Below, piece after piece: positions 1 through 64,000 of a stretch of 64,000 nucleotides of DNA. The DNA comes from Thraustochytrium sp. TN22 (taxonomy: Eukaryota; Sar; Bigyra; Thraustochytrida; Thraustochytriidae). The DNA lies in the NCBI GenBank assembly GCA_013306675.1, contig JABLUY010000072.1:62001-126000 (forward strand), in the 5' to 3' direction. The position numbers were made by a program, and so were the translations under genes. The notes below the pieces were generated by a model. That model searched no databases. It saw nothing but the letters and a program-made list of their open reading frames with translations, and was not told where the DNA came from. How positions within the stretch are numbered: the stretch's first letter is position 1; each line of letters opens with the position of its first letter.

Positions 1-1
1 G

Positions 2-3000
2 CGCCACGTAGACGCGCTCTTGCGCATGCTCGTGGCAGAAGAGCATCGCGTTGCTGCACGCGAGCGAGAGCAGCAGCGCCGTGGTGAACGAGAAGAGCGC
101 AGCCTGCGGCACCGGCTCGATGCCGAACGAATATACCTGCGGGATATCGGGCGGCGACTGCACGTGCACGTCGAGTGCCACCAGGAGCACGGCCACAAAC
201 ATTAGCTCCATGAGGCTCCAGCGACCGAGGCGGTCAAGTGCCAGCAGGACCGCGCCGCGCCGCTCGAAGGAAAGCAGCCTGCTCGGCATGAACCAGCACA
301 AGCTCATGGCTGTGAGCTTGGCGTACGGCCAAATCACGGAGAGCACCATAATCATGCCGCCCAGCAGACGCGCGCCGTCCTCCCAGAGCTTCTCCGCGCT
401 AGACAGCACCGAGAAGCCGGCGAACTCACGCACGTCTACCAAAAACAGGCCCAGGATGTCGCCACTAACATCAAACTCGAGGATGAAGGCCGAATGACCA
501 ATGCCAAAGAGCGCCACGTTTACCGACAGCAACAAGGGCATGCCATAGCCCAGCCACCGCGGCACGGCCTCCTCTTGCCACAGTGGGCGGCGCACGAGGT
601 CGGAGGCCGTGGCGTTGGACGCCGAGTCATCCTCCAGCGACCAAACCTGTGCGGTGCGGGTTTTCTTGCGCCGGAACAGGTGTATCATGGGGATGCAGGC
701 AACCACGGCCGCCGCTGCCATGCCGAGCGCAAACACGGTCACGTACGCGTAGGCAGCACTCTGGTCGCTCGCTTCGTCTGAAGCCCCCGCCACGTTGGCG
801 CCGCCGGACCCGGCGCAGGTCGCCTCGGCCGCTGCGATGGTCTCGTTCCACTGCGCCTCTCCGTAGTCGGCCACAAAGGAGTCGAACAGGGACATGAGGG
901 ACGCATTGGCCAGCTGCAGCAGGGCGTCCGCCTCGGTCTCGCCCAACGACGTGGCGATGTCCGACATGACACCGCCACTGACGCATTGCAGGCATTGCAG
1001 GTTCAGGTCGGCGGCGTCGATATTCAGAAGCAGCGCCTTGAGCCCGCCGTATGGCGCGAGCCGCGCCGCCCAGCAGGACACCGTGTCGGCGCGCAGCACC
1101 GGCATGCTGTAGATGTCGTACTCGCTTAGGGTGGCCAGCACGACAGCCTCTCCCTTGGCGCCCTTGGCCTGCACAGAGAGCTCCACGACCTCAGGGTCCT
1201 CCTCGTCGGGGCCCGCGCGCAAGACGAGACGCGCGCGCACGCCCGCCGTGCTCACAGAAGTGGTCAGGCGCTGTCGCGCGCTCGTCTCCGCGTGGAGAAG
1301 CTGAGTCTCCAGCTGCCAGTCGTCGTCAACACGCTCCAGCGTCAGGGACTCCAGGATGATCGTATCGCCAATCCCGCCAAGCACCACTGGCGAGTCCACG
1401 ATGGAGACGGTCGCCGGCAGTGCCACGGTCTCGAGCGCCGCATCCAGGAGCGACATGGGCAGCGCCCATGTGGAGAAGTCATAGGCCGCCGCGCGCGCTG
1501 CTGGGGTGTCCGGATACGGCACGCAGACCGCAGGACCCTCGGACGGCGGTGCAACCAGAACAGCGCCGCGCACCGCATCGCTGAGAGCTGCCTCTGTGAG
1601 GGCGACAACAGCGCCGGCATACATGCCGGACACGATGTTGAAGAGGTCTGTGGCGAGCAGCGTGAGAGCGTCCTCGGCCCCGGCCATTTCCACGACAACA
1701 ACAGTTCCGGCAAGACCGGCGCCGGCCGCGCGCAGGGGCTCAAAGAGGGCGCCGAGGATGCAGCCCAGCGGGTCCTGCAGAAAAGGGCCCAGCTCGACGG
1801 CGTTGCTTGCGGCCTCGCCCCACGCCAGGAGCACAAAGAGCTGCACGGCCAGGTTGCGCACGTCGGCGCTCAGGCTGACCTCGTCCATGAGCACAAAGCT
1901 CAGCGGCGAGGATCCGACAGTGGTGTTCACGAAGAGGGAAAATGCGATGCCGACGCTGAAGCCCAGGTCACCCGCCACGGGCACGCCTGGAAGGCGCAAG
2001 GTCTGCGCGCCCACGAGCGCGGCGCTGCCGAGGGTCGCAGACTCCACACTCGAGATGGTGCGCAGATTTGCTGTGGTCACGTTGGTCTGCAGAACACCAA
2101 GGCCGGCGATGGCAATGTCTAGGCTGGCCAAACCTGTGGCGGCCCCGAGCAGCGCATCAACGTCGCCGAGCAGCAGGGCGTCGATGAAGGCCTCGAGCGC
2201 CAGAGCGTCGACGACGCCGGCCAGACCAAAAGCAGTCAGGAGGGCCTCGGCCTCCTCCGGGCCGACGAGCCTGCGCAGCGCAGCGGCCGGCACAGAATCT
2301 CCGAGCGCCACCGCCGACAGGACGTCTCCGAGCGCATCGGCGTTCACAAAGGCCGCGGCACCCGACGACCCGCCCAGGGCCTGCACGAGCGCATCCGCAA
2401 GCGCGCTGCCCGCGAGCGCCTCGACGTCGCCCAGCACGCTGGCGTCCAGAAGGGCCTCCAACTCGGCGGGCGTGACCAGAGCAGTCACGTTGACAATGGG
2501 TCCGACCACATCATCGAGCGCCACGAGGACGGCGGCCGCGAAGTCCTCGCTGAAGAGGCTCTCGAGGAAGGTCGCGCCAAGCGCAACCTGCAAGACCGCA
2601 GCGTCCAGGAGAGCCTCAAGTGCCGCCGGGTCGATGAGCGTCGTCCCATTGCCCGAACCGACGACGCCGAGGGCCTCGTCCACGGACTGCGCGATGCTGG
2701 TGGTCAGCTCGAGGGTGATGACATTGCTCGCAACGGTTTCGGCAACAGCCTCGGAGGTCGCGCCGTGCAGCAGAATGTCAAAGACGAGGTCCAGCGCCGT
2801 CGCGTCTACGCTGTCGGACAACGTCGCATAGGGCGCCAGGAGCGCGTCCAGACCCGCCAGGAGCGCCACCGCGTCCACGTTGTCCAGCGTCCCGTTCACA
2901 AAATCGAAGGCGGACGAGAGGTTGAGCGATTCCAGGACCGGGGCGTACAGGTCCTCCTGCGTCGCCGGCGAGGTTCCGTTTCCGCTGTTCGAGCCGCCCG

Positions 3001-3964
3001 TGTTGTCCGCGATCACGTCCGCGAGCACCTGGAAAAAGACCTCTGCCACGCTCGAGGCATCGGCCAGGTAGCCCAGGATAGTGTCGAGCATGGCCTGATT
3101 CTCCTCGGACAGGCCAAGGTCGAGGTTGTCGAGGACAGCAGCCAGGTCGGCGCCATCGAGCGAAGGCAGCGCCGAGACCACTTTGAGGATGTCCGCCAGC
3201 ACCGAGGTGCGCAAGTCCACGAGCGGCTCATCCGCGTCGAGCGACGTCTCGAGCGCGAGCGGCCGCACGCTGTCTGCAAGCGGCGCGAGCGCGAGAGCCA
3301 TCGGGTTTGACACGAGCGCCTCTGCGAGCGAGACGGCGAGCGAGCTCATCGTCTCGCAGAGCGCCTCATTCACGGGCCCCAACAGCTCCTGTTTGAGGAA
3401 CTCGAGGAGAGTCGTCAGGTCGACGCCTGCCGCGGACAGCGTCAGCGTGAGGTCCGTAACCTTGGCCTTGGCATCGCAGGACCCTTGCATCGCCTCTTGC
3501 TCGAAGGCCATCACTGGTGGTTGCCGCGCGAAGTCCGGGCTCAGCGCCGAGATGCCAAGTGCAACAAAGGTCCCGCTGCCCGCGGTGGACTGCAAGCCAA
3601 CGGTGGTCGGCGTGGACACGAAGGCGACGCGCAGCGTGGCGTCAAGCGTGCACTGGAACTCGATCTCGCGCGCCGCGAACCCGATATCTAGCCGCTCCAT
3701 GAGTTCGCCATCCACCTCCTGAGCCTCGCCCTGCACCCGGGTGAACCCGAGCTCGCCGATGCGGAACGCCCTGCATTTCACCACGTCCGCAAAGCTCAGC
3801 TCCAGCAACGACGTCGCCGTGAACGGCTCCAGGTCCGCCGGCACGTCCAGCTCCAGCTGGTCCAGGATCGAGTTGAGCGTCGTCACATCGCCGGCCACCT
3901 CGCCGCGCGCCGCCGTCAAGCCCGCCACGGCAGCCACCGCCGCTGCCAGCAGCCCGGCTCTCAT
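2..3964 (-). CDS. Large secreted/membrane protein with TULIP-like ectodomain and PqiA-like membrane domain (3' end outside window)
   Basis: An uninterrupted minus-strand frame starts at an ATG at 3964 and runs off the left edge, giving 1,321 visible residues. A signal peptide (MRAGLLAAAVAAVAGLTAARG) is followed by about 1,050 residues of predicted lumenal or extracellular sequence. Residues about 25-210 alternate strand-like stretches and end in helices with a cysteine (LLGPVNEALCETM). This resembles one half of a BPI/LBP-type (TULIP) lipid-binding fold, and a second such stretch seems to lie near residues 680-860. Between them are leucine/alanine/aspartate-rich pseudo-repeats such as LAGLDALLAPY. 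A transmembrane helix near residue 1075 leads into a multipass region with IWPYAKLTAMSLCWFMPSR followed by LLALDRLGRWSLMELMFVAV, the typical pattern of PqiA-family membrane proteins. Bacterial PqiA works with MCE proteins in lipid transport between membranes. A lipid-transfer role here is inference. The PqiA-like match is fairly clear; the TULIP assignment is weaker. Confidence 0.8.
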   Translation of the reverse strand, partial: MRAGLLAAAVAAVAGLTAARGEVAGDVTTLNSILDQLELDVPADLEPFTATSLLELSFADVVKCRAFRIGELGFTRVQGEAQEVDGELMERLDIGFAAREIEFQCTLDATLRVAFVSTPTTVGLQSTAGSGTFVALGISALSPDFARQPPVMAFEQEAMQGSCDAKAKVTDLTLTLSAAGVDLTTLLEFLKQELLGPVNEALCETMSSLAVSLAEALVSNPMALALAPLADSVRPLALETSLDADEPLVDLRTSVLADILKVVSALPSLDGADLAAVLDNLDLGLSEENQAMLDTILGYLADASSVAEVFFQVLADVIADNTGGSNSGNGTSPATQEDLYAPVLESLNLSSAFDFVNGTLDNVDAVALLAGLDALLAPYATLSDSVDATALDLVFDILLHGATSEAVAETVASNVITLELTTSIAQSVDEALGVVGSGNGTTLIDPAALEALLDAAVLQVALGATFLESLFSEDFAAAVLVALDDVVGPIVNVTALVTPAELEALLDASVLGDVEALAGSALADALVQALGGSSGAAAFVNADALGDVLSAVALGDSVPAAALRRLVGPEEAEALLTAFGLAGVVDALALEAFIDALLLGDVDALLGAATGLASLDIAIAGLGVLQTNVTTANLRTISSVESATLGSAALVGAQTLRLPGVPVAGDLGFSVGIAFSLFVNTTVGSSPLSFVLMDEVSLSADVRNLAVQLFVLLAWGEAASNAVELGPFLQDPLGCILGALFEPLRAAGAGLAGTVVVVEMAGAEDALTLLATDLFNIVSGMYAGAVVALTEAALSDAVRGAVLVAPPSEGPAVCVPYPDTPAARAAAYDFSTWALPMSLLDAALETVALPATVSIVDSPVVLGGIGDTIILESLTLERVDDDWQLETQLLHAETSARQRLTTSVSTAGVRARLVLRAGPDEEDPEVVELSVQAKGAKGEAVVLATLSEYDIYSMPVLRADTVSCWAARLAPYGGLKALLLNIDAADLNLQCLQCVSGGVMSDIATSLGETEADALLQLANASLMSLFDSFVADYGEAQWNETIAAAEATCAGSGGANVAGASDEASDQSAAYAYVTVFALGMAAAAVVACIPMIHLFRRKKTRTAQVWSLEDDSASNATASDLVRRPLWQEEAVPRWLGYGMPLLLSVNVALFGIGHSAFILEFDVSGDILGLFLVDVREFAGFSVLSSAEKLWEDGARLLGGMIMVLSVIWPYAKLTAMSLCWFMPSRLLSFERRGAVLLALDRLGRWSLMELMFVAVLLVALDVHVQSPPDIPQVYSFGIEPVPQAALFSFTTALLLSLACSNAMLFCHEHAQERVYVA

Positions 3965-4972
3965 CGCCGCGCGCCGCGCCCTTTTGCCCCCGAGCCTCGC
4001 GCCCTGCGCCGTCCCGCCTGCGCCGCCTCGTCTTCCGTTCAGCGTCTTCTACGTTAACTTCTTACGACGGGTGCCACTGCCGCTGCTACCAGTAGTACTA
4101 CCCGGCGTGCCCGCGCACGTGCCCGTCCTCCGCGCCGTCCACGCGCAGCACGGCGCTTCGCGGCAGGCGAGCGCGCGCGCCTCGGTCAGCTGCCTGCGGG
4201 CGCGCGCGCGAGCCGCCCCCGCGCGCGACCCCCGCCGCGGGCCCGCCGCCCGGACGCCACGCGCGTTCGAGGTCTGGCCTCGGCCCCCGCGCGCCGCGCA
4301 AGGCACTGTCGTACGCGCACAAATGAACTGTCGAAGTTCACTGGCAGTGAGGCTGCCAAAAGAGCTTGAAAGTCGTAAGGACGTCGTAAGTCGGTTTTTT
4401 TGTTTTTGTTTTTTTTGAAAATGCCGCGTGGCGTACATCCGCCGCAGGGTCCCGGTTTCCGGCTGGGTCCCGCGCTTCGTCCGCGACGGTCCGCGCGCGT
4501 TTGGGACGGTCGCGGACGGCCGCCCGCGCGGCGCGGCAGAGCGCGCCCAGCCCGCGCGCCGCCCAGTGCCCGCCCACCCAGCCGCCCACGCAGCCGCCAG
4601 CGCGGCGCGGCGCGGCGCGGCGGCGAGCAGCGCGGCGCGGCCTCGCGCGCGCGGCGGCGAGCGCGCGGGCGGCGCGCTCACCGGGCGGTCGAAAGGGGAG
4701 GGGAGGAGCGCTGCGCGCGCCTGCTCGGCCGCGTGAGCGAACGACCTCACTACTAACCACCGCCGGCGGCGGCGCGCGGGCGGCGCGCGCGGGCGCGCGC
4801 GGGCGCGCGCGGCGGCGGCGGGAGGCCAGCGGGCGGCGGGCGCGCAGGCCGGCCTGCGCGCGTGCCCGCGGCGCGCCCTGCGGCCTCGCCGCGGCGGCGG
4901 AGGGCTGCTGGGCGGCGGCGGCGGCGCCGTCGTACCGGTCGTTGGCGCGAGGTCCGGGTCGCCGAGGGCGAG
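3965..4972. promoter_or_regulatory. Divergent intergenic region between the PqiA-like gene and DOT1
   Basis: This one-kilobase spacer separates two diverging start codons and should hold both promoters. The part from about 4480 to 4970 is extremely GC-rich, with runs of GGCGC and CGCGG. A T-rich patch (ttttttgtttttgttttttt) lies at about 4396-4418. Long frames here on both strands are low-complexity Arg/Ala/Pro sequence of the kind expected from GC-rich noncoding DNA. I see no gene. Confidence 0.4.
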
Positions 4973-6763
4973 ATGAGCGCCAAGGGGGAGGCGGAGGCCG
5001 CGGTGGCGGTCGTCGACAGGAAGGAGCCGCTGGCGGCCACGGAGCTGCCGCCGTTCAAGCTGGTGTTCCCGTTCCTCAAGGACAGAGGATGGATGGAGTA
5101 CGAGGTGAGCCCAGGGGAGGTGGTCTTCGTGAGGCCAACGACGCGGGCGCAGTCTGTCGGGCTGAACCTGGACCAGCTGGAGGAGGGCATCGACTTCTTT
5201 CGAAAGCCCGAGGCCGTGCAGCGCTGGCTCGGGCAGCGTGAAGATCTTCAAATCGAGTACGTGTCATGGCGGTCCATCCTGGAGGCGGGCGGCCTGAGCG
5301 TAGTGAGCAGGTGTACCTTTGGCGAGTCCTCCGCGGGCAAGGCCAAGGACCAGGCGCCCTCCTCGTCGAGCTGCGCCAAGGCAGCCCCAGAGAAGAAGGA
5401 CCCCGGCGAAAATGCGAAGGAGGCGACCTACGACGACGACGAGGGCGGCGACGACGTGCAGGAGGGGCAGGCGAAGGAAGGGGCTCCGGGCGAGAACAGG
5501 AAAGCTGGTGCCGGCAAGCAGCGCGGCACGAAGCGCGCAAACCCAGAAGACGCAGCGCATGGCAGAGCCCCAACGACGCCGCCCGGGTCCTCGTCGTCGT
5601 CGTCGTCCTCGCTGTCTTCCGGCTTATCCAAGGCGAGCCATCTCTCGGCGAGCAGCACCGGAACGCAGCCTGCGGTCTCGGATGCCGAGCTCGCCCGCGT
5701 CGTGGAGGCCTCGGAGGAGCGGGCAGTGGCGGGGTGCACGCGCCCCGAAGACACGGCCAAAATCGCTGCACTCCTGCGCAGGGCGCGCGTGGAGTGGACA
5801 ACCGAGGAGGTGGACGCCTTGCGCGGCGGCAAGGGCGACCGCATGAGCTATGAAGGCTGGAAGGTCTGGCTCGGCCGCACGGTGCAGGCCGCTGGCGGGT
5901 GGAGTGCGCTAGAGAGCCACCTGGTGCGCGTTGGGTCCAATGACTTCCTCATTGCGCAGGCTCCGGCCGCAAAAAACCAGTTCCGCGCGCAGTACGGACG
6001 CGCAAACGCAAATCTCGTACAAACGTGCATTCGCGAGGCGAACATCACTTCGCGCGACCGCTTCGTAGACATTGGGTCCGGCATCGGTCAGGTCGTGCTG
6101 CAGGTGGCATCCTGCGTGGGCTGCCCGAGCATCGGCATTGAGCTGCTTGAGTCTCGCCACATCACGGCCATTGAGCTGGAGCGCCTGCACCGCGACTTCA
6201 TGCGCAAGTTCATCTTTGCATCGGGCTGCGTGCGCTTCTTTCACGGCGACTTCACGGCGCAGGAGCACCGCGAGCTGCTCACCTCCGCCTCGGTCTTCTT
6301 CATCAACAACGCGCACGGCACTTTCGGCATTCGCTGCGTCGAGGCCGGCACCATGACGCTGGACATGCACGTGGCCAACATCGCGCGCCTTGCGCCGCTC
6401 GGAGCCCGCTTCATCTGCTTCGACAAAATACACGAGCTCGAGTCCAGGGAGTTGGCAACTGCCTTTTCTGTGCGCCGCATCAAGACGCTGCCCTTGGCCA
6501 CGGACTGGGCGCTTGACGGCATCCGCCTTCACCTGTACGAGAAGACAACCAATCACTGGTGCTGCTCCCGCTGCACCTTTAGCAACAGTCTGGTCGACGT
6601 CACTGGGGAGCCCATCACCGCCTGCGCCGCCTGTCATCAAGATCCGCACGGCATGCAGCGCGACTCCTACATTACGCGCAAGAAGGTCCGCATCTCACCT
6701 CGTGGCCCGTCCAGAGCCCGCTCTGGCGCGAGCAGTGGCCAAAGGGCCGTCGAGATCCTCTAG
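4973..6763 (+). CDS. DOT1: DOT1-type histone H3K79 methyltransferase with C-terminal zinc finger
   Basis: This 596-residue protein should transfer methyl groups from S-adenosylmethionine to histone H3 lysine 79 in the nucleus. The DOT1 fold occupies roughly residues 325-525. It shows NQFRAQYGRANANLV, the SAM-binding loop DIGSGIGQVVLQVA (from about residue 366), the following acidic motif GIELLESRH, and FINN near residue 443, matching the conserved VNN of the DOT1 active site. Residues about 529-556 form a Cys4 finger (WCCSRC, then CAAC) of RanBP2-like spacing, which could bind RNA, ubiquitin or nucleosomes. Residues about 20-80 carry a GW...VFVRP...DFF module like one that, from memory, accompanies chromatin proteins in several protists. 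A Ser/Glu-rich linker connects the parts. The ATG at 4973 was chosen because everything upstream in frame is low-complexity Arg-rich sequence and only non-ATG starts lie there. Confidence 0.92.
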   Translation: MSAKGEAEAAVAVVDRKEPLAATELPPFKLVFPFLKDRGWMEYEVSPGEVVFVRPTTRAQSVGLNLDQLEEGIDFFRKPEAVQRWLGQREDLQIEYVSWRSILEAGGLSVVSRCTFGESSAGKAKDQAPSSSSCAKAAPEKKDPGENAKEATYDDDEGGDDVQEGQAKEGAPGENRKAGAGKQRGTKRANPEDAAHGRAPTTPPGSSSSSSSSLSSGLSKASHLSASSTGTQPAVSDAELARVVEASEERAVAGCTRPEDTAKIAALLRRARVEWTTEEVDALRGGKGDRMSYEGWKVWLGRTVQAAGGWSALESHLVRVGSNDFLIAQAPAAKNQFRAQYGRANANLVQTCIREANITSRDRFVDIGSGIGQVVLQVASCVGCPSIGIELLESRHITAIELERLHRDFMRKFIFASGCVRFFHGDFTAQEHRELLTSASVFFINNAHGTFGIRCVEAGTMTLDMHVANIARLAPLGARFICFDKIHELESRELATAFSVRRIKTLPLATDWALDGIRLHLYEKTTNHWCCSRCTFSNSLVDVTGEPITACAACHQDPHGMQRDSYITRKKVRISPRGPSRARSGASSGQRAVEIL

Positions 6764-7537
6764 CTGTTCCAAGCGATCGCACTGTAGAGAGTGGCAAGCA
6801 AGGATGAGCAAGGGCCGACGGAGTACGGTCCGAGTATAGGCCTCTAGTTGGTAGAACAATCACGCTCACTGTCAAGTAACTATGATGACGATGTGCACTG
6901 GACTGGATTGACTGTGTGTGAGAGAGGAGAGGAAGCGACCCTTCTCCAGAGTCAAAGAGAGGAAACGATCATCCATCCCCAAAGTCAAAGAGAGGAAGAT
7001 CCTTCCGGTTCAAGTTGTGTACCAGTAGCTTAGCTCAGGCTAGCTAATTAGAGAGAGGAAAAGACAGGATGAGCGCGCACTCACATCAAAAGCCTGACGT
7101 TGATTCGGAGAAAGAGAGAAAGAGAGAGAGAGAGAAAAAAGAGAGAGAGGAGACGCACGCACCGTCAAGACAGCCAGCCCTCGATTGATTTGGAGAGAGA
7201 GGGAGAGAACGAAAGAGAGAGAGAAAAAGAGAGAGAGAGCCTCAGAGAGGAGAGAGACGCTCGCACCGTCGAGACAAGACAGCCGGCCCTCGCTGGCGTT
7301 TGCCGAGCCAAGCAGGCTGATCTGGTGCCTGTGGCGGCCCTGGCCCTGGGGCGGGACAGGTCCGTCGCGGTCCCGCCGACCGTTGCACGCGCCCAGCACA
7401 GCTGAGACAGCACAGAGCAGAGCGCAGAGCGCAGCCAGAGCGCAGTCGAGCAGACGGAGCCGCGCGGCGCGGCGCGGCGCGGCGCCGGCGGGGCGGGCAG
7501 GGCGGGGCGAGGCGGTCGCGCGGCGCGCGCGGGCAGC
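6764..7537. other. Intergenic region with purine-rich (GA)n tracts
   Basis: No gene is recognisable in the 774 bp between DOT1 and the Mad3-like gene. The centre (about 7100-7262) is a (GA)n-type purine-rich microsatellite, broken by two copies of a short gacgc-rich segment ending in accgtcgagacaagacagcc or accgtcaagacagccagccc. The last 100 bases before the start codon are CGCGG-rich and probably include the promoter of the downstream gene. Confidence 0.5.
7101..7262. repeat. GA-rich microsatellite region
   Basis: Runs of GAGAGA and AAAGAGAGA on the plus strand are interrupted by a segment that recurs twice (caccgtc-aga-caagacagcc). It is simple-sequence DNA in the presumed promoter region of the checkpoint gene. 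Confidence 0.8.
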
Positions 7538-9913
7538 ATGGCCGAGGACTGGGAGCAGTGCAAGGAGAATGCGATGCCGCTGAAGCGCGGGCGCGACCCG
7601 AAGAAGCTGCGGCCGCTGGGAACGCAGAGCGAGATCGTGGGGCGCAAGGACAAGCTGGAGCGCGAGAAGGAGGCCTTCGAGGAGGCGCTGGCGCTGGCGA
7701 CGAGCGACGGCGACATGGAGGACCCGCTCGCGACGTGGATCCGCTACATTAAGTGGATGCAGGAGAACTACCCGTCCGGCAGCACGGAGCTGCTGACGCT
7801 GCTGGAGCGCTGCACGCGCGAGTTCAAGGACGATGAGCGGTACCGTAACCACGAAAAGTACCTCAAGGTCTGGATCGGTTATGCGGACCTGCTCACAAAC
7901 CCATCGTCCGTGTTCAAGTACCTGCGCGAGAACAAGATCGGGGAGAAGCTGGCGCTCTACTACGTCGCGACGGCGTGGACCGCGGAGCGGCGCGGCGACT
8001 TCCCGCTCGCCGACAAGGCATACTCGGTGGGCCTGGAGAAGCAAGCTGAGCCGGTGGACTTGCTCAAGAAGCGCCATCGCGAGTTCCAGCGCCGCATGAG
8101 CCGGCGCTGGCTCGAACAGGCAGAGCGCGAGCGCACGGGCGCGGCGGACCCTGCCAACGACGAGGCGGCCGACGAGGCTGTCGAGGACGCTGCCGCGCGC
8201 GCGCGCTCACTGCAGCCCATCTCGCGTCGCGAAGCCGCTTCCATGCACCGTCCCATCGGCAACCGGCGTATCGCCGCGTCTCACCCGAACGTGAGCGGGC
8301 GCGCCGTGCTCGGCGGTGCCGCATCCGCCGCCGACAGCGAGGCAAACACACAGGCCAACGCGGAGGCCGGCTCGCACTTTGCAGTCTTTGAAGAGCGCGC
8401 CGCGGACCCATGGCGCAAGGATGACTGGGGTGACACGGCCGACTTGAGCGAGGCCGCCAAGCCCAAGACGACCGGCTGGAAGAACCTCGCCAGCGTCAGC
8501 GACCTGCAAAAGGAGAACGCACTAGACCCAGCGCCCTGGGCGGACCAGGGTTTGGGCCCGGGACGCGCAGCTGCGCCGCGCGCGACGCGCCCGGACCGCG
8601 CCGCGGGCCAGCCCGACCCGGCGCCCACCTTTGACGTTTTCGTGGAGGACCGGCCGTCTGGCATGCGCTCGCCGCGCGACGCCGGCTCTGTGGCCGGCGC
8701 GGCCGGCGGTCTCAAGGAGCGCGCACGTGCCGACCGCCCCGAGGCCGAATCGCTCATGAGCAAGCCCATGCGCCACTTCGATGCCGCGGACAAGGCCCCA
8801 GAGACCACGCGCGCGCCGCGAGCCCCTGCGCCTGCTGCTGCCGCTGTCGCTGCCGCCGCCGAGTCGCCGGTGGCCGAGCCTGCCGCGCTGGAGCGTGCAG
8901 ACCAGGAAGACATGACCATCAACACCAAGCTCGCCCTGGACGACATGTTTGAGATGTTCGGCTCGCCCAGCATGAAGTCCGACGAGGCTGCGCGGTCTGC
9001 TGAGAAGAAGTCGAGTCCCCCCAAAGCACTGCCCCTGAACTTTGCTCCGCGCGACGAGACGGACACCGAGGAGGAGTATACAAACACGGAGGAGACGGTG
9101 CCGGCGCCTGCGCGCAAACCTTTCTCCATCTTTGGCGCGGCCGAGGAAGAGGCGGGTGCAGAGCCTGAGGGGGTGCAGGCCGAGCCGGCAGCGCGCAAGC
9201 CTTTCTCTATCTTTGCCGCTGAGGGGGCTGTGGAAGATGAGGAAAGTGCGGCTGTGCCTGCGGTGCGCAAGCCGTTCTCTATCTTTGGTGCTGAGGAGGC
9301 TGACCAGAGGAAGCCTATGGAGGAGGAGGAGGAGGAGGAGGAGGAGGAGGCCGACGCCGCAGCTCCGGCAACACGCAAGCCGTTTTCCATCTTTGGTGCG
9401 GAGGAAGAAGACGGAGAGGAGGCCGCTGCGTCTGCACCGGTAGCGCGCAAGCCGTTCTCCATCTTTGGTGCCGACGAGGACGCTGAGGAGGCAGCCGCCC
9501 CTGCGCCTGCACCTTCGGCACGCAAGCCTTTCTCCATCTTTGGAGCTGACGACGAAGCCGTGCCTGCACCAGCGCCATCGGCACGCAAGCCCTTCTCCAT
9601 CTTTGGGGCTGACGATGAGGCCGGGGAGGCAGTCTCTGCGCCAGCGCCCGCGCCCGCGGCGCGCAAGCCTTTCTCCATCTTTGGCGCTGACGAGGACGCT
9701 GAGAATGCCGCTGCCAATGCGCCGCCAAAGACGCGCAAGCCATTTGCCATTTTTGGCAGTGAGGACGACGACGCCGGCGCTGGCGCGTCTGCACTGCAAG
9801 GCGCGGGCGCCGCGGAGGACGACACAGAGCTCTCGTTCGCGCCGCTGGAGGCCATCTTGGAAGCCTCGGGCGAAGCGGACGACTCAGTAAACTCGTCCAT
9901 GACGCGGCCGTGA
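7538..9913 (+). CDS. MAD3: Mad3/BUBR1-type spindle checkpoint protein with nine ABBA-like repeats
   Basis: This 791-residue protein should act in the mitotic checkpoint complex, holding CDC20 and inhibiting the anaphase-promoting complex. The N-terminus has the family signature KENAMPLKRGRD (KEN at residues 9-11). The Mad3/BUB1 homology TPR domain follows at about residues 34-190 (WIRYIKWMQENYPSG, ERYRNHEKYLKVWIGYAD, KIGEKLALYYVATAW). A second KEN box sits at 325-327 (LQKENALDP). Residues about 458-476 (MTINTKLALDDMFEMFGSP) match a conserved motif that, from memory, is found in BUB1/BUBR1 relatives. From about residue 526 to 745 the sequence RKPFSIFGA plus an acidic tail occurs nine times. 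No kinase domain is present, so this is Mad3-like rather than a full BUB1. The ATG lies directly before the KEN motif, as in the family. Family assignment is very secure; the role of the array is not known. Confidence 0.95.
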   Translation: MAEDWEQCKENAMPLKRGRDPKKLRPLGTQSEIVGRKDKLEREKEAFEEALALATSDGDMEDPLATWIRYIKWMQENYPSGSTELLTLLERCTREFKDDERYRNHEKYLKVWIGYADLLTNPSSVFKYLRENKIGEKLALYYVATAWTAERRGDFPLADKAYSVGLEKQAEPVDLLKKRHREFQRRMSRRWLEQAERERTGAADPANDEAADEAVEDAAARARSLQPISRREAASMHRPIGNRRIAASHPNVSGRAVLGGAASAADSEANTQANAEAGSHFAVFEERAADPWRKDDWGDTADLSEAAKPKTTGWKNLASVSDLQKENALDPAPWADQGLGPGRAAAPRATRPDRAAGQPDPAPTFDVFVEDRPSGMRSPRDAGSVAGAAGGLKERARADRPEAESLMSKPMRHFDAADKAPETTRAPRAPAPAAAAVAAAAESPVAEPAALERADQEDMTINTKLALDDMFEMFGSPSMKSDEAARSAEKKSSPPKALPLNFAPRDETDTEEEYTNTEETVPAPARKPFSIFGAAEEEAGAEPEGVQAEPAARKPFSIFAAEGAVEDEESAAVPAVRKPFSIFGAEEADQRKPMEEEEEEEEEEADAAAPATRKPFSIFGAEEEDGEEAAASAPVARKPFSIFGADEDAEEAAAPAPAPSARKPFSIFGADDEAVPAPAPSARKPFSIFGADDEAGEAVSAPAPAPAARKPFSIFGADEDAENAAANAPPKTRKPFAIFGSEDDDAGAGASALQGAGAAEDDTELSFAPLEAILEASGEADDSVNSSMTRP
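9112..9770 (+). repeat. Nine in-frame RKPFSIFGA-acidic repeats in the Mad3-like gene
   Basis: Nine units carry the core RKPF(S/A)IF(G/A)(A/S), each followed by two to four Asp/Glu residues and an Ala/Pro-rich spacer. Unit spacing varies from about 17 to 40 residues; units 5-8 are most alike. The core resembles the CDC20-binding ABBA motif (Phe-x-Ile/Val-Phe/Tyr-x-acid), but the acidic residue comes one position later than in the consensus. Confidence 0.9.
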
Positions 9914-9965
9914 GGCGCGGCGCGGAGAAATGACGACCCCGGAGATGACCTTTTCCCACTTTGTA

Positions 9966-10215
9966 GAGCCTGCCCTGGAACAAGATGAACTTTCGCCTCT
10001 CTTACTGTCTCGCTCTCTGATCCAAAAGCTCCGAAAAGAAAACAGTAAAACGAGCCTGGAACATGATCAACTTGCGTGTCTCGCTCCCTGATGGAAAAGG
10101 CCCGAAAAGAAAACAGTAAAATGAGCCTGTCACAAGACCAACCTTCGCCTTTCTCCTTCCTCGCTTCCTGATCCAAAAGGCCGAAAAGAAAACATTAAAA
10201 TGAGCGACCTGTCAC
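9966..10215. repeat. Three diverged tandem repeats in the shared 3' region
   Basis: About three copies of a roughly 70-bp unit lie between the stop codons of two convergent genes. Each copy contains a form of tgatccaaaaggccgaaaag, then aaaacagtaaaatgagcctg, then a cttgcctctctcgct-like segment. The region may carry 3' processing signals for both transcripts. I see no other gene in this 300-bp gap. Confidence 0.75.
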
Positions 10216-11278
10216 AGTCCCCTGTTAAAGTAGACCCGGTGCGCACCCTTGTGGCTGAGGTGAGGCTCCAAAAGGCTGGTCTCGACAACCATATCCTGAT
10301 GAAAGAGCCCAAAGGTGATGGGAACAGCGACCTGGATCATGAGGCCCACCGTGCAGAGCATGACCGGCACGCGCATCCAAGGCGCATGGCGAGCAATGGG
10401 CTGCTCCAGAGCGCGCATGACGAGAGGCGTGCCGACGAGAATGGGAAAGGCAGCGGCCACACGAGCGACAATACAAGATCCGGCGGCCATCATGCCGGCG
10501 CGGCGGCTCTTCCCAACGTGAGCGCCCGTATCCGCATCGTAGACGTCGACGCCCTGCAAGAACTCGGACTTGCGCATGATGGACAGATTGAAGACGTCGG
10601 CTGCTGCGACGGCGCAAAAGGGCGCGTAGAGCCGCAGGCCCGGGAAGCGGCCGCTTGTGAGAAAAAGCGCCACGGCCACCGAGGAGGCCGTGGCCGCCAC
10701 GTAGGCGGCCGCGCGCTGCAAGACGGTCTCCTCGTTGCTCGTGTTGCGATTCGCGTGGTAGTGCAGTGCGTTGTAGGATTGATTCAGCCATTGCGCCAGA
10801 ACGGTCTGCGCCGGGGTGGCGGCGCTCAGCATGACGGCGTCCAGCATCATGTTCATGGGCACGATGGTGCTGAGCCGCAGCGGCGCGAAGATGATCTCGC
10901 GCGTCTGCGGGTGCACGACGGCGTTGCGCATGCGCTCGAGCTCCGTGAAGCGCGCGCGTTCGGTCTCGGTGAGCGCGCGCTCGCCAGCGCGCTCCTCCAG
11001 CGCGTCAAGCTCCCGCATGGCGCTCGTCGCCTGGTCCGCCGTCACCAGCGCCAACCTCGCGTCCAGCATGTAAAAGATGCGCGCGACGCGGGCCCAGTCT
11101 GCCTCCACGTGGTTGACATTGCCCCGACCGGACTCGTCTCGCCTTCTTCGTTAGCCGCCTCGCGAGAAGCCATCCCATCGCCCAGGCCGCCTTTTCCCAA
11201 CCTACACGAGTCATCGTTCGCGTGCCGCGCCTTGGTCCTTGCGCCCGCCGGCGGCACGGGCGCCGGCGAGCCCTCCAT
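10212..11278 (-). CDS. SFXN: Sideroflexin, mitochondrial serine transporter family (two exons)
   Basis: Sideroflexins sit in the inner mitochondrial membrane; the human members move serine for one-carbon metabolism. The frame 10212-11098 gives the family hallmarks VVHPQTREIIFAPLRLS, AQWLNQSYNALHYHANRN and several hydrophobic helices. It has no ATG in a suitable place. Adding a first exon (11206-11278, 24 codons plus one base, starting ATGGAGGGC) across a 107-bp GT-AG intron (11099-11205) gives MEGSPAPV... then DDSYWARVARIFYMLD, and a total of 319 residues, close to the usual 320 or so. The intron opens with GTAGGTTG and has a plausible branch site CTAAC. The splice is my inference, but it uses the same signature as two other introns in this window. 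The gene diverges from the MORN gene across 374 bp. Confidence 0.88.
11099..11205 (-). other. Predicted spliceosomal intron (sideroflexin)
   Basis: A 107-bp intron in phase 1. Donor GTAGGTTGGG, candidate branch site GGCTAACGAAG, acceptor GGAGGCAG. Removal joins ATGGAGGGC-led exon 1 to the sideroflexin frame and gives a protein of family length. Confidence 0.75.
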
Positions 11279-11652
11279 GGTGACGCGCTGCGCGCTGCGC
11301 TGCGCTGCCCTGCGCTGCCCTGCGCTGCCCTGCGCTGCGCTGCTGCACGCCGCGACCCCGCGCGTGCCGCGCCCCCGGCGGGCGGTTGGGCGCGCGCAGG
11401 CCGGGGCGCGCCGCGACTGCTGCGCGGGCTGCGCTGCGCGGCTCGCGAAGGGGCTTTGCTGCCGCCGAGCTCTGCGCAGCCGGAGTCTGTCAGAGTCAGA
11501 GTCAGGGCGCCAGTTTGAAAATTTGAAAATGCCAGCCAGCCTGCCTGGCTGGCCGCGTTCGAAACGCACGAGCACAGCCGCCTCGCTCAGCTCTGATCAG
11601 GCTCGGGCGCCAGCGAGACCGGCAGAGCGCCTCTGCGGCGCGGCGCGGCGCG
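11279..11652. promoter_or_regulatory. Divergent promoter region, sideroflexin and MORN genes
   Basis: This 374-bp GC-rich spacer lies between two diverging start codons. It has a short tandem run of cctgcgctg(c) units at about 11288-11342, a gtcagagtcagagtcag run near 11488-11505, and an imperfect palindrome gccagccagcctgcctggctggc at about 11530-11552 (three mismatched base pairs). No gene is seen. Confidence 0.4.
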
Positions 11653-14283
11653 ATGCGGGCGCGCGCGCGCGTGGACGCGTGGGCGGGCGGCGCGCGCGGC
11701 GGCGGCAGCGGTGGCGGCGGCGGCGGCGGCGCTGGCGGCGCTGGCGTTGGCGCTGGCGCTGGCGGCGCGGTGTTTGCGGGCGAGGTGGACGAGCAGGGCG
11801 CGCCGCACGGGGCCGGCGTGCAGCGCGTCGCGCGCGAGCGGCTCGTGTATCGCGGCGAGTGGGAGCACGGGCGCCGCGCCGGCCTGGGCGAAGCGCTGCA
11901 GGAGAGCACGCGCGTGCGCTTCGAGGGCCGGTTTGCGGACGACGCGCCCGTAGGGCCAGGGCGCAAGCAGTGGCCGTCCGGCGCAGCCTTTGTGGGCGAC
12001 TTCGACCGCAAGGGCGTGCCGCACGGACGCGGGCTGTACGAGAGCCTGAATGGCGACACCACGTGCGGAAGCTTCAGCCAGGGCAGGTGTTGCGGGCTGG
12101 GCAAGACTTTCTTTGCAAGCGGCGATGTGTACGCGGGCGACTTCCAGGACGGCAAGCCGCACGGGCTCGGCGAGCGTATCATGGAGGGTGCAGGCGAGGG
12201 CGCCGGCCCGCGCCGTGGTACGTGGGAGAACGGCGTGCTGGTGTCGGTCTGCGACGAGTCCAACTCGGAGCTGCGGCGCACGCTGGACGCCGCCGACGCA
12301 GAGGTGACCGCCACGATGGCGTATTGTGCCGGCCTGCAGCAGGACCTGCTCGTCAGGACGCGCGATGCGGTACAGCACGCCAACGCGCGATGCGTCGCGG
12401 CGCGCGACCAGTACGGCCTCCAGGTCGATGACTTTCTCTACGAGTCTTCCAAGCGCGCGGTGGCCGCACCCGCGCCCGTGTTGGCAGCGGGAGCAGGAGC
12501 AGCAAAAGCAGCACAAACTAATGCGCCCGCGCCGAAGGCGCCCAAGCCAGAGGCGTCGTCGTTGCCGCTGTCGCCGCCATCGTCATCACCGCTGTCGCCG
12601 CCGTCGTCGACGTCATCGTCGTCGTTGCCGCCGCCGCCGACGCTACCGCCGTCGTCATCTCCACTGTCACCGCCATCGTCAACGTCATCGTCGTCATTGC
12701 CGCTGCCGCTGCCGCCGTCCTCCTCCTCGTCGTCGTCGTCGCCATCGCTCGAGATTGTGGCCGCCCCGCGGCGGTCCACAGAGGTGAGCACGCTTGACCG
12801 CCCCATGCAGCGGCCGCGGCGCGCGGCGCCACTCCCGCCGCCGGAGGACGACGCCCTCAGCGAGACGCAGTCGTACGCTGTCAGCGAGGTGCAGTCCTTC
12901 ACGACTGCGACCTGGCAAGAGATCGACGACGCCGCCGCGCTGGCCCGCGCTACGAGGAGCGCGTCCGCGTCAGAGTCCGAGGACGGGATCGAGGAAGCCG
13001 CGAGCGAGGCGCCCCAGCGCGGAGGCGACAGCAGCGGCAGACCCTCCAAGGCGGCGTCCGAGGCCGGGTCGACCGTGGACCCGGAGGCGCTCGCCGCCAT
13101 GCAGGCGTCCATGTTGCGGCTGCGCGAGCAGCGCGGCGGGTATCTGCCCAGCCCGTTCTCGCGGGAGCGGCCCGAGGCCGGCGCGGAGGACGGCGGCGGT
13201 GCTGAATTGGTCTCAGCGACGCCCTCGACCGCGCTAGCCAACAACAAGCTCATGGCGATCCGCGGTTTCATCTCGAACAAGTTTAGCGACCAAATCAAGC
13301 GCCCGGCCGGCGGCCTGCAGAACCACGCGGCGTCGTCGCCAGCCGCCGCCGCCGACATACCGCACCGTCTTGGGTTACGACAGGTCTCGGCACCGAGCCC
13401 GGCGCCGTCGCACTCTGCCAGGAGCGCCTTTGGCTTTGGCGGCGACCTCGCGCTCGGGCGCGAGGATTCTGTGGTGAACCGCGACGAGGCGGAGGAGGAA
13501 GGGGACGAGGAGGACGCGGTGTTGAGCGCCCGGCAGTACGCGCTGCTGTGGAAAAGCCTGAATCCGATGCGCGGGGCTCCCGGCAAGCAGCATCTGCAGC
13601 AACTGCAGCAGCTGGCCGAGGCTGGCCGGCTCGGCGAGGACTCGGGGTGGGATCTCGACCACGATGGCAGGCTGGCCGGCGTCGTCGTCGACGACGACGA
13701 CGACGACGACGACTACGACGGCGAGGACCATGGCGGCGCACTGGCGGCGCCGTCGGTGGGCTCGTCGGTGCCCGAGACCAAGACGCCGCAGCCGCAGGAG
13801 GAGGCGTCCACGTACGAGAGCGTACGGCGCAAGGCGCGGCTGCGGCACGACGACGACGACATGTCCTCCATGGGCCCGAGCGAGATGCAGCCGCCCTCGC
13901 ACCCGCCTGCGTCGCTGGCCGCGCTGCACGCTGCTGCCGCGGCCCGGCCTGCGGGCTACTTTTCCTCGGCGGCCAGCGACTCCGGCACGACCGTGTCCTT
14001 TGTGCCGCCGCCTTCGCACCCGCCGCCTAGCCTGGCCGGGTCTTCCGAGGCGGCCTCTTCGGTGGCGCTGCCGCTGCCGCCCGCCATGACTCCTCCGCCG
14101 CAGGCGTCCCGCGCCCGCGCGCGTCGCGGCCAAGTCCTCCAACGCGTGACACCGCCTCGCCCGCGCACCGCGCCACCGCGCGCGCCGCTGCGCCCGCCGT
14201 ACCCGCCTCGCCGCCCTCCGTTGCCTCCCGCCGACGCCAGCTCGCCGCTGCCGCCCTGGCGGCCGCCCTTGCCTCCGTTCTAG
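11653..14283 (+). CDS. MORN-repeat protein with long low-complexity tail
   Basis: After an Ala/Gly-rich start, residues about 40-195 hold some seven MORN repeats, for example YRGEWEHGRRAGLGEAL, FVGDFDRKGVPHGRGLYES and YAGDFQDGKPHGLGERIM. MORN repeats form a twisted beta sheet that binds lipids or acts as a scaffold at membranes and cytoskeletal structures in protists. The remaining 680 residues are mostly disordered: Ser/Pro runs, a poly-Asp stretch near residues 678-690 and a Pro-rich C-terminus. One conserved-looking island is ALSARQYALLWKSLNPM (near residue 625). The reading frame is 876 residues. The Pro/Arg-rich last 60 residues could be read-through of an unrecognised intron or UTR, so the end is less certain than the start. 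The substrate or partner is unknown. Confidence 0.8.
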   Translation: MRARARVDAWAGGARGGGSGGGGGGGAGGAGVGAGAGGAVFAGEVDEQGAPHGAGVQRVARERLVYRGEWEHGRRAGLGEALQESTRVRFEGRFADDAPVGPGRKQWPSGAAFVGDFDRKGVPHGRGLYESLNGDTTCGSFSQGRCCGLGKTFFASGDVYAGDFQDGKPHGLGERIMEGAGEGAGPRRGTWENGVLVSVCDESNSELRRTLDAADAEVTATMAYCAGLQQDLLVRTRDAVQHANARCVAARDQYGLQVDDFLYESSKRAVAAPAPVLAAGAGAAKAAQTNAPAPKAPKPEASSLPLSPPSSSPLSPPSSTSSSSLPPPPTLPPSSSPLSPPSSTSSSSLPLPLPPSSSSSSSSPSLEIVAAPRRSTEVSTLDRPMQRPRRAAPLPPPEDDALSETQSYAVSEVQSFTTATWQEIDDAAALARATRSASASESEDGIEEAASEAPQRGGDSSGRPSKAASEAGSTVDPEALAAMQASMLRLREQRGGYLPSPFSRERPEAGAEDGGGAELVSATPSTALANNKLMAIRGFISNKFSDQIKRPAGGLQNHAASSPAAAADIPHRLGLRQVSAPSPAPSHSARSAFGFGGDLALGREDSVVNRDEAEEEGDEEDAVLSARQYALLWKSLNPMRGAPGKQHLQQLQQLAEAGRLGEDSGWDLDHDGRLAGVVVDDDDDDDDYDGEDHGGALAAPSVGSSVPETKTPQPQEEASTYESVRRKARLRHDDDDMSSMGPSEMQPPSHPPASLAALHAAAAARPAGYFSSAASDSGTTVSFVPPPSHPPPSLAGSSEAASSVALPLPPAMTPPPQASRARARRGQVLQRVTPPRPRTAPPRAPLRPPYPPRRPPLPPADASSPLPPWRPPLPPF

Positions 14284-14592
14284 CTCCCTAGCCGCTCTTG
14301 CGCCCTTCTCATCCGACGACCAGCTTGTATTTGCAATTTTCTTTTGTCGCAGCTCATCATCATCGATGACATCGCAGGCACCGTCACCTTGCGCCGCCGT
14401 GCAGTGCCCATGCATTTCCTCTTCCGCGTCTGCCACGGGTGCGCACTCCCTAGCCGTTCTCGCGCCTTTTCCATCCGAAGACCAGCTTGCATTCGCAATT
14501 TTGTCGCAGCTCATCATCATCGATGACATCGCAGGCACCTTGCGCCGTCGAAGAGTGCATTTTCTCTTCTTCGAGCCTGTCCGGGAGGCGCA
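14281..14592. repeat. Tandem duplication of about 160 bp in a 3' region
   Basis: Two diverged copies follow each other (about 14281-14447 and 14448-14592). Shared landmarks are tccctagccg-tct-gcgccttt, gaccagcttg-attgcaattt and tgtcgcagctcatcatcatc followed by gatgacatcgcaggcacc. The first copy is longer by two small insertions. It lies just after the MORN stop codon and probably forms part of its 3' UTR. Confidence 0.85.
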
Positions 14593-15140
14593 CACCGCGT
14601 GGCCTCAGTGGCCTGGTCCCTCTTGACCTGGTTGAGAGCTGAGCGGCAGCCCGGCTCGGCGATCATGATGATGATCAGCAAGTTGGAGCGCGACGCCTGC
14701 GCAGACAGGCGTGCCGCCCGGCCCGGTCCGGGTCTTGAGCTGGCGACCCGCTGCACGCTGGCAGCGGCGTGGCGTGACGGCGCGAGCCCGGTCGCGACGC
14801 GCCAGCCCAGCCGGCCGGCCGCGGCGGCCGCCGCTTCGTTGCTCGCTAGCGCTGTTGGCGAGAGCTCGCGCCATCGAGGACGAGCAGGGCGGAGTATAGC
14901 GCGCGAGCGGGACTTGGTCCTGCCCGCTGCCGTCCGGCGGGCGAGCGCCATGTGTCGCTGCACCGCTGCCGGACCACCGCGCGATGAATCGAGCGCCGCT
15001 CCGAGTCACGGGGATGCAGAAGCAGCAGAACCGCATTCGCACCCGGTCGGGGCCTTTTAGAGACGAACGCGGTGCAAGCCAGAGCGTGGTCAGGAGCTCA
15101 CTGCTCACGCACTCACGCCGGTCACTGTCAGGCCGGCACG
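14593..15140. other. Intergenic region upstream of the cytochrome P450
   Basis: I see no gene in these 550 bp. The sequence is GC-rich without strong repeats and should hold the P450 promoter; a short gatcatgatgatgatcagc palindrome-like stretch lies near 14661-14679. Confidence 0.4.
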
Positions 15141-16841
15141 ATGGCCGGGCTCTGGGCGTGGGTGCGGCGCGCGCTCAAGGCGTACGGGATCTTCGCGGTG
15201 GCGCACGTGCTGGCGAAGCTGGCGTGGAAGGTGCGCAGCTTCTTGCGGTTCAAGCGCATGACGGCGCACCTGCCCGGGTTCTACGTTGACATGGGCGCGT
15301 CGGAGCTGAGGGCGAACGCTCACCGCATGAACGAGTGGGTGTACGAGACGGTCAAGCCGTTCGAGGGCGAGCCGCTCGTGCACCGGCCGGGGCCGGACAA
15401 CATGCTGGTGTGCAACACGGAGGAGTCCGTGCGGTGGCTGCTCAAGGACGAGTTCAAGAAGATCACCAAGCCGGACGCGAGCGAGGACCCGATCTTCTTC
15501 CTCCTGCGCGAGTTCATCGGCGAGGCAATCTTCGTGCTGCGGCACGGCGATGATGCACCGGCGGATCACATCAAGTGGCTGCACCAGCGCAAGACGGCGT
15601 CGCGCATCTTCACGCGCAACAACTTCGAGAACGATATGCTCGACACCTTCACGGAGAAGGCGGCGCTGCTGGTGGAGGCCGTGACGCGCGTCGCGGCGCG
15701 CAACGAGAACGTGTCGGCAAACGCGATGAGCGCTGGCGCGCAGACCGTGGACATGCAGGAGAAGTTCTTCCAGTTCACCTTTGATTCGATCCAGCGCATC
15801 TTCTTTGGCCGCGAGGTGGACACGGTGAGCAAGGGCGAGGAGGACCCGTACGCGCGCGCCTTTGACGGGGCGCACCGGTCCATGATGCAAACGCTGTTCT
15901 TGCGCGTGCCCATCATGATTGCCAGCCGCTATCTGCTGCCGTGGCCACTCGGCTTCTTGCACCCGACCGAGTGCAACGCGGGCCTGGCCATGCAGGCCTG
16001 GCTTGCTGGCTCGCCCGAGTACGCCGAATTCCGCCACCAGGTCGCCTTTCTGCGCACCGAGACCAAGAAGCGCGTGGCCGAACTGCGCGCCGACCCGGCC
16101 ATGGCCGAGCGCAAGGACCTCATTAGCAAGTTCCTGCAGGCCGAGAAAGACGGCGCCCCGCTCTCGGACGAGCAACTCGCGGCCATCATCCTCAATCTGG
16201 TCATCGCGGGCCGTGACACCACGGCTTGCACGCTCAGCTGGATGCTCTACTACCTGTCCATCAACCAGGACGTCCAGGACAAGCTCATCGCCGAGATCGA
16301 GGAGGTGCTTCAGGGCGGGGTCCCGCAGGCCGCCGACCTGCGCGGCGACCGCCTTCCGTACCTGAACGGCTGCATCTATGAGACCATCCGCCTCGCCAGC
16401 CCGGTACCCACCAACCTCAAGGTGGCCACACGGGACGTCGCCTTCCGCGACACCGTCATCCCGGCCGGCACCAAGCTTACCTACAGCCCTTTTGCGCTCG
16501 GCCGCCGCGCCACGCGCTACAAGGACCCGGAGCGCTTCGCCCCCGAGCGCTGGATTCCCTTCGAAGAGCCGTCCATGTTCGACTTTCCCGGCTGGCAGGC
16601 CGGCTACCGGTTTTGCATCGGCATGCAGATGGCCAAGGTCGAGACTGCCGCCGTCATCGCGAACCTCTTCAACAAGCGACCCGGCGCGCGCGGCCTCCGC
16701 TTCTTTCTCGAGGATTCCCAGCACGGCAAAATCGCACCCTCCATCATGCTCACCATGTCCATCCGCAACGACCTCGGCAACGACGATATCGCCGCAGAGC
16801 ACACCCACAACCTCTTCCTCGTTCCTCGCTTTCGCGATTAG
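15141..16841 (+). CDS. Cytochrome P450, CYP4/CYP86-clan-like monooxygenase
   Basis: This 566-residue enzyme should use a haem-thiolate centre to hydroxylate a hydrophobic substrate. The fatty-acid omega-hydroxylase clan is the nearest by motif style, but the substrate cannot be read from sequence. A hydrophobic N-terminal segment (AYGIFAVAHVLAKLAWKV) would anchor it to the ER. The I-helix oxygen-activation motif is AGRDTTA (from residue 356), ExxR is ETIR (residues 414-417), the PERF-type motif is ERFAPERWIP, and the haem loop is WQAGYRFCIG with Cys492 as ligand. The first residue of the usual FxxGxRxCxG loop is Trp rather than Phe. The ATG at 15141 precedes the hydrophobic anchor and was preferred to non-ATG starts upstream. 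Confidence 0.95.
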   Translation: MAGLWAWVRRALKAYGIFAVAHVLAKLAWKVRSFLRFKRMTAHLPGFYVDMGASELRANAHRMNEWVYETVKPFEGEPLVHRPGPDNMLVCNTEESVRWLLKDEFKKITKPDASEDPIFFLLREFIGEAIFVLRHGDDAPADHIKWLHQRKTASRIFTRNNFENDMLDTFTEKAALLVEAVTRVAARNENVSANAMSAGAQTVDMQEKFFQFTFDSIQRIFFGREVDTVSKGEEDPYARAFDGAHRSMMQTLFLRVPIMIASRYLLPWPLGFLHPTECNAGLAMQAWLAGSPEYAEFRHQVAFLRTETKKRVAELRADPAMAERKDLISKFLQAEKDGAPLSDEQLAAIILNLVIAGRDTTACTLSWMLYYLSINQDVQDKLIAEIEEVLQGGVPQAADLRGDRLPYLNGCIYETIRLASPVPTNLKVATRDVAFRDTVIPAGTKLTYSPFALGRRATRYKDPERFAPERWIPFEEPSMFDFPGWQAGYRFCIGMQMAKVETAAVIANLFNKRPGARGLRFFLEDSQHGKIAPSIMLTMSIRNDLGNDDIAAEHTHNLFLVPRFRD

Positions 16842-16929
16842 GCCTACTAGACTCACACGCAGTGGTGGTAACCTGATAATCTTACAGTCACGAAGCACAT
16901 GAAGCGGCTGCAGCAAATGCTGCAGCAGG

Positions 16930-16962
16930 TAGTAGCAGCAGCAGCAGCAGCAGCAGCAGCAG
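16930..16962. repeat. (CAG)n/(AGC)n trinucleotide run
   Basis: A run of about ten AGC triplets lies between the P450 stop codon and the 3' end of the small membrane-protein gene. It is noncoding in either gene as called. Confidence 0.85.
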
Positions 16963-16979
16963 GCGAGCTGCGCACGACC

Positions 16980-17186
16980 TCACTTGGGCCCCGTGTACAC
17001 ATACGCAATAAAGGTCAACAGCAGGAACGTCAGCAGCGCCGCGTTGCCGTAGATATCCACCTGCGTCCAGTGGTCGTTGTTCAGCACAATGTAAAGGCAC
17101 CCGCCGTACACCGCCAGCGCCGTCACGCTCTTGAAGGCGCGCGCCGCCTCCGCGTCCAGCTCGCCCGCGCTGCTCTTGGTCGACAT
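16980..17186 (-). CDS. Small two-helix membrane protein, unknown function
   Basis: A 68-residue frame starts MSTKSSAGELDAEAARAF with an ATG. It has two hydrophobic segments (VTALAVYGGCLYIVLNN and ALLTFLLLTFIAYVYTGPK) separated by a polar DHWTQVDIYG turn. The hydrophilic start, short loop and charged tail look like a real small integral membrane protein of the ER or mitochondrion. I do not recognise the family. It is convergent with the P450 gene, with 138 bp between the stop codons. The composition is more protein-like than the shadow frames nearby, but short frames can mislead, so confidence is moderate. Confidence 0.55.
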   Translation of the reverse strand: MSTKSSAGELDAEAARAFKSVTALAVYGGCLYIVLNNDHWTQVDIYGNAALLTFLLLTFIAYVYTGPK

Positions 17187-17483
17187 GCTGCCCTTGGCTG
17201 CGCTACGTGTGCGTCGCTAGTGCCTGAGTCGGCCGGCGACCGCGCCCGCGCTCCCTCACAGGCAGTCCCTTTCCCCGACGCGCGCGCCGGCGTACAAGTA
17301 CAGGAACTGCTCGCTCGCACGTGGCGCGGCCTCGCGCGCGCCCTCGCTCGTCGCCGCCGGGTCCCCGGCCCGCGGCGCGCGTATGGGTACGCACCATGCA
17401 GCAAGCGCACACCTTTGAAGCCAACCAAACAACAATCACGGCCAGTCAGATGGCCGGCCTGCGCAAGCAATGGTAAAAGAAAC
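17187..17483. other. Intergenic region between the small membrane protein and the transposon palindrome
   Basis: About 300 bp of unremarkable, moderately GC-rich sequence. It should contain the promoter of the minus-strand small gene. The left edge of the transposon arm is at 17484. Confidence 0.4.
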
Positions 17484-19782
17484 TATCCCAATCACACCTC
17501 TATGCTTACTCGTATCCGCCTACCACGCGGGGGTCCCTCGGTGACGCCCGGCACAGGGGGCACTAAAGCGTATTAAGAGGGTACTTTACTCCCGATTTGC
17601 TCCAAAAAAGTGGCCTAGAGTCTGGCGAAGTTAGTTCCGCATTCGATCAAAAACGCAGCGATGGGGCCGAGCTTGAAGAGGCCCACTCGAAGCGACCCAA
17701 GGCTCCTGCCCCCTATTCATTTTGGCCGAAGGCGTGGTGGTTAGGATGAGATGAGCTCGGCAGTTCGCCCAGAGCGGCTTTGGGGGGAGCTCGCGCGCGA
17801 CTTCGTCGCGGAGCGCGCTGGAGCCGCAGGCGCTGCGGCGCGCGGCTGCAGGCGGCCCTGGCGGGTGCCTTGTGCCTGCTCTCAGCTCGCACGCCCCTGC
17901 CGCAGCGCTTGGACGTGGAGTCGGGCCCGCACTGCGACATCATGGCATCGGCGAGGCCTAACCACCGCGTGGAGGACGACAGCGACAGCGACAGCGACAG
18001 CGAGTTCGTGCCCCTGGACAAGCGGGACACAGGGGACGAAGACGAAGAAGGAGAGGAGCTTGGCGACGAGGATGCTCGTTCTGAGGCCGCTGCGCAGCAC
18101 GACTTCGAAGACATACGTGCGTTGGTCGACGAACCGACGCGTGGTGCGAGTGCATGTTCGAGGTCGGCCTCATTCAGCACAAGACCGTTCCGGGGCTCGC
18201 AGTCTCGCCGGATGGAGTCGCTCGCGTCCGGCTTCCAGGCGCGGAGTGCGACGCATCGTCAGTACTATGCAGCGTCGAGATCAAGACGCGCGTCGCGCCT
18301 GGAGGCGCGGTAGACGCACGTATCGTGAGCACCCAGATGAACACGTGGGGGACGAGACTTGGTGGAAGGCCATACCTGCCGAGCACCGCGCGCAAGTCTT
18401 GCACCAAGCTGTGGTCCTCCAAATCGATCACGTGCTCTACGTTGCTGCCAGCACGAGTTCGTGTTTGTACGCCTGCCTCGTTGAAGTGCCTCCGGACGCC
18501 CGGCTCGCCATGGAGCGCGCTCTGAAACCGTGGGCGGACAAGCTCACGACATGGGCGCACCAGAGCATCGACAGCGGGTGCGCCGCCCAAGCCACCTGCC
18601 ATCTTCGGCGAGGAGGAGGGGGCGGTGCTGAGCTCGCACTTCCGGCTGTGGCGCGCCATGCGCAAGCTTGTCGCTCTGAAGGGGCCCATGCGGCCCGTGC
18701 ATGTCATCAAGTGCTTACCGCAGGAGCTATACAACGTCGCAAAGGGCGGCGTCGACGGAAGCACACAGTACGTGGAGCAGATCACCAACACGCAGTGCAT
18801 GAATCTGAGCTGCGACCAGAACATCGCGTTGCGCACGTACAAGCAGCTCGTTGTCAACGCCATCGTGGTCTACCGCTACTTACAGGCTGCGAGGAAGAGC
18901 AACCTCGAAGACAGCGACGGGCTAAAGGCCCTCCGCGACAAGGTGAACCGCTCTGAAGCGCTCAGCACTGTCTCGTTCCGCCTCACTGTCGACATGGTCC
19001 GTCACGTCTACAGGAGCAGGCAGCTCGATACGGCGCAGGTGGAGTTCAACATGCAGCCAAGCATGCCCAAGCCCACTGGGCTCACCAGGGAAGCGGCGAG
19101 GGACCTCGTGACCGCCGGTAAGCGCAAGCGAACCCCCGAGTTGCAGAAGTTCTTCAACCACGGCCAAGCCCGCGACATCCGCCTCGATGCCGCACTGCAA
19201 CATGACTCAGAGGCAGCGGGAAAGGCATCCTTCAACGCCAACAACAAGAGGATTCCCGCCAAGCGGCTCTGCGTCATCTGCGGCAAGCAAACGCACCGTC
19301 GTTGCACCATCTGCGGTGTGCCTCTGCACGTGTTCATGAGAAAGAATGAACGCACAACCTGCTTTTCCAAGTGGCACACGCGCGTGCGCGTCGAGCCTCA
19401 CGAAGGCTTCAAGAAGCGCAAGACAAACGTCAACGGAACACCTTCGCCCATTTGCCTCGATCATGTCGATTCGAGCAGCGCCAGTGCCTCGTCCGGTACC
19501 CCTACAGCGCAGAGCAGGAACGACCACGTAGCCCAAGCCAGCTACACCGACACCCCATCAAGCCATAGTTCAAGATCCTCTCGCAGCAGCCTCAGCACGA
19601 GTCCATCGTGCCCTTGATGCAGCCCAAGTTGGCCTCAGCATCCGCACAGGCCAGTCGGAAGTGACCAACACTTTACGCTTCCATACAAACCCAGTAGTTG
19701 AAAGTTCCAAAAATGATTAGAATCATGATAGCAACAGGTCAGTCGAGCGCAAGCAGGAGAGCCGATTTACTAGGGATAATAT
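17484..19782 (+). mobile_element. DNA transposon copy, left arm of a 2.3-kb inverted pair
   Basis: This 2,299-bp unit is repeated in reverse complement at 19824-22122, with exactly the same length and, by eye, only three substitutions (at 18080, 18100 and 18117). It carries a degraded plus-strand gene for a nuclease plus piggyBac-like C-terminal protein. TATCCCAATC occurs both at its outer end (17484-17493) and straddling its inner end (19780-19789). Unlike the right copy, its outer end lacks the 41-bp terminal sequence. High arm identity shows recent arrival or recent homogenisation. Confidence 0.85.
17751..19617 (+). pseudogene. Degraded transposon gene: PD-(D/E)XK nuclease plus piggyBac-like C-terminus (left copy)
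   Basis: Recognisable protein pieces lie in order but in three reading frames, so the gene looks broken by about three small shifts. First comes an acidic stretch (EDDSDSDSDSEF). Next is a nuclease-like piece with FEVGLIQHK, SPDGV and SVEIKTRV, the D...ExK pattern of YqaJ/lambda-exonuclease-type enzymes. It is followed by AQVLHQAVVLQIDHVLYVAA. The last, intact 330-codon segment (from about 18553; first ATG at 18658) has YNVAKGGVDGSTQY and ends in a zinc-binding cluster RLCVICGKQTHRRCTICGVP plus CFSKWH, much like the C-terminus of piggyBac transposases. None of the shifts has the host intron signature. The identical pattern in both arms means the damage predates the duplication, or that the family uses unusual expression. 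Confidence 0.7.
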
Positions 19783-19827
19783 CCCAATCCCATCGCCCTA
19801 GACGGAGTTTAATCAGGATAGCCATAT
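19783..19827. repeat. Terminal inverted repeat, inner copy
   Basis: A 45-bp sequence starting CCCAATCCCATCGCCC and ending GATAGCCATAT. Its 41-bp unique part forms the spacer of the large palindrome. The exact reverse complement is at 22120-22164. Confidence 0.9.
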
Positions 19828-19988
19828 TATCCCTAGTAAATCGGCTCTCCTGCTTGCGCTCGACTGACCTGTTGCTATCATGATTCTAATCATTTTTGGA
19901 ACTTTCAACTACTGGGTTTGTATGGAAGCGTAAAGTGTTGGTCACTTCCGACTGGCCTGTGCGGATGCTGAGGCCAACTTGGGCTGCA

Positions 19989-21855
19989 TCAAGGGCACGA
20001 TGGACTCGTGCTGAGGCTGCTGCGAGAGGATCTTGAACTATGGCTTGATGGGGTGTCGGTGTAGCTGGCTTGGGCTACGTGGTCGTTCCTGCTCTGCGCT
20101 GTAGGGGTACCGGACGAGGCACTGGCGCTGCTCGAATCGACATGATCGAGGCAAATGGGCGAAGGTGTTCCGTTGACGTTTGTCTTGCGCTTCTTGAAGC
20201 CTTCGTGAGGCTCGACGCGCACGCGCGTGTGCCACTTGGAAAAGCAGGTTGTGCGTTCATTCTTTCTCATGAACACGTGCAGAGGCACACCGCAGATGGT
20301 GCAACGACGGTGCGTTTGCTTGCCGCAGATGACGCAGAGCCGCTTGGCGGGAATCCTCTTGTTGTTGGCGTTGAAGGATGCCTTTCCCGCTGCCTCTGAG
20401 TCATGTTGCAGTGCGGCATCGAGGCGGATGTCGCGGGCTTGGCCGTGGTTGAAGAACTTCTGCAACTCGGGGGTTCGCTTGCGCTTACCGGCGGTCACGA
20501 GGTCCCTCGCCGCTTCCCTGGTGAGCCCAGTGGGCTTGGGCATGCTTGGCTGCATGTTGAACTCCACCTGCGCCGTATCGAGCTGCCTGCTCCTGTAGAC
20601 GTGACGGACCATGTCGACAGTGAGGCGGAACGAGACAGTGCTGAGCGCTTCAGAGCGGTTCACCTTGTCGCGGAGGGCCTTTAGCCCGTCGCTGTCTTCG
20701 AGGTTGCTCTTCCTCGCAGCCTGTAAGTAGCGGTAGACCACGATGGCGTTGACAACGAGCTGCTTGTACGTGCGCAACGCGATGTTCTGGTCGCAGCTCA
20801 GATTCATGCACTGCGTGTTGGTGATCTGCTCCACGTACTGTGTGCTTCCGTCGACGCCGCCCTTTGCGACGTTGTATAGCTCCTGCGGTAAGCACTTGAT
20901 GACATGCACGGGCCGCATGGGCCCCTTCAGAGCGACAAGCTTGCGCATGGCGCGCCACAGCCGGAAGTGCGAGCTCAGCACCGCCCCCTCCTCCTCGCCG
21001 AAGATGGCAGGTGGCTTGGGCGGCGCACCCGCTGTCGATGCTCTGGTGCGCCCATGTCGTGAGCTTGTCCGCCCACGGTTTCAGAGCGCGCTCCATGGCG
21101 AGCCGGGCGTCCGGAGGCACTTCAACGAGGCAGGCGTACAAACACGAACTCGTGCTGGCAGCAACGTAGAGCACGTGATCGATTTGGAGGACCACAGCTT
21201 GGTGCAAGACTTGCGCGCGGTGCTCGGCAGGTATGGCCTTCCACCAAGTCTCGTCCCCCACGTGTTCATCTGGGTGCTCACGATACGTGCGTCTACCGCG
21301 CCTCCAGGCGCGACGCGCGTCTTGATCTCGACGCTGCATAGTACTGACGATGCGTCGCACTCCGCGCCTGGAAGCCGGACGCGAGCGACTCCATCCGGCG
21401 AGACTGCGAGCCCCGGAACGGTCTTGTGCTGAATGAGGCCGACCTCGAACATGCACTCGCACCACGCGTCGGTTCGTCGACCAACGCAAGTATGTCTTCG
21501 AAGTCTTGCTGCGCAGCGGCCTCAGCACGAGCATCCTCGTCGCCAAGCTCCTCTCCTTCTTCGTCTTCGTCCCCTGTGTCCCGCTTGTCCAGGGGCACGA
21601 ACTCGCTGTCGCTGTCGCTGTCGCTGTCGTCCTCCACGCGGTGGTTAGGCCTCGCCGATGCCATGATGTCGCAGTGCGGGCCCGACTCCACGTCCAAGCG
21701 CTGCGGCAGGGGCGTGCGAGCTGAGAGCAGGCACAAGGCACCCGCCAGGGCCGCCTGCAGCCGCGCGCCGCAGCGCCTGCGGCTCCAGCGCGCTCCGCGA
21801 CGAAGTCGCGCGCGAGCTCCCCCCAAAGCCGCTCTGGGCGAACTGCCGAGCTCAT
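19989..21855 (-). pseudogene. Degraded transposon gene: PD-(D/E)XK nuclease plus piggyBac-like C-terminus (right copy)
   Basis: Mirror copy of the gene in the left arm, with the same order of parts and the same frame pattern. The C-terminal 330 codons are identical in protein sequence to the left copy. The three arm differences all fall in the acidic region upstream of the nuclease piece and change three residues there (for example FEDIRALVDE to FEDILALVDE). No other difference between the copies is visible. Confidence 0.7.
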
Positions 21856-22119
21856 CTCATCCTAACCACCACGCCTTCGGCCAAAATGAATAGGGGGCAG
21901 GAGCCTTGGGTCGCTTCGAGTGGGCCTCTTCAAGCTCGGCCCCATCGCTGCGTTTTTGATCGAATGCGGAACTAACTTCGCCAGACTCTAGGCCACTTTT
22001 TTGGAGCAAATCGGGAGTAAAGTACCCTCTTAATACGCTTTAGTGCCCCCTGTGCCGGGCGTCACCGAGGGACCCCCGCGTGGTAGGCGGATACGAGTAA
22101 GCATAGAGGTGTGATTGGG

Positions 22120-22164
22120 ATATGGCTATCCTGATTAAACTCCGTCTAGGGCGATGGGATTGGG
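22120..22164. repeat. Terminal inverted repeat, outer copy
   Basis: Exact reverse complement of 19783-19827, marking the right boundary of the right-hand element copy. No such copy exists at the left boundary of the left arm (17484). Confidence 0.9.
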
Positions 22165-22308
22165 CTATCCTACGAATGCGTAAATGATTCCCAGAAAGAA
22201 ATTCGGCCCACGTTTGGTTCTTGACCATTGCCAACGAAAAAGGAGATGGCAAGGCAGCGCAGCGCGGTCATGCCGTAGGACCGGGCATCAACAAAAAGTG
22301 AATTTTTG

Positions 22309-22403
22309 TAGTCGCGCAGGGGGTCGAACCCCGGACCTTGGTGTCGATACTCTCGAGGCGAGAGGTATTAGCACCACGCTCTAACCAGCTGAGCTACACA
22401 ACC
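22309..22403 (-). tRNA. trnI-AAU: tRNA-Ile(AAU) with 21-nt intron
   Basis: The minus strand folds as a tRNA: acceptor GGTTGTG pairs with CGCGACT (with GU pairs), D stem GCTC/GAGC, anticodon stem TGGTG/CACCA, anticodon loop CTAATA plus A, T arm CGGGG-TTCGACC-CCCTG, discriminator A. The anticodon is AAU (read as IAU). A 21-nt intron (22345-22365) lies at the standard place one base after the anticodon and contains a CTCTCG-CCT-CGAGAG hairpin; its GTAT can pair with the anticodon region. Internal A box (TAGCTCAGCTGGTTAGAGC) and B box (GGTTCGACCCC) are intact, and a T5 terminator follows within 20 bases. Confidence 0.93.
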
Positions 22404-22438
22404 AAAGACGTTGTTCGATGTTACGCCGGAAAAAATTC

Positions 22439-22532
22439 TAGTCGCGCAGGGGGTCGAACCCCGGACCTTGGTGTTGATATTCCCAAGGAGGGCGTATTAG
22501 CACCACGCTCTAACCAGCTGAGCTACACAACC
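22439..22532 (-). tRNA. trnI-AAU: tRNA-Ile(AAU) with 20-nt intron
   Basis: A second tRNA-Ile gene has mature sequence identical to the copy at 22309-22403 but a different 20-nt intron (22475-22494, CGCCCTCCTTGGGAATATCA) at the same position. A T6 terminator lies just 3' of it. The two genes are a tandem duplication with 35 bp between them; only the introns and spacers have diverged. Confidence 0.93.
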
Positions 22533-22690
22533 AGGCGAAACCCGCTAGGGTCTCGGTTAGGTTTCCGTTGAGGCTCCGGCGGCAGACGCCGCATAAGATC
22601 ATCGACGGCGGGGCGGGGAGCGCGGGGCGCTGGCGGCGCGGTCGCCGGTCGAGTCAAGAGCGAGCCTCAGGACGCAGCGGCGGACGCTGG

Positions 22691-22711
22691 CAGGCACTGG
22701 CAGGCAGGCAG
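22691..22711 (+). repeat. GGCA repeat upstream of the YccF-family gene
   Basis: A short caggcactggcaggcaggca run on the sense strand, about 47 bp upstream of the ATG. It is one of several such runs near start codons in the window. Confidence 0.8.
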
Positions 22712-22757
22712 AACCGAGAGGGCGGAGGATCGCAGAGGCTCCGAGTCGGGCGGCGGG

Positions 22758-23453
22758 ATGGACGCGAAGGAGGCGACCGCCGTGCCGGTGGCGCGCGAGG
22801 CGGCGCCCCGCGTGACGACGACGACGACGACGCGGCGGTACGAGACGCGCAGGGACGAGCGCGGTGCGGTTTCCTGGGCCGGCAACCTGCTGTGGATATG
22901 GCTGGCGGGCGGCGCCGTGGTGGCGGCCATCTACGCGGTGCTGGGGCTGCTGCTGCTCATTACCATCGTGCTGGCGCCCTTTGGCCTGCAGCTGCTCAAG
23001 CTCGCGCGCCTCGCGCTCTTCCCGTTCGGCATGTCGATCGAGGCGGAGATGAGCGAGTATAGGTGCGCAGGCTGTGGCAACATCGTGGGCAACCTGCTCT
23101 TCCTGCCCATTGGCCTCTTGCTCTTGGCCTTTCACGTCGTTGCCGGCATTTTGTGCGCCTGCACGTGCTATGGCATCATCTTCAGCTTCCAGCACTTTAA
23201 GCTCGCGCAGATGGCGCTCTGCCCGTTCGGCTCGCACGCTGTCTTTGAGAGCGTGTCGCGCCACGAGGAGACTACCACGCTGCGCGAGGAGATGTACGAC
23301 CAGGACAACCTCTATGGCGACAGCTACGCGGCCGCGCAGCCCGTGGCTGGTGCTGGTGCTGGCGCCGGAGGCAATGGGGCAGGCTTTGGTGCAAGCACGA
23401 GCAATGGCTACAGCAGCAAGCCGCAGTACGCCAAGACGTCGTACGATCCATGA
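22758..23453 (+). CDS. YccF-family (inner membrane component) protein with two YccF units
   Basis: This 231-residue membrane protein holds two copies of the YccF unit. The first is GNLLWIWLAGGAVVAAIYAV, then a long hydrophobic helix, then LLKLARLALFPFG. The second is GNIVGNLLFLPIGLLLLAFH, then a helix, then FKLAQMALCPFG. The family is common in bacteria and scattered in protists; its molecular role is not established. The N-terminal 35 residues are polar and the C-terminal 60 are Gly/Ala/Tyr-rich and probably cytosolic. The ATG at 22758 has only a non-coding-looking upstream frame. Transcription runs away from the divergent tRNA pair. Confidence 0.88.
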   Translation: MDAKEATAVPVAREAAPRVTTTTTTRRYETRRDERGAVSWAGNLLWIWLAGGAVVAAIYAVLGLLLLITIVLAPFGLQLLKLARLALFPFGMSIEAEMSEYRCAGCGNIVGNLLFLPIGLLLLAFHVVAGILCACTCYGIIFSFQHFKLAQMALCPFGSHAVFESVSRHEETTTLREEMYDQDNLYGDSYAAAQPVAGAGAGAGGNGAGFGASTSNGYSSKPQYAKTSYDP

Positions 23454-23803
23454 GGCTACAGCAAGCAAGCCAGCAGTATGCCAAGACGCAGGCTGCGGCG
23501 CAGTGCGAGCGCCTGCAGGCCCTGATGAGGAAGTGCCCTCACATTCAGGATCGGGGTCTCGGCCTGGAGGGTTGGTGAGGATTCGGGTCTGCGCTTCCAC
23601 ACGTGTCTACAAACCATGAGGATGTGAAGCGCGTAGGGCAGGGCAGGGCAGTCCGTAGTAGCAGTAAGGTGGATGTAGTAGTTGTGCACGCCATCCTGGA
23701 GCCTCCTGGTGGGTGGATATCCGGGGAGGAGCTCCACCTGGGTTTTCGCTGACACGAGTTGTTGTTTTCCTTTTCATGGGGTACCAGTATCATTGTTTTC
23801 TTT

Positions 23804-23840
<37 letters not shown>

Positions 23841-23918
23841 CGCGTTCTTCTTGCGCTATACTTCATCACCCTGGGCGGTGTTCCTTGCTTCCTTCTTTCT
23901 TCTACGAGGGCGACGACA
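23454..23918. other. Convergent intergenic region with (CT)n(CG)n tract
   Basis: This 465-bp gap lies between the stop codons of the YccF-family gene and POLA2. It contains short duplicated pieces of the preceding 3' coding end (agcaagc-cagtatgccaagac) and the dinucleotide tract at 23803-23844. No gene is seen. Confidence 0.5.
23803..23844. repeat. (CT)n followed directly by (CG)n
   Basis: About eleven CT units run straight into about ten CG units. Alternating CG of this length can adopt left-handed Z-DNA; the CT part can form triplex DNA. Confidence 0.85.
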
Positions 23919-26139
23919 TCAGATGCGCACGACCTCGACCTTGGCGCGCTGCGGCAGCTGGTTCGGGATCATGAGCGTCTCGTCGCTGTCGCCCTCGTCC
24001 TTGTCCTGATCGACGGCATTCTCCTCCGGCTTGCCTCGGGCGGCGGCAGCGCGCTCCTCGACTGTGCGTGGCTTGACGAGGATGCGAGCGTACATGCCGC
24101 CGGTCCGGCCGCGCGTGAGCCTGCCCGGATTGACGCAGAGCGTGCCGTCGCAAAGATCGTGCGCAAAGTGCATGAGCTTGGAGGTGAGGAGCAAGAGGTC
24201 GGGCTGCACGTCGAGGTGAAGCGCGTGACGCTGGTCGAGCTCGAGCGAGGCGCCGGGCGCCGGCGGGAACATGGGGTAGAAGGAGCGCTGCAGAATCATC
24301 TGCTCGGCGAGGCGCTGAATGCGCTTCTTGGGGCGGGCGCGGTCGACGCGCGCCACATCCTCGCCGGCCAGGTGCATGATGGTGTCCTGCGTGTTGACGC
24401 CGACGACAAGGTTGGAGACGCGCAGTACGCACGGGTTGGGCGCGAAGAGGATCTGGTCCGGGTCCGAGAGCTCCACGTTAGCAAGGAGAGCGCGAGGCAG
24501 CGGCGGCTGCGGGTACGCAACGGCGTGTGTGACGTCGTCGAGGCTGGGCACGACGACGACGCGAGTGGGCGTGCCGTCGACGACGGTGGCGATGCGCTGC
24601 AGCACAAACTCGAGCACGTCCATGAAGGAGAGCGAGAGCTGCTCGCCGGTCTCGAGCGTCTTGATGCACTTGCCGACGGCGACCTGCGGGTGCGTGGCGT
24701 CAACAAAGGGGCCCATGAGTACGAGCACGTCGGGCTTGGCCTCGGCCACGTTGGCCAAAAGGTCCTCGAGCGGCTCGTAGTCGAGGTCGTCCTGCGTCGA
24801 GAAGGGGCCGGCCGCCGTCATGATGGCGACGGGCGCCGACTCGGCACGCGCCGCGCGCGCTTCCGGCACCGCGGCGAGCCGCGGCTGCACGGCCGAGAAG
24901 ATCTCGCGCGCGTGGAAGACCGGGCCGGACGGGCAGACGCCGCGCGCCACGATGACCTGGCCCGGAAAGAGGCTAAAGGCGGAGACGGCGGGATCGATCT
25001 CCAGCTTGACGCGCGCGCCGTTCGCATCGGCGCGCGAGCCCTCCAGCACGAGCGAGCTGGCGTTCAGCTTGCCGTTGGCCGCCTCGCAGCACACGCGGCC
25101 CAGGACCAGGACCTCGTCCTGCCCGGTCTGGCCCACGGCCGCAAAGTCCTCGTCCGTCCAGTTGTACGCCGCCTTGAAGTGCTCCTTCATCTCGCCCAGC
25201 TGCGCCTCGAGCATGCGCGCGCGCTCCACCACCGTCGTGTACATGTACTGGTACGGCTCGCGCAGGTCGCTCAGGAGCTCCACGCGCGGCGCCGACCGGC
25301 CCAGCGCGCCGTCCGCGCCGCGCTCCGCGCACACCGCGTCCCAGTCCAGGCCGGTCTTGGCCGGGTCCGCACTCAGCTCCACCTTGCCCATATCGCTGCG
25401 CTCGGCGTACGCGGCCGTCGAGCAAATGGGCGATCCGGACGTCGGCAAGGCCTTGACGGGTGTCTGCGACCGCGGCGGCGTCTGCGGAGCCTCCAGCTTC
25501 ACGCGCTTCTTCTGATTCGACAGCAGCACAGCCTTGGTGGCCGACCCGGCCGCGCCGCGCTTGCCACTGCCCACCGGCCCAACCGGCGACGCCTCGCCCA
25601 GATCCAGGCCGAACTTTTGCGAGAAGTCGTCGATGCGCTTGCCCTGGCCCGGCAGCCGGCTCACCGTGCGTTTCGTCAGCACCGGCGTCGAGTACCCGGC
25701 CGTCTGCACGCGCTCGCCAGGTGCCAGCCCATCCTGGCCCTGCCGCGGCGGCTTCTTGCCGTACACCCTGCGTCCCTTGGCCTCGTTGCGCTGCTCCTCC
25801 TTGGCCAGCGCCTCGCCCAGCTTGCGCAGCAGCTTGTCCGGCCCGGCGCCCGCGTGGTTCAGGGCCAGCACCTCCCACTTGGTCGCCAGCGTCTCCGCCG
25901 TCACGCCGTGCCGCGCGCACAGCTCGCGGCCTGCGCAGAGCACAGTCGAGCAGACCCGTGCATGGTCGCGAGCGCGTCAGTTCCCCGGCCCTGCTTCGAC
26001 AACCATGACCTGCCTGGCCCTCTTCGCGCAACCTACACGTCTCCACGAAGCTCTCGTCGTCCGGCTGCGCGTCGCCCACGTTCTTGAACGCGCGCCGCAC
26101 GTCCTCCGCGCCCGCCAGGGCCGCCGTGGCCGCGGGCAT
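23919..26139 (-). CDS. POLA2: DNA polymerase alpha subunit B (two exons)
   Basis: This is the regulatory B subunit of DNA polymerase alpha-primase, which starts nuclear DNA replication. The long frame carries the OB-fold region (QDEVLVLGRVCCEAANGKL) and the inactive phosphoesterase domain with the family motifs TAAGPFSTQDDLDYEPLEDL, LMGPFVDATHP and a C-terminal PNQLPQRAKVEVVRI. That frame has no suitable ATG. A first exon at 26037-26139 (MPAATAALAGAEDVRRAF...) joins across a 106-bp GT-AG intron (25931-26036) to give SFVETCRELCARHGVTAETL, which resembles the N-terminal helical domain. The product is 704 residues, longer than the roughly 600 of animals because of a Lys/Pro linker. The intron starts GTAGGTTG, as in two other genes here. 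Confidence 0.93.
25931..26036 (-). other. Predicted spliceosomal intron (POLA2)
   Basis: 106 bp, phase 1. Donor GTAGGTTGCG, candidate branch site AACTGACGC, acceptor CTCTGCGCAG. It joins the ATG-led first exon to the main frame. Confidence 0.8.
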
Positions 26140-26780
26140 GCTCGCTGGTCCGCGGCGAGGCCCGCTTGCGATGCCGTGCTGCTGCGCGCGCGGTGCCGCG
26201 CGCGGTGCCGCTGCGTGCACGCCGTGCAGCCGCCGCGCGCGCCGTGCAGCTGCCGCACGCCGCGACTTGGACTGCGTCGCTCGCTGCCTCTGCTCTGCTT
26301 GGCTCTCTCTCAGCTGCGCCCAACCACCGCGACTCGCCGTTAGGTCCACGGCCCTGTAGCCAAGGCAGCCTCAGGCTGGGCAGGCAGCGACCTGACCTAA
26401 CGGTGGCGATCGTGCCGCGCTGCGCCATGCCCATGCGGCGACTTGACAGCGAAGAGCGAGCAGCACACAGAGCCGCGAAGCCGACATTTCCACATGCAGT
26501 GCGGCCGGCTCAAGAGTCGATCGAAAGTTGAGATCGGGTGCGTGGATGACGCGCGACTCGCCTCACCTCGACAGCTCGCTCTCTGCGAATGAGCGCTGCT
26601 TGCGCGTTGCGTAAAGACGATGAGATCAGAGGCAGCGCATGCGTAGCGCCCTCTTCGCATCAGAGACCAGATGAGCCTTGAGCAAAAGGTCAGTTGCGAC
26701 ACGGCGGCGAGGCAGATACGAGCGTCGTGTCAGGCAGCGAGCCAGAATTGCCCGCAGGCGCAAAAGCTGATGAGTGATGC

Positions 26781-27114
26781 TTTCGCGAGAGAGACGAGGC
26801 CAGAAGCAGCGCGCCATGCAAAGGTATTACATGGATCAGGAGGCCACGAGCTGAAGGCGGGAAAAGGACGTAGGAAAGAAAGGGCAAGGGCACTACTGCC
26901 AGCGAGCCAGGCAATTCCTCGAGAGCTAAGGTTTCGTCAAAGAGACGGGGCCATGAGCAGGCGTCAGAGAGATGCAGGCAAGAGCAGCGCCGATCAAGGA
27001 TGAATAGCGTTGGATACCACTCTTGGAGAAAGGGATCGAGGGCAACCATGCTAGCCCGCCAGCTAAAGCCATGGAGCGAAGCTTTCGCAAAGGAGACGAG
27101 GCCAGGAGCAGCGC
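26781..27114. repeat. Degenerate dispersed repeats
   Basis: The motif gctttcgc-aaggagacgagg followed by ccaggagcagcgc recurs with changes at about 26780-26813, 26931-26963 and 27081-27114, with irregular spacing of about 150 bp. A gtgcacgcatgcgtgaaag / gcccgcacgcatgaaaag pair lies just beyond. It looks like an old, decayed minisatellite. Confidence 0.55.
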
Positions 27115-30100
27115 GGGGCAAATGGAAATAGCCCAGGAGTGCCCGCACGCATGAAAAGCATCGAAACCAAGGATAAGAGCGATAGGAGCCGCCGAGGAGC
27201 AAGAAAGGATGGTCCACGAGTGCACGCATGCGTGAAAGGCCTTGAGGAAAAGGACACGAGCCACACTCGCAGCGAGGCAGGCAGCTTCACAAGGGTACGG
27301 GCGAAGGTGCCGCTTGATAGTACCAGAACTTTGACAGACGCCGGCCAGTCGTGCCAGGGACGATTCTTGAGAGGTCCGAGAAGAAGTTGGGCACCTGAGC
27401 AAGAAATCAACCCTTGGAGCGCGCTGGGGCCAGATCGCCATGCTCGGGGAGTGTGACCTGCCATTTGTCTCTGCTCGGACTGGACCCAGCCATCCTTTGC
27501 CGCCCCCGCCCCCCCCTCCCCACGCGCCCGCCCTCCACAAGCCTCTCTCATCTGCCGCCTCTGCTACCGTTGCGGAAGGTGCGCCTGCCGGCCGACTCAG
27601 CAGAAGGCGGCCTGGCCAATCATCAGCACTGCACTGCAGTCTGCAGCAGCCTGAGCCTGCTTGGAGGGAGGTCAACCGTCAACAGCTCAAGCTGACTACG
27701 CGCCGCCACCGCGCGGCGCCCGCAGTGCGCGTCCTTGTTTCCTCTACTCGGTGCGGTGCACGCTCAAGACTTAGTTTCCGCAAGTGAAGAGAGAGCACAG
27801 GCTCGCGGCCCCAGTCTGACCGCGGCGGCCTTCGGCCCGGCGGTGGGCCTTCGCCGCCGGCCCGCCGGATCTCGCCAGACGAGGCAGCCGGAGCCCGGTG
27901 GCCGGCAACGCGGCAGCGCGGCAGCGCGGCCCGGCCACACGTCTGTGCCTGGCAGGCCATGGCAGGCTGGCGCTGGGCGCTGTCTCGCTGTCTAGCGGAC
28001 ACAGCTGGCAGGTCCGAAGTCGGCAGGCAGGCAGGCAGGCCGGGGGCCCGGGGCCCGGGCCCACTTCTGTTGGAGGGCGCTGCACGAGGCTCCGAGCCAC
28101 GGGCGGTGGCTTGCGCTGGCGTGCGCGCGCAAGCACGTCACCACGGCTGCAGCAACGGCCGCGCGCACTCGAGCCCGGCGCGCCTCGCAGTCAGCTCGCC
28201 GCGGCGCACCTCGCAGGCCGTGGCTCAGCAAGCTTGATCCGAGCCTGGATCTGGCTCAGCCCGTCCGACTCGTCGCTCTGCCAGTGGCGGTTAGGAAGCA
28301 CCGCTGGCGCGACCAGAGCCTGCAGTGCCAGGGAAGCGCCGCGCGTCGCGAGCGGGACAGAGCCTTGCTGGCTCGAAAGCGAAGCATTGCTTTGCTCGCC
28401 CTTGCAAGGCTTGCCTCGCCCCGAAGCAGGAGCTGCAGGACCGCCACGCCACGCCAGGAGGCCTCCCGGCGCCGGCTCGACTGGGCGCACTCGCCGTCAG
28501 CAGTGCTTGCGCTGGATTCGAAGGTAATATCCGCGTGGCGCGCGCAGGATCCTAACTGCCTGAGGCTCGCCTTGCTGCCAGCAAGAACGAGTGCCGAGCG
28601 CTCGCAGCGCCTCACATCGCCTCGCAGGCTCGCAGCGCCGCGCAAGCAACGCCTGACACCGCCGCCGCGCTCTCTGCTCAGCCTGCCGCGCCTCGATTGC
28701 CTCGCCTCGCAGGCTGCCGCGCACACTAACGGCCGTCGCGCTGCCGCGCACGGCCCCCTCTTCCCAATCAGCCCCCGCGCCGCGCCGCGCCGGCCGCTTC
28801 CCGCCCTCCCTCCTTCGGCGCAGCCGCTGCGGGCGGCGCGGCGCTGCGCGGCGCGGCGCTGCGCGGCGCGGCGCAGGCCGCCGCGCGCTCCGCTCCTGCG
28901 CCGCGCGCTTCGATCCCCAGTCTCTGCTCGCTCCGCGCGGCCACGATCCAACTGGCGGTTTGCCGCCTCGGCTCGCTGTCAAGCAGCGCTACGCTCGGCC
29001 TCGTCACGCCGCCGCTCCTGGAACCGCGCGCCGCGAGTGGGGGCGGGCGCGACGAGGGGGGGGGGCGGCCGGCGGCCGCCCGCACGCCGCGCCGCGCCGC
29101 GCCGCGCGGCGGCGGCGCCGAGCGCGCGCGCGCCGCCGCCAGCCGCGCGCCAGCCAGCCTCGGCGCGAGGCGGGGGGCGGCCTGGGCGCGGGCGCTGGGC
29201 TTGCGGTTCTGGAGAGAACGCGCGCGCAAATTCGTCCCACTTGCTCGCGTCCCAGCGACTCTGCGCAACCCCCCCGGGGCGGCGGCGCAGAGGGGCGGCC
29301 CCTCCGCCAGGGGGGGGCACCGAGGTCCCAGTGACGCCCCCCCCTCCCCCCACTGTGGCGCGCGCCCTCCCATGGACACTTCGAAAACGCCGATCATGCA
29401 CGTCAAGTTTCAAAGTAAGGGGCCTGGGAGGCCCCGGTTCCAAGGCGCTGTGGGGGAGACGTCAAGGCGGCGCGTAGAGATCCGACAGGGGGCGACACCC
29501 AGAGGGGGGGGCGGCAGGCGATGTTCTGGTTTGCGGAACCAGCTGCGGGGTCAGAGGGCGCCGGAGGGGGGCAATCCAACCGCGGCCCCCTCGGAGGAAC
29601 TTTGGGTCCCACACCCGCCCCGCATCACCATAACGGCCCAACCCCAGCTCGGGATCCTCGCGCGCCCTCCTTTCCCCTCTCGCCACTGCCCCCCAGCTCC
29701 CAGCCTATCTCCTTCACCACCGAGAATCTCGCCGAAATCCTCAGAGGCGGGCTCACCCCTCCCTTCTCGGGCCTATCCACAGCTGATTCTCGACGAAGCG
29801 GGGACCGGAACCACCGGCGCCCCTGACGCCACTGGGGATGCGTGCGGGCGGGCTGCGGGAGTGACGGCCGCGAAGAGGGCCCCGCGCCCCCCCAGCCCAG
29901 CGCGCGCAGGAGGGGCAGAGGCGCCCCGCAGCGCGCGGAAATTCAAATCGCAGCGGCCTCCTGCTCGCCGCGCGCCGGCTGCGTCAGGCAGGCAGCCAAG
30001 CCCGGCGGCGCTGGCGCTGGCGCTGGCGCTCTCGCCCTCGCCCGCTCGTACGCGCGCCCAACCGCCCGCGCGCCCGCGCCCGCCCGCGCGCGCGCCCGCG

Positions 30101-30407
30101 GCGGCGGCGGCGGCCCGCGCTCTCTCTCGCGCCCGCGCGCGTCGAGGCTCCCTCCGTCCGCATCCGGGCCGGGCCTTCATCATCATCCATTCAACCATCC
30201 CGCCATTCGCTCATCCAAACTCCTCTCTCCATCCAGCTCACGGCTGCGCGGCAGGCGTGCCGGCAGGCGTGCGCGGCGCGCCCCGGCCTCGTCTCTCCGC
30301 CGCGAGCGCGCGGCGCGGCGCGGCGCGGCGCGGCCTGGCGCGCGCGGCGGCGCTGACGCGCGGCGCGGCGGCGCGGCGGCGGGCGGCAGGCGGGCCGGCG
30401 GCCAACA

Positions 30408-30430
30408 GGCGGGCAGGCAGGCAGGCAGGC
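30408..30430 (+). repeat. GGCA repeat upstream of the cyclin gene
   Basis: A gggcaggcaggcaggcaggc run on the sense strand about 390 bp upstream of the ATG, inside a GC-rich leader or promoter region. Confidence 0.8.
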
Positions 30431-30820
30431 TAGCTAGCCAACCTCGCTCGCCCTCCTCCCGGCCTCCAAGCCTGCCTGGCGGCCTGCGGAGCGAGCAAAG
30501 GCCGCCCGGCCGGCGCGGCGCGGCGCGGCGCGGCGCGGCGGCGCGCGGCGGTCCGGCGCGCGCGGCGGCGCGGCGCACATGCTGAGACCGGCGGCGTAGG
30601 GCAGCGAGCGTAAGGACCCGGCGGCCCGCGGCGGTGGCTGCCCTGCCCCCCCCCCCGCGCAGCGGCGGCGGCGGCGGCGGCTACGGCAGGCAGGAAGGCA
30701 ACGTTTGGGAGCTCGCGGCGGCGCGCGGCAGCCGGCCAGCGCGCTCGCGCGCGCGCGGCGCGCGGCGCGCGGGGCGCGGCGCGCGGGGCGCGGCGCGGCG
30801 CGGGAGAGGGGCGCCGGGCG

Positions 30821-33634
30821 ATGAGCAGTGGAGCGAGACGGCAGGCCGCAACCAGGAAGCGCAGCTCGCCGCCGCGCGGCGGCGCCACCGCGGCCGCGCG
30901 GCCTGTCACGCGGCGCCAGCGCCGCGTCGCCGAGGCGTGCTCCTCGGCGGGCACCACGGCGCCACCCTGCTCGGCGTCGCCCTCGGCGCCGCCTGCGCCG
31001 AGGCTCGTCGCTAGCGCGCGTGGCGCGCCTTCGGGTGCCGCCAGCCACAGCGGCACCAGCAACGCCAGCGCCAGCGCCAGCAGCAGAAAGAAGACCAAAA
31101 TGATGGCCCAGGCCGCCGGCGCCTCGCGTGGCGATGCGCGCTGGACGCCCGCCGCGCTGCTCGGCAACGGCCACGCCAAGTCGCGCGCGCCCGCCTTTGT
31201 GGACGGGCCTGCGACTGGACGCGTGGCGCTCAGCTCGCTGCCGCACCAAGAGGACTCCAACATGCCGCCCGAGGCCGATTCCTCGCGCGACTCGGCCGTC
31301 TCGCAGATCATGGAGCTCATGGCGGGCTCCTCGGAAGAGAATCCGGACGCCTCCAACTCCTCCTGGCAATCCACCAGCACCAACGACCTCATCGCCGAGC
31401 TGCTGGCCAAGGGCCCGCGCGCGCACGCCAAGATGCGCAGCGTCGCCGAAGTCCTCAAGGCCGGCAACGTGCACAACTGTTCTCCGGACACCGTCGTGGC
31501 CATTATCCAGGCTGCCAGCAAGGCCGCTGCCGCTGCAGAAGTCAAGGCTGGCGCGCGCAACGGCGCGCGGCCCACCAGCTCCATCGCCGCCACGGCGCTA
31601 GCGCCGCAACCCCGCGCGCCAGCAGCGCCGCCGCCGCCTCCGCCTCCGGCAGCGGCGGCGGCAGCCTCGGCAGCGGCGCCGCCAGCTCCCGAGGCCCAGT
31701 CGCAGCAACGCAAGCGCAAGGAGCGCAGCAGCGTGGCGCCCGACGTCTCCACGCTGTCCACGCGCGCCACCACGCCCAAGCGCCGTCGCGACAGGGTCAC
31801 GGTCGCCACGCACGACCTCATCGGCGTGCACCGCTTTGTCAACGAGCCGGTGCTCGAGCTCGGCGAGGGCGTCGTCGTCACCATGCGCCGCCGTGAGCAG
31901 CACAACCGGCCCGACGTTGCGTATCTGGAGAACCAGCGCCACCTCACGCGCGACATGCGCGCCACGCTCTTCGACTGGATGTTCGAGGTCGGCCAGGAGT
32001 TCGTGCTCAACCGCGAGTCCCTGCACACCGCGCTCACCTTCGTCGACCGCTACCTCTCGCGCGAGCACAATGTGCAGCGCCGCAAGCTCCAGCTCGTCGG
32101 CGTCACGGCGCTCTGGCTTGCAGCCAAGAGCAAGGAGGTCTATCCGCCGCGCGCGCGCGAGTTTGCCTACACCACGGACCGCGCCTACGAGGTCACCGAC
32201 ATGGTCAGCATGGAGACCGACATGCTCTCCAAGCTCGACTGGGTCCTCGACCCCGTCACCCCTTACGCCTGGGTCGACTTTTATCTGCATGAGCTCTTCC
32301 CCGCCGTCTTGCCTTTGCGTGACGGCGCGGACCAGGCCGGCAACGCTGCCGGCGCGCAGCAGCCCTCGGCGCGCAAGCTGCGCTCGCGGACCCGCTCCGC
32401 CAGCGCTCACGCGGGCTCTGACCGCCACTCGCACCACCAGGCGCCCTCTGCGCGCGCGCGCGCCGGCTTGGAACCGGCGCGCTCCGCGCGCGGGGGCGCC
32501 TCCTCGCACTACCACGCCCACCGCGTCCCCGCGGCGGTCGCGGGCCCTCCGTCCTCCTCCTCGTCCTCGTCCTCCTCCTCGGTCGACGGCTTTGCGCCGC
32601 TCGTGTCTCCGCGCGGCGCCGCCATGGTCACCGAGACCCAGCGCGAGCGCGACGCCCGCGTAGACGCCTGGATGGCGCCCACCGGCGCGCCCATGGACGT
32701 CATCTCGCGCATCATGGAGGTCCTGGACGCCGCCCTCCTCGACATCAACGCACTGCACTTCCTGCCCTCGGTCTTGGCGGCCACGGCGGTCATGCACGTG
32801 CTGGAGGAAACGCACATGCTCGACGCAGCGCGCATCGAAGCCGTTACGCGCTACTCTGTCGGCGAGCTCACCATGTGCAGGGAGTGGATGGCCTTTGCCT
32901 TTGATCTGCCGCGCAACGAGCACCCGCAGCACCCCAAGATCAGGCACATCCGCGTCTTTTATGAGGAGCGCGACCTGCACTGTATCCAGCGCCACAACAA
33001 GGAGGCCCTCGAAACCTACAACCGCAACGCGCCCAATTATGACATCATGGCCGTCGCCGCCGCCAGTGCCCCGCTTTCCAGCGCGCAGTGGCATCATCAC
33101 ACTGGCATGGGTGCCGACGACCAGCGCGGCCCGCTCGACGCTGTCGAGAACAGCCTCGACAACGCCGACGTATCCGTGTCCATGTCCATGTATCGCGGCG
33201 ACACCTCCTACGTGCCGCCCACGCCGCTCCAGGAAATGCAAATGCGTGCGCGCGCCGGCGTCGCCGACGTCGTCGCCGACCCGCAGCCCGCCGCGCGTCC
33301 TGCCACGGCCGACGCCTGCAACGCGTCCTTCGCCTCGCTCGACTCGGGCAGCGGAGACACGCGCCACGGCACCACGGACGAGTTCCCGCTCTCCGCAGTG
33401 CAGGAGGCCTCCGACGAGATGGAAGAGGACGAACCTGCTGACTGCGCCTCGCAGCGCCGCTCTTCGCGCCGCCGCTACCACGGGTCTTTCGACTCCTCCT
33501 CCAACCAGTACCACCAGCACGACGACGAGATCGACCGCGACCGCGACCAGGAAAATGAGGGGGACGGCGACGAGGACGACGACGACGACAACGACGACAT
33601 TCTCATCAATCTCGAGTCGAACGAGACCTTGTGA
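30821..33634 (+). CDS. Cyclin, E/A/B-type, with a large insert between the two cyclin boxes
   Basis: This 937-residue protein should activate a cyclin-dependent kinase in the nucleus. The N-terminal cyclin box spans about residues 365-495, with MRATLFDWMFEVGQEF, LHTALTFVDRYLS, LVGVTALWLAAKSKEVYPP and FAYTTDRAYEVTDMVSME. The YPP...FAY..D order is most like cyclin E. The second box is at about 625-700 (VLDAALLDINALHFLPSVLA, ELTMCREWMAFAF). Between the boxes is a disordered insert of some 130 residues rich in Ser, Arg and His, which is unusual because the two folds normally pack directly together. The first 360 residues and the acidic C-terminus are low complexity, with Ala/Pro runs and a basic TPKRRRDR that could be a nuclear signal. 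The ATG at 30821 is the first in frame after a GC-rich leader. Confidence 0.9.
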   Translation: MSSGARRQAATRKRSSPPRGGATAAARPVTRRQRRVAEACSSAGTTAPPCSASPSAPPAPRLVASARGAPSGAASHSGTSNASASASSRKKTKMMAQAAGASRGDARWTPAALLGNGHAKSRAPAFVDGPATGRVALSSLPHQEDSNMPPEADSSRDSAVSQIMELMAGSSEENPDASNSSWQSTSTNDLIAELLAKGPRAHAKMRSVAEVLKAGNVHNCSPDTVVAIIQAASKAAAAAEVKAGARNGARPTSSIAATALAPQPRAPAAPPPPPPPAAAAAASAAAPPAPEAQSQQRKRKERSSVAPDVSTLSTRATTPKRRRDRVTVATHDLIGVHRFVNEPVLELGEGVVVTMRRREQHNRPDVAYLENQRHLTRDMRATLFDWMFEVGQEFVLNRESLHTALTFVDRYLSREHNVQRRKLQLVGVTALWLAAKSKEVYPPRAREFAYTTDRAYEVTDMVSMETDMLSKLDWVLDPVTPYAWVDFYLHELFPAVLPLRDGADQAGNAAGAQQPSARKLRSRTRSASAHAGSDRHSHHQAPSARARAGLEPARSARGGASSHYHAHRVPAAVAGPPSSSSSSSSSSVDGFAPLVSPRGAAMVTETQRERDARVDAWMAPTGAPMDVISRIMEVLDAALLDINALHFLPSVLAATAVMHVLEETHMLDAARIEAVTRYSVGELTMCREWMAFAFDLPRNEHPQHPKIRHIRVFYEERDLHCIQRHNKEALETYNRNAPNYDIMAVAAASAPLSSAQWHHHTGMGADDQRGPLDAVENSLDNADVSVSMSMYRGDTSYVPPTPLQEMQMRARAGVADVVADPQPAARPATADACNASFASLDSGSGDTRHGTTDEFPLSAVQEASDEMEEDEPADCASQRRSSRRRYHGSFDSSSNQYHQHDDEIDRDRDQENEGDGDEDDDDDNDDILINLESNETL

Positions 33635-34297
33635 TGAGACGCCGGCTGGATCCACGCGGTCAGAGCACCTCCATAGAGCTCGCCGTGGTGGGCCCAGCCG
33701 CGCGCTGCCGTTGTGGCCTGCCATCATCTTCGACGTACGTCTTTCTAGCTAGGCTTTTACTACTAAAGCTACACCTCGAAAACCAATCGTTGCATGTTCC
33801 AGTTTCCCAGCAAGCAAGCCAGGGCGGACCAGATGAGCTTGCAAGACATGTGCCAGAGCCAGAGCGAGGCTTGCTGGAGTAAGGCTAGCGAGCAGCTTCG
33901 TTCAGCTGCCAGCAAGCACAGTACGCTTTGGCTAGCGAGCGGCTTCGTTCAGCTGCCAGCAAGCACATTTTAAAAGTTACGCTTTGGAGGAGCGGTCGGT
34001 GACAAGCATTCAGCTCAGGCGCTGAGCAGACACAGACTGTTGAATACTCCATCAGTAAAGTTGCTTGCATCAGGGTTCAGCAGCCAGCAGGAAGGATTCG
34101 CTTTCGAGTGCTTGGCTCAGTACCACGCAGACACAGACAATGCAAGAGGCAGCTTCCTGCAGGCAGCAAGCAGCCGACGCTTTCGAGCGGTGACTGTCCT
34201 TTGGCTCAACACCAAGAAGACAAAGACAATGCCAAAGGTCTTCTACGTTAGCTAAACTACACAAGGGACGGGCTTCACTTGCAATCGCCTACTCACT
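33635..34297. other. Convergent 3' region between cyclin and PRCC genes
   Basis: This 660-bp region of lower GC lies between two stop codons. It contains a 47-bp tandem duplication (33883-33966) and several loose copies of cagcaagca / ctttcgagcg words. It probably holds both 3' UTRs. No gene is seen. Confidence 0.5.
33883..33966. repeat. 47-bp tandem repeat, almost two copies
   Basis: The unit ggctagcgagcagcttcgtt continuing to gccagcaagcac is repeated with one visible mismatch (agcagctt against agcggctt); the second copy lacks the last eleven bases. Confidence 0.9.
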
Positions 34298-35150
34298 TCA
34301 GCGTCGAAGACCATACTTTTGGTTGGTTGCAGCGCGAGCCTGCTTCTCACGCTGCCATGTCTTGTGCAAGTCACTCTCGTTCTCCTGCGCACTGCGAGCC
34401 AGGGAGAGGAGCTGGTGCTTGCGTTTCATGGTGCCGGTCACCGCACGCTGGTCAATCGTCGCGCCTGACGCCATGGCGCGCACAGGGTCCAGGTTGCGCT
34501 CGTCCTCCGCGCGCTCTTTGAGCGACTGCGCGTGCGCCTTGAGCTGACCCGCCGTCACCTCAGCCACCGTTACGGCATTGCCCACGTCCTTGCCCTCACT
34601 CAGCATCTGCTGGATCATGCGGTCCGAGCTGCGCGCGCTCACGGCCGGGCCATCGTCCGCACCCGCCCCTGCGCCCTCCTCCACGTGGTGCGCTGCGGCG
34701 CGCGCCAGCGCCTCCTGCTCCGCGACCCACGCTTGCGGCGGCGCCTGCGGGCCCGCCGCAACCTCGTCCAGCTGCTCCGCGCCCTCGTCCCAGAGCGCGG
34801 CGGACAGCCCTCCCAGGGTCGCCGTTCCCGCCGCTGACTTCTCCTTCTTGTTCGCCTTGCTCATGACGCCCAGCTCTTCGTCCGCGATGGACGCCTCGTC
34901 GCTGTCCACATCCAGGTCCACGGGCGCCTCCAGCAGCGGCAGCCCGCCGCGCGGCGGCTCGCCTCGCCGCCGTCGCCGTCTGCCCTTTTTCGCGCTCTTG
35001 GCGCCTTTGGCGTCCTTGCCGCGAGGCTTGGGCAGGCTCCCCGCCAGCTTCGCCTCGGTGGCCTCTGCGTGCGGCGGCCCCGCCTCCTGCCGCTGCTTCT
35101 CCTGCTGCTCCTCTTGCTGCTGCTTCTGTTGCTTCTGCTGCGGCAGCAGG

Positions 35151-35187
<37 letters not shown>

Positions 35188-35245
35188 CCTGGTCCTCCTC
35201 CTCCTCCTCCTCCGAGGACGAGGCGTACGCCACGACGGCCGCCAT
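34298..35245 (-). CDS. PRCC: PRCC-family protein (mitotic checkpoint/splicing-associated)
   Basis: A 315-residue protein whose last 55 residues match the C-terminal PRCC signature: ATIDQRAVTGTMKRKHQLLS, then LARSAQENESDLHKTWQ and QKYGLRR. Human PRCC interacts with MAD2B and is found with spliceosomal proteins in the nucleus; the conserved C-terminus defines the family from plants to animals. The N-terminus begins MAAVVAYASSSEEEEEEDQD, similar to the short YxSSEEE starts of family members, then a run of ten glutamines, a Lys/Arg-rich stretch (KKGRRRRRRGEPP) likely to be a nuclear signal, and acidic linkers. It diverges from the next gene across 417 bp. Confidence 0.85.
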
Positions 35246-35662
35246 GCCGCCTGCCGGGCCAGCCCGAGGCTCCGCCGCGCGCGGCCGCTGCGCTGCCAGG
35301 CCAGGCCAGGCCAGGAGCAGCGCCGCGCCGCGCCGCCGCGCCGCACGCGCCGCGCGCGCACGGGAGAGGGGCCGCCGCCGCCGGTGGCGGCGCGAGCGGA
35401 GCGGCCTGGCTCAGCGGCGGCGAGCTGACTTGCGCGACTGCTCTGCTTCAGAGCTCCTCAAGCCCGGAGACAGGCAGGCAGGCAGGCAGGCAGACCAGAC
35501 CCTTCTCTCGCCTCGCCCGGCCTCGCTCGCCTTGCTCGCTCGACCTCGCCCCCCCCCTCGCACCCCCGCGAGGCGTGCACGACTGCTGGCGGCCTGGCTC
35601 GCTCGCCCGCGCGCGCAGAGACGCTGGTGGGCGCGGCGGAGTGCGTCAGGAGGACCGGCGTC
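35246..35662. promoter_or_regulatory. Divergent promoter region, PRCC gene and C-terminally anchored protein gene
   Basis: A 417-bp GC-rich spacer between diverging start codons. It has short tandem ccaggccaggccagg units at about 35298-35312, a GGCA run (35471-35493) on the plus strand and a C9 run near 35550. No gene is seen. Confidence 0.4.
35471..35493 (+). repeat. GGCA repeat upstream of the C-terminally anchored protein gene
   Basis: Five to six GGCA units on the sense strand, 170 bp upstream of the ATG at 35663. Confidence 0.85.
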
Positions 35663-36649
35663 ATGTCGCGCGAGGGCCAGGACCTCGGTGACGCCGAGGT
35701 GGCGTGGCAGTCGGTGTGGCGGCTGTGCGCGACGGGCCAGCACGCGGAGCGGCAGGGCGGCGCGCTGCAGAGCCACGTCTCGCTGACGAGGTTCAACATG
35801 GCGCGCCACCGCACCATCTGCAACCTGCAGCCCGGCGAGTACAAGCTCTACATCTTCGTGTACACGGGCGCGCCCAGCGGGGTCAACGACGAGGAGGAGA
35901 TGCAGGCCATGTCGCCCAGCAACGGCCAGCTGCAGACGCAAAACAGCATGCAGAGCCTCGGCCACGATGACGACAGCGCCAGCATCGGTGGTGGCTCTGA
36001 GCGCGGCCTCGGCAGGTCCTCGCGCACGGGCTCCGGCTCGGGCGATATTCTTGGGCACAACCGCCGCCATTCGCTCGGTTTGCGCAATGTGATCAAGCAC
36101 GCCACCTTTGGCAAGATCGGCAAGCACGAGGTCCGCGCGGACTGGGAGCTCTTTGCCTTCCCTGAGAGCCAGGTCAACGACGGCCAGACCACCACGCTCA
36201 AGCGCATCCTGCAACTGTCCGAGGTCGTCAGCGTCGACGACGCCCCTGTGCGCGAGGTTAGCTTCACCATCACGCCGCAGGATGTGCCCTGCCAGGCCTC
36301 CTTCACGCTCTCCTCCACCTCGACGGTCACCTCGCTGCACGTCGCTGCGCAGCTCTACCGGCGCGAGGACCACCCGGTTTCTGACGTCTCCGACGTGCCT
36401 GCTGGAGACTCCGTCGCCGAAGCCCCCCCGCAGGCCGACCCCGAAGGCTTGCCCGACAAGTCTGCACCACCAGTTGATGCGCTGCAGGATCTCCTTCTGG
36501 ACGGCACCGAGCGCTCGCGCGGACTGCTTCTCACGGCGGCCTTCCTCGGCTTCGCCCTTGGCGTCAGCTCCCTGTCCTCCGTCTACATCGTCTTCCTTTT
36601 CATGGTTCTTGGCCTCACCTCGCGTTCGCCCGGCCTCGCTGCCAAATGA
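35663..36649 (+). CDS. C-terminally membrane-anchored protein of unknown function
   Basis: The 328-residue product starts MSREGQDLGDAEVAWQSVW. It has two compact-looking parts: about residues 1-70 (ending QPGEYKLYIFVYTGAP) and about 135-245 (FGKIGKHEVRADWELFAFP ... REVSFTITPQDVPCQASFTL). The second has the alternating pattern of a beta-sandwich. A Ser/Gly linker separates them. The C-terminus carries a hydrophobic hairpin or long anchor (GLLLTAAFLGFALGVSSLSS, VYIVFLFMVLGL) with a short polar end, as in proteins held in the ER or outer mitochondrial membrane by their C-terminus. I do not recognise the family. The ATG at 35663 was chosen over an upstream non-ATG start. Confidence 0.7.
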   Translation: MSREGQDLGDAEVAWQSVWRLCATGQHAERQGGALQSHVSLTRFNMARHRTICNLQPGEYKLYIFVYTGAPSGVNDEEEMQAMSPSNGQLQTQNSMQSLGHDDDSASIGGGSERGLGRSSRTGSGSGDILGHNRRHSLGLRNVIKHATFGKIGKHEVRADWELFAFPESQVNDGQTTTLKRILQLSEVVSVDDAPVREVSFTITPQDVPCQASFTLSSTSTVTSLHVAAQLYRREDHPVSDVSDVPAGDSVAEAPPQADPEGLPDKSAPPVDALQDLLLDGTERSRGLLLTAAFLGFALGVSSLSSVYIVFLFMVLGLTSRSPGLAAK

Positions 36650-37269
36650 AGCGGTCCACGGCCCAAAGTGTAGCGGCATTGCAGTATCCTATCTGAGTGT
36701 GAACAAATGACGATGATGACGATGATGATGATGTCAGGCGCCCATGAAAAATGCCCAAGAACATGCCACGCCCCCCACCATGAGCTAGCTAGAAACGATC
36801 ACTAGCTCATACGCGCTCGCGCGTAGCCGGAGTTCACTGCGTCGGCTCCCACTTGATGTTGTTAGCCATCATGGCCATCATGGGACGATGGGACGGATGG
36901 GGTTCGCCGCTAACGCCGCCCTGCGCAGGTTCGCGCGCAGGCCTGCGCAGTTGCGCCAGAGGGTTCCCTTGTTGCGAACAAGGAGGAGGTGTCCGACGGC
37001 GCTCGAGCATGTCCTAGGCTCGCAAATCCTGAGGGCGAACGCCGAAGTTCGAACACCGAGTGCATCCATAATAGGGCGTCGAGCGCAGAATTCTCTCACG
37101 CACAGGCCGCCGTCTGGCGCCGCATGGCTTGTGACACGGAGGGGCGGCAAGATTACGCGCGCTGGCCGTGTCTGTGCAGTCATCAGAAAGCACGAAGTGC
37201 ACAGACACTTCCAGCGCGCGTGAGTCGGAAGGACCGCCAAAGCAAACAAAATCGAAACATCACTGCAGG
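36650..37269. other. Intergenic region
   Basis: About 620 bp with no recognisable gene. It includes a gatgatgacgatgatgatg run (about 36712-36732) and a short catcatggccatcatggg stretch (36871 onward). It should hold the promoter of the following small gene. Confidence 0.4.
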
Positions 37270-37596
37270 ATGGGGGACGAGGAAAAGGGCCGCCACGGCG
37301 GGCAAGACCTGTGCGACTACCCCTCGGCTGGCGGCTTCCTGTGCGGCATCACAGCGAGGGACGGTTTCTTCGGCTTCATGCCCGGCACCTCGTACAAGGC
37401 GTACAACTCGGCCTGGAGCGCGTTCGCGGGCTCCTGCATCGCCGGACTCGTCGCCCTCAACGCCATCTGCGCCATTCTCTCCGTCAACGCCGTGCTCAGC
37501 GTGCTCAGCATCAACAGCTTTTGCAGCATTGCCTCTGTGAACAGCGCCTTTGCTATCGGCTGCGTCAATGGCATCTTCAAGATCTGCGCCTGGTAG
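37270..37596 (+). CDS. Small membrane protein with hexad SVN-type repeats
   Basis: A 108-residue frame starts with ATG and MGDEEKGRHGGQDLCDYPSA. A polar, Gly/aromatic first half (GFLCGITARDGFFGFMPGT) is followed by about 60 hydrophobic residues containing a six-residue periodicity: ILSVNAVLSVLSINSFCSIA, then SVNSAFAIGCVNGIFKIC. Alternating small (Ser/Ala/Gly) and large aliphatic residues with regular Asn suggest a beta-roll or a tightly packed membrane segment. Similar Ser-Ile/Val-Asn repeat proteins occur in bacteria and some protists, from memory. The function is unknown. The frame ends 238 bp before the ZIP gene, in the same direction. Confidence 0.65.
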   Translation: MGDEEKGRHGGQDLCDYPSAGGFLCGITARDGFFGFMPGTSYKAYNSAWSAFAGSCIAGLVALNAICAILSVNAVLSVLSINSFCSIASVNSAFAIGCVNGIFKICAW

Positions 37597-37833
37597 GGCT
37601 GATCGAGATCGGAGAGCGCGACCATGACGCCGCCAAAGGCAACCGAGGCGACCAAGACCACGTTGAAGGCGATCGCCCTCGTAGCTCGCTGAGCTGCTCT
37701 CTTGTTTGCCAAGTTATGCGCTTTGTGCTTTCTCCTGCTTTCCCTTTCCTTCTTGTAGACCAAGCAGAGAGCACTCAACCGTGACAGACGCAGCAGGCAG
37801 ACCCAAGTTGCCCTGGCTCGCGACCCGAAGATC

Positions 37834-39249
37834 ATGGCGCCGCGCCGCTCGCCGGCGCTGCTGGCGATCGCGTTGCTGGTGCTCCTGACGCTGCCGGCGC
37901 TGCCGGCGCTGCTAGGCCCCGGTGCGCTCGTCCGCGCTGAGCGGGCGCCGGACCAACGCCATGAGCAGGGCCATGTCCACGACCACGACAACGACCATGA
38001 CCACGACCACGGCCACAGCCACGGCAATGGACACGCGAAAGAGGCGCACGGGCAGGGGCATGAGGGTGTTCATGAGCACGAGCACGATGAACACAAGCAC
38101 GACGAGCACGCCAACGAGCACCATGATGATGAGCACAACAAGGCCTCGCACGGCCATGCGGATTCGCACGGCCATGCGGATTCGCACGGCCATGCACACT
38201 CGCACAACCATGCACACTCGCACGGCCACGCACATTCGCATGGCCATGCCCATTCGCACGGCCACGCCCACGAGAGCGCACCTTCGGGCCTGGAGAGCAA
38301 ATTGGCAACGGCGCGCCAGCAAGCTTTGGAGGTGCTGAGCTCGTACCCGCTGGAAACCAAGGCGCTGGGCGCGACCGCGCTGGTGACACTGGGTGGAAAC
38401 GCGGTCATTCTCCTATTTCTGTACTTTGAGGTGGGCAATGAGTTGCTCAATGTCATGGTGGCCTTCGCGGTGGGCGGCCTGCTGGGCGACGTCTTCTTGC
38501 ACCTCATCCCGCACGCGTTGGAGGCCATGGAGGGCGGGCACCAAGGTCACGCGCACGAGCACGGGCACAGCCACGGCGACGAGGGCGGCGCCCACGTGCA
38601 CGACCCGAGCATGGGACTCGCGGTCCTGGCTGGCATTCTAACCTTCTTCGTGATCGAGAAGCTGCTCCGCGTGGCGGGCCGCGGGTCCGGCCACAGCCAC
38701 AGCCACGGCGGCGCGGACGCCGTGGCGCGCAAGAAGAAGGACGACGACGCGGCGGACGCGTACGAGCACCACTCAGCGCCGCTGGTGCTCGGGCTGCGGC
38801 CGGGCGCCATCCTCAACATGGCCGCCGACACGGTGCACAACTTTACGGACGGTATGGCGCTGGCGGCAGCCTTCCAAGCGAGCGACTCCATCGGGCTCAC
38901 CATGACGGTGGCGGTCTTGGTGCACGAGGTGCCGCACGAGGTAGGCGACTTCGCCGTGCTCCTCGCGCAGGGCTTTTCAAAGTGGGGCGCCTTTCGCGCG
39001 CAGTTCGTCTCGGCCATTGGCGCGCTCCTCGGCTGCTACTTTGGCCTCGCCGTCAGCTCCGCGCAGCCCGCGCTCATCCTGTCCTTCACGGCGGGCGGCT
39101 TCATCTACATTTCGCTTGTCTCCATCGTGCCCGACCTGCTCGACGCGCCGGCCACCGTCTTCAACACCTTGACGCAGTCTCTCGCGGCCTGCGCTGGCAT
39201 CTACCTCATGATCCTCATCGCCGACCTCGAGGCGCACGCGGCGGCCTGA
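37834..39249 (+). CDS. ZIP-family zinc transporter, KE4/SLC39A7-like, histidine-rich
   Basis: A 471-residue transporter expected to move zinc from the ER or Golgi lumen into the cytosol. It has a signal peptide (ALLAIALLVLLTLPALPALL), then a lumenal region with some 60 histidines in HGH, HDHD and HAHSHGHA repeats, then the ZIP core. The metal-binding helices are visible: DTVHNFTDGMALAAAF (His335, Asp339) and LVHEVPHEVGDFAVLL (His364, His368), the LIV-1/KE4 form of the ZIP signature. A second His-rich loop (HQGHAHEHGHSHGDEGGAHV) lies between transmembrane helices, as is usual in the family. Length and layout agree with KE4/ZIP13-type proteins. Confidence 0.94.
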   Translation: MAPRRSPALLAIALLVLLTLPALPALLGPGALVRAERAPDQRHEQGHVHDHDNDHDHDHGHSHGNGHAKEAHGQGHEGVHEHEHDEHKHDEHANEHHDDEHNKASHGHADSHGHADSHGHAHSHNHAHSHGHAHSHGHAHSHGHAHESAPSGLESKLATARQQALEVLSSYPLETKALGATALVTLGGNAVILLFLYFEVGNELLNVMVAFAVGGLLGDVFLHLIPHALEAMEGGHQGHAHEHGHSHGDEGGAHVHDPSMGLAVLAGILTFFVIEKLLRVAGRGSGHSHSHGGADAVARKKKDDDAADAYEHHSAPLVLGLRPGAILNMAADTVHNFTDGMALAAAFQASDSIGLTMTVAVLVHEVPHEVGDFAVLLAQGFSKWGAFRAQFVSAIGALLGCYFGLAVSSAQPALILSFTAGGFIYISLVSIVPDLLDAPATVFNTLTQSLAACAGIYLMILIADLEAHAAA

Positions 39250-39977
39250 TCCTAGCCTAGCTAGCCCTGGCGCGCGACTGGGTTGCGCGCACCCAGTAAA
39301 ATCATCATCATCTTCTCTGGCTCCGCCACCTCTTTGACGTGCAGCGAACGTCCAGCGAATCGGAGCCCACGCCCGCGAGCGGGCACTGCTTCGAGTCTCG
39401 ACTCGACTCGCATCGACGAGACCGCGAAGACCTCGAGCTGGCAGTGCAGTGCAGTGTCCAGCCTGCCCAGCTTCCAGGTGACCACGACGATAAGAATAAT
39501 CAGGCACTGCGGCCTGAATAAGTGAGACGAATCGAGCAGGCAGCCAGGGCGGTCGCAGCTCGCGCTCAGGTCGCGCGCTTCCTCGCCCCCCGCGGCGCCT
39601 GCGACGCCTGCGAGGCGGCCCGCCCCGCCGCGCCTGCCCGTCTCGCCTCGCCGTCTGCTCCGGCGCCGTCCTCGTGCTCGCCGCCCCCGGCGCGCCGAGC
39701 GCCAGGCCGCGCCGCGCCGCGCCGCGCCGCGCCCGGCCCGGCCGCGCGCGGGCGGCCTGCGCGCCGGCCTCGGATGAAGTCGCGGCGGCGCGGGCGCAGC
39801 CTGCGAGGCGCGGCGTCGGCGGCGGCGACCCGCGCGTTGACGGCAGGGCGGCGAGGCGCCGCGAGCGGAGCGCCGCGGAGCGCAGCAGAGCGGCGGCGGA
39901 GCAGGGCTGCGGAGGCAGAGCGCGTTTGAATCGATCGCGGCGGCGTCGGGCGGGGCGAGCTGCGCGCGCGGGGCGAC
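39250..39977. other. Intergenic region, GC-rich towards the LYRM4 start
   Basis: About 730 bp without a recognisable gene. The first 280 bp are of lower GC and include atcatcatcatcttc; the rest is CGCCG-rich with repeated cgccgcgc units at about 39709-39735 and probably serves as the LYRM4 promoter and leader. Confidence 0.4.
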
Positions 39978-40313
39978 ATGGCGATGCGGACGGCGGCGGC
40001 GGCGGCGGCGCGCGGGCTGGCGACGTCCGTGGAGGTGGCGACGGACGCGAACGAGGTGCGCTCGCTGTACCGGAGGTTCATCCGCGCGAGCCACAACTTC
40101 GGCGACTACAACCTGCGCGAGTACACGCAGCGCCGCGCCGGCGAGGAGTTCCGCAAGAACGCCGCCGCAAAGCCGGATGAGGTGCCGGCGCTCGTGGCCA
40201 AGGCCGTGCGCGAGCTCGAGGTCGTGGAGCGCCAGGCGGCCATCTCCAAGCTCTTCAAGCACGCCACCTCGGTCATGGACCTCTCGCCCAAGCGGCGCGT
40301 CGAGTCCAGCTGA
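39978..40313 (+). CDS. LYRM4: ISD11/LYRM4, LYR-motif partner of the cysteine desulfurase
   Basis: A 111-residue mitochondrial protein that should stabilise NFS1 and link it to acyl-carrier protein for iron-sulfur cluster assembly. The N-terminal 20 residues are Ala/Arg-rich and fit a mitochondrial targeting sequence. The LYR motif is at residues 30-32 (VRSLYRRFIRASHNFGDYN), followed by REYTQRRAGEEFRKN and a helix VAKAVRELEVVERQAAISKL that matches the ISD11 branch of the LYR family (NYR..RR..FREN, then a VIRRQ-type helix). Length agrees with the family (about 90-110). The C-terminus is short and polar. Confidence 0.9.
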   Translation: MAMRTAAAAAARGLATSVEVATDANEVRSLYRRFIRASHNFGDYNLREYTQRRAGEEFRKNAAAKPDEVPALVAKAVRELEVVERQAAISKLFKHATSVMDLSPKRRVESS

Positions 40314-40781
40314 GTTCGAGCGGCGCTCCCTCTCGCTTTCTGCATTTTTGGCTGCGCTCCACCGCTGGTCTGAATGGCGACGCCTGGGGAGGATAGGGCC
40401 AGGGCCTGTCTGGATGGCGACGCCTGCAGAGCTCTCTCTCTCTCTCTCTCTCGCTCGCTCGCTCGTTAGCCAGCTACTAGGCTGGCGCGGTGAGCGCTGC
40501 AGGCCTCCGCGGTGCCTTCTTTTATAAGAAAATCCAAGAGATTGTCTGTCTGGGCTTTTTGTGGGGGGGGGGGGGGGAGAAGGCTGGCGCAGTAACTGGC
40601 GGCAGTGGCCATGGCGGCATAGGGTGACTTTCTTTTCGTGGTTACGCGCGTCATTGACTGACTTTGCGCGTTGCAATACTGGTTCAAACTCTTTTACCTT
40701 GTCGTAGGCTCTCTGACTCTAGCGCGAAAGGACAGCGGCTGCGCTCTGCATGCCTCTGCGTCAGGGCGCGAGCAGCCTCAC
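40314..40781. other. Convergent 3' region of LYRM4 and CHMP2A genes
   Basis: 470 bp between two stop codons. It contains a (CT)n run (about 40433-40452), cgctcgctcgctcg, and a run of about 15 G (40562-40576). No gene is seen. Confidence 0.5.
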
Positions 40782-41456
40782 TCAGGTGCCACGGCGCAGG
40801 TTGTTGAGGCGGGCCTCGAGGTCGGTGACAGCCGGGTCCTCGGCGGCGGCGCCGTCGTCGGACACGCCAACCATGGCCGGCTCGCGCTCCTGCGCCTTGG
40901 CACCCTCGCCGACGGGCGCCTGCGGCGCGGACTGCAGCTCGCCAGTCATGTTGACGCCGATCTCGTCGAGCACCTGGTTCACAATGGCGTCCTCCTCCTC
41001 CTCGTCGCCCTCGTCGAAGGCGTCGTCCATGACGTCGTTCATCATCTCCTCGGTGAGGCCCAGCTTCTCGTTCTCCAGCTCGAACTCGCGCACCATCTTG
41101 GCCAAGCTCGCCGCGTTCATCTTCTTGTTCATGCGCTTCATCTGCTTGGTCATCTTGCCCATGGCCAGGCCCATCTCGTGCTCGGTCTTGATGGTCTGCA
41201 TCTTGAGCGAGAGGCTTTGCAGATTGCTGCGCATCACGTGGAACTTGGAAATGTACTGTTTCGTGCGCACCAGGTCCTTGGCCATGACGCGCACGGCCTG
41301 CATCTCGCCCTTCTCCGCCAGCTTCTTGATGTTGCGCTCCAGGTTCGCCTGCTCGCGCTCCAGCGCCGCGCGCTCGCGGTCCATCTCGCGGATCGCGCGG
41401 TTGATCACGCGCTTGTTCTGCCGCATCTGCTCCTGCAGCGTCATGCGGTTACCCAT
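40782..41456 (-). CDS. CHMP2A: ESCRT-III subunit CHMP2A/VPS2
   Basis: A 224-residue ESCRT-III protein that should co-polymerise with CHMP3 on endosomal and other membranes and recruit the VPS4 ATPase. The basic N-terminal core shows MGNRMTLQEQMRQNKRVINR and AIREMDRERAALEREQ, with LVRTKQYISKFHVMRSNLQS in helix 2, as in VPS2 orthologues. The C-terminus is acidic (DAFDEGDEEEEDAIVNQVLD) and ends in the MIT-interacting motif DLEARLNNLRRGT. Length matches human CHMP2A (222). The ATG at 41456 gives the canonical start; the longer upstream frame is Gly/Ala/Arg-rich noncoding sequence. Confidence 0.95.
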   Translation of the reverse strand: MGNRMTLQEQMRQNKRVINRAIREMDRERAALEREQANLERNIKKLAEKGEMQAVRVMAKDLVRTKQYISKFHVMRSNLQSLSLKMQTIKTEHEMGLAMGKMTKQMKRMNKKMNAASLAKMVREFELENEKLGLTEEMMNDVMDDAFDEGDEEEEDAIVNQVLDEIGVNMTGELQSAPQAPVGEGAKAQEREPAMVGVSDDGAAAEDPAVTDLEARLNNLRRGT

Positions 41457-41625
41457 GGTGCCTGCCCGCTGCGCGCGGCGCTCAAGTTCCCCGCGAGGCT
41501 CTTCACGCGCTCGCTCGACTGCTCGCCCGGAACCGCCTCGCCGCGCGGCCGCGCCTCGGGCCTGTCCGGCCGCCTGCCGGGCTGTCTGCCTGGCCGCCTG
41601 GCCTCCGCCGCCGCCGCTCCCCGCC

Positions 41626-41656
<31 letters not shown>

Positions 41657-42292
41657 TGCCCTCGCCCCCGTGCGCCGCGCTCTCGTTCACGAACTGGACG
41701 CCTTGCGCCAGGTACACCCGCTCCTCGCGCGGGAAGGGCAGCCAGGCTCTCGCCGCCGCCGCCGCCGCCGCGCCGCGCCGCGCCGCGCCGCGCTCTGCTG
41801 CTGCCGCCGCGCTGCGCGCCGCGCTCGCTCTGCTGCCGCCGCCGCGCCGCGCCGCGCCCCCGCCGCGCCGCGCCCCTGCCGCGTCGCGAGCGGCCGCCGC
41901 TTGGGTAGCCCGCGCCGCGCCGCGCCGCGCCGCGCCGTGCAGGTGGGAGGAGCGGCAACAACGCAGGTGTCGCGGACGCGGCGGACACGGTCTTGGAGGT
42001 GGCCTGCCTGGAGGGCCGCCGCGGTCTTGGGGAAGGAGCCTTGCAGCTTCCGCGCGGTGCGGCTGGAACGAAAGGCGACGCGTAGGTCACCGTGCGCCCT
42101 GCAAGGGCTTCGCCATCGTCTCCTGCTTGCGTTGCCGTGGTCCCCCTTCAGGTTCTTCTCTCGATTCTAGTACAGCAACGTCAGCTTCTGCTACTAAGCT
42201 AGCCAGCTAGAGCTAGGCGGGGGCTACCACGACATGCCCGCCAGCCAGGAGGACTTGATAAAAAGGCCAAAAGGTCCAACTTCACATGCAAG
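41457..42292. other. Upstream region of CHMP2A and 3' flank of phosphomannomutase
   Basis: About 840 bp. The part next to CHMP2A (41.46-41.95 kb) has repeated gccgccgcc and cgccgcgc units and should be its promoter and leader. The part near 42.2 kb is of lower GC with ctaagctagccagctagagctag. No gene is seen. Confidence 0.45.
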
Positions 42293-43132
42293 TTAGTCCT
42301 TCATGAAGAGCTCGGTGCAGATCTTCATGGTGTCCTCGAAGCTGGTGACGGAGTGGCCGATGGTGCGGGGGTCGTTGAAGATCTCGTAGTCGTTGCCGCC
42401 CTCGTAGGTCTTGTCGCCGAAGAAGTGGATCTCGTCGTAGCCCTCGTTCTCGACGAACTGGAGGCAGTAGGTCTTGTCCCAGCCCTTGGGGAAAACGTCA
42501 AAGGAGATCTGGCCGCCGATGGAGAACTTGAGGCCAAACTTGTCGCCGAACTCCTTGTCGAGGGCGGCGACCATGGTCTCGCGCACCTTGGCCTCCTTGT
42601 CAAAGGCCTCGAAGGCGTCGCGCTCCTCGCGCGAGCACTGGCGCCCAATGGGCGAGATGTTGAGCATACCCTGGCGGTACTCGACGAAGGTGCCGCGCTT
42701 GACCGGGCAGTCCACGTCAGCCAGGTACTTGAGCACGAAATTCAAAAAGGTCTTCATGTTCTCCTCGCCCAGGCGCTCCACGAAGGAGTTCGTATGGAAG
42801 AGCTCGCCCTTCTTGTAGCCCACAAGGCCGTTCTCGGAGAAGCTGTAGTCGTACTCGGACGTGACGTTGTCGCCGATCTGCTCCTGCTGCTTGACCAGGT
42901 CCGAGCCGCCCACCACGCCCACCACGATACGCTCGCGCAGCTTCTTCATGAACTCGTCCATCTCCGGCGTGATCTTCTGCTCGCCTCGCCTCGCCGAGGG
43001 TTTCGTCAGCCTCCGCCTTTTCTTGCCCGCGCGCGAGCCCCCACCTCCCCGCCAGCAACCTACCTTGCGCGCCACCGTCAGCGTGCCGTCCACGTCAAAG
43101 AGCGCCAGGATCTTGGTGTTCTTGGTCGTCAT
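42293..43132 (-). CDS. PMM: Phosphomannomutase (two exons)
   Basis: The enzyme interconverts mannose-6-phosphate and mannose-1-phosphate in the cytosol, feeding GDP-mannose for glycosylation. It is a HAD-family enzyme: the nucleophile motif FDVDGTLT has Asp13 and Asp15. Other hallmarks are [76 protein letters not shown] and [17 protein letters not shown]. The frame is open across an 87-bp intron (42977-43063) that would otherwise insert 29 Gly/Arg-rich residues between TLTVARK and [10 protein letters not shown]. Removing it restores the family spacing and gives 250 residues (human PMM2 has 246). The intron has the GTAGGTTG donor, a CTGAC branch site and a GAGCAG acceptor. Confidence 0.96.
42977..43063 (-). 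other. Predicted spliceosomal intron (phosphomannomutase)
   Basis: 87 bp, phase 0, length divisible by three and free of stops, so it is hidden in the open frame. Donor AAG|GTAGGTTGC, branch site GGCTGACGAA, acceptor CGAGCAG|AAG. Confidence 0.92.
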
Positions 43133-43171
43133 CGTGCCGGCGTGCGGCGTCTGTCTGGCGCCGCGCCTCCA

Positions 43172-43207
<36 letters not shown>

Positions 43208-43637
43208 CTTGCCTGCGTGTGCCTGCCCGCCGCGACGCTCGCTCTCCCGATGCGGCTCTGTGCGCGGCTCTGCGCCGCAGCCGGCGCTCCCGTGCTCGTA
43301 CGTGGGTGGGTAGAGCGCCATCGGCTCGACGGTCCTGGGGGCACGATGCACGTCGCCGCGCCGCGCTGGCGGGAGGTCCGGCCTGCCAAATACGGCCGCC
43401 TCCGTGCGCCCTGCCGATTCGCGCTTCGGCTCCCGGGCTGCCCCTGCTGTCGCCGGTTAAAGATAAGATGCGATAAGTCCCCGCAAGCCACACGTCAAAA
43501 GTACCGGCAAAAGTGGACGGAATCCCTTTCTTCTCGGGCAGCAGTCGGGCAGCATGAGAAACCAAGTTTACGAAAAAGAATGCTTGGTTGATTGGATTGG
43601 TACAGAGGGTCAACGATTCGGGCTCCGGCCTTGGGGG
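43133..43637. promoter_or_regulatory. Upstream region of phosphomannomutase and 3' flank of NOC4
   Basis: About 500 bp. The GGCA run described separately lies 40 bp upstream of the phosphomannomutase ATG. The rest is moderately GC-rich and shows no gene. Confidence 0.4.
43172..43216 (-). repeat. GGCA repeat just upstream of phosphomannomutase
   Basis: About ten tetranucleotide units (CCTG on the plus strand, GGCA on the gene's sense strand), 40 bp before the ATG at 43132, probably in the 5' UTR. Confidence 0.9.
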
Positions 43638-45608
43638 CTAGACGAGCGTGAAGACGGGACGAACGCGCGGCAGGAGCAGGCCCGAGTCGGCGGCCGTGAG
43701 CCCAGCGAGGTCGCCAGCGTCGCTCTTGCTGGCATCCTCGTCAGCGCTCTCGTCAGCGCTCTCGCTGGCAGCGTCGTCCTTGGCAGCGTCCTCATCATCA
43801 GCGTCGATCTCGTGGCCGTCGGGACCAGAGGGCGGCTGGAAGGCGAGAGGGAGCGCACGGCGCTTGTTGCCGCGGCGCAGCTCCTGGTCAAAGAGCGTCT
43901 TGTAGGTGATGGCGAGGAAGTCGTCAATGGGCGCCGGGGGCTGGACCTTTTTGGTCTCGGCGGTGACGCGGAGCTCGCGCTCGAAGATGGAGTGCACGAG
44001 GGTGGCGACCTTGGGGCAGTAGTGCTTGCCAAGCGCCTCGATCTCCCAAAGGCAGGACTCGGTGGCGTTGCAGCGTGCCGGGTCGAGCTCGTTCATGTCG
44101 AAGGGGTCCACGGAGAGGTCCTGGCGCTCGCGCTTGCGCTTCTTGCTGGAGGCCGGGCCGCCCTGCGCCAACAGCAGCGAGGCGTCCTTGATGGCGTCGA
44201 GCTTGGCGCGGCGGTCAAAGTCGGCGTCCTCGTCGACAAGCTCGCCACGTTCGCGGCGAAGCTCCGTCTCAGTGGCCTTGTGCAGCAGCGCCAGGCAGGT
44301 CGGGTGGCGCTTGATGAGGTTGCCCACCAGCACGATGGCAAACATGGCCCCGCTGGGCGGCGCCTGGAGCGCCAGGCGAGCCAGGCGCTTGGCGAAAGCG
44401 GCCACCAGGTAGGACGCCAAGTGTGTCGAGGCCATGACGCGGCTAAGCAGGTCAAAGAACTGCGCACGGTGCTTGGCGTGGAAGGTGTCGTAGTCCAAGA
44501 GCCGGTACAGCTTGGGGTAAAAGTCAGGGTAGTCCAGGTGGTGCTCCGTCATGAGGAAGAAGAGCGAGTTGAGCGCCAGCATCGCCGTCGGCCCGCGCTG
44601 GTCGTAGGCGTCTGTGAGGAAGTCGCTCAGCAGCAGCGGCTCGTTCAGGTGCGGCACCACGCGCTTGGGCAGCACCAGAAGGATGCGCCGATACAGCCGC
44701 GGCGAGAAGTTGCCGAGACGCAGGAACGAGAGCCAGGCGTCCTGGAAGGCGCGCCGCTGCGACTTGGCCTTGCGACCCTTGGTACTGCGCGGCACCCATA
44801 GCGCATCCGCGGTTTGCGCGGCGGTCTCGTCCGTCTCGGCCGGCGTCGCGTACAGAATGTCAAAGACGTTCTCGCTCAGCACGCGCCGGTCCAAGTCGCG
44901 TGGGATCTCGCCGAGCGAGGTACCGGCGAGGCTTGAGCTCGCCGTCGCGCCCGTCGCCGCCGCCGCCTCTTCCTCCGCCGCCGCCGGCAGCAACTGCGCC
45001 TCGCACACGCGCGCCACGGCCATCAGGGTTTGGTGCCGCACGTCCGCATACGCGTCCAAGTACTCCTCACGAAGCGTACGCAGCAGCAGGCCCTCGGGTC
45101 CGCCGGCCAGCGGCGCCGCCGCGATAGTGCGCACCACAAAGGTGTACAGCTCGGACCCAAAGGTGGACGCCGCCTCGCCGCGCGCCTGCGCATCACGCTG
45201 CACCAGGTGCATGAGCGTGCGCAGCGCCGCCACCTGGCACACGTCCTTGTCGTGCTCCAGCCACCGACCTAACATCAGGCAGAACGCTGTGTAGCGCTCG
45301 CGCAGCCACTTGCGGAAGGCACGCACCTTGTCGAGCTCCGCCTGTGCCTCGTCGTCGTCCGTCTCCTTGCCGTCGTCGTCTCCCTTCTTGGCCTCGTCCT
45401 CCTTCTTGGGCGCCGCCAGCATCTCGCCGTCGTCGATGAGCGCCGTGAACTGCCTGCGCAGCGCGTGCGCCGCCGTCATGGCCTCCTCGCTGCCCTCCTC
45501 CAGCCCGGCCCGCAGCGTGCGCAGCAGCGCCACCAGGTTGTTCACCTTGCGCAGGCCGTGCTCGCGCACGTCCGCCTCCAGCGCCCGCACCTCCGACTCG
45601 CGCCCCAT
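43638..45608 (-). CDS. NOC4: NOC4-type ribosome biogenesis factor
   Basis: A 656-residue nucleolar protein of the CBF/MAK21 family that, with NOP14, supports small-subunit maturation and export. The diagnostic region at about residues 285-420 includes FQDAWLSFLRLGNFSPRLYR, RVVPHLNEPLLLSDFLTDAY, LDYPDFYPKLYRLLDYDTFH and STHLASYLVAAFAKRLARLA, then LVGNLIKRHPTCLALLH. The N-terminal half is helical, with an acidic low-complexity stretch near residues 75-90. The C-terminus is acidic (Ala/Asp/Ser). The ATG at 45608 starts MGRESEVRALEADVREH; the frame extends upstream only through non-ATG codons. The gene diverges from the UbiA gene across 617 bp. Confidence 0.94.
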   Translation of the reverse strand: MGRESEVRALEADVREHGLRKVNNLVALLRTLRAGLEEGSEEAMTAAHALRRQFTALIDDGEMLAAPKKEDEAKKGDDDGKETDDDEAQAELDKVRAFRKWLRERYTAFCLMLGRWLEHDKDVCQVAALRTLMHLVQRDAQARGEAASTFGSELYTFVVRTIAAAPLAGGPEGLLLRTLREEYLDAYADVRHQTLMAVARVCEAQLLPAAAEEEAAAATGATASSSLAGTSLGEIPRDLDRRVLSENVFDILYATPAETDETAAQTADALWVPRSTKGRKAKSQRRAFQDAWLSFLRLGNFSPRLYRRILLVLPKRVVPHLNEPLLLSDFLTDAYDQRGPTAMLALNSLFFLMTEHHLDYPDFYPKLYRLLDYDTFHAKHRAQFFDLLSRVMASTHLASYLVAAFAKRLARLALQAPPSGAMFAIVLVGNLIKRHPTCLALLHKATETELRRERGELVDEDADFDRRAKLDAIKDASLLLAQGGPASSKKRKRERQDLSVDPFDMNELDPARCNATESCLWEIEALGKHYCPKVATLVHSIFERELRVTAETKKVQPPAPIDDFLAITYKTLFDQELRRGNKRRALPLAFQPPSGPDGHEIDADDEDAAKDDAASESADESADEDASKSDAGDLAGLTAADSGLLLPRVRPVFTLV

Positions 45609-46225
45609 CCTGCCCGCCTCTCTCGCGCGCGCTCGGGCTCTGCTTGCCCCGCCGTGCCGCGCCGCGCCGTGCCGGCCAACCACTCGCCGCCCGTGGCGCC
45701 CAGCCCAGTGGCGCTCTCGCGCGTACCCGAATTCGGGTTGCGCTCGTGCAAGTCTGCTCTGGGCTTCAAGCTCGAGTCCGAGTCCGAGTCCGAGTCCGAG
45801 TCCGAGTCCGAGTCCGAGTCCGAGTCCGGGTCCGGGTCCGAGTCCGAGTCCGAGTCTGAGCGCGACGGGAGATGCGAGTCGTCGTCACGGTTGCGCTCGT
45901 CCAAGTCTTGCCCTGCAGGCAACCTGCCTGCCCGGCCTCCTGGTCCGAGTCCGAGCCCGAGACTGACTCCGGGACCTAGTCCAAGCGCGATGACGAGCGC
46001 GAGCATGTGAGTCGTCACGGTTGTAGCAGCGGCGCTCTGGCCGGCCACGACGGGGCGTCTCGACTCTCGCTTGCCACTGCGAGGCAAACTGAAGATGGAC
46101 CGAGGCTCCCGCGGGCTGGCCGGCACTCACAGCCAGGCAGTGCTCAACAGGATCGCTCGCGGCGGGCCGGGCGGCGGCGGGCAGAGCAGCCCGGCCAGTC
46201 TGGCCGGCCGGCAGGTCGACTCGCG
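45609..46225. promoter_or_regulatory. Divergent promoter region, NOC4 and UbiA genes
   Basis: The 617-bp spacer between diverging start codons includes the hexanucleotide repeat at 45774-45859. Around it are short diverged relatives (gtccgagtccgagcccgag, gactccgggacctagtccaa, 45940-45980), as if the repeat once extended further. No gene is seen. Confidence 0.45.
45774..45859. repeat. (GAGTCC)n hexanucleotide repeat, about 14 units
   Basis: Near-perfect GAGTCC units with two GGGTCC variants. Being a multiple of three, it yields Val/Arg or Glu/Ser dipeptide frames on the two strands, which explains spurious repetitive reading frames here. Confidence 0.95.
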
Positions 46226-47107
46226 ATGGAGCTGCGCAGGCTCGTGGCCGTGTCGCGGCCCGGGTTCTGGCTCATCACGCTGTGGTGCTACGTGGTGGGC
46301 CTGCGCGGCGAGGCGCGGCAGCTGGCGGCGACCTCGCCCGTGTTCTGGGCCGGGCTGGCGTACGCGAGCCTGCCGGTGAACGCGCTGTTGTACGCGTGGA
46401 ACGACCTGGGCGACGGCGACGTAGATCGCCTGAACCCGCGCAAGAACGGGCCTTTCCTGCTCGGCGTGGTGCCCGGCAGCGAGGCGGAGGCGCTCGACGC
46501 CTTCAGGCACGCACTCGGCATCAACCTCGGCATGATGCTCTTCTTCGGGCTGGTCTGCGGGCCGGTGCGGATGGCCGTCTGGTTTCTCTGTGCGTGCGCG
46601 ACCAACTTCGCGTACAACAACTGGCCGGGCTGGCGCCGCGGACCGGCGCCCCTCGACTTTGTCGGCCCGCTTGGCTACCTGCTTCTCATCCCCTTCGCCG
46701 CCCTGGTCAATGACCTGCCCCTGCCCGGCACGCTCACGGTGGCCTTTCACCTTTTCATGGTATTGCGCTCGCAGCTCTGGGGCCAGATCATCGACCTCGG
46801 CTGTGATGCGGCCTCCGGCCGACGCACCACCGCTGTGGTGCTGGGCGTGCGCGGGGCGCGCACGCTGCTCGCCTTTTTGGTCTCGTGCGAGCTCGCTGTG
46901 GCCGTTCACATCGGCGACACCTATCTCGTCGCCTTCTCGGGGCTCAGTCTGTTCACCGCGCTCCTGGAGCTCCTCGTATACCCTGACCGCAGCCCGTCGC
47001 TGCACGAGGCCGCCGTCTCGGGCGCGCTCATGACGCCGCCCGCAGCGCTCCTCATGATGCATCTCCTCCTTTTCGCGCCGACCGGCGCCGACTATCCTTT
47101 TCCCTGA
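46226..47107 (+). CDS. UbiA-family prenyltransferase
   Basis: A 293-residue multipass membrane enzyme that should join an isoprenoid diphosphate to an acceptor using magnesium. The first aspartate-rich motif is NDLGDGDVDRLNPRK (residues 59-73), the second is IIDLGCDAASGRRTTAVVLG (near 190), and about nine hydrophobic helices fill the rest. The acceptor cannot be told: ubiquinone, haem O, chlorophyll-type and archaeal-type lipid synthases all share these motifs. The N-DLGDGDVDR-N-R pattern is less like COQ2 than like the broad unclassified UbiA group. The short N-terminus (MELRRLVAVSRPGFWLITLW) lacks a clear mitochondrial targeting sequence. The ATG at 46226 was chosen over non-ATG starts upstream. 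Confidence 0.88.
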   Translation: MELRRLVAVSRPGFWLITLWCYVVGLRGEARQLAATSPVFWAGLAYASLPVNALLYAWNDLGDGDVDRLNPRKNGPFLLGVVPGSEAEALDAFRHALGINLGMMLFFGLVCGPVRMAVWFLCACATNFAYNNWPGWRRGPAPLDFVGPLGYLLLIPFAALVNDLPLPGTLTVAFHLFMVLRSQLWGQIIDLGCDAASGRRTTAVVLGVRGARTLLAFLVSCELAVAVHIGDTYLVAFSGLSLFTALLELLVYPDRSPSLHEAAVSGALMTPPAALLMMHLLLFAPTGADYPFP

Positions 47108-47313
47108 GCGTGGCTTGCCCGCCGCCGTGGAGGCGCGCGCGAATTCGCCTCGGCCCTCATTACACATATTGTCAGCGACGAAAAGTGTCCCTCGTGCCCA
47201 CCAAGACGAAGCTCTCTTCTTTCCAGATCCTTCTTGTCTCCAAGAGGCCCGCGCGCTTCGTCCATCCAACTTAGTCAAAGATTCTTAGTCCAGGATGTTG
47301 TTCTGCTTCTTCA

Positions 47314-48096
47314 TCATACCCCGCGCGAGCTGAGGTATTTGCCAATCTCTTCGGGAGTGATCTCGACGAGGTTGCCGCCTCCCCGCAAATGCTGCATAGA
47401 TGCGCCATCCACTGCGGCGCGAGCAACGGCGTCCACCGAGACGGGCGGCGCCAAAGCGCCCTTCGTGAGGTATGGCGCGGTGCGCTCCATGAAGCCAGTG
47501 ACGCCCACCGCGGAGAGCCCCTGAAGGAGGAGGCTTGCAGGCGCCATGACGGTCCACAGCGGGACCGGCACGCTGCCCGCGTACCGGGTGCCGTAAATGG
47601 CGGACGGCTTGAGGATGACGGCCTCGCGGCCCTCGCCCGAGTTCGCAAAGTCCACGGCCGCCTGGTACGCCTTCTGCTTGCCCTCGCGGTAGCCCTGCGG
47701 CGTCCACTCCGGCATTGTGGCGCTCACCAGCACGAGGCGGCGCACCTTCTGCGTCGAAGCCGTCTCAATGATGGTCTTGCACGTGTCGCCGTTCGCCTTG
47801 ATCTGCGCCTGGTACGCCTCCTCGTCGCGCGTCGGCAGCGGCGGGCTGCCGATGGTAATGATGACCGAGGTATCCTTGTCCAGGTGCGCCTTGTACGAGT
47901 CCGGCTTGAGCGAGTCGCCCGCGGCCCACTCCACCGCGTCCGCCCACTCCACGCCCTCCAGCTGCGGCGGGCGCTTGCCCTGCCGGCTCACCGAGACGAG
48001 CGCCGGCGCCGTCCCGCGCAGCGCCAGGAGCTCCAGCGCCTTGGCGCCCACGAAGCCCGACCCGCCGAAGACCACCACGCGCTGGAACGTGCTCAT
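47314..48096 (-). CDS. Atypical short-chain dehydrogenase, COQ11-like
   Basis: A 260-residue NAD(P)-binding protein. The Rossmann motif VVVFGGSGFVGAKALEL (GGxGFxG, residues 11-17) lies at the N-terminus, followed by VSVSRQGKRP, ITIGSPPLP, RRLVLVSATMPEW and VILKPSAIYGTRYAGSVPV. This order, with a missing classical YxxxK, fits the atypical SDR group that includes yeast COQ11 and the NDUFA9-like proteins, which act around coenzyme Q in mitochondria. A COQ11-type role in ubiquinone metabolism is inference. No strong targeting peptide is visible. The gene is convergent with the UbiA gene with 206 bp between the stops; if the UbiA enzyme also serves quinone synthesis the pairing would make sense, but this is speculation. 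Confidence 0.82.
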   Translation of the reverse strand: MSTFQRVVVFGGSGFVGAKALELLALRGTAPALVSVSRQGKRPPQLEGVEWADAVEWAAGDSLKPDSYKAHLDKDTSVIITIGSPPLPTRDEEAYQAQIKANGDTCKTIIETASTQKVRRLVLVSATMPEWTPQGYREGKQKAYQAAVDFANSGEGREAVILKPSAIYGTRYAGSVPVPLWTVMAPASLLLQGLSAVGVTGFMERTAPYLTKGALAPPVSVDAVARAAVDGASMQHLRGGGNLVEITPEEIGKYLSSRGV

Positions 48097-49094
48097 GATG
48101 CTGCGAGCCGCCGAGGACAGGCCGCCGCTCCGTCGCTCCGGCTTTGCTTTGCTTTGCTTTGCTTTGCCTGCGTCGCGCCGCCGCGCCGCCTCTCGCTTCG
48201 CCTTGGCCCGGGCCGAGCCGTCGCGGTGCGGTCAGATAAGTCGCACGAAGTCGGTCTTGATCTTCCTGCGGAACCTCTATGCGGAACCCGCACAGCGTCG
48301 CCGAGGTGGGAGCTCGGCCCTCTCCACTGCACGCCGAGACGCTCAGGCTGCACTACTACGGTGCGCGCTCCGAGCCCGGCTGCGGCCACGGACGGGTCTT
48401 GGAGGACTCGAGGTGGACATACGTCACGGTCATGTACATGACCCGGATTGACCCGGACAACATGATCCACTGCGTGCAGTGCCGCCCGCGAGGAACGCCT
48501 CCAATCTCGTCAAGTGGCGTCAAGTGCTGCGCGGCCAAGGGCTTCTTCAAGACGAAAGAGGAAGGCTGCCTTGATACCACCTGCAGTCAAGAACGCGCCT
48601 ATCGTCGCTCACAAGGCAGCGACCTGTCATAGTAGTATGCCGCGGTACCACTGCAGGTGGCTGTGGATGGTGCGAGTGACTGCCGGCAGTGGAAATAGTG
48701 CGCACATGGCTCGAATTTTGCAGTGCTCGCGCGCGAACGAAAAACCCCTCGCCGAGGGGATGACCGGCGGATGAGCAACGATCGCTTCGCCGGGCTCGCC
48801 GATGAACGACCAACGTTCGCTTTCCCGCCATCGCTGGCGTACCCAGCGCTAAACCCAACGAAGAAAGTTCCGACATCTTCAGGTTCCGCACTTGACTGTG
48901 AGCGCAGCAATCTGCTAGGGAGAAGCTCCTGGTTTTGGTTGGCAGCGCGCGATTCAGCAGCGCGAGCAAGTGAGGCTGCCAAGCTGATCGAGGTTGCATG
49001 TCGTGAATCGATCAGGAAGCATGCAGTGGAACCTGGTGTGAATCGATGCGGGTATTCTTATGTACACGTTGCAGTGGGCGGCCTCATGGCGGCG
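48097..49094. other. Region of 1 kb without a recognisable gene
   Basis: The left end should contain the promoter of the COQ11-like gene and has a (GCTTT)n run (about 48139-48167). Frames of up to 150 codons exist on both strands but show no domain, and they overlap one another. The part from 48.6 to 49.1 kb is of lower GC and probably the 3' flank of the next minus-strand gene. Confidence 0.45.
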
Positions 49095-50336
49095 TCATGA
49101 GGGCGTGGCCGAGGCGGCGCGCAGGCGCTGCTCGAGCGTGGCGACCTTGTGGGAGAGCTCCTTCACGCGGGACTCGGCGGTTCGGCGGCGCTCGCGCTCC
49201 TGCTCACATAGACGCTTGACCTCCTTGAGGCGCCTGATGCGGTCCTCGAGGCGCTCCTCGAGGCGCTTGTGGCGGCCATCCTGGTCGCCCTGCGCGTACG
49301 CCAGCTTGAAGTGCTGCATGCTGAGCTTGAGCACGCCAAACTGCTTGTGGAACTCCTCGCGCAGGAGGTCCACCTCGCTTGGGCCTTCGAGACGGCGACC
49401 CGCATTGCGCCGACGCGCCTTGGCCAGCTCGCGCGAGAGACGCGCGTTCTCCGCGCTGAGCGCGCGTACCTTGTCCTGCAGCGCGCTCAGGTCCGCAGAC
49501 GCGGTGGGCGCGGTCACGGGCGCGCCTCGGACTGGCGTTGCCGGCCCCGTGCCGTCGCCACCGCTGCCGTGGCCATTGCCAAGAGTCGGAGACGTTGCAT
49601 CGACCGTGCCGCCGCTGCTGGCCCCAGTTCCGTCCCCGCCGGCGCCGCCCAGTCCTGGGATCATGATGCCCTGCAGCTTCTCGAACTGTCGCTCCACCTC
49701 CTTGAAGAGATCCTGCGTCTTTGCGCCCTTGGGTGGCGACGAGGATGCCGGCTGTGACGACGCGCGCGAGGTCGGGGGCGTCGCAGGCGCCGAGCTTGCG
49801 ACCGCCGAGCTTGCGCCCGCGTCGCTGCTGCTGCTGCTACTGCTGCTGCCGGCAACGGCGCCGGAACTGGCCTCCCTGGAGCGGCAAAGCCTGCGCATCT
49901 CCTTGGCCTTGGCCTCATGGTACGTGGACAGCAACGCGAGCGCCTCGGCCGTAGCCGGGTCGTGCGTCCAGTCCGCGCCGCGCAGCGCCGCTTGGAAGTG
50001 CTCCTGCGCGCCGCTGTGTCTCGTGGACGCCTCGCGGAACCGCGAGTGCTTGGCCGCCGTCTCCGCCGCCAAGGCGAACGTGTGCGCCTGCACGGCCAGT
50101 GCGCCGTCCTCAAGCGCCCGCGCGCCGCCCCCGCGCGCGTCGCTCTCGCCCGTCGCGCGGGCCGCGTTCGCGTTCCCGCCGCGCATCCCGCTCATGCCGC
50201 TGCCGCTGCCGCCGCAGCTGCCGCCGCTGCGTCCGGCCGCCGCGCTCGCGCTGCTGCCGCGCCCCGTCACCTGCGAGAGCGCGCTATGCACGCCGCCCGC
50301 GTCCATCCGCGCAGCGGCGTTGGCGTTTGCTCGCAT
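49095..50336 (-). CDS. MIT-like and coiled-coil protein resembling NRBF2/ATG38
   Basis: The 413-residue product has a three-helix MIT-like domain at about residues 78-150 (ALAVQAHTFALAAETAAKHS, RFREASTRHSGAQEHFQAAL, LALLSTYHEAKAKEMRRL). A Ser/Pro/Gly-rich linker follows, then a long coiled coil from about residue 290 to the end (LQDKVRALSAENARLSRELA, KRLEERLEDRIRRLKEVKRL). An N-terminal MIT domain plus a C-terminal coiled coil is the plan of NRBF2/ATG38, which dimerises and supports the autophagy-specific PI3-kinase complex. Other MIT-coiled-coil proteins cannot be excluded. KTQDLFKEVERQFEKLQGIM in the linker could be a binding helix. The ATG at 50336 is the first in the frame. It diverges from the alpha-mannosidase gene. 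Confidence 0.7.
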   Translation of the reverse strand: MRANANAAARMDAGGVHSALSQVTGRGSSASAAAGRSGGSCGGSGSGMSGMRGGNANAARATGESDARGGGARALEDGALAVQAHTFALAAETAAKHSRFREASTRHSGAQEHFQAALRGADWTHDPATAEALALLSTYHEAKAKEMRRLCRSREASSGAVAGSSSSSSSSDAGASSAVASSAPATPPTSRASSQPASSSPPKGAKTQDLFKEVERQFEKLQGIMIPGLGGAGGDGTGASSGGTVDATSPTLGNGHGSGGDGTGPATPVRGAPVTAPTASADLSALQDKVRALSAENARLSRELAKARRRNAGRRLEGPSEVDLLREEFHKQFGVLKLSMQHFKLAYAQGDQDGRHKRLEERLEDRIRRLKEVKRLCEQERERRRTAESRVKELSHKVATLEQRLRAASATPS

Positions 50337-50388
50337 GCTCCTGCTCCAGAGAGGACTCGGACTTCGAGGTTGACGACGACAAGCACGA

Positions 50389-50456
50389 CAAGGAAAAGGA
50401 CAAGGACAAGGACAAGGACAAGGACAAGGACAAGGACAAGGACAAGGACAAGGACG
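50389..50456. repeat. (AAGGAC)n hexanucleotide repeat, about 10 units
   Basis: Near-perfect AAGGAC units followed by gatgacgacgacgat. In one frame this reads Lys-Asp repeats, but that frame has no supporting gene structure and overlaps the 5' flank of a minus-strand gene. Confidence 0.95.
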
Positions 50457-50992
50457 ATGACGACGACGATAACGTTGACAAGGACGAGCGCCTCGCGGTC
50501 TACGGCGTGAGTAAGACTCTGCGCAGGAGCGCCATGGGCTGACACACGGACGAGGGATTCATGTGCTCACCGTACTTGCCGGAGCGCGAACACGAGGCAA
50601 CGAATCAAAGCTGTTGCGCAAAAGTGCGAGTGGGGCGACTCGAACGAGCAACTCTGAGACCAGCGCGCCCTGCCAAGATGTCTCATCTGCTTGAGAACGC
50701 ATCTCGGTGCCGAGGCATGCAACGAGCTTTGATGATAGGACGATTCCGATGAGATCGCCTCATGCTTCCATGCACAAATGCCGCCCGCATCAAAGCCCTC
50801 ATGACATCAAGCGCCTCTCGTGCTGTCTTAAGTTGCACTGCCACATGCCTGCAGTGCCGGGGCCGCCGTTGGCATTGGGTGGTACCAGTACCCATGGTAA
50901 CTCCTGGAACCCGTGCCGACTTGGATGATCTTCTTCTCAACCGAGCGAACCGGCGGCAGACCCGTATCCGAGGCTCCTGCCGCCCCGCCCCT

Positions 50993-51013
50993 GGCAGGCA
51001 GGCAGGCAGGCAG
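50993..51013 (+). repeat. GGCA repeat upstream of alpha-mannosidase
   Basis: Five GGCA units followed by gggagggagg on the sense strand, 103 bp before the ATG at 51116. Confidence 0.85.
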
Positions 51014-51115
51014 GGAGGGAGGCAGCGCTCGGCGGCACGAGGCAGCGCTCGGCGGCCCAAGGCTCGCGCTTGCGGCGGTCGTCCACTCGGCCGGGCCCGA
51101 AGTCGCGCGCGAAGG

Positions 51116-54100
51116 ATGAAGATGGTGGGACGCAGGCTGGAAATGGCCCTGGCAGCGCTGGCCGCGCTCGCGCTCACGGACCTGTCGAGCGCAGCGCAGG
51201 AGGAGGGGCTGCAGGTGCACGTGGTGTCGCACACGCACGACGACACGGGGTGGCTGTGGACGGTGGATCAGTACTTTGAGATGGAAGTGAGATACATTTT
51301 GGACACGGTGGTGGACAACCTGAAGCGGGACCCAAAGCGTAGGTTCAACTACGTGGAGATGGCGTTCTTCTCGCGGTGGTGGGAGGAGCAGGACGGCACG
51401 ATGCGCGCGGACGTGCGGCGGCTGGTCAAAGAGGGCCGGCTGCAGTTCTTGAACGGCGGGTGGTGCATGCACGACGAGGCGGGCCCGCTGTACCTGGAGA
51501 TGGTCGACCAGACGACGCGCGGTCACCAGTTCATCCTGAGCAACTTCGGACCAGGAGCGGCGCCGAGCGTGACGTGGCAGATCGACCCTTTTGGCCACAC
51601 CAACACGCAGGCGTGGCTGCTGGGCGCGGAGGCCGGCATGCCGGCCATGTTCTGGGCGCGCATGAATGAGGATGACCGCGAGGCGCGCAAGAAGTCACAC
51701 ACACTCGAGTACGTGTGGCGGGGTAGCCGTAGCAACGGCGCAGACGCGGAGATCTTGGGCGGCGAGCTCTGGGGGGACAAAGGCGGCGGCTTGTACGCGT
51801 GCCCGTTTAGCTTCGAGGAGTACGAAAGGGCCGCCAAGGTGGTGGACAACCCGGAGCGCCACGACTACAACATCGACCAGTGGGTGGAGCGCGCCGTCCA
51901 ATCGGCGCTCAAGCAGGCGGCCGACTTCAACACGAACCACATCATGTGGGCGTGCGGCTTCGACTTTGCCTACAAGAATGCGGCGACCTGGTTCCAGAGT
52001 TTGGACAAGATCATTCGCGCCGCCAACAAGGACGGTCGCATCAACGCCTTTTACTCGACGCCGGCGGACTACGTGCGCGCCATCAACGCGGTGCCCAACG
52101 CGACCTGGTCGGTGCGCGAGGACGACCTCATGCCGCTGCACGAGCACGCGCACACGTACTGGACGGGCTACTTTTCCAGCCGCGTGGCGCTCAAGCGGCT
52201 CATTCGCAAGAGCTCGGCGCTCCTACAGGCGGCGCGTCAAATGGCCTTTGCAGCCAATTTGCGCGACGTGCCAGCGGCACAGCCGCGCCACGGACCGCGC
52301 GTCGGCACCTCCTGGACCGATGCCTTCGAGTCGGCGCTCGCTGTCTCCATGCACCATGACGGCGTTTCCGGCACAGCCAAGCAGGCCGTTGCCAATGACT
52401 ATGCACAACGCCTGTCTGAGGGCCGCGACCAGCTTGACCGCGGTATTGCACAGGCCATGCACCGTTTGGCCGGCGTCGCCGACCTTGAGGCTTGCGCGGC
52501 GCTCAATGTCTCCCTCTGCGCGCTCACGGCCGACACCGACGCCCAGAGCTTCACTCTCGCCACCTGGAACCCACTCTCCGCGCCACAGGCCGGCCACATC
52601 TTTGCCGTGCCGGTACGCCCTGCCGGCGGCTCTTACAACGTCACCCTGGCCGGTGCGCCACTGCGCACGCAGCTCGTACCCATCGACGAGGCCACGCGCG
52701 CACTGCCCCAGCTCTACGTCAACAGCTACGGCATGGACGGCGACCAGCTTCGTGCCGCCCTGGACGATACCCTCAACAGCGCCACGCACCGTCTGCTCAT
52801 TCAGGCTGACGTCCCACCTATGCAGCCCGTGATTATCGATGTCATTCACGTTGCGGCCGCCCATGCTAGTGAAGAGCACTCGGGCGAGGAGCAAGAGACG
52901 ACGCAGCAGGAGCAGGAGCAGGAGCAAGAGCAGGAGCAGCAGGAGCAGGAGGAGGAGGAGGCCGACACGCTTGCCGAGTCCGAGTCCGCAAATGGAGGGG
53001 AGACCGTCAACCTTAGCTTTCCGTTCTTTCCGCACCACCACCCGCACCACCACCCGCACCATCACCCTGTGCACTGCATGCACCCGAGCGAACTAGACCT
53101 GAATCAGATCGAGACGGACGTCTTCCGGCTCGAGTTTGACCCGGACTCGCATGCGCTGCGTCGCATCGTGAACAAAAAGACGCAGGTGGAGGCCGACCTT
53201 GCGCTCAACTGGGGCTACTATGAGTCCGCCGCCACGGACTGCACCGAGACGGGGTGCGCCAAGAACGTGGTTTCGGGCGCCTACCTCTTCCGACCGGCCT
53301 CCTCGCACCTGTACCCGGTGAGCGAGGGGTACGATAACGGCAACGCTGCGCGCGGCGGTCTGCGCGGTGAGCGGCGCACGCCGCCGAGCGCCTCGCCGCC
53401 GCTGTGCACCACCGTGCACAGCGGTGACCTGGTGACGGAGGTGCGGCAGACGCTCTCGGACTGGGTCACCCACGTCATTCGCCTCAAGGATGGCGCGCCC
53501 TACATCGAGGTGGAGTACACTGTAGGGCCCATCCCGATCGAGGACGGCGTCGGCAAGGAGGTCGTCCTGCGGTACTCGTCCGACCTCAAATCGGACGCGC
53601 GCTTCGCGACGGATTCCAATGGCCTCGAAATGCAGCCGCGCGTGCGCGACCACCTGCCCCCGTCGTATCCGGCGCCGCGCACGATCACGGACGAGCCCAT
53701 CGCCGGCAACTTCTTCCCCATCAACTCCATGATTTCCGTCGTGGAGGAGGATCGCGCGCAGCTCACCGTGGTCACGGACTCCACCCAGGGCGGCACCTCG
53801 CTCAACGATGGCGAGCTGGAGCTCATGGTGCACCGTCGCGTGCTGCACGACGACTACAAGGGCGTCGTGGAGCCGCTCAACGAGACCATGTGCGGTTGCA
53901 ACGGCGCGAACGACCGGTTCTGCTACTGCGCCGGCCTCGCAGTGCGCGGCGTGCACCGCATCGTCTTCGACGAGCCGCTTCAGGCAAACGCGACGCGCCG
54001 CGTCGTGGCAGATCAGCTGCACTTCGAGCCGCTCTCCTACTTTGCGCCGCTCAAGGACGCTGCGGGCGCGCCGCGCCGCGCTCAGCAGCCCGCCGTCCTG

Positions 54101-54490
54101 GCCGCGGACCTTCCGCCGGCCATCAAGGTGCTCTCGCTCATCGACAACTACGTGCCCACGCTCGGCGAGAACTCCGTTTTGCTCCGCCTGCAGCACATGT
54201 ACAGCGTTGATGAGCACGCGGACCTCGCCAAGCCCGTGACTGTCTCGCTGGCCGGCCTCCTCGCCGGCCGCAAGGTTGTGAGTGCCCACGAGACCACCGT
54301 CACGGGCAACATGCGCGTCGAGGACAAGCCCACCTTCAAGTGGCGCCTGGAGGCCGACGCCCCGCCGCCTGAGCACACCCGCGCTCCTCTCTGCCGCGAC
54401 ACGCTCTCCGTCGAGATGGGGCCCATGCAGATCCGCACATTTGTCCTCCACCTCGAGCCGCTGCAGGACGACCTTTTGGCCTCAAAGTAA
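51116..54490 (+). CDS. MAN2B1: Lysosomal-type alpha-mannosidase, glycoside hydrolase family 38
   Basis: This 1,124-residue enzyme should remove alpha-linked mannose from glycoproteins in lysosomes or vacuoles. A signal peptide (MALAALAALALTDLSSAAQ) precedes the GH38 domain. Zinc and active-site motifs are HTHDDTGW (residues 39-46), WQIDPFGHT with the nucleophile Asp157, CGFDFAYKNAATWF and MHHDGVSGT (His413-His414). The C-terminal beta domains carry WGYYESAATDCTETGCAKNV and the family block GTSLNDGELELMVHRRVLHD. The protein is about 110 residues longer than the human enzyme (1,011). Part of the excess is an insert at about 582-660 made of Glu/Gln repeats and then FPHHHPHHHPHHHPVHC. The ATG at 51116 starts the signal peptide; upstream codons in frame are non-ATG. 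Confidence 0.96.
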   Translation: MKMVGRRLEMALAALAALALTDLSSAAQEEGLQVHVVSHTHDDTGWLWTVDQYFEMEVRYILDTVVDNLKRDPKRRFNYVEMAFFSRWWEEQDGTMRADVRRLVKEGRLQFLNGGWCMHDEAGPLYLEMVDQTTRGHQFILSNFGPGAAPSVTWQIDPFGHTNTQAWLLGAEAGMPAMFWARMNEDDREARKKSHTLEYVWRGSRSNGADAEILGGELWGDKGGGLYACPFSFEEYERAAKVVDNPERHDYNIDQWVERAVQSALKQAADFNTNHIMWACGFDFAYKNAATWFQSLDKIIRAANKDGRINAFYSTPADYVRAINAVPNATWSVREDDLMPLHEHAHTYWTGYFSSRVALKRLIRKSSALLQAARQMAFAANLRDVPAAQPRHGPRVGTSWTDAFESALAVSMHHDGVSGTAKQAVANDYAQRLSEGRDQLDRGIAQAMHRLAGVADLEACAALNVSLCALTADTDAQSFTLATWNPLSAPQAGHIFAVPVRPAGGSYNVTLAGAPLRTQLVPIDEATRALPQLYVNSYGMDGDQLRAALDDTLNSATHRLLIQADVPPMQPVIIDVIHVAAAHASEEHSGEEQETTQQEQEQEQEQEQQEQEEEEADTLAESESANGGETVNLSFPFFPHHHPHHHPHHHPVHCMHPSELDLNQIETDVFRLEFDPDSHALRRIVNKKTQVEADLALNWGYYESAATDCTETGCAKNVVSGAYLFRPASSHLYPVSEGYDNGNAARGGLRGERRTPPSASPPLCTTVHSGDLVTEVRQTLSDWVTHVIRLKDGAPYIEVEYTVGPIPIEDGVGKEVVLRYSSDLKSDARFATDSNGLEMQPRVRDHLPPSYPAPRTITDEPIAGNFFPINSMISVVEEDRAQLTVVTDSTQGGTSLNDGELELMVHRRVLHDDYKGVVEPLNETMCGCNGANDRFCYCAGLAVRGVHRIVFDEPLQANATRRVVADQLHFEPLSYFAPLKDAAGAPRRAQQPAVLAADLPPAIKVLSLIDNYVPTLGENSVLLRLQHMYSVDEHADLAKPVTVSLAGLLAGRKVVSAHETTVTGNMRVEDKPTFKWRLEADAPPPEHTRAPLCRDTLSVEMGPMQIRTFVLHLEPLQDDLLASK

Positions 54491-55614
54491 CGTGGCAACC
54501 CAAGGAATCGAAGTTGGCATGCCCAGCTTCAACCTCGCTTGACAGTGATGATAATCATGCCAATCTCGCTCGAAGTGCGATGTCGCAGAGCGCAGCGCAG
54601 CGCAGCGAAGCGCAGCGCGCGCAGTGCGACTCGCGCCGGCCCGTTGCCAAGGCACGCCACATCAAATCAGGGCACACACGAGTGAGTGGCTCCGTCGCAA
54701 CAGAGCTGGCGCCAGAAGCTTGCTCGAGCTGGCGCCAGAAGCTCAAGGCCGACGCCGACGCCGACGCCGGCGAGGCTTACTCCCCTTGAAGCCCCTTCCC
54801 CTTGGGTTGGTTGGGTCCCTGATGGCCTGGCAGGGCCGGTGGCTGCGGTCCCGTCGTCCGCGCGCGGCGCGCCTGGACAGCGGGGGAACCGCGGGAGGGG
54901 GGCAGGGCGCGGCGCGCGCGTGCACCGCGGCGCGCGGCCCTGCTTGCGCGCGGGGCGGCGGCGCCGCGGCGCGGCCCAGACGCGCGGCCTGCCCCCGCGG
55001 GAACCGGGGGCAGCGCGCACCGGCGGAGGCTCGCACGCGCGGTTGCGCCACTTGCGGCGCGGCGCGCGCCACTTGCGGCGGCGCGGGCGCCACTTGGGCG
55101 CGCGCGCGCGCAAGTGGCGCGCGCGCATAGCCCACTGGCGGCGCGCGCGGCGCGGGAGGCCCCGACCGCCAGACCTGAGTCGGCCGAGGCGACCCGAGGC
55201 GCGCGGGCGCGGGCCCGCGGCGCGAGCGGCGCGCGGCGGCGCGCGACCCGGCCACCGGCTCCCGCCCGCCCGACGCCCTCCCCCCCAGCGCGCCCTCCTG
55301 CGCGAGCGCGAGCGCGCGCGCGTGCGCGGACGAGGGCATCGGGCGCGCATTTCACCATCGATCCATTCATTCAGCCCTTCTCCGTCTATTGACGGCGAGG
55401 AGGACGCCGTGGACGGCGCGGAGAGCGCGCGCTCTGGGCGTGGGAACGAGGCGAGGCGAAGCGAAGGCCGCCCGCGCCGCACTGCGGGTGCTACGCTGCG
55501 TCTGCGTCTGCGTTTACGTCTGCGTCTGCACCTGTCCGGCGGCTGGAATAGCGCGCGAGCGACCGGGTCGTGCCAGAGCGGCGACCGTGAGCAGGTCGCA
55601 GAGGCGTTGGCGGG
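54491..55614. other. GC-rich intergenic region upstream of the cyclase-phosphodiesterase gene
   Basis: 1.1 kb, very GC-rich from 54.85 to 55.3 kb. It has an imperfect tandem of gcgccacttg(c/g)gcg units (55047-55118) and a tgcgtctgcgtctgcgttta run (55498-55530). Near 54592-54618 there is a gcgcagcgcagcgcagcg run, and near 54711-54740 a duplicated gctggcgccagaagcttgct word. No frame shows protein-like composition. The promoter of the next gene should lie here. Confidence 0.45.
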
Positions 55615-58600
55615 ATGAGGTACATCGAGCTGCTGGCGAGCTACCTGCCGTCACTGGTGGTGGAGGAGATCCTGAAGCTGGAGAAGCTGGAGCATGAGGA
55701 AGGCATCGTCCACCCCCCGGACGAGGCGCGCATGGCAACGTACGACGCAGCGTGCTTGTTCGCGGACGTGAGCGGGTTCACGCGGCTGAGCGAGAGCATG
55801 ACGCACCGCTACGGCTCGTACGTGGGCGCGGAGCATCTGGCGAAGCAGCTGAACTCGTACTTTGGCCAGCTAGTGAAGATTATCAACTCAGAGGGCGGCG
55901 ACGTCTTCAAGTTCGCGGGCGACGCCATGATCGTGCTGTGGCCGCCTACGGGCACGGATACCTCAGAGAACTTGGACGACCGCGCGCGGCGGGCGACGCA
56001 GTGTGCCATCCGCATTCAGGGGCTGGGCCAGGACCTGACCTTTGACGACGACGCGGTGTCTCTGAGCATCAAGATTGGCGTGGGCCTCGGCTCGCTGGCC
56101 ATTCTGCACCTGGGCGGCGTCAAGGGCCGCACCGAGTATGTGGCGGTGGGCGAGCCCATGAGCCAGGCCTTCGAGGCCGAGGGCCTGGCGAAATCGGGCG
56201 ACGTCGTCGTGTCGGATTCCACCTACAAGCGCCTCGGGAAGCAGTTTTCGGACGCGGTCGAGGTGAAGAGCACGAAGCGTAAGAACGCCAAGCCGTTCCG
56301 GCTCATCAACTACCGGGCCAACCAGGAGCAGCTGCTGCGCGCGCGCAAGAAGCACTTTGGGCTCAACCTCTTCGACTCGTACACGGGCGAGACGGAACAG
56401 CGCATCCGCCGACTCATCCCGACCGCGGCGCTGCAGTCCATCGACTCGGAGCACCCCGAGTTCGAGTACTTTAGCTCGGAATTGCGGCGCGTGTCCGTGG
56501 TCTTCATCAGCTTGGGGCTGGAGGAGGACCAGGTGCAGGGTGCGGCCAGGGGCGGCGAAGAGATGCAGCTGCTGCACGAGTCGATGCGTCTTGTGCAGAC
56601 CACCGTGTACAAGTACGAGGGCGCGCTGAACAAGTTTATCGTGGACGACAAGGGCGCCACCATCATCGTGCTCTTTGGCCTTCCGCCATACAGCCATGAG
56701 AACGACGCCAAGCGCGCCGTGTCCACCTCGCTGCGCATTGTGAGCGACCTGCACGACCGTCTCGGGCTCAAGGCAGCGGTCGGCATCACCACGGGCGCCG
56801 CCTTTTGCGGCGTGCTCGGCTCGCAGACGCGCAAGGAGTACTCGGTTCTCGGCGACATCGTCAACCTGTCGGCGCGACTCATGCAGGCGTCGCGCCTCAG
56901 CATGGAGGCGGTGGACGGTGCCCCGCCCATCATCTGCGACAGCGCCACACACGTGAGCTGCAGCCGCGACATCCCGTTCCGCACGCTCGTGCCGGTGACC
57001 GTCAAGGGTAAGGCCGCCCCGATCGCCTGCTATGCGCCGCTTGCCGGCTATGCGGCGATCGACTCGGAGCTGGCCGCCAAGAACAAGGACGAGGACGATG
57101 GCCTCGCGCTCTACTCGGCCTTTGACGGCTCGCACGACGGCAGGGAGTCCGCCATGGTGCTCGGTCCGCATTTCCCGACCCAGCCGTCGTCCGGGCCGAG
57201 CGGCTCGGGCCACGTGAGCGAACGCTTCACCACCTTTGAGATTCTTGCGACGGTCCGCCTTTCGGAGCTGGACGAGTCGAACGGCGCCAAGAATGAGGGT
57301 TTGCGCATGTACTTTCGCCGGCCGCAGTCGCTTCTTGGCGGCGGCAGCCGCCGTCGCCGCCTGCGCGGGGCCAGCGGGTCCGGTGCGGGCGCTCCTCCGC
57401 CCCACCGCCGCCAGAGTAGCTCGCGGAGCCTCATGGGCGCCTCCATGATCTCCGAAGCGGATGAGGACTCCCTCGGCGCCGGTCTGCATGACGGTGGCGA
57501 CGATGAGTTCGTCGTGCGCGCGCCCTCCCAGGGGGGGCAGTCGCCGCAGCGACCCAAGTTGCTGAAGCAGCGCAGCGGCCGCGCCAGTCTTGCAAGTTCG
57601 AGCCAGTCCTCGTCCAAGCTGCGCCAGGGAGGCACCAGCGGGACGGCCGGCTCGAATCGCAAGAGCCTTACATTTTACAATCGCAAGGACGGCCACACGA
57701 GCGCGCAGCCGGCCCTCTCCGCTGCGGAGCGCCTCGAGATTTGCTCTCAGATCGCCGTGGGCGCCAGAGGCATCTACAAGCTGGGCGAGATGGGCCGCGC
57801 GCACCAGGGCCAGGCCGACACGCGCGCGCTCCTTACGAATGCGTGTACCTTCGGCCGCAACACCGGCATGCTGCGTCACGGCGTTGGCACCTCGAGCGTG
57901 GCGCTCGTCATCCAGGGCACTGAGGTGATCTTGAATATGGACCTCTGGCCCTCGAACAAGGAGCGTGTGGCTGCGCTCATGGACGAGAGCGGCGCTTCGT
58001 CCGCCTCGCACGGCCTTCCCTTCACCTACGTGGAGGCCGTGGTCAACTCCGCGCTGGCCTTTGGCGAAATCTGGAACAACTCCCTTGACGCTCCGGCGGA
58101 CGCACGCGCCGACGCCGCTCGCCGCGTGCCCACGGCCATGGGCGGCGGCGCGGGCGGAGCCGCCACTTCCGCCCCGGTACCCTACCTGGACGAGTCCGGC
58201 AACGGCGGCACGACGCTCAAGCTGGTGATGGTGCCGCGGCGCGACGTGGACGTGCTGCAGTCGAGCGGGTCGTACATGCTGCAGACGCTCATGGCGCGCA
58301 AGATCGAGCTGGTGGAGTACGGCAAAGGCTCGGTGGTGATCATCCAGGGCGAGGCCGGCGCCGGTAAAACGCACATGCTCAAGCGCTTCGGCTTTGGCTT
58401 CCTGCCCAACAGCTTCCCCGTGCTCGGCTCCTCGGAGCAGTGGGAGCACACCGTGTCGCAGTTCGAGGCGCTCTTCGAGTCCGAAGGAGACACGGGCCAG
58501 TTCGCCAAGTTCCGCAACGAGGAACGCAAGTTCCACGTTTGGTTCGACGTCATCACGCAGTGGGTCTGCTTTGAGGCCGCCAACCTCAAGAAGGCCACGG

Positions 58601-61600
58601 TGCGCAAGAACCCGCGCCGCGTGCGCACGCAGCTGCTGCAGGACCTCCTGGCCAGCGGCCTGCTCTCGTACGCTTCGCTGCTCAACGAGGACCTCGGGAC
58701 CAACTTCCCGCCGCTTTCGGCGGCCGTTGAGGAGGACCTGGATGCCATGACTCCCGTGACGCGCGCCAATCACCTGACGGAGATCGTCTCCGACATGATC
58801 TGCGACATTGTGACCAAAATTACCACCAAGTACGGCGGCCTGGTGGTCCTCTTTGACGACGCGATGCGCCTGGACGAGCACTCGTGGAGGGTCGTGTCCA
58901 AGCTTTCGCGCCTGGTCATGGCCGATGCGCTCGAGCTCATGCTGGTCATCGCCTCGCGGCCCTTTGAAGGCCTCGCCGACCGCACCATGGGCCTACGCCC
59001 GCGCCTCATCGAGCCGCGCGCCCGCGCCGCGCTCGAGGCGTACCGCGACGCCTGCGCCATGGATGGCGTCGACGTGCTGGCCCTTGGCGCGCTCTCGCGG
59101 CACATGGCCATCGACCTCTTTCGCAAGAACGTCGGCGAGAATGTGGAGAGCTTGAGTCCAGAGCTCTGGCAGATTTGCGAGACGCGCTGTTTCAACATCC
59201 CGCAACTCATCAAAGAGTTCGCCTACGAGCTGCGCGCCGCGCGCCGCCCCAAGCTCGTGCGCTTCACGCCGACGCAAACCGCGCTCAACGCGCGCAGGCA
59301 GGCCAAGCGCTCGCCGGGCTACGACCCGGCGCTGCGCTACGTCGCCTCGCTTCGCGTCCAAGTCCAGCAACTCGACGAGCCCGCCTGGAACTTGCACGCG
59401 GCGCACCGTGCGGCGCTGAGCAAGCAGGCGGCCTACCTGGCGGACCGCGGCATGGGCGAGGCGACTGGGGGCGGCGGCACGGGCATCAACGAGGACGAGA
59501 TGGAGCACATGAACTTCCCGCCGGACTACTATCCGCCCGCCGAAGTGGCGCCGCCGCGCACAGCGGCCGGTGTGCTGGGCGAAATCTTCGACCGCCTCGG
59601 CTCCATCGAGCAGATGGTGCTGCGCATCGCCTGCATGATTGGCAGCACCTTCTCGCTGCGCCTCGTGCAAGACGTGTACCCGCGCAACGCGCTGCCGCAC
59701 GACTTCACGGCTTCCCTGGTCAAGGCGGCCTGCGAGAACTTGGCGGACCAGCACGGCATTTTCCACAAGATCCGCGCCAACGCGTATAACGACGAGTACG
59801 TCTACCGGTTTGCCGATATTTTGCTCGTGAGTACGATCCGGCAGCGCCTGCTCAAGAAGCACAAGCTGTCTCTGGCCGCCAGCATCACGCGCGCCCGCGC
59901 CCAGTTCAAGGCGGCGCTGAGCCTCGCGAAGCTTGACGAGGAGGATCGCGCGCTGCACCGGCCGGCCTCGGTCATGGTGCGCCCCACCGACTCGCGCGGG
60001 ACCCGCACCGAGAAGGAGGGCAGCGTCTCCATGAAGAAGCTCAACCCGGCGCAGAAGAATCTCTTCTCGGAGTGGAAGGACCGCTACCTCATTCTGCAGC
60101 CCGATGCGCTGCTTGTGTTCAAAAAGCGCGAACCGCGCCGTGCCACGCAAAACGACGCGCACATGATCATTTACCTGAGCGAAGCAACGGTCACCCTCGT
60201 CGAGGACGCGGCCGAGCGCACGCATCCGTTCGCCTTTTGCGTGCGCGCCGAGATGTGGACCCGCAAGGGCGAGCCTCACTACGTGCAGCGCGACTTCACC
60301 TTTGCCGACTCGAGCGAGGCGGGGACTCGTAAATGGCACTCGCGCATCTCCATGACCGTGAACCGGCTCAAGCTCGGCGCGCGTTTCCCCACCAAGGACG
60401 GCACCGGCAGTTTCCAGGACCTGCTGCCAGCGCGCCGCCGGTCCGTGCACGACTTCAGCGCGTACCTGAGCCCGGAGGAGTCCGGCCTTCTGCTCACCAT
60501 CCGCGCGGTAAGCCACGAGGGCGCCGCGGAGCGGCCCAGCATGCTCAAGTCGAGCAGGAACGCGAGCTCGCGCAAGCAAGCGCACGCGAACGCGAACGCG
60601 AACGCGAACGTGGAGATCTATGCGTCCGCTGTCATCAAGGTACGCAATGGCGCGCGCCTGGTCCGCAAACAGACCATGTTGACGGCGCCGGTCAACACGG
60701 AGCTGGTGGACTTCAACGAGTCCTTCGTCTTCAAGCTGACCCCGGAGCTCCTCGTGGACTGGGTTGCCCAGCCCGAGTGCAACGGCACGCTGGAGATTGT
60801 TCTGTGGCGCCAGGTCGATGCGGCGCTCGCCTTTGACCAGATGCTAGGCTTTGGCTCCGTGCAGCTGCACGATGTCTTCGCGCAGCGCGACGCCAAACCG
60901 GAGCTTTTCATGGAGCTGGCCATGCGGGAGCCGTACGCGGAGGTACAGACGAACGACACGGTGGTCGCGATCGGCCTGCAGATGATCATCCGCGATCGAG
61001 ACCTGGATCGCCTGGACGAGCTGACCACCATCGCCGGCTTGCCCGACAGTGGCATGGACGTGGACCAGGCTGAGCAGCTCGGCGTCGCGGACGAGGTCTT
61101 TCAGCAGAACATGGAGATGAACGTGCGCGTGGAGACCGGGACGCGTGGCGGCAGCTTTGTAGACCCCACGGGCGCCGGCCGCGGGCGCACTCTGCGGCGC
61201 GCGTTGCCAAAGCGCAAGACGCTCGCGCAGCTCAAGGCCAGGGCCACTGGCAACCTCGAGGAGTTGGCGGCGGCGGACGCGGCTGCCGAGGCCGAGGCCG
61301 CGGCGACCGAGGCCGTCGCCGTCGGCGACTTTGGCCTGCTGCCCACGGAGCCCGGTCTGCCGGTGCGCTCGCGCTTCTTTTCTTCCGCGGCGCCGCCCTC
61401 GCGGCGCGGGACGCTCACCTCGGACGTCGCGCCGCAGAGCCTCGGCCCGCTCGCGGCCCCGCTCGCGCACCTCGAGTTCGTCGGTAAGGCGGCGCGCACG
61501 CGCGGCGAGCGCGACATGCTGAGCCTGCTGAAGCGCCTCTTGTTGACACGCTCCTTCGCGGAGCTCGTCAGCCCGGTGAGCCTGGATGAGAAGTCGCGCC

Positions 61601-63567
61601 AGTGGCTCGGCTCCCAGTTCACGCGCGCCACCTCGCACCAGTCGAGCATGCACGATGTCCTGGCGCCTCCGCCGGGCCCCAAGCGCCTTTCGCACGTTAG
61701 CGCGAGCTCCACGCAGGTGGGCGGCGACGCGGACGAGCCCGGCTCGCACTCGGGCATGTCGTACGTGGGCGCCAATGCCACCTCCCTGACCGACCTCGAG
61801 CTCATGGCCAACGCTTACGTACAAGCGTGCGACCGCCGCATCAGCTACATCGACGAGGACACCATGTCCTTGGTCGGTCCGGTCGGCCTCTCGGTGGTGC
61901 TGGGCCAGATCGGCCGCGGCGTTTCGCTGATGACCAAGATCCGCGTGCACGACGCGGCTCGGGACCAGGACCAGGACCAGGACGACGACGACGACGACGG
62001 CGGCGTCGACGAGCTCCCGCTGGCGTCCTATCTGGACGAGTTGCGTACGCAGGCGCTCGAGGCGGCGCGCTGCATCATGGACCACGGCGTGGCGACCGAC
62101 GTGGGCCGCGCCGACCGCACGCGCCGCGCCACACTTGCGCAGATTTTTCTCAACCGCGAGCCCAGCACCGTGCTGGGCCAGGGCGGCGGCCGCGACGGCA
62201 GCCTCGTCATCTCCTCGGCGGCCACCATGGCGGCCGTGGCGGCCGCGGCTGCGGCGCGCAAGCGCAAGAACCAGCCGCGCCGCAAGAAGAAGAAGTCCGA
62301 GAACTGGAACAGCCTCGTCTCGCGCTTCAACAAGTTCGCCGCCAAGCTCAACGTGACGGACCACCGCATGCTCGACCCGAGTTCATGGTACTTTGACCTC
62401 CAGCGCGTGCCCTCGGAAATGCGTGTCGGCCTCGTTGCCTACATGTTCCGCGCCACCTCGGTCGCGCAGCAGTTCAACATCCCGCCGAACTGCTTTGTCG
62501 CCTTCGTCGATCGCGTTGAGAGCGCCATGTCCATGCACGGCGCGCCCTACCACAACTTCGACCACGCCTGCGACGTGCTCCAGGCCACCTTTTGCATGCT
62601 CACCAGCTACGGCGGCGCCGAGCTTCTCGACGACGTGCAGACCTTTGCGCTTCTGGTCGCCGCCTTTTGCCACGACCTCGAGCACCCGGGCCTCAACAAC
62701 GCCTTTCAGGTTCACGCCCAAACCGAGCTTGCCCTGCAGTATGAGGGCCGCTCCGTGCTGGAGAGCCACCACTGCGCCTGTGCCTTTGCCATCGTCGACG
62801 ACCCGGCTTCCAACATCCTCAGCGGCATGGACGAGATTCACGCCGAGAAGCTGCGCCAGGTCGTCCTCGACTGCATCCTCGCCACCGATATGACCTGCCA
62901 CTTCGACCTCTCCGGCGACCTTCGCGACTGCATCGTGCAGCACCTCGACGATCCCACCTCCTCCATGAATCCCGACGAGCGTGTGCTCGTCGCCAAGTCC
63001 ATCATGCACTGCGCCGACATTAGCAACCCCACGCGCGCCTGGCACTCCTGCAAACGCTGGCAGGACCTTATCTGCGAGGAGTTTTACAAGCAGGGCGACC
63101 TCGAGCGCCGCAACGGCTGGGAGGTCTCGCCCAACATGGACCGCGAGACCACGCACCAAGCCGAGATGTCCATCAACTTCATCGACGTCATCGTAGCGCC
63201 CCTCTTCTTCGCCATCAACACGCTGCTCCCCAACGCCATGGACCCCTGCCTCCAGGTCGCCACCAACCGCTCCAAGTGGATGGAAGTGCTCCACGGCGAG
63301 ATCGAGCAGCGCCACGACCTGGACGACATTGATCGCGTCGAGGCCATGCGCGACTGGGAGGCACGCGAGGCCACCTTCGAGCAGGTCCTCGCCTCCGCCG
63401 GCTTCGTGCGCGACGACGAGGGCGAGCTACGCGCCCTTGCATCCAGCGGCGACTTCGGCACCATCTCTCGCCGCAAGGGCTCCAATGCTGTCGTCGCTTA
63501 CCTCGACGTCGCCGACGCCGCACCGCGCGCACCCGCGCGCCCCCCCTCTCCGCAGCCCTCGCTGTGA
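55615..63567 (+). CDS. Giant adenylyl cyclase-phosphodiesterase fusion (cyclase pair, P-loop, PH, C2, PDE)
   Basis: This single 2,650-codon frame encodes enzymes for both making and destroying cyclic nucleotide. Residues about 40-235 form a class III cyclase domain with the two metal aspartates (ACLFADVSGF, Asp51; VFKFAGDAMIVLW, Asp103). Residues about 290-480 form the partner domain with KEYSVLGDIVNLSARLM, supplying Asn417 and Arg421. This C1-C2 layout is that of soluble adenylyl cyclase (ADCY10). A P-loop ATPase follows, as in that family (GEAGAGKTHML near 913-920; LVVLFDDAMRLDEHSW near 1077). A PH domain lies at about 1469-1585 and a C2 domain at about 1620-1760. The C-terminal class I phosphodiesterase (about 2230-2580) keeps the metal ligands (YHNFDHACD with His2317, CHDLEHPGLNN with His2353/Asp2354, HCADISNPTR with Asp2468). 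The position of the invariant purine-binding glutamine appears to be Ser2519 (MSINFIDVIVAPLF). Confidence 0.93.
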   Translation: MRYIELLASYLPSLVVEEILKLEKLEHEEGIVHPPDEARMATYDAACLFADVSGFTRLSESMTHRYGSYVGAEHLAKQLNSYFGQLVKIINSEGGDVFKFAGDAMIVLWPPTGTDTSENLDDRARRATQCAIRIQGLGQDLTFDDDAVSLSIKIGVGLGSLAILHLGGVKGRTEYVAVGEPMSQAFEAEGLAKSGDVVVSDSTYKRLGKQFSDAVEVKSTKRKNAKPFRLINYRANQEQLLRARKKHFGLNLFDSYTGETEQRIRRLIPTAALQSIDSEHPEFEYFSSELRRVSVVFISLGLEEDQVQGAARGGEEMQLLHESMRLVQTTVYKYEGALNKFIVDDKGATIIVLFGLPPYSHENDAKRAVSTSLRIVSDLHDRLGLKAAVGITTGAAFCGVLGSQTRKEYSVLGDIVNLSARLMQASRLSMEAVDGAPPIICDSATHVSCSRDIPFRTLVPVTVKGKAAPIACYAPLAGYAAIDSELAAKNKDEDDGLALYSAFDGSHDGRESAMVLGPHFPTQPSSGPSGSGHVSERFTTFEILATVRLSELDESNGAKNEGLRMYFRRPQSLLGGGSRRRRLRGASGSGAGAPPPHRRQSSSRSLMGASMISEADEDSLGAGLHDGGDDEFVVRAPSQGGQSPQRPKLLKQRSGRASLASSSQSSSKLRQGGTSGTAGSNRKSLTFYNRKDGHTSAQPALSAAERLEICSQIAVGARGIYKLGEMGRAHQGQADTRALLTNACTFGRNTGMLRHGVGTSSVALVIQGTEVILNMDLWPSNKERVAALMDESGASSASHGLPFTYVEAVVNSALAFGEIWNNSLDAPADARADAARRVPTAMGGGAGGAATSAPVPYLDESGNGGTTLKLVMVPRRDVDVLQSSGSYMLQTLMARKIELVEYGKGSVVIIQGEAGAGKTHMLKRFGFGFLPNSFPVLGSSEQWEHTVSQFEALFESEGDTGQFAKFRNEERKFHVWFDVITQWVCFEAANLKKATVRKNPRRVRTQLLQDLLASGLLSYASLLNEDLGTNFPPLSAAVEEDLDAMTPVTRANHLTEIVSDMICDIVTKITTKYGGLVVLFDDAMRLDEHSWRVVSKLSRLVMADALELMLVIASRPFEGLADRTMGLRPRLIEPRARAALEAYRDACAMDGVDVLALGALSRHMAIDLFRKNVGENVESLSPELWQICETRCFNIPQLIKEFAYELRAARRPKLVRFTPTQTALNARRQAKRSPGYDPALRYVASLRVQVQQLDEPAWNLHAAHRAALSKQAAYLADRGMGEATGGGGTGINEDEMEHMNFPPDYYPPAEVAPPRTAAGVLGEIFDRLGSIEQMVLRIACMIGSTFSLRLVQDVYPRNALPHDFTASLVKAACENLADQHGIFHKIRANAYNDEYVYRFADILLVSTIRQRLLKKHKLSLAASITRARAQFKAALSLAKLDEEDRALHRPASVMVRPTDSRGTRTEKEGSVSMKKLNPAQKNLFSEWKDRYLILQPDALLVFKKREPRRATQNDAHMIIYLSEATVTLVEDAAERTHPFAFCVRAEMWTRKGEPHYVQRDFTFADSSEAGTRKWHSRISMTVNRLKLGARFPTKDGTGSFQDLLPARRRSVHDFSAYLSPEESGLLLTIRAVSHEGAAERPSMLKSSRNASSRKQAHANANANANVEIYASAVIKVRNGARLVRKQTMLTAPVNTELVDFNESFVFKLTPELLVDWVAQPECNGTLEIVLWRQVDAALAFDQMLGFGSVQLHDVFAQRDAKPELFMELAMREPYAEVQTNDTVVAIGLQMIIRDRDLDRLDELTTIAGLPDSGMDVDQAEQLGVADEVFQQNMEMNVRVETGTRGGSFVDPTGAGRGRTLRRALPKRKTLAQLKARATGNLEELAAADAAAEAEAAATEAVAVGDFGLLPTEPGLPVRSRFFSSAAPPSRRGTLTSDVAPQSLGPLAAPLAHLEFVGKAARTRGERDMLSLLKRLLLTRSFAELVSPVSLDEKSRQWLGSQFTRATSHQSSMHDVLAPPPGPKRLSHVSASSTQVGGDADEPGSHSGMSYVGANATSLTDLELMANAYVQACDRRISYIDEDTMSLVGPVGLSVVLGQIGRGVSLMTKIRVHDAARDQDQDQDDDDDDGGVDELPLASYLDELRTQALEAARCIMDHGVATDVGRADRTRRATLAQIFLNREPSTVLGQGGGRDGSLVISSAATMAAVAAAAAARKRKNQPRRKKKKSENWNSLVSRFNKFAAKLNVTDHRMLDPSSWYFDLQRVPSEMRVGLVAYMFRATSVAQQFNIPPNCFVAFVDRVESAMSMHGAPYHNFDHACDVLQATFCMLTSYGGAELLDDVQTFALLVAAFCHDLEHPGLNNAFQVHAQTELALQYEGRSVLESHHCACAFAIVDDPASNILSGMDEIHAEKLRQVVLDCILATDMTCHFDLSGDLRDCIVQHLDDPTSSMNPDERVLVAKSIMHCADISNPTRAWHSCKRWQDLICEEFYKQGDLERRNGWEVSPNMDRETTHQAEMSINFIDVIVAPLFFAINTLLPNAMDPCLQVATNRSKWMEVLHGEIEQRHDLDDIDRVEAMRDWEAREATFEQVLASAGFVRDDEGELRALASSGDFGTISRRKGSNAVVAYLDVADAAPRAPARPPSPQPSL

Positions 63568-64000
63568 TCACTCATTTCGCGCATTCTCGCCTGGTCCTGT
63601 GTCCCGAGCGCGCAGACCGTCTGTCGCGAGAATCGCAACCCTCTGTCACCCGACGGCCTCTTCTTCCACCTCCCTTTGCATTCTCCCACTCCCTCAAAAC
63701 TGTGTTTGTTTGTTGTTTCTGTGTTGGCGAATGACAATTCCTGTCCCCGGCACTTGCAACCGCAAGACTCTTGACACTCGCTTGGCTGACCTGCAAGACT
63801 CTTCAAGAGACACTCGCTTGGCTGACCTCAGCTAGACTCTTGGCACTCGCTTGGCTGACCTGCCTACTTCAAGGTGAGGTGGACGTGTGAATTGAAATGA
63901 TTTCTTTGGTGATGAAGAAGAGCGTGCTGTAGACTTGCACGAACTACGTTCTTTTCACTTGCGCTCAGCGCCAAGGGTGTTCTGGAGTGCCTCGTGGAAG
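63568..64000. other. 3' flank of the cyclase-phosphodiesterase gene
   Basis: 430 bp with no recognisable gene. A T-rich stretch (ctgtgtttgtttgttgtttc) near 63701-63720 may belong to the 3' UTR. Three short repeats lie at 63775-63861. Confidence 0.5.
63775..63861. repeat. Three copies of an 18-bp motif
   Basis: cactcgcttggctgacct occurs exactly at 63775-63792, 63811-63828 and 63844-63861, with spacings of 36 and 33 bp and a shared gactctt word between copies. Confidence 0.95.

Follow-up and report, generated by a model that had tools for sequence, protein, structure and literature searches.

A soluble-type adenylyl cyclase and a class I phosphodiesterase predicted on one polypeptide in Thraustochytrium sp. 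TN22

Does a single polypeptide carry both the enzyme that makes cAMP and the enzyme that breaks it, and what would such a linkage do to the cAMP level? The locus that raises this question lies in the window, by which we mean the whole stretch of 64,000 nucleotides that was analysed; a first-pass annotation had described there an uninterrupted frame that joins a soluble-type adenylyl cyclase (sAC) to a cAMP-type phosphodiesterase (PDE). Our analysis supports the presence of both domains, and places them in one coding frame.

One coding frame and its domains

The frame opens with an ATG at 55615 and closes with a stop at 63567 on the forward strand: 2650 codons encode 2650 residues, there are no internal stops, and an in-frame stop lies 27 nt 5' of the ATG. 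Bearing in mind that long open frames come cheaply in GC-rich DNA such as this (the frame under study is itself overlapped by a 972-aa ORF on the opposite strand), its length is weak proof of coding, and we therefore scored codon usage, with a score calibrated on seven further frames from this genome and a comparison of all six frames in every segment. The 2650-codon frame has the top score in 27 of 27 segments, including those of the linker that precedes the PDE; the score of the last segment (51 codons) is near zero (0.02), and is the best of the six by a small margin. Both flanks (54600-55614 and 63568-64000) score negatively in all six frames. The 2650-codon frame is a real coding sequence, and it is open from end to end, as had been claimed.

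Chance long ORFs, of which the antisense one is an example, are common locally, and so it might be argued that two adjacent genes, or an assembly join, have come to share one frame by accident. We consider this most improbable: a stop between the cyclase and PDE halves was looked for and none was found in frame, the 450 codons of linker being free of stops where their own trinucleotide frequencies lead us to expect about five, and the codon signal stays in the same frame throughout. Furthermore, a diverged gene from this genome (C116, see below) has the same order of enzymes in a single frame of 2247 codons. The single gene encodes the following features:

55615..63567, + strand: single ORF of 2650 aa with the order cyclase, ATPase, PH, PDE (open frame; codon score)
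55747..56268, + strand: cyclase C1 lobe, aa 45-218, with D51 and D103 (metal) and K99 (Pfam PF00211; ADCY10 alignment)
56476..57054, + strand: cyclase C2 lobe, approximately aa 288-480, with K340, S410, N417 and R421 (ADCY10 match; bacterial sAC HMM)
57082..57774, + strand: Ser/Gly/Arg-rich insert that separates the cyclase from the ATPase, aa 490-720 (no family)
58294..59241, + strand: putative sAC-type STAND/AAA_16 ATPase, aa 894-1209 (Pfam AAA_16; bacterial sAC HMM)
59548..59733, + strand: segment that follows the ATPase in the sAC layout, aa 1312-1373 (bacterial sAC HMM, i-E 1e-9)
60010..60357, + strand: PH domain, aa 1466-1581 (Pfam PF00169, E 3e-10; score 41.0 bits, cut-off 25.1)
60415..61080, + strand: region previously named a C2 domain, aa 1601-1822 (C2 unsupported)
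61576..61629, + strand: stretch ahead of the PDE with the motif LDEKSRQWLGSQF (aa 1990-2002), common to the PDE frames C398 and C31
62293..63285, + strand: putative catalytic domain of a class I PDE, aa 2227-2557, with H2313, H2317, H2353, D2354, D2468, N2471 and F2522 (PF00233; PDB PDE chains; alignment)
63169..63171, + strand: codon of Ser2519, which takes the position of the purine-binding Gln in PDE4 (alignment anchored by the adjoining FID)

At its N-terminus the protein has a predicted cyclase of the soluble (ADCY10) type, made up of a C1-C2 tandem in which the catalytic residues are in place. In addition to the PF00211 match, a search of PDB sequences returned one continuous match between aa 35-424 and ADCY10 (E 2.9e-37; 4cm2, the chain of which we take to be human sAC), and an HMM that we built from 26 bacterial sAC-type proteins scores 419.8 bits against aa 4-480. 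Residues D51, K99, D103, K340, S410, N417 and R421 align with D47, K95, D99, K334, T405, N412 and R416 of ADCY10, respectively; we assume for them the catalytic, metal and adenine roles that derive from work on sAC. Both metal aspartates and the C2 Asn/Arg pair, the four residues that the first-pass annotation had singled out, are also present together in all 56 aligned bacterial sAC-type rows. Adenylyl cyclases carry Lys and one of Thr, Ser or Asp at the two adenine positions; here these are Lys340 and Ser410 (Lys334 and Thr405 in ADCY10), from which it follows that ATP should fit better than GTP as substrate.

On the other hand, Arg176 of human sAC, presumably its bicarbonate site, is replaced by Phe186, a change that had previously gone unmentioned. 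Taken with the exchange of Val167 for Ala177 and of Met337 for Val343 (K95 is kept), this replacement makes bicarbonate sensing of the human type unlikely. Arg is rare at this position: none of the seven sAC-type proteins aligned from this genome and only five of the 56 bacterial rows have it, so it does not define the sAC family. Those seven were drawn from 15 frames with cyclase matches; of the remainder, which were not aligned, C425 has its matches split between two frames, and the others matched the window cyclase weakly, partly or not at all.

The insert that follows the cyclase keeps the same frame with a weaker codon signal, and no Pfam family was found in 57079-58300 at E values up to 10. 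Beyond it comes the P-loop that had been reported, which we can now assign to an ATPase homologous to that of bacterial sACs: Walker A (GEAGAGKT, aa 912-919; 58348-58371) and Walker B (aa 1077-1083; 58843-58863) are both present, the bacterial sAC HMM matches the Walker A segment (E 4.8e-5) and the remainder of the ATPase (E 8.2e-10), and Pfam AAA_16 scores 36.7 bits against a cut-off of 32.6 when 58300-60000 is searched alone, and 25.5 bits over the whole protein. The tandem C1-C2 layout, the catalytic residues and the downstream P-loop ATPase are all shared with ADCY10 and the bacterial sACs. The TPR-rich C-terminal tail of sACs is not: we detected no Pfam TPR in the protein, the match to the bacterial HMM stops at position 795 of 1365, and a PH domain, a stretch without an assigned family and the PDE stand in place of the tail. 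We view this as a difference of tail, not of catalytic family.

Membrane placement had been attributed to PH and C2 modules, of which the first is supported. The PH domain scores well over its cut-off, and aa 1314-1589 match a region of a sister protein, C10, that also contains PH (i-E 3.2e-9). A lipid-binding C2 domain after PH is unsupported by three sequence-level searches: no Pfam family was detected in 60385-61080 at E values up to 10 (HMMER filters remove most matches above approximately 0.1), no PDB sequence matched 60415-61080, and a scan of the genome with PF00168 returned 86 matches, none of them on the window's contig. A C2 fold that has diverged strongly could have escaped these searches.

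Phosphodiesterase substrate and cAMP balance

By its sequence, the C-terminal domain is a class I PDE with metal ligands. Pfam PDEase_I (PF00233) matches aa 2312-2546 with an E value of 2e-80; the metal ligands that had been claimed (H2317, H2353, D2354 and D2468) are all kept, as are the catalytic H2313 and the pocket residues N2471 and F2522, where we assume that residue roles, including that of the purine-binding Gln, are those of PDE4. These attributes are held in common with PDE4 and other class I PDEs. The window PDE differs in being part of a cyclase protein and in having Ser2519 where PDE4 has the purine Gln, a replacement that was absent from the earlier description. The Pfam matches of the 2650-aa protein include neither GAF nor any other regulatory domain of PDEs.

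The label 'cAMP-type' is therefore only partly upheld: PDE4B and PDE4D are among the best PDB matches (approximately 4e-52, together with 6ezu, a chain named 'Phosphodiesterase'), whereas the dual-substrate PDE1B is nearly their equal (1.9e-51; PDE9 is at approximately 1e-45), and the purine Gln is Ser. Specificity of the PDE4 kind does not follow, and the sequence leaves the choice between cAMP and cGMP unsettled. Ser2519 may alter substrate preference, or it may weaken the PDE. When all 11 PDE frames of this genome were aligned with two PDB chains, this position was found to be Ser in the window PDE and in C398, Glu in C238, and Gln in the other eight.

These data bear on a different role for the domain, namely, that it is a sensor, or a cGMP or dual-substrate enzyme, that would recognise or cleave a different cyclic nucleotide, adjust the cyclase and so link two signals, instead of acting as a sink for the protein's own cAMP. 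We judge this to be unlikely, albeit the most serious of the alternatives that we weighed. It draws on the Ser that the window PDE shares with C398 (the nearest PDE in the genome, with weak support of 83/71), on the closeness of the PDE1B and PDE4 scores, and on the fact that Asn2471 cannot tell cAMP enzymes from cGMP enzymes, since PDE9 also has Asn there; it is opposed by the complete set of metal ligands and by the higher score of PDE4 relative to PDE9. The CAPE proteins of streptophytes, in which an adenylyl cyclase (AC) and a PDE also occur in one protein (PMC5159850, PMC8115329), are a further point against it. The CAPEs listed in one of these studies have Thr or Asn at the purine Gln position, and that of Marchantia has Thr (PMC8115329); the Marchantia CAPE PDE, partly purified, cleaves both cAMP and cGMP and strongly favours cAMP (PMC5159850). 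Bearing in mind that CAPE PDEs are also devoid of this Gln, and that the Marchantia enzyme is active (PMC8115329, PMC5159850), the membership of the window PDE in class I stands.

The exchange of Gln for Ser might also be taken to mean that one half of the protein is dead, so that in practice either the PDE serves as a scaffold on a regulated cyclase or the cyclase is a pseudoenzyme attached to a PDE; the sister gene C116, in which neither Pfam nor the bacterial sAC HMM detected an ATPase, indicates that parts of this family seem to decay. Nevertheless, every metal and transition-state residue that we checked is intact in both halves, and we place little credence in this idea.

Another observation concerns the approach to the PDE. 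The motif LDEKSRQWLGSQF, some 315 residues before the YHN of the PDE, recurs before the PDE of C398, and a looser version of it precedes that of C31. The pattern W[LIVM]...[FY] precedes the PDE in three of the 11 PDE frames and lies within the PDE of C45 (six frames were covered to approximately 500 aa upstream), and the stricter [RK].W[LIVM]...[FY], found in the window protein and C398, arose in four of 2000 shuffles of aa 1801-2255. The shared motif suggests that the PDE arrived with its own head.

We favour, with a probability of roughly 0.6, the interpretation that one cytosolic protein would hold both halves of the cAMP cycle, the 1:1 ratio of maker to breaker serving as a ceiling on basal cAMP. 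The residues of the C1-C2 pair would be expected to form a single active site that converts ATP to cAMP; the P-loop ATPase, from its position in the sAC layout, would switch the cyclase by a nucleotide-dependent conformational change; the PH domain could recruit the protein to a membrane or a partner; and the C-terminal PDE would hydrolyse cAMP released by its own and by neighbouring copies. Because the fusion would fix maker and breaker at 1:1, steady cAMP, wherever this protein dominates, would depend upon how fast the two enzymes run relative to each other, whatever the amount of protein. Such a ceiling, which stimulation of the cyclase or inhibition of the PDE would raise, is not one molecule's private pulse.

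Sharply local pulses are what the first-pass annotation had envisaged, and on this view a protein placed at membranes would confine its own cAMP on a nanometre scale. Source and sink on one chain, together with the PH domain, are in keeping with that idea, and the C2 module that formed part of it is now unsupported. We estimated, with assumed parameters, the capture of cAMP made 5-15 nm from one tethered PDE with kcat/Km of 1e6-1e8 per M per s. At D = 100 um2/s, capture is 0.0001 to 0.03 (about 0.01 to 3%); at D = 10 um2/s and kcat/Km of 1e8 it rises to 0.09-0.26, the maximum of 0.26 being reached at 5 nm. With such low capture, confinement by a single molecule is improbable, and would require dense clusters or slowed diffusion. 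Modelling has indicated that anchored, activated PDE4D can generate a cAMP domain beneath the membrane with no need of diffusion barriers (PMC2908681), which we read as an effect of a pool and not of a single molecule. A ceiling on basal cAMP remains our preferred interpretation.

Relatives and other fusions

In the genome (37.9 Mb in 453 contigs), PDEase_I matches 14 times, spread over 11 frames, and the cyclase profile 21 times over 15 frames; there are also 118 cNMP-binding matches, some of them partial or under the cut-off, which are possible targets of cyclic nucleotides. C116, with two cyclase matches and then a PDE, is the only other frame with both enzymes. C10 (L024:3098-8491, + strand) has a C1-C2 cyclase of the sAC type, AAA_16 and PH, followed by a GNAT acetyltransferase (26.7 bits against 20.7); its sequence makes a cAMP-linked acetyltransferase possible. 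Separately, Ion_trans matches were recorded in two further frames: joined to a cyclase in C183 (L025:3367-8193, - strand; 19.2 bits, under the cut-off of 25), and joined to a PDE in C31 (L031:1122-5582, + strand; 25.9 bits).

Of 64 matching bacterial frames, 56 were kept as full length; 54 of these entered a quick tree of 62 rows, and 21 of the 54 a careful tree of 29 rows. The cyclases of the window gene, C10 and C116 form one clade in both, with SH-aLRT of 99 in the 62-row tree, where the caution applies that the branches of C10 and C116 are both long and join each other, and support of 98/97 in the 29-row tree. The latter favours C10 and C116 as sisters (90/81); pairing of the window cyclase with C116 (p-AU 0.208) or with C10 (p-AU 0.204) was not rejected. 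An eight-row cyclase tree did not recover the clade: when constrained, it gave p-AU 0.0845, with 0.0643 for the window cyclase plus C116 and 0.0668 for the window cyclase plus C10.

The PDEs behave differently. Each of three row sets rejected a single clade for the PDEs of the window gene and C116 (p-AU 0.0066, 0.025 and 0.043); the tests came after inspection of the first tree, C116 is a long branch, and the PDE trees have few firm branches, with none starred in the 13-row tree. The window PDE groups with C398 with weak support (83/71, 77/72 and 39/39). That the cyclases form one clade and the PDEs do not hints at two PDE captures, and separate captures by the window gene and C116 are likely on these trees; it also means that cyclase and PDE may be paired less tightly than in a single conserved machine. 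Our broader scenario, which we put forward tentatively and at somewhat less than even odds, is that the sAC-type cyclase could be a platform that repeatedly takes C-terminal partners (PDEs from two different branches, in the window gene and in C116; an acetyltransferase once, in C10), and that the window gene would have arisen independently of plant CAPE, with the purine Gln lost in parallel.

Outside this genome, a pattern-led scan of prokaryote species genomes yielded 178 fitting stretches, and 61 loci encode sAC-type relatives, among them loci from cyanobacteria, planctomycetes, myxobacteria and spirochaetes. No PDE match was present in same-strand frames of at least 150 codons at these 61 loci, some of which were ended by contig ends. 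Two pattern scans of viral contigs fitted 91 and three stretches, none of which encoded a relative.

The first-pass annotation knew of no described protein with this order. For the exact order of sAC, ATPase, PH and PDE that statement holds in the open-licence literature, among the matches listed, where we recognised no such protein; for the pairing itself it is too strong, since AC and PDE occur in one protein in Saprolegnia, Achlya and Thraustotheca, organised as in CAPE (PMC8115329). With these and CAPE already known, the window protein is a variant of the fusion and not its first instance. CAPE, too, joins a class III cyclase and a class I PDE on one chain with the purine Gln replaced, and the first-pass annotation was correct that its PDE comes first (PMC5159850, PMC8115329), whereas in the window protein the cyclase (aa 4-480) precedes the PDE (2312-2546). 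Marchantia CAPE has 1610 aa with two predicted transmembrane segments (PMC5159850) and, by our reading, one cyclase domain; the window protein has a tandem C1-C2, an ATPase and PH, without a transmembrane pair between the enzymes. A hydropathy scan marked three segments, two of them within catalytic domains and one, Ala-rich, between the enzymes at 2196-2214; CAPE, by contrast, has an even number of such segments between its two enzymes. The Saprolegnia, Achlya and Thraustotheca proteins, which we liken to ours by their description (PMC8115329), come from non-photosynthetic stramenopiles. The oomycete GPCR-bigrams (GPCR-AC and GPCR-PDE; PMC6033456) are another case of stramenopile fusion of cyclic-nucleotide enzymes to other modules, and their seven-transmembrane domain is absent from the window protein by hydropathy scan and Pfam.

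In plants, the coupling of AC to PDE largely follows motile sperm, with one named exception, Cryptomeria (PMC8115329). If the window protein was indeed built independently from a cyclase of the sAC type, evolution would have reached the same coupling more than once. The protein, which has no transmembrane pair, would then serve as a test case for a ratio of maker to breaker set by covalent linkage, and the role of the purine Gln of PDEs could be tested in two separate lineages that are without it.

Other features of the window and genome

Upstream of the cyclase-PDE gene, at 50762-54490 (+ strand), the window encodes a GH38 alpha-mannosidase-like protein with matches to four Pfam families, one of them under its cut-off. 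Positions 17484-22122 hold a perfect inverted repeat, with two arms of 2307 nt that are 100% complementary and 25 nt apart, which duplicates ORFs of 401 and 330 aa; it is either a real palindrome or a fold-back artefact of assembly. Just outside it, at 22308-22533 (- strand), are two adjoining tRNA calls, one for tRNA-Ile (aat) and one with an ambiguous anticodon.

PfaA-type PUFA synthases are typical of thraustochytrids, and the genome has such a frame, which together with its neighbours scores 2539.7 bits where the cut-off is 1010.1; among 14 control genomes, 11 gave matches, none of which exceeded that cut-off. On contig C37, C2 matches of equal score lie at 24157-24462 (- strand) and 76018-76323 (+ strand), and cNMP matches at 7318-7608 (- strand) and 92872-93162 (+ strand): both pairs are placed as mirror images (the sum is 100480 in both), as would be expected if the contig were a single long inverted duplication.
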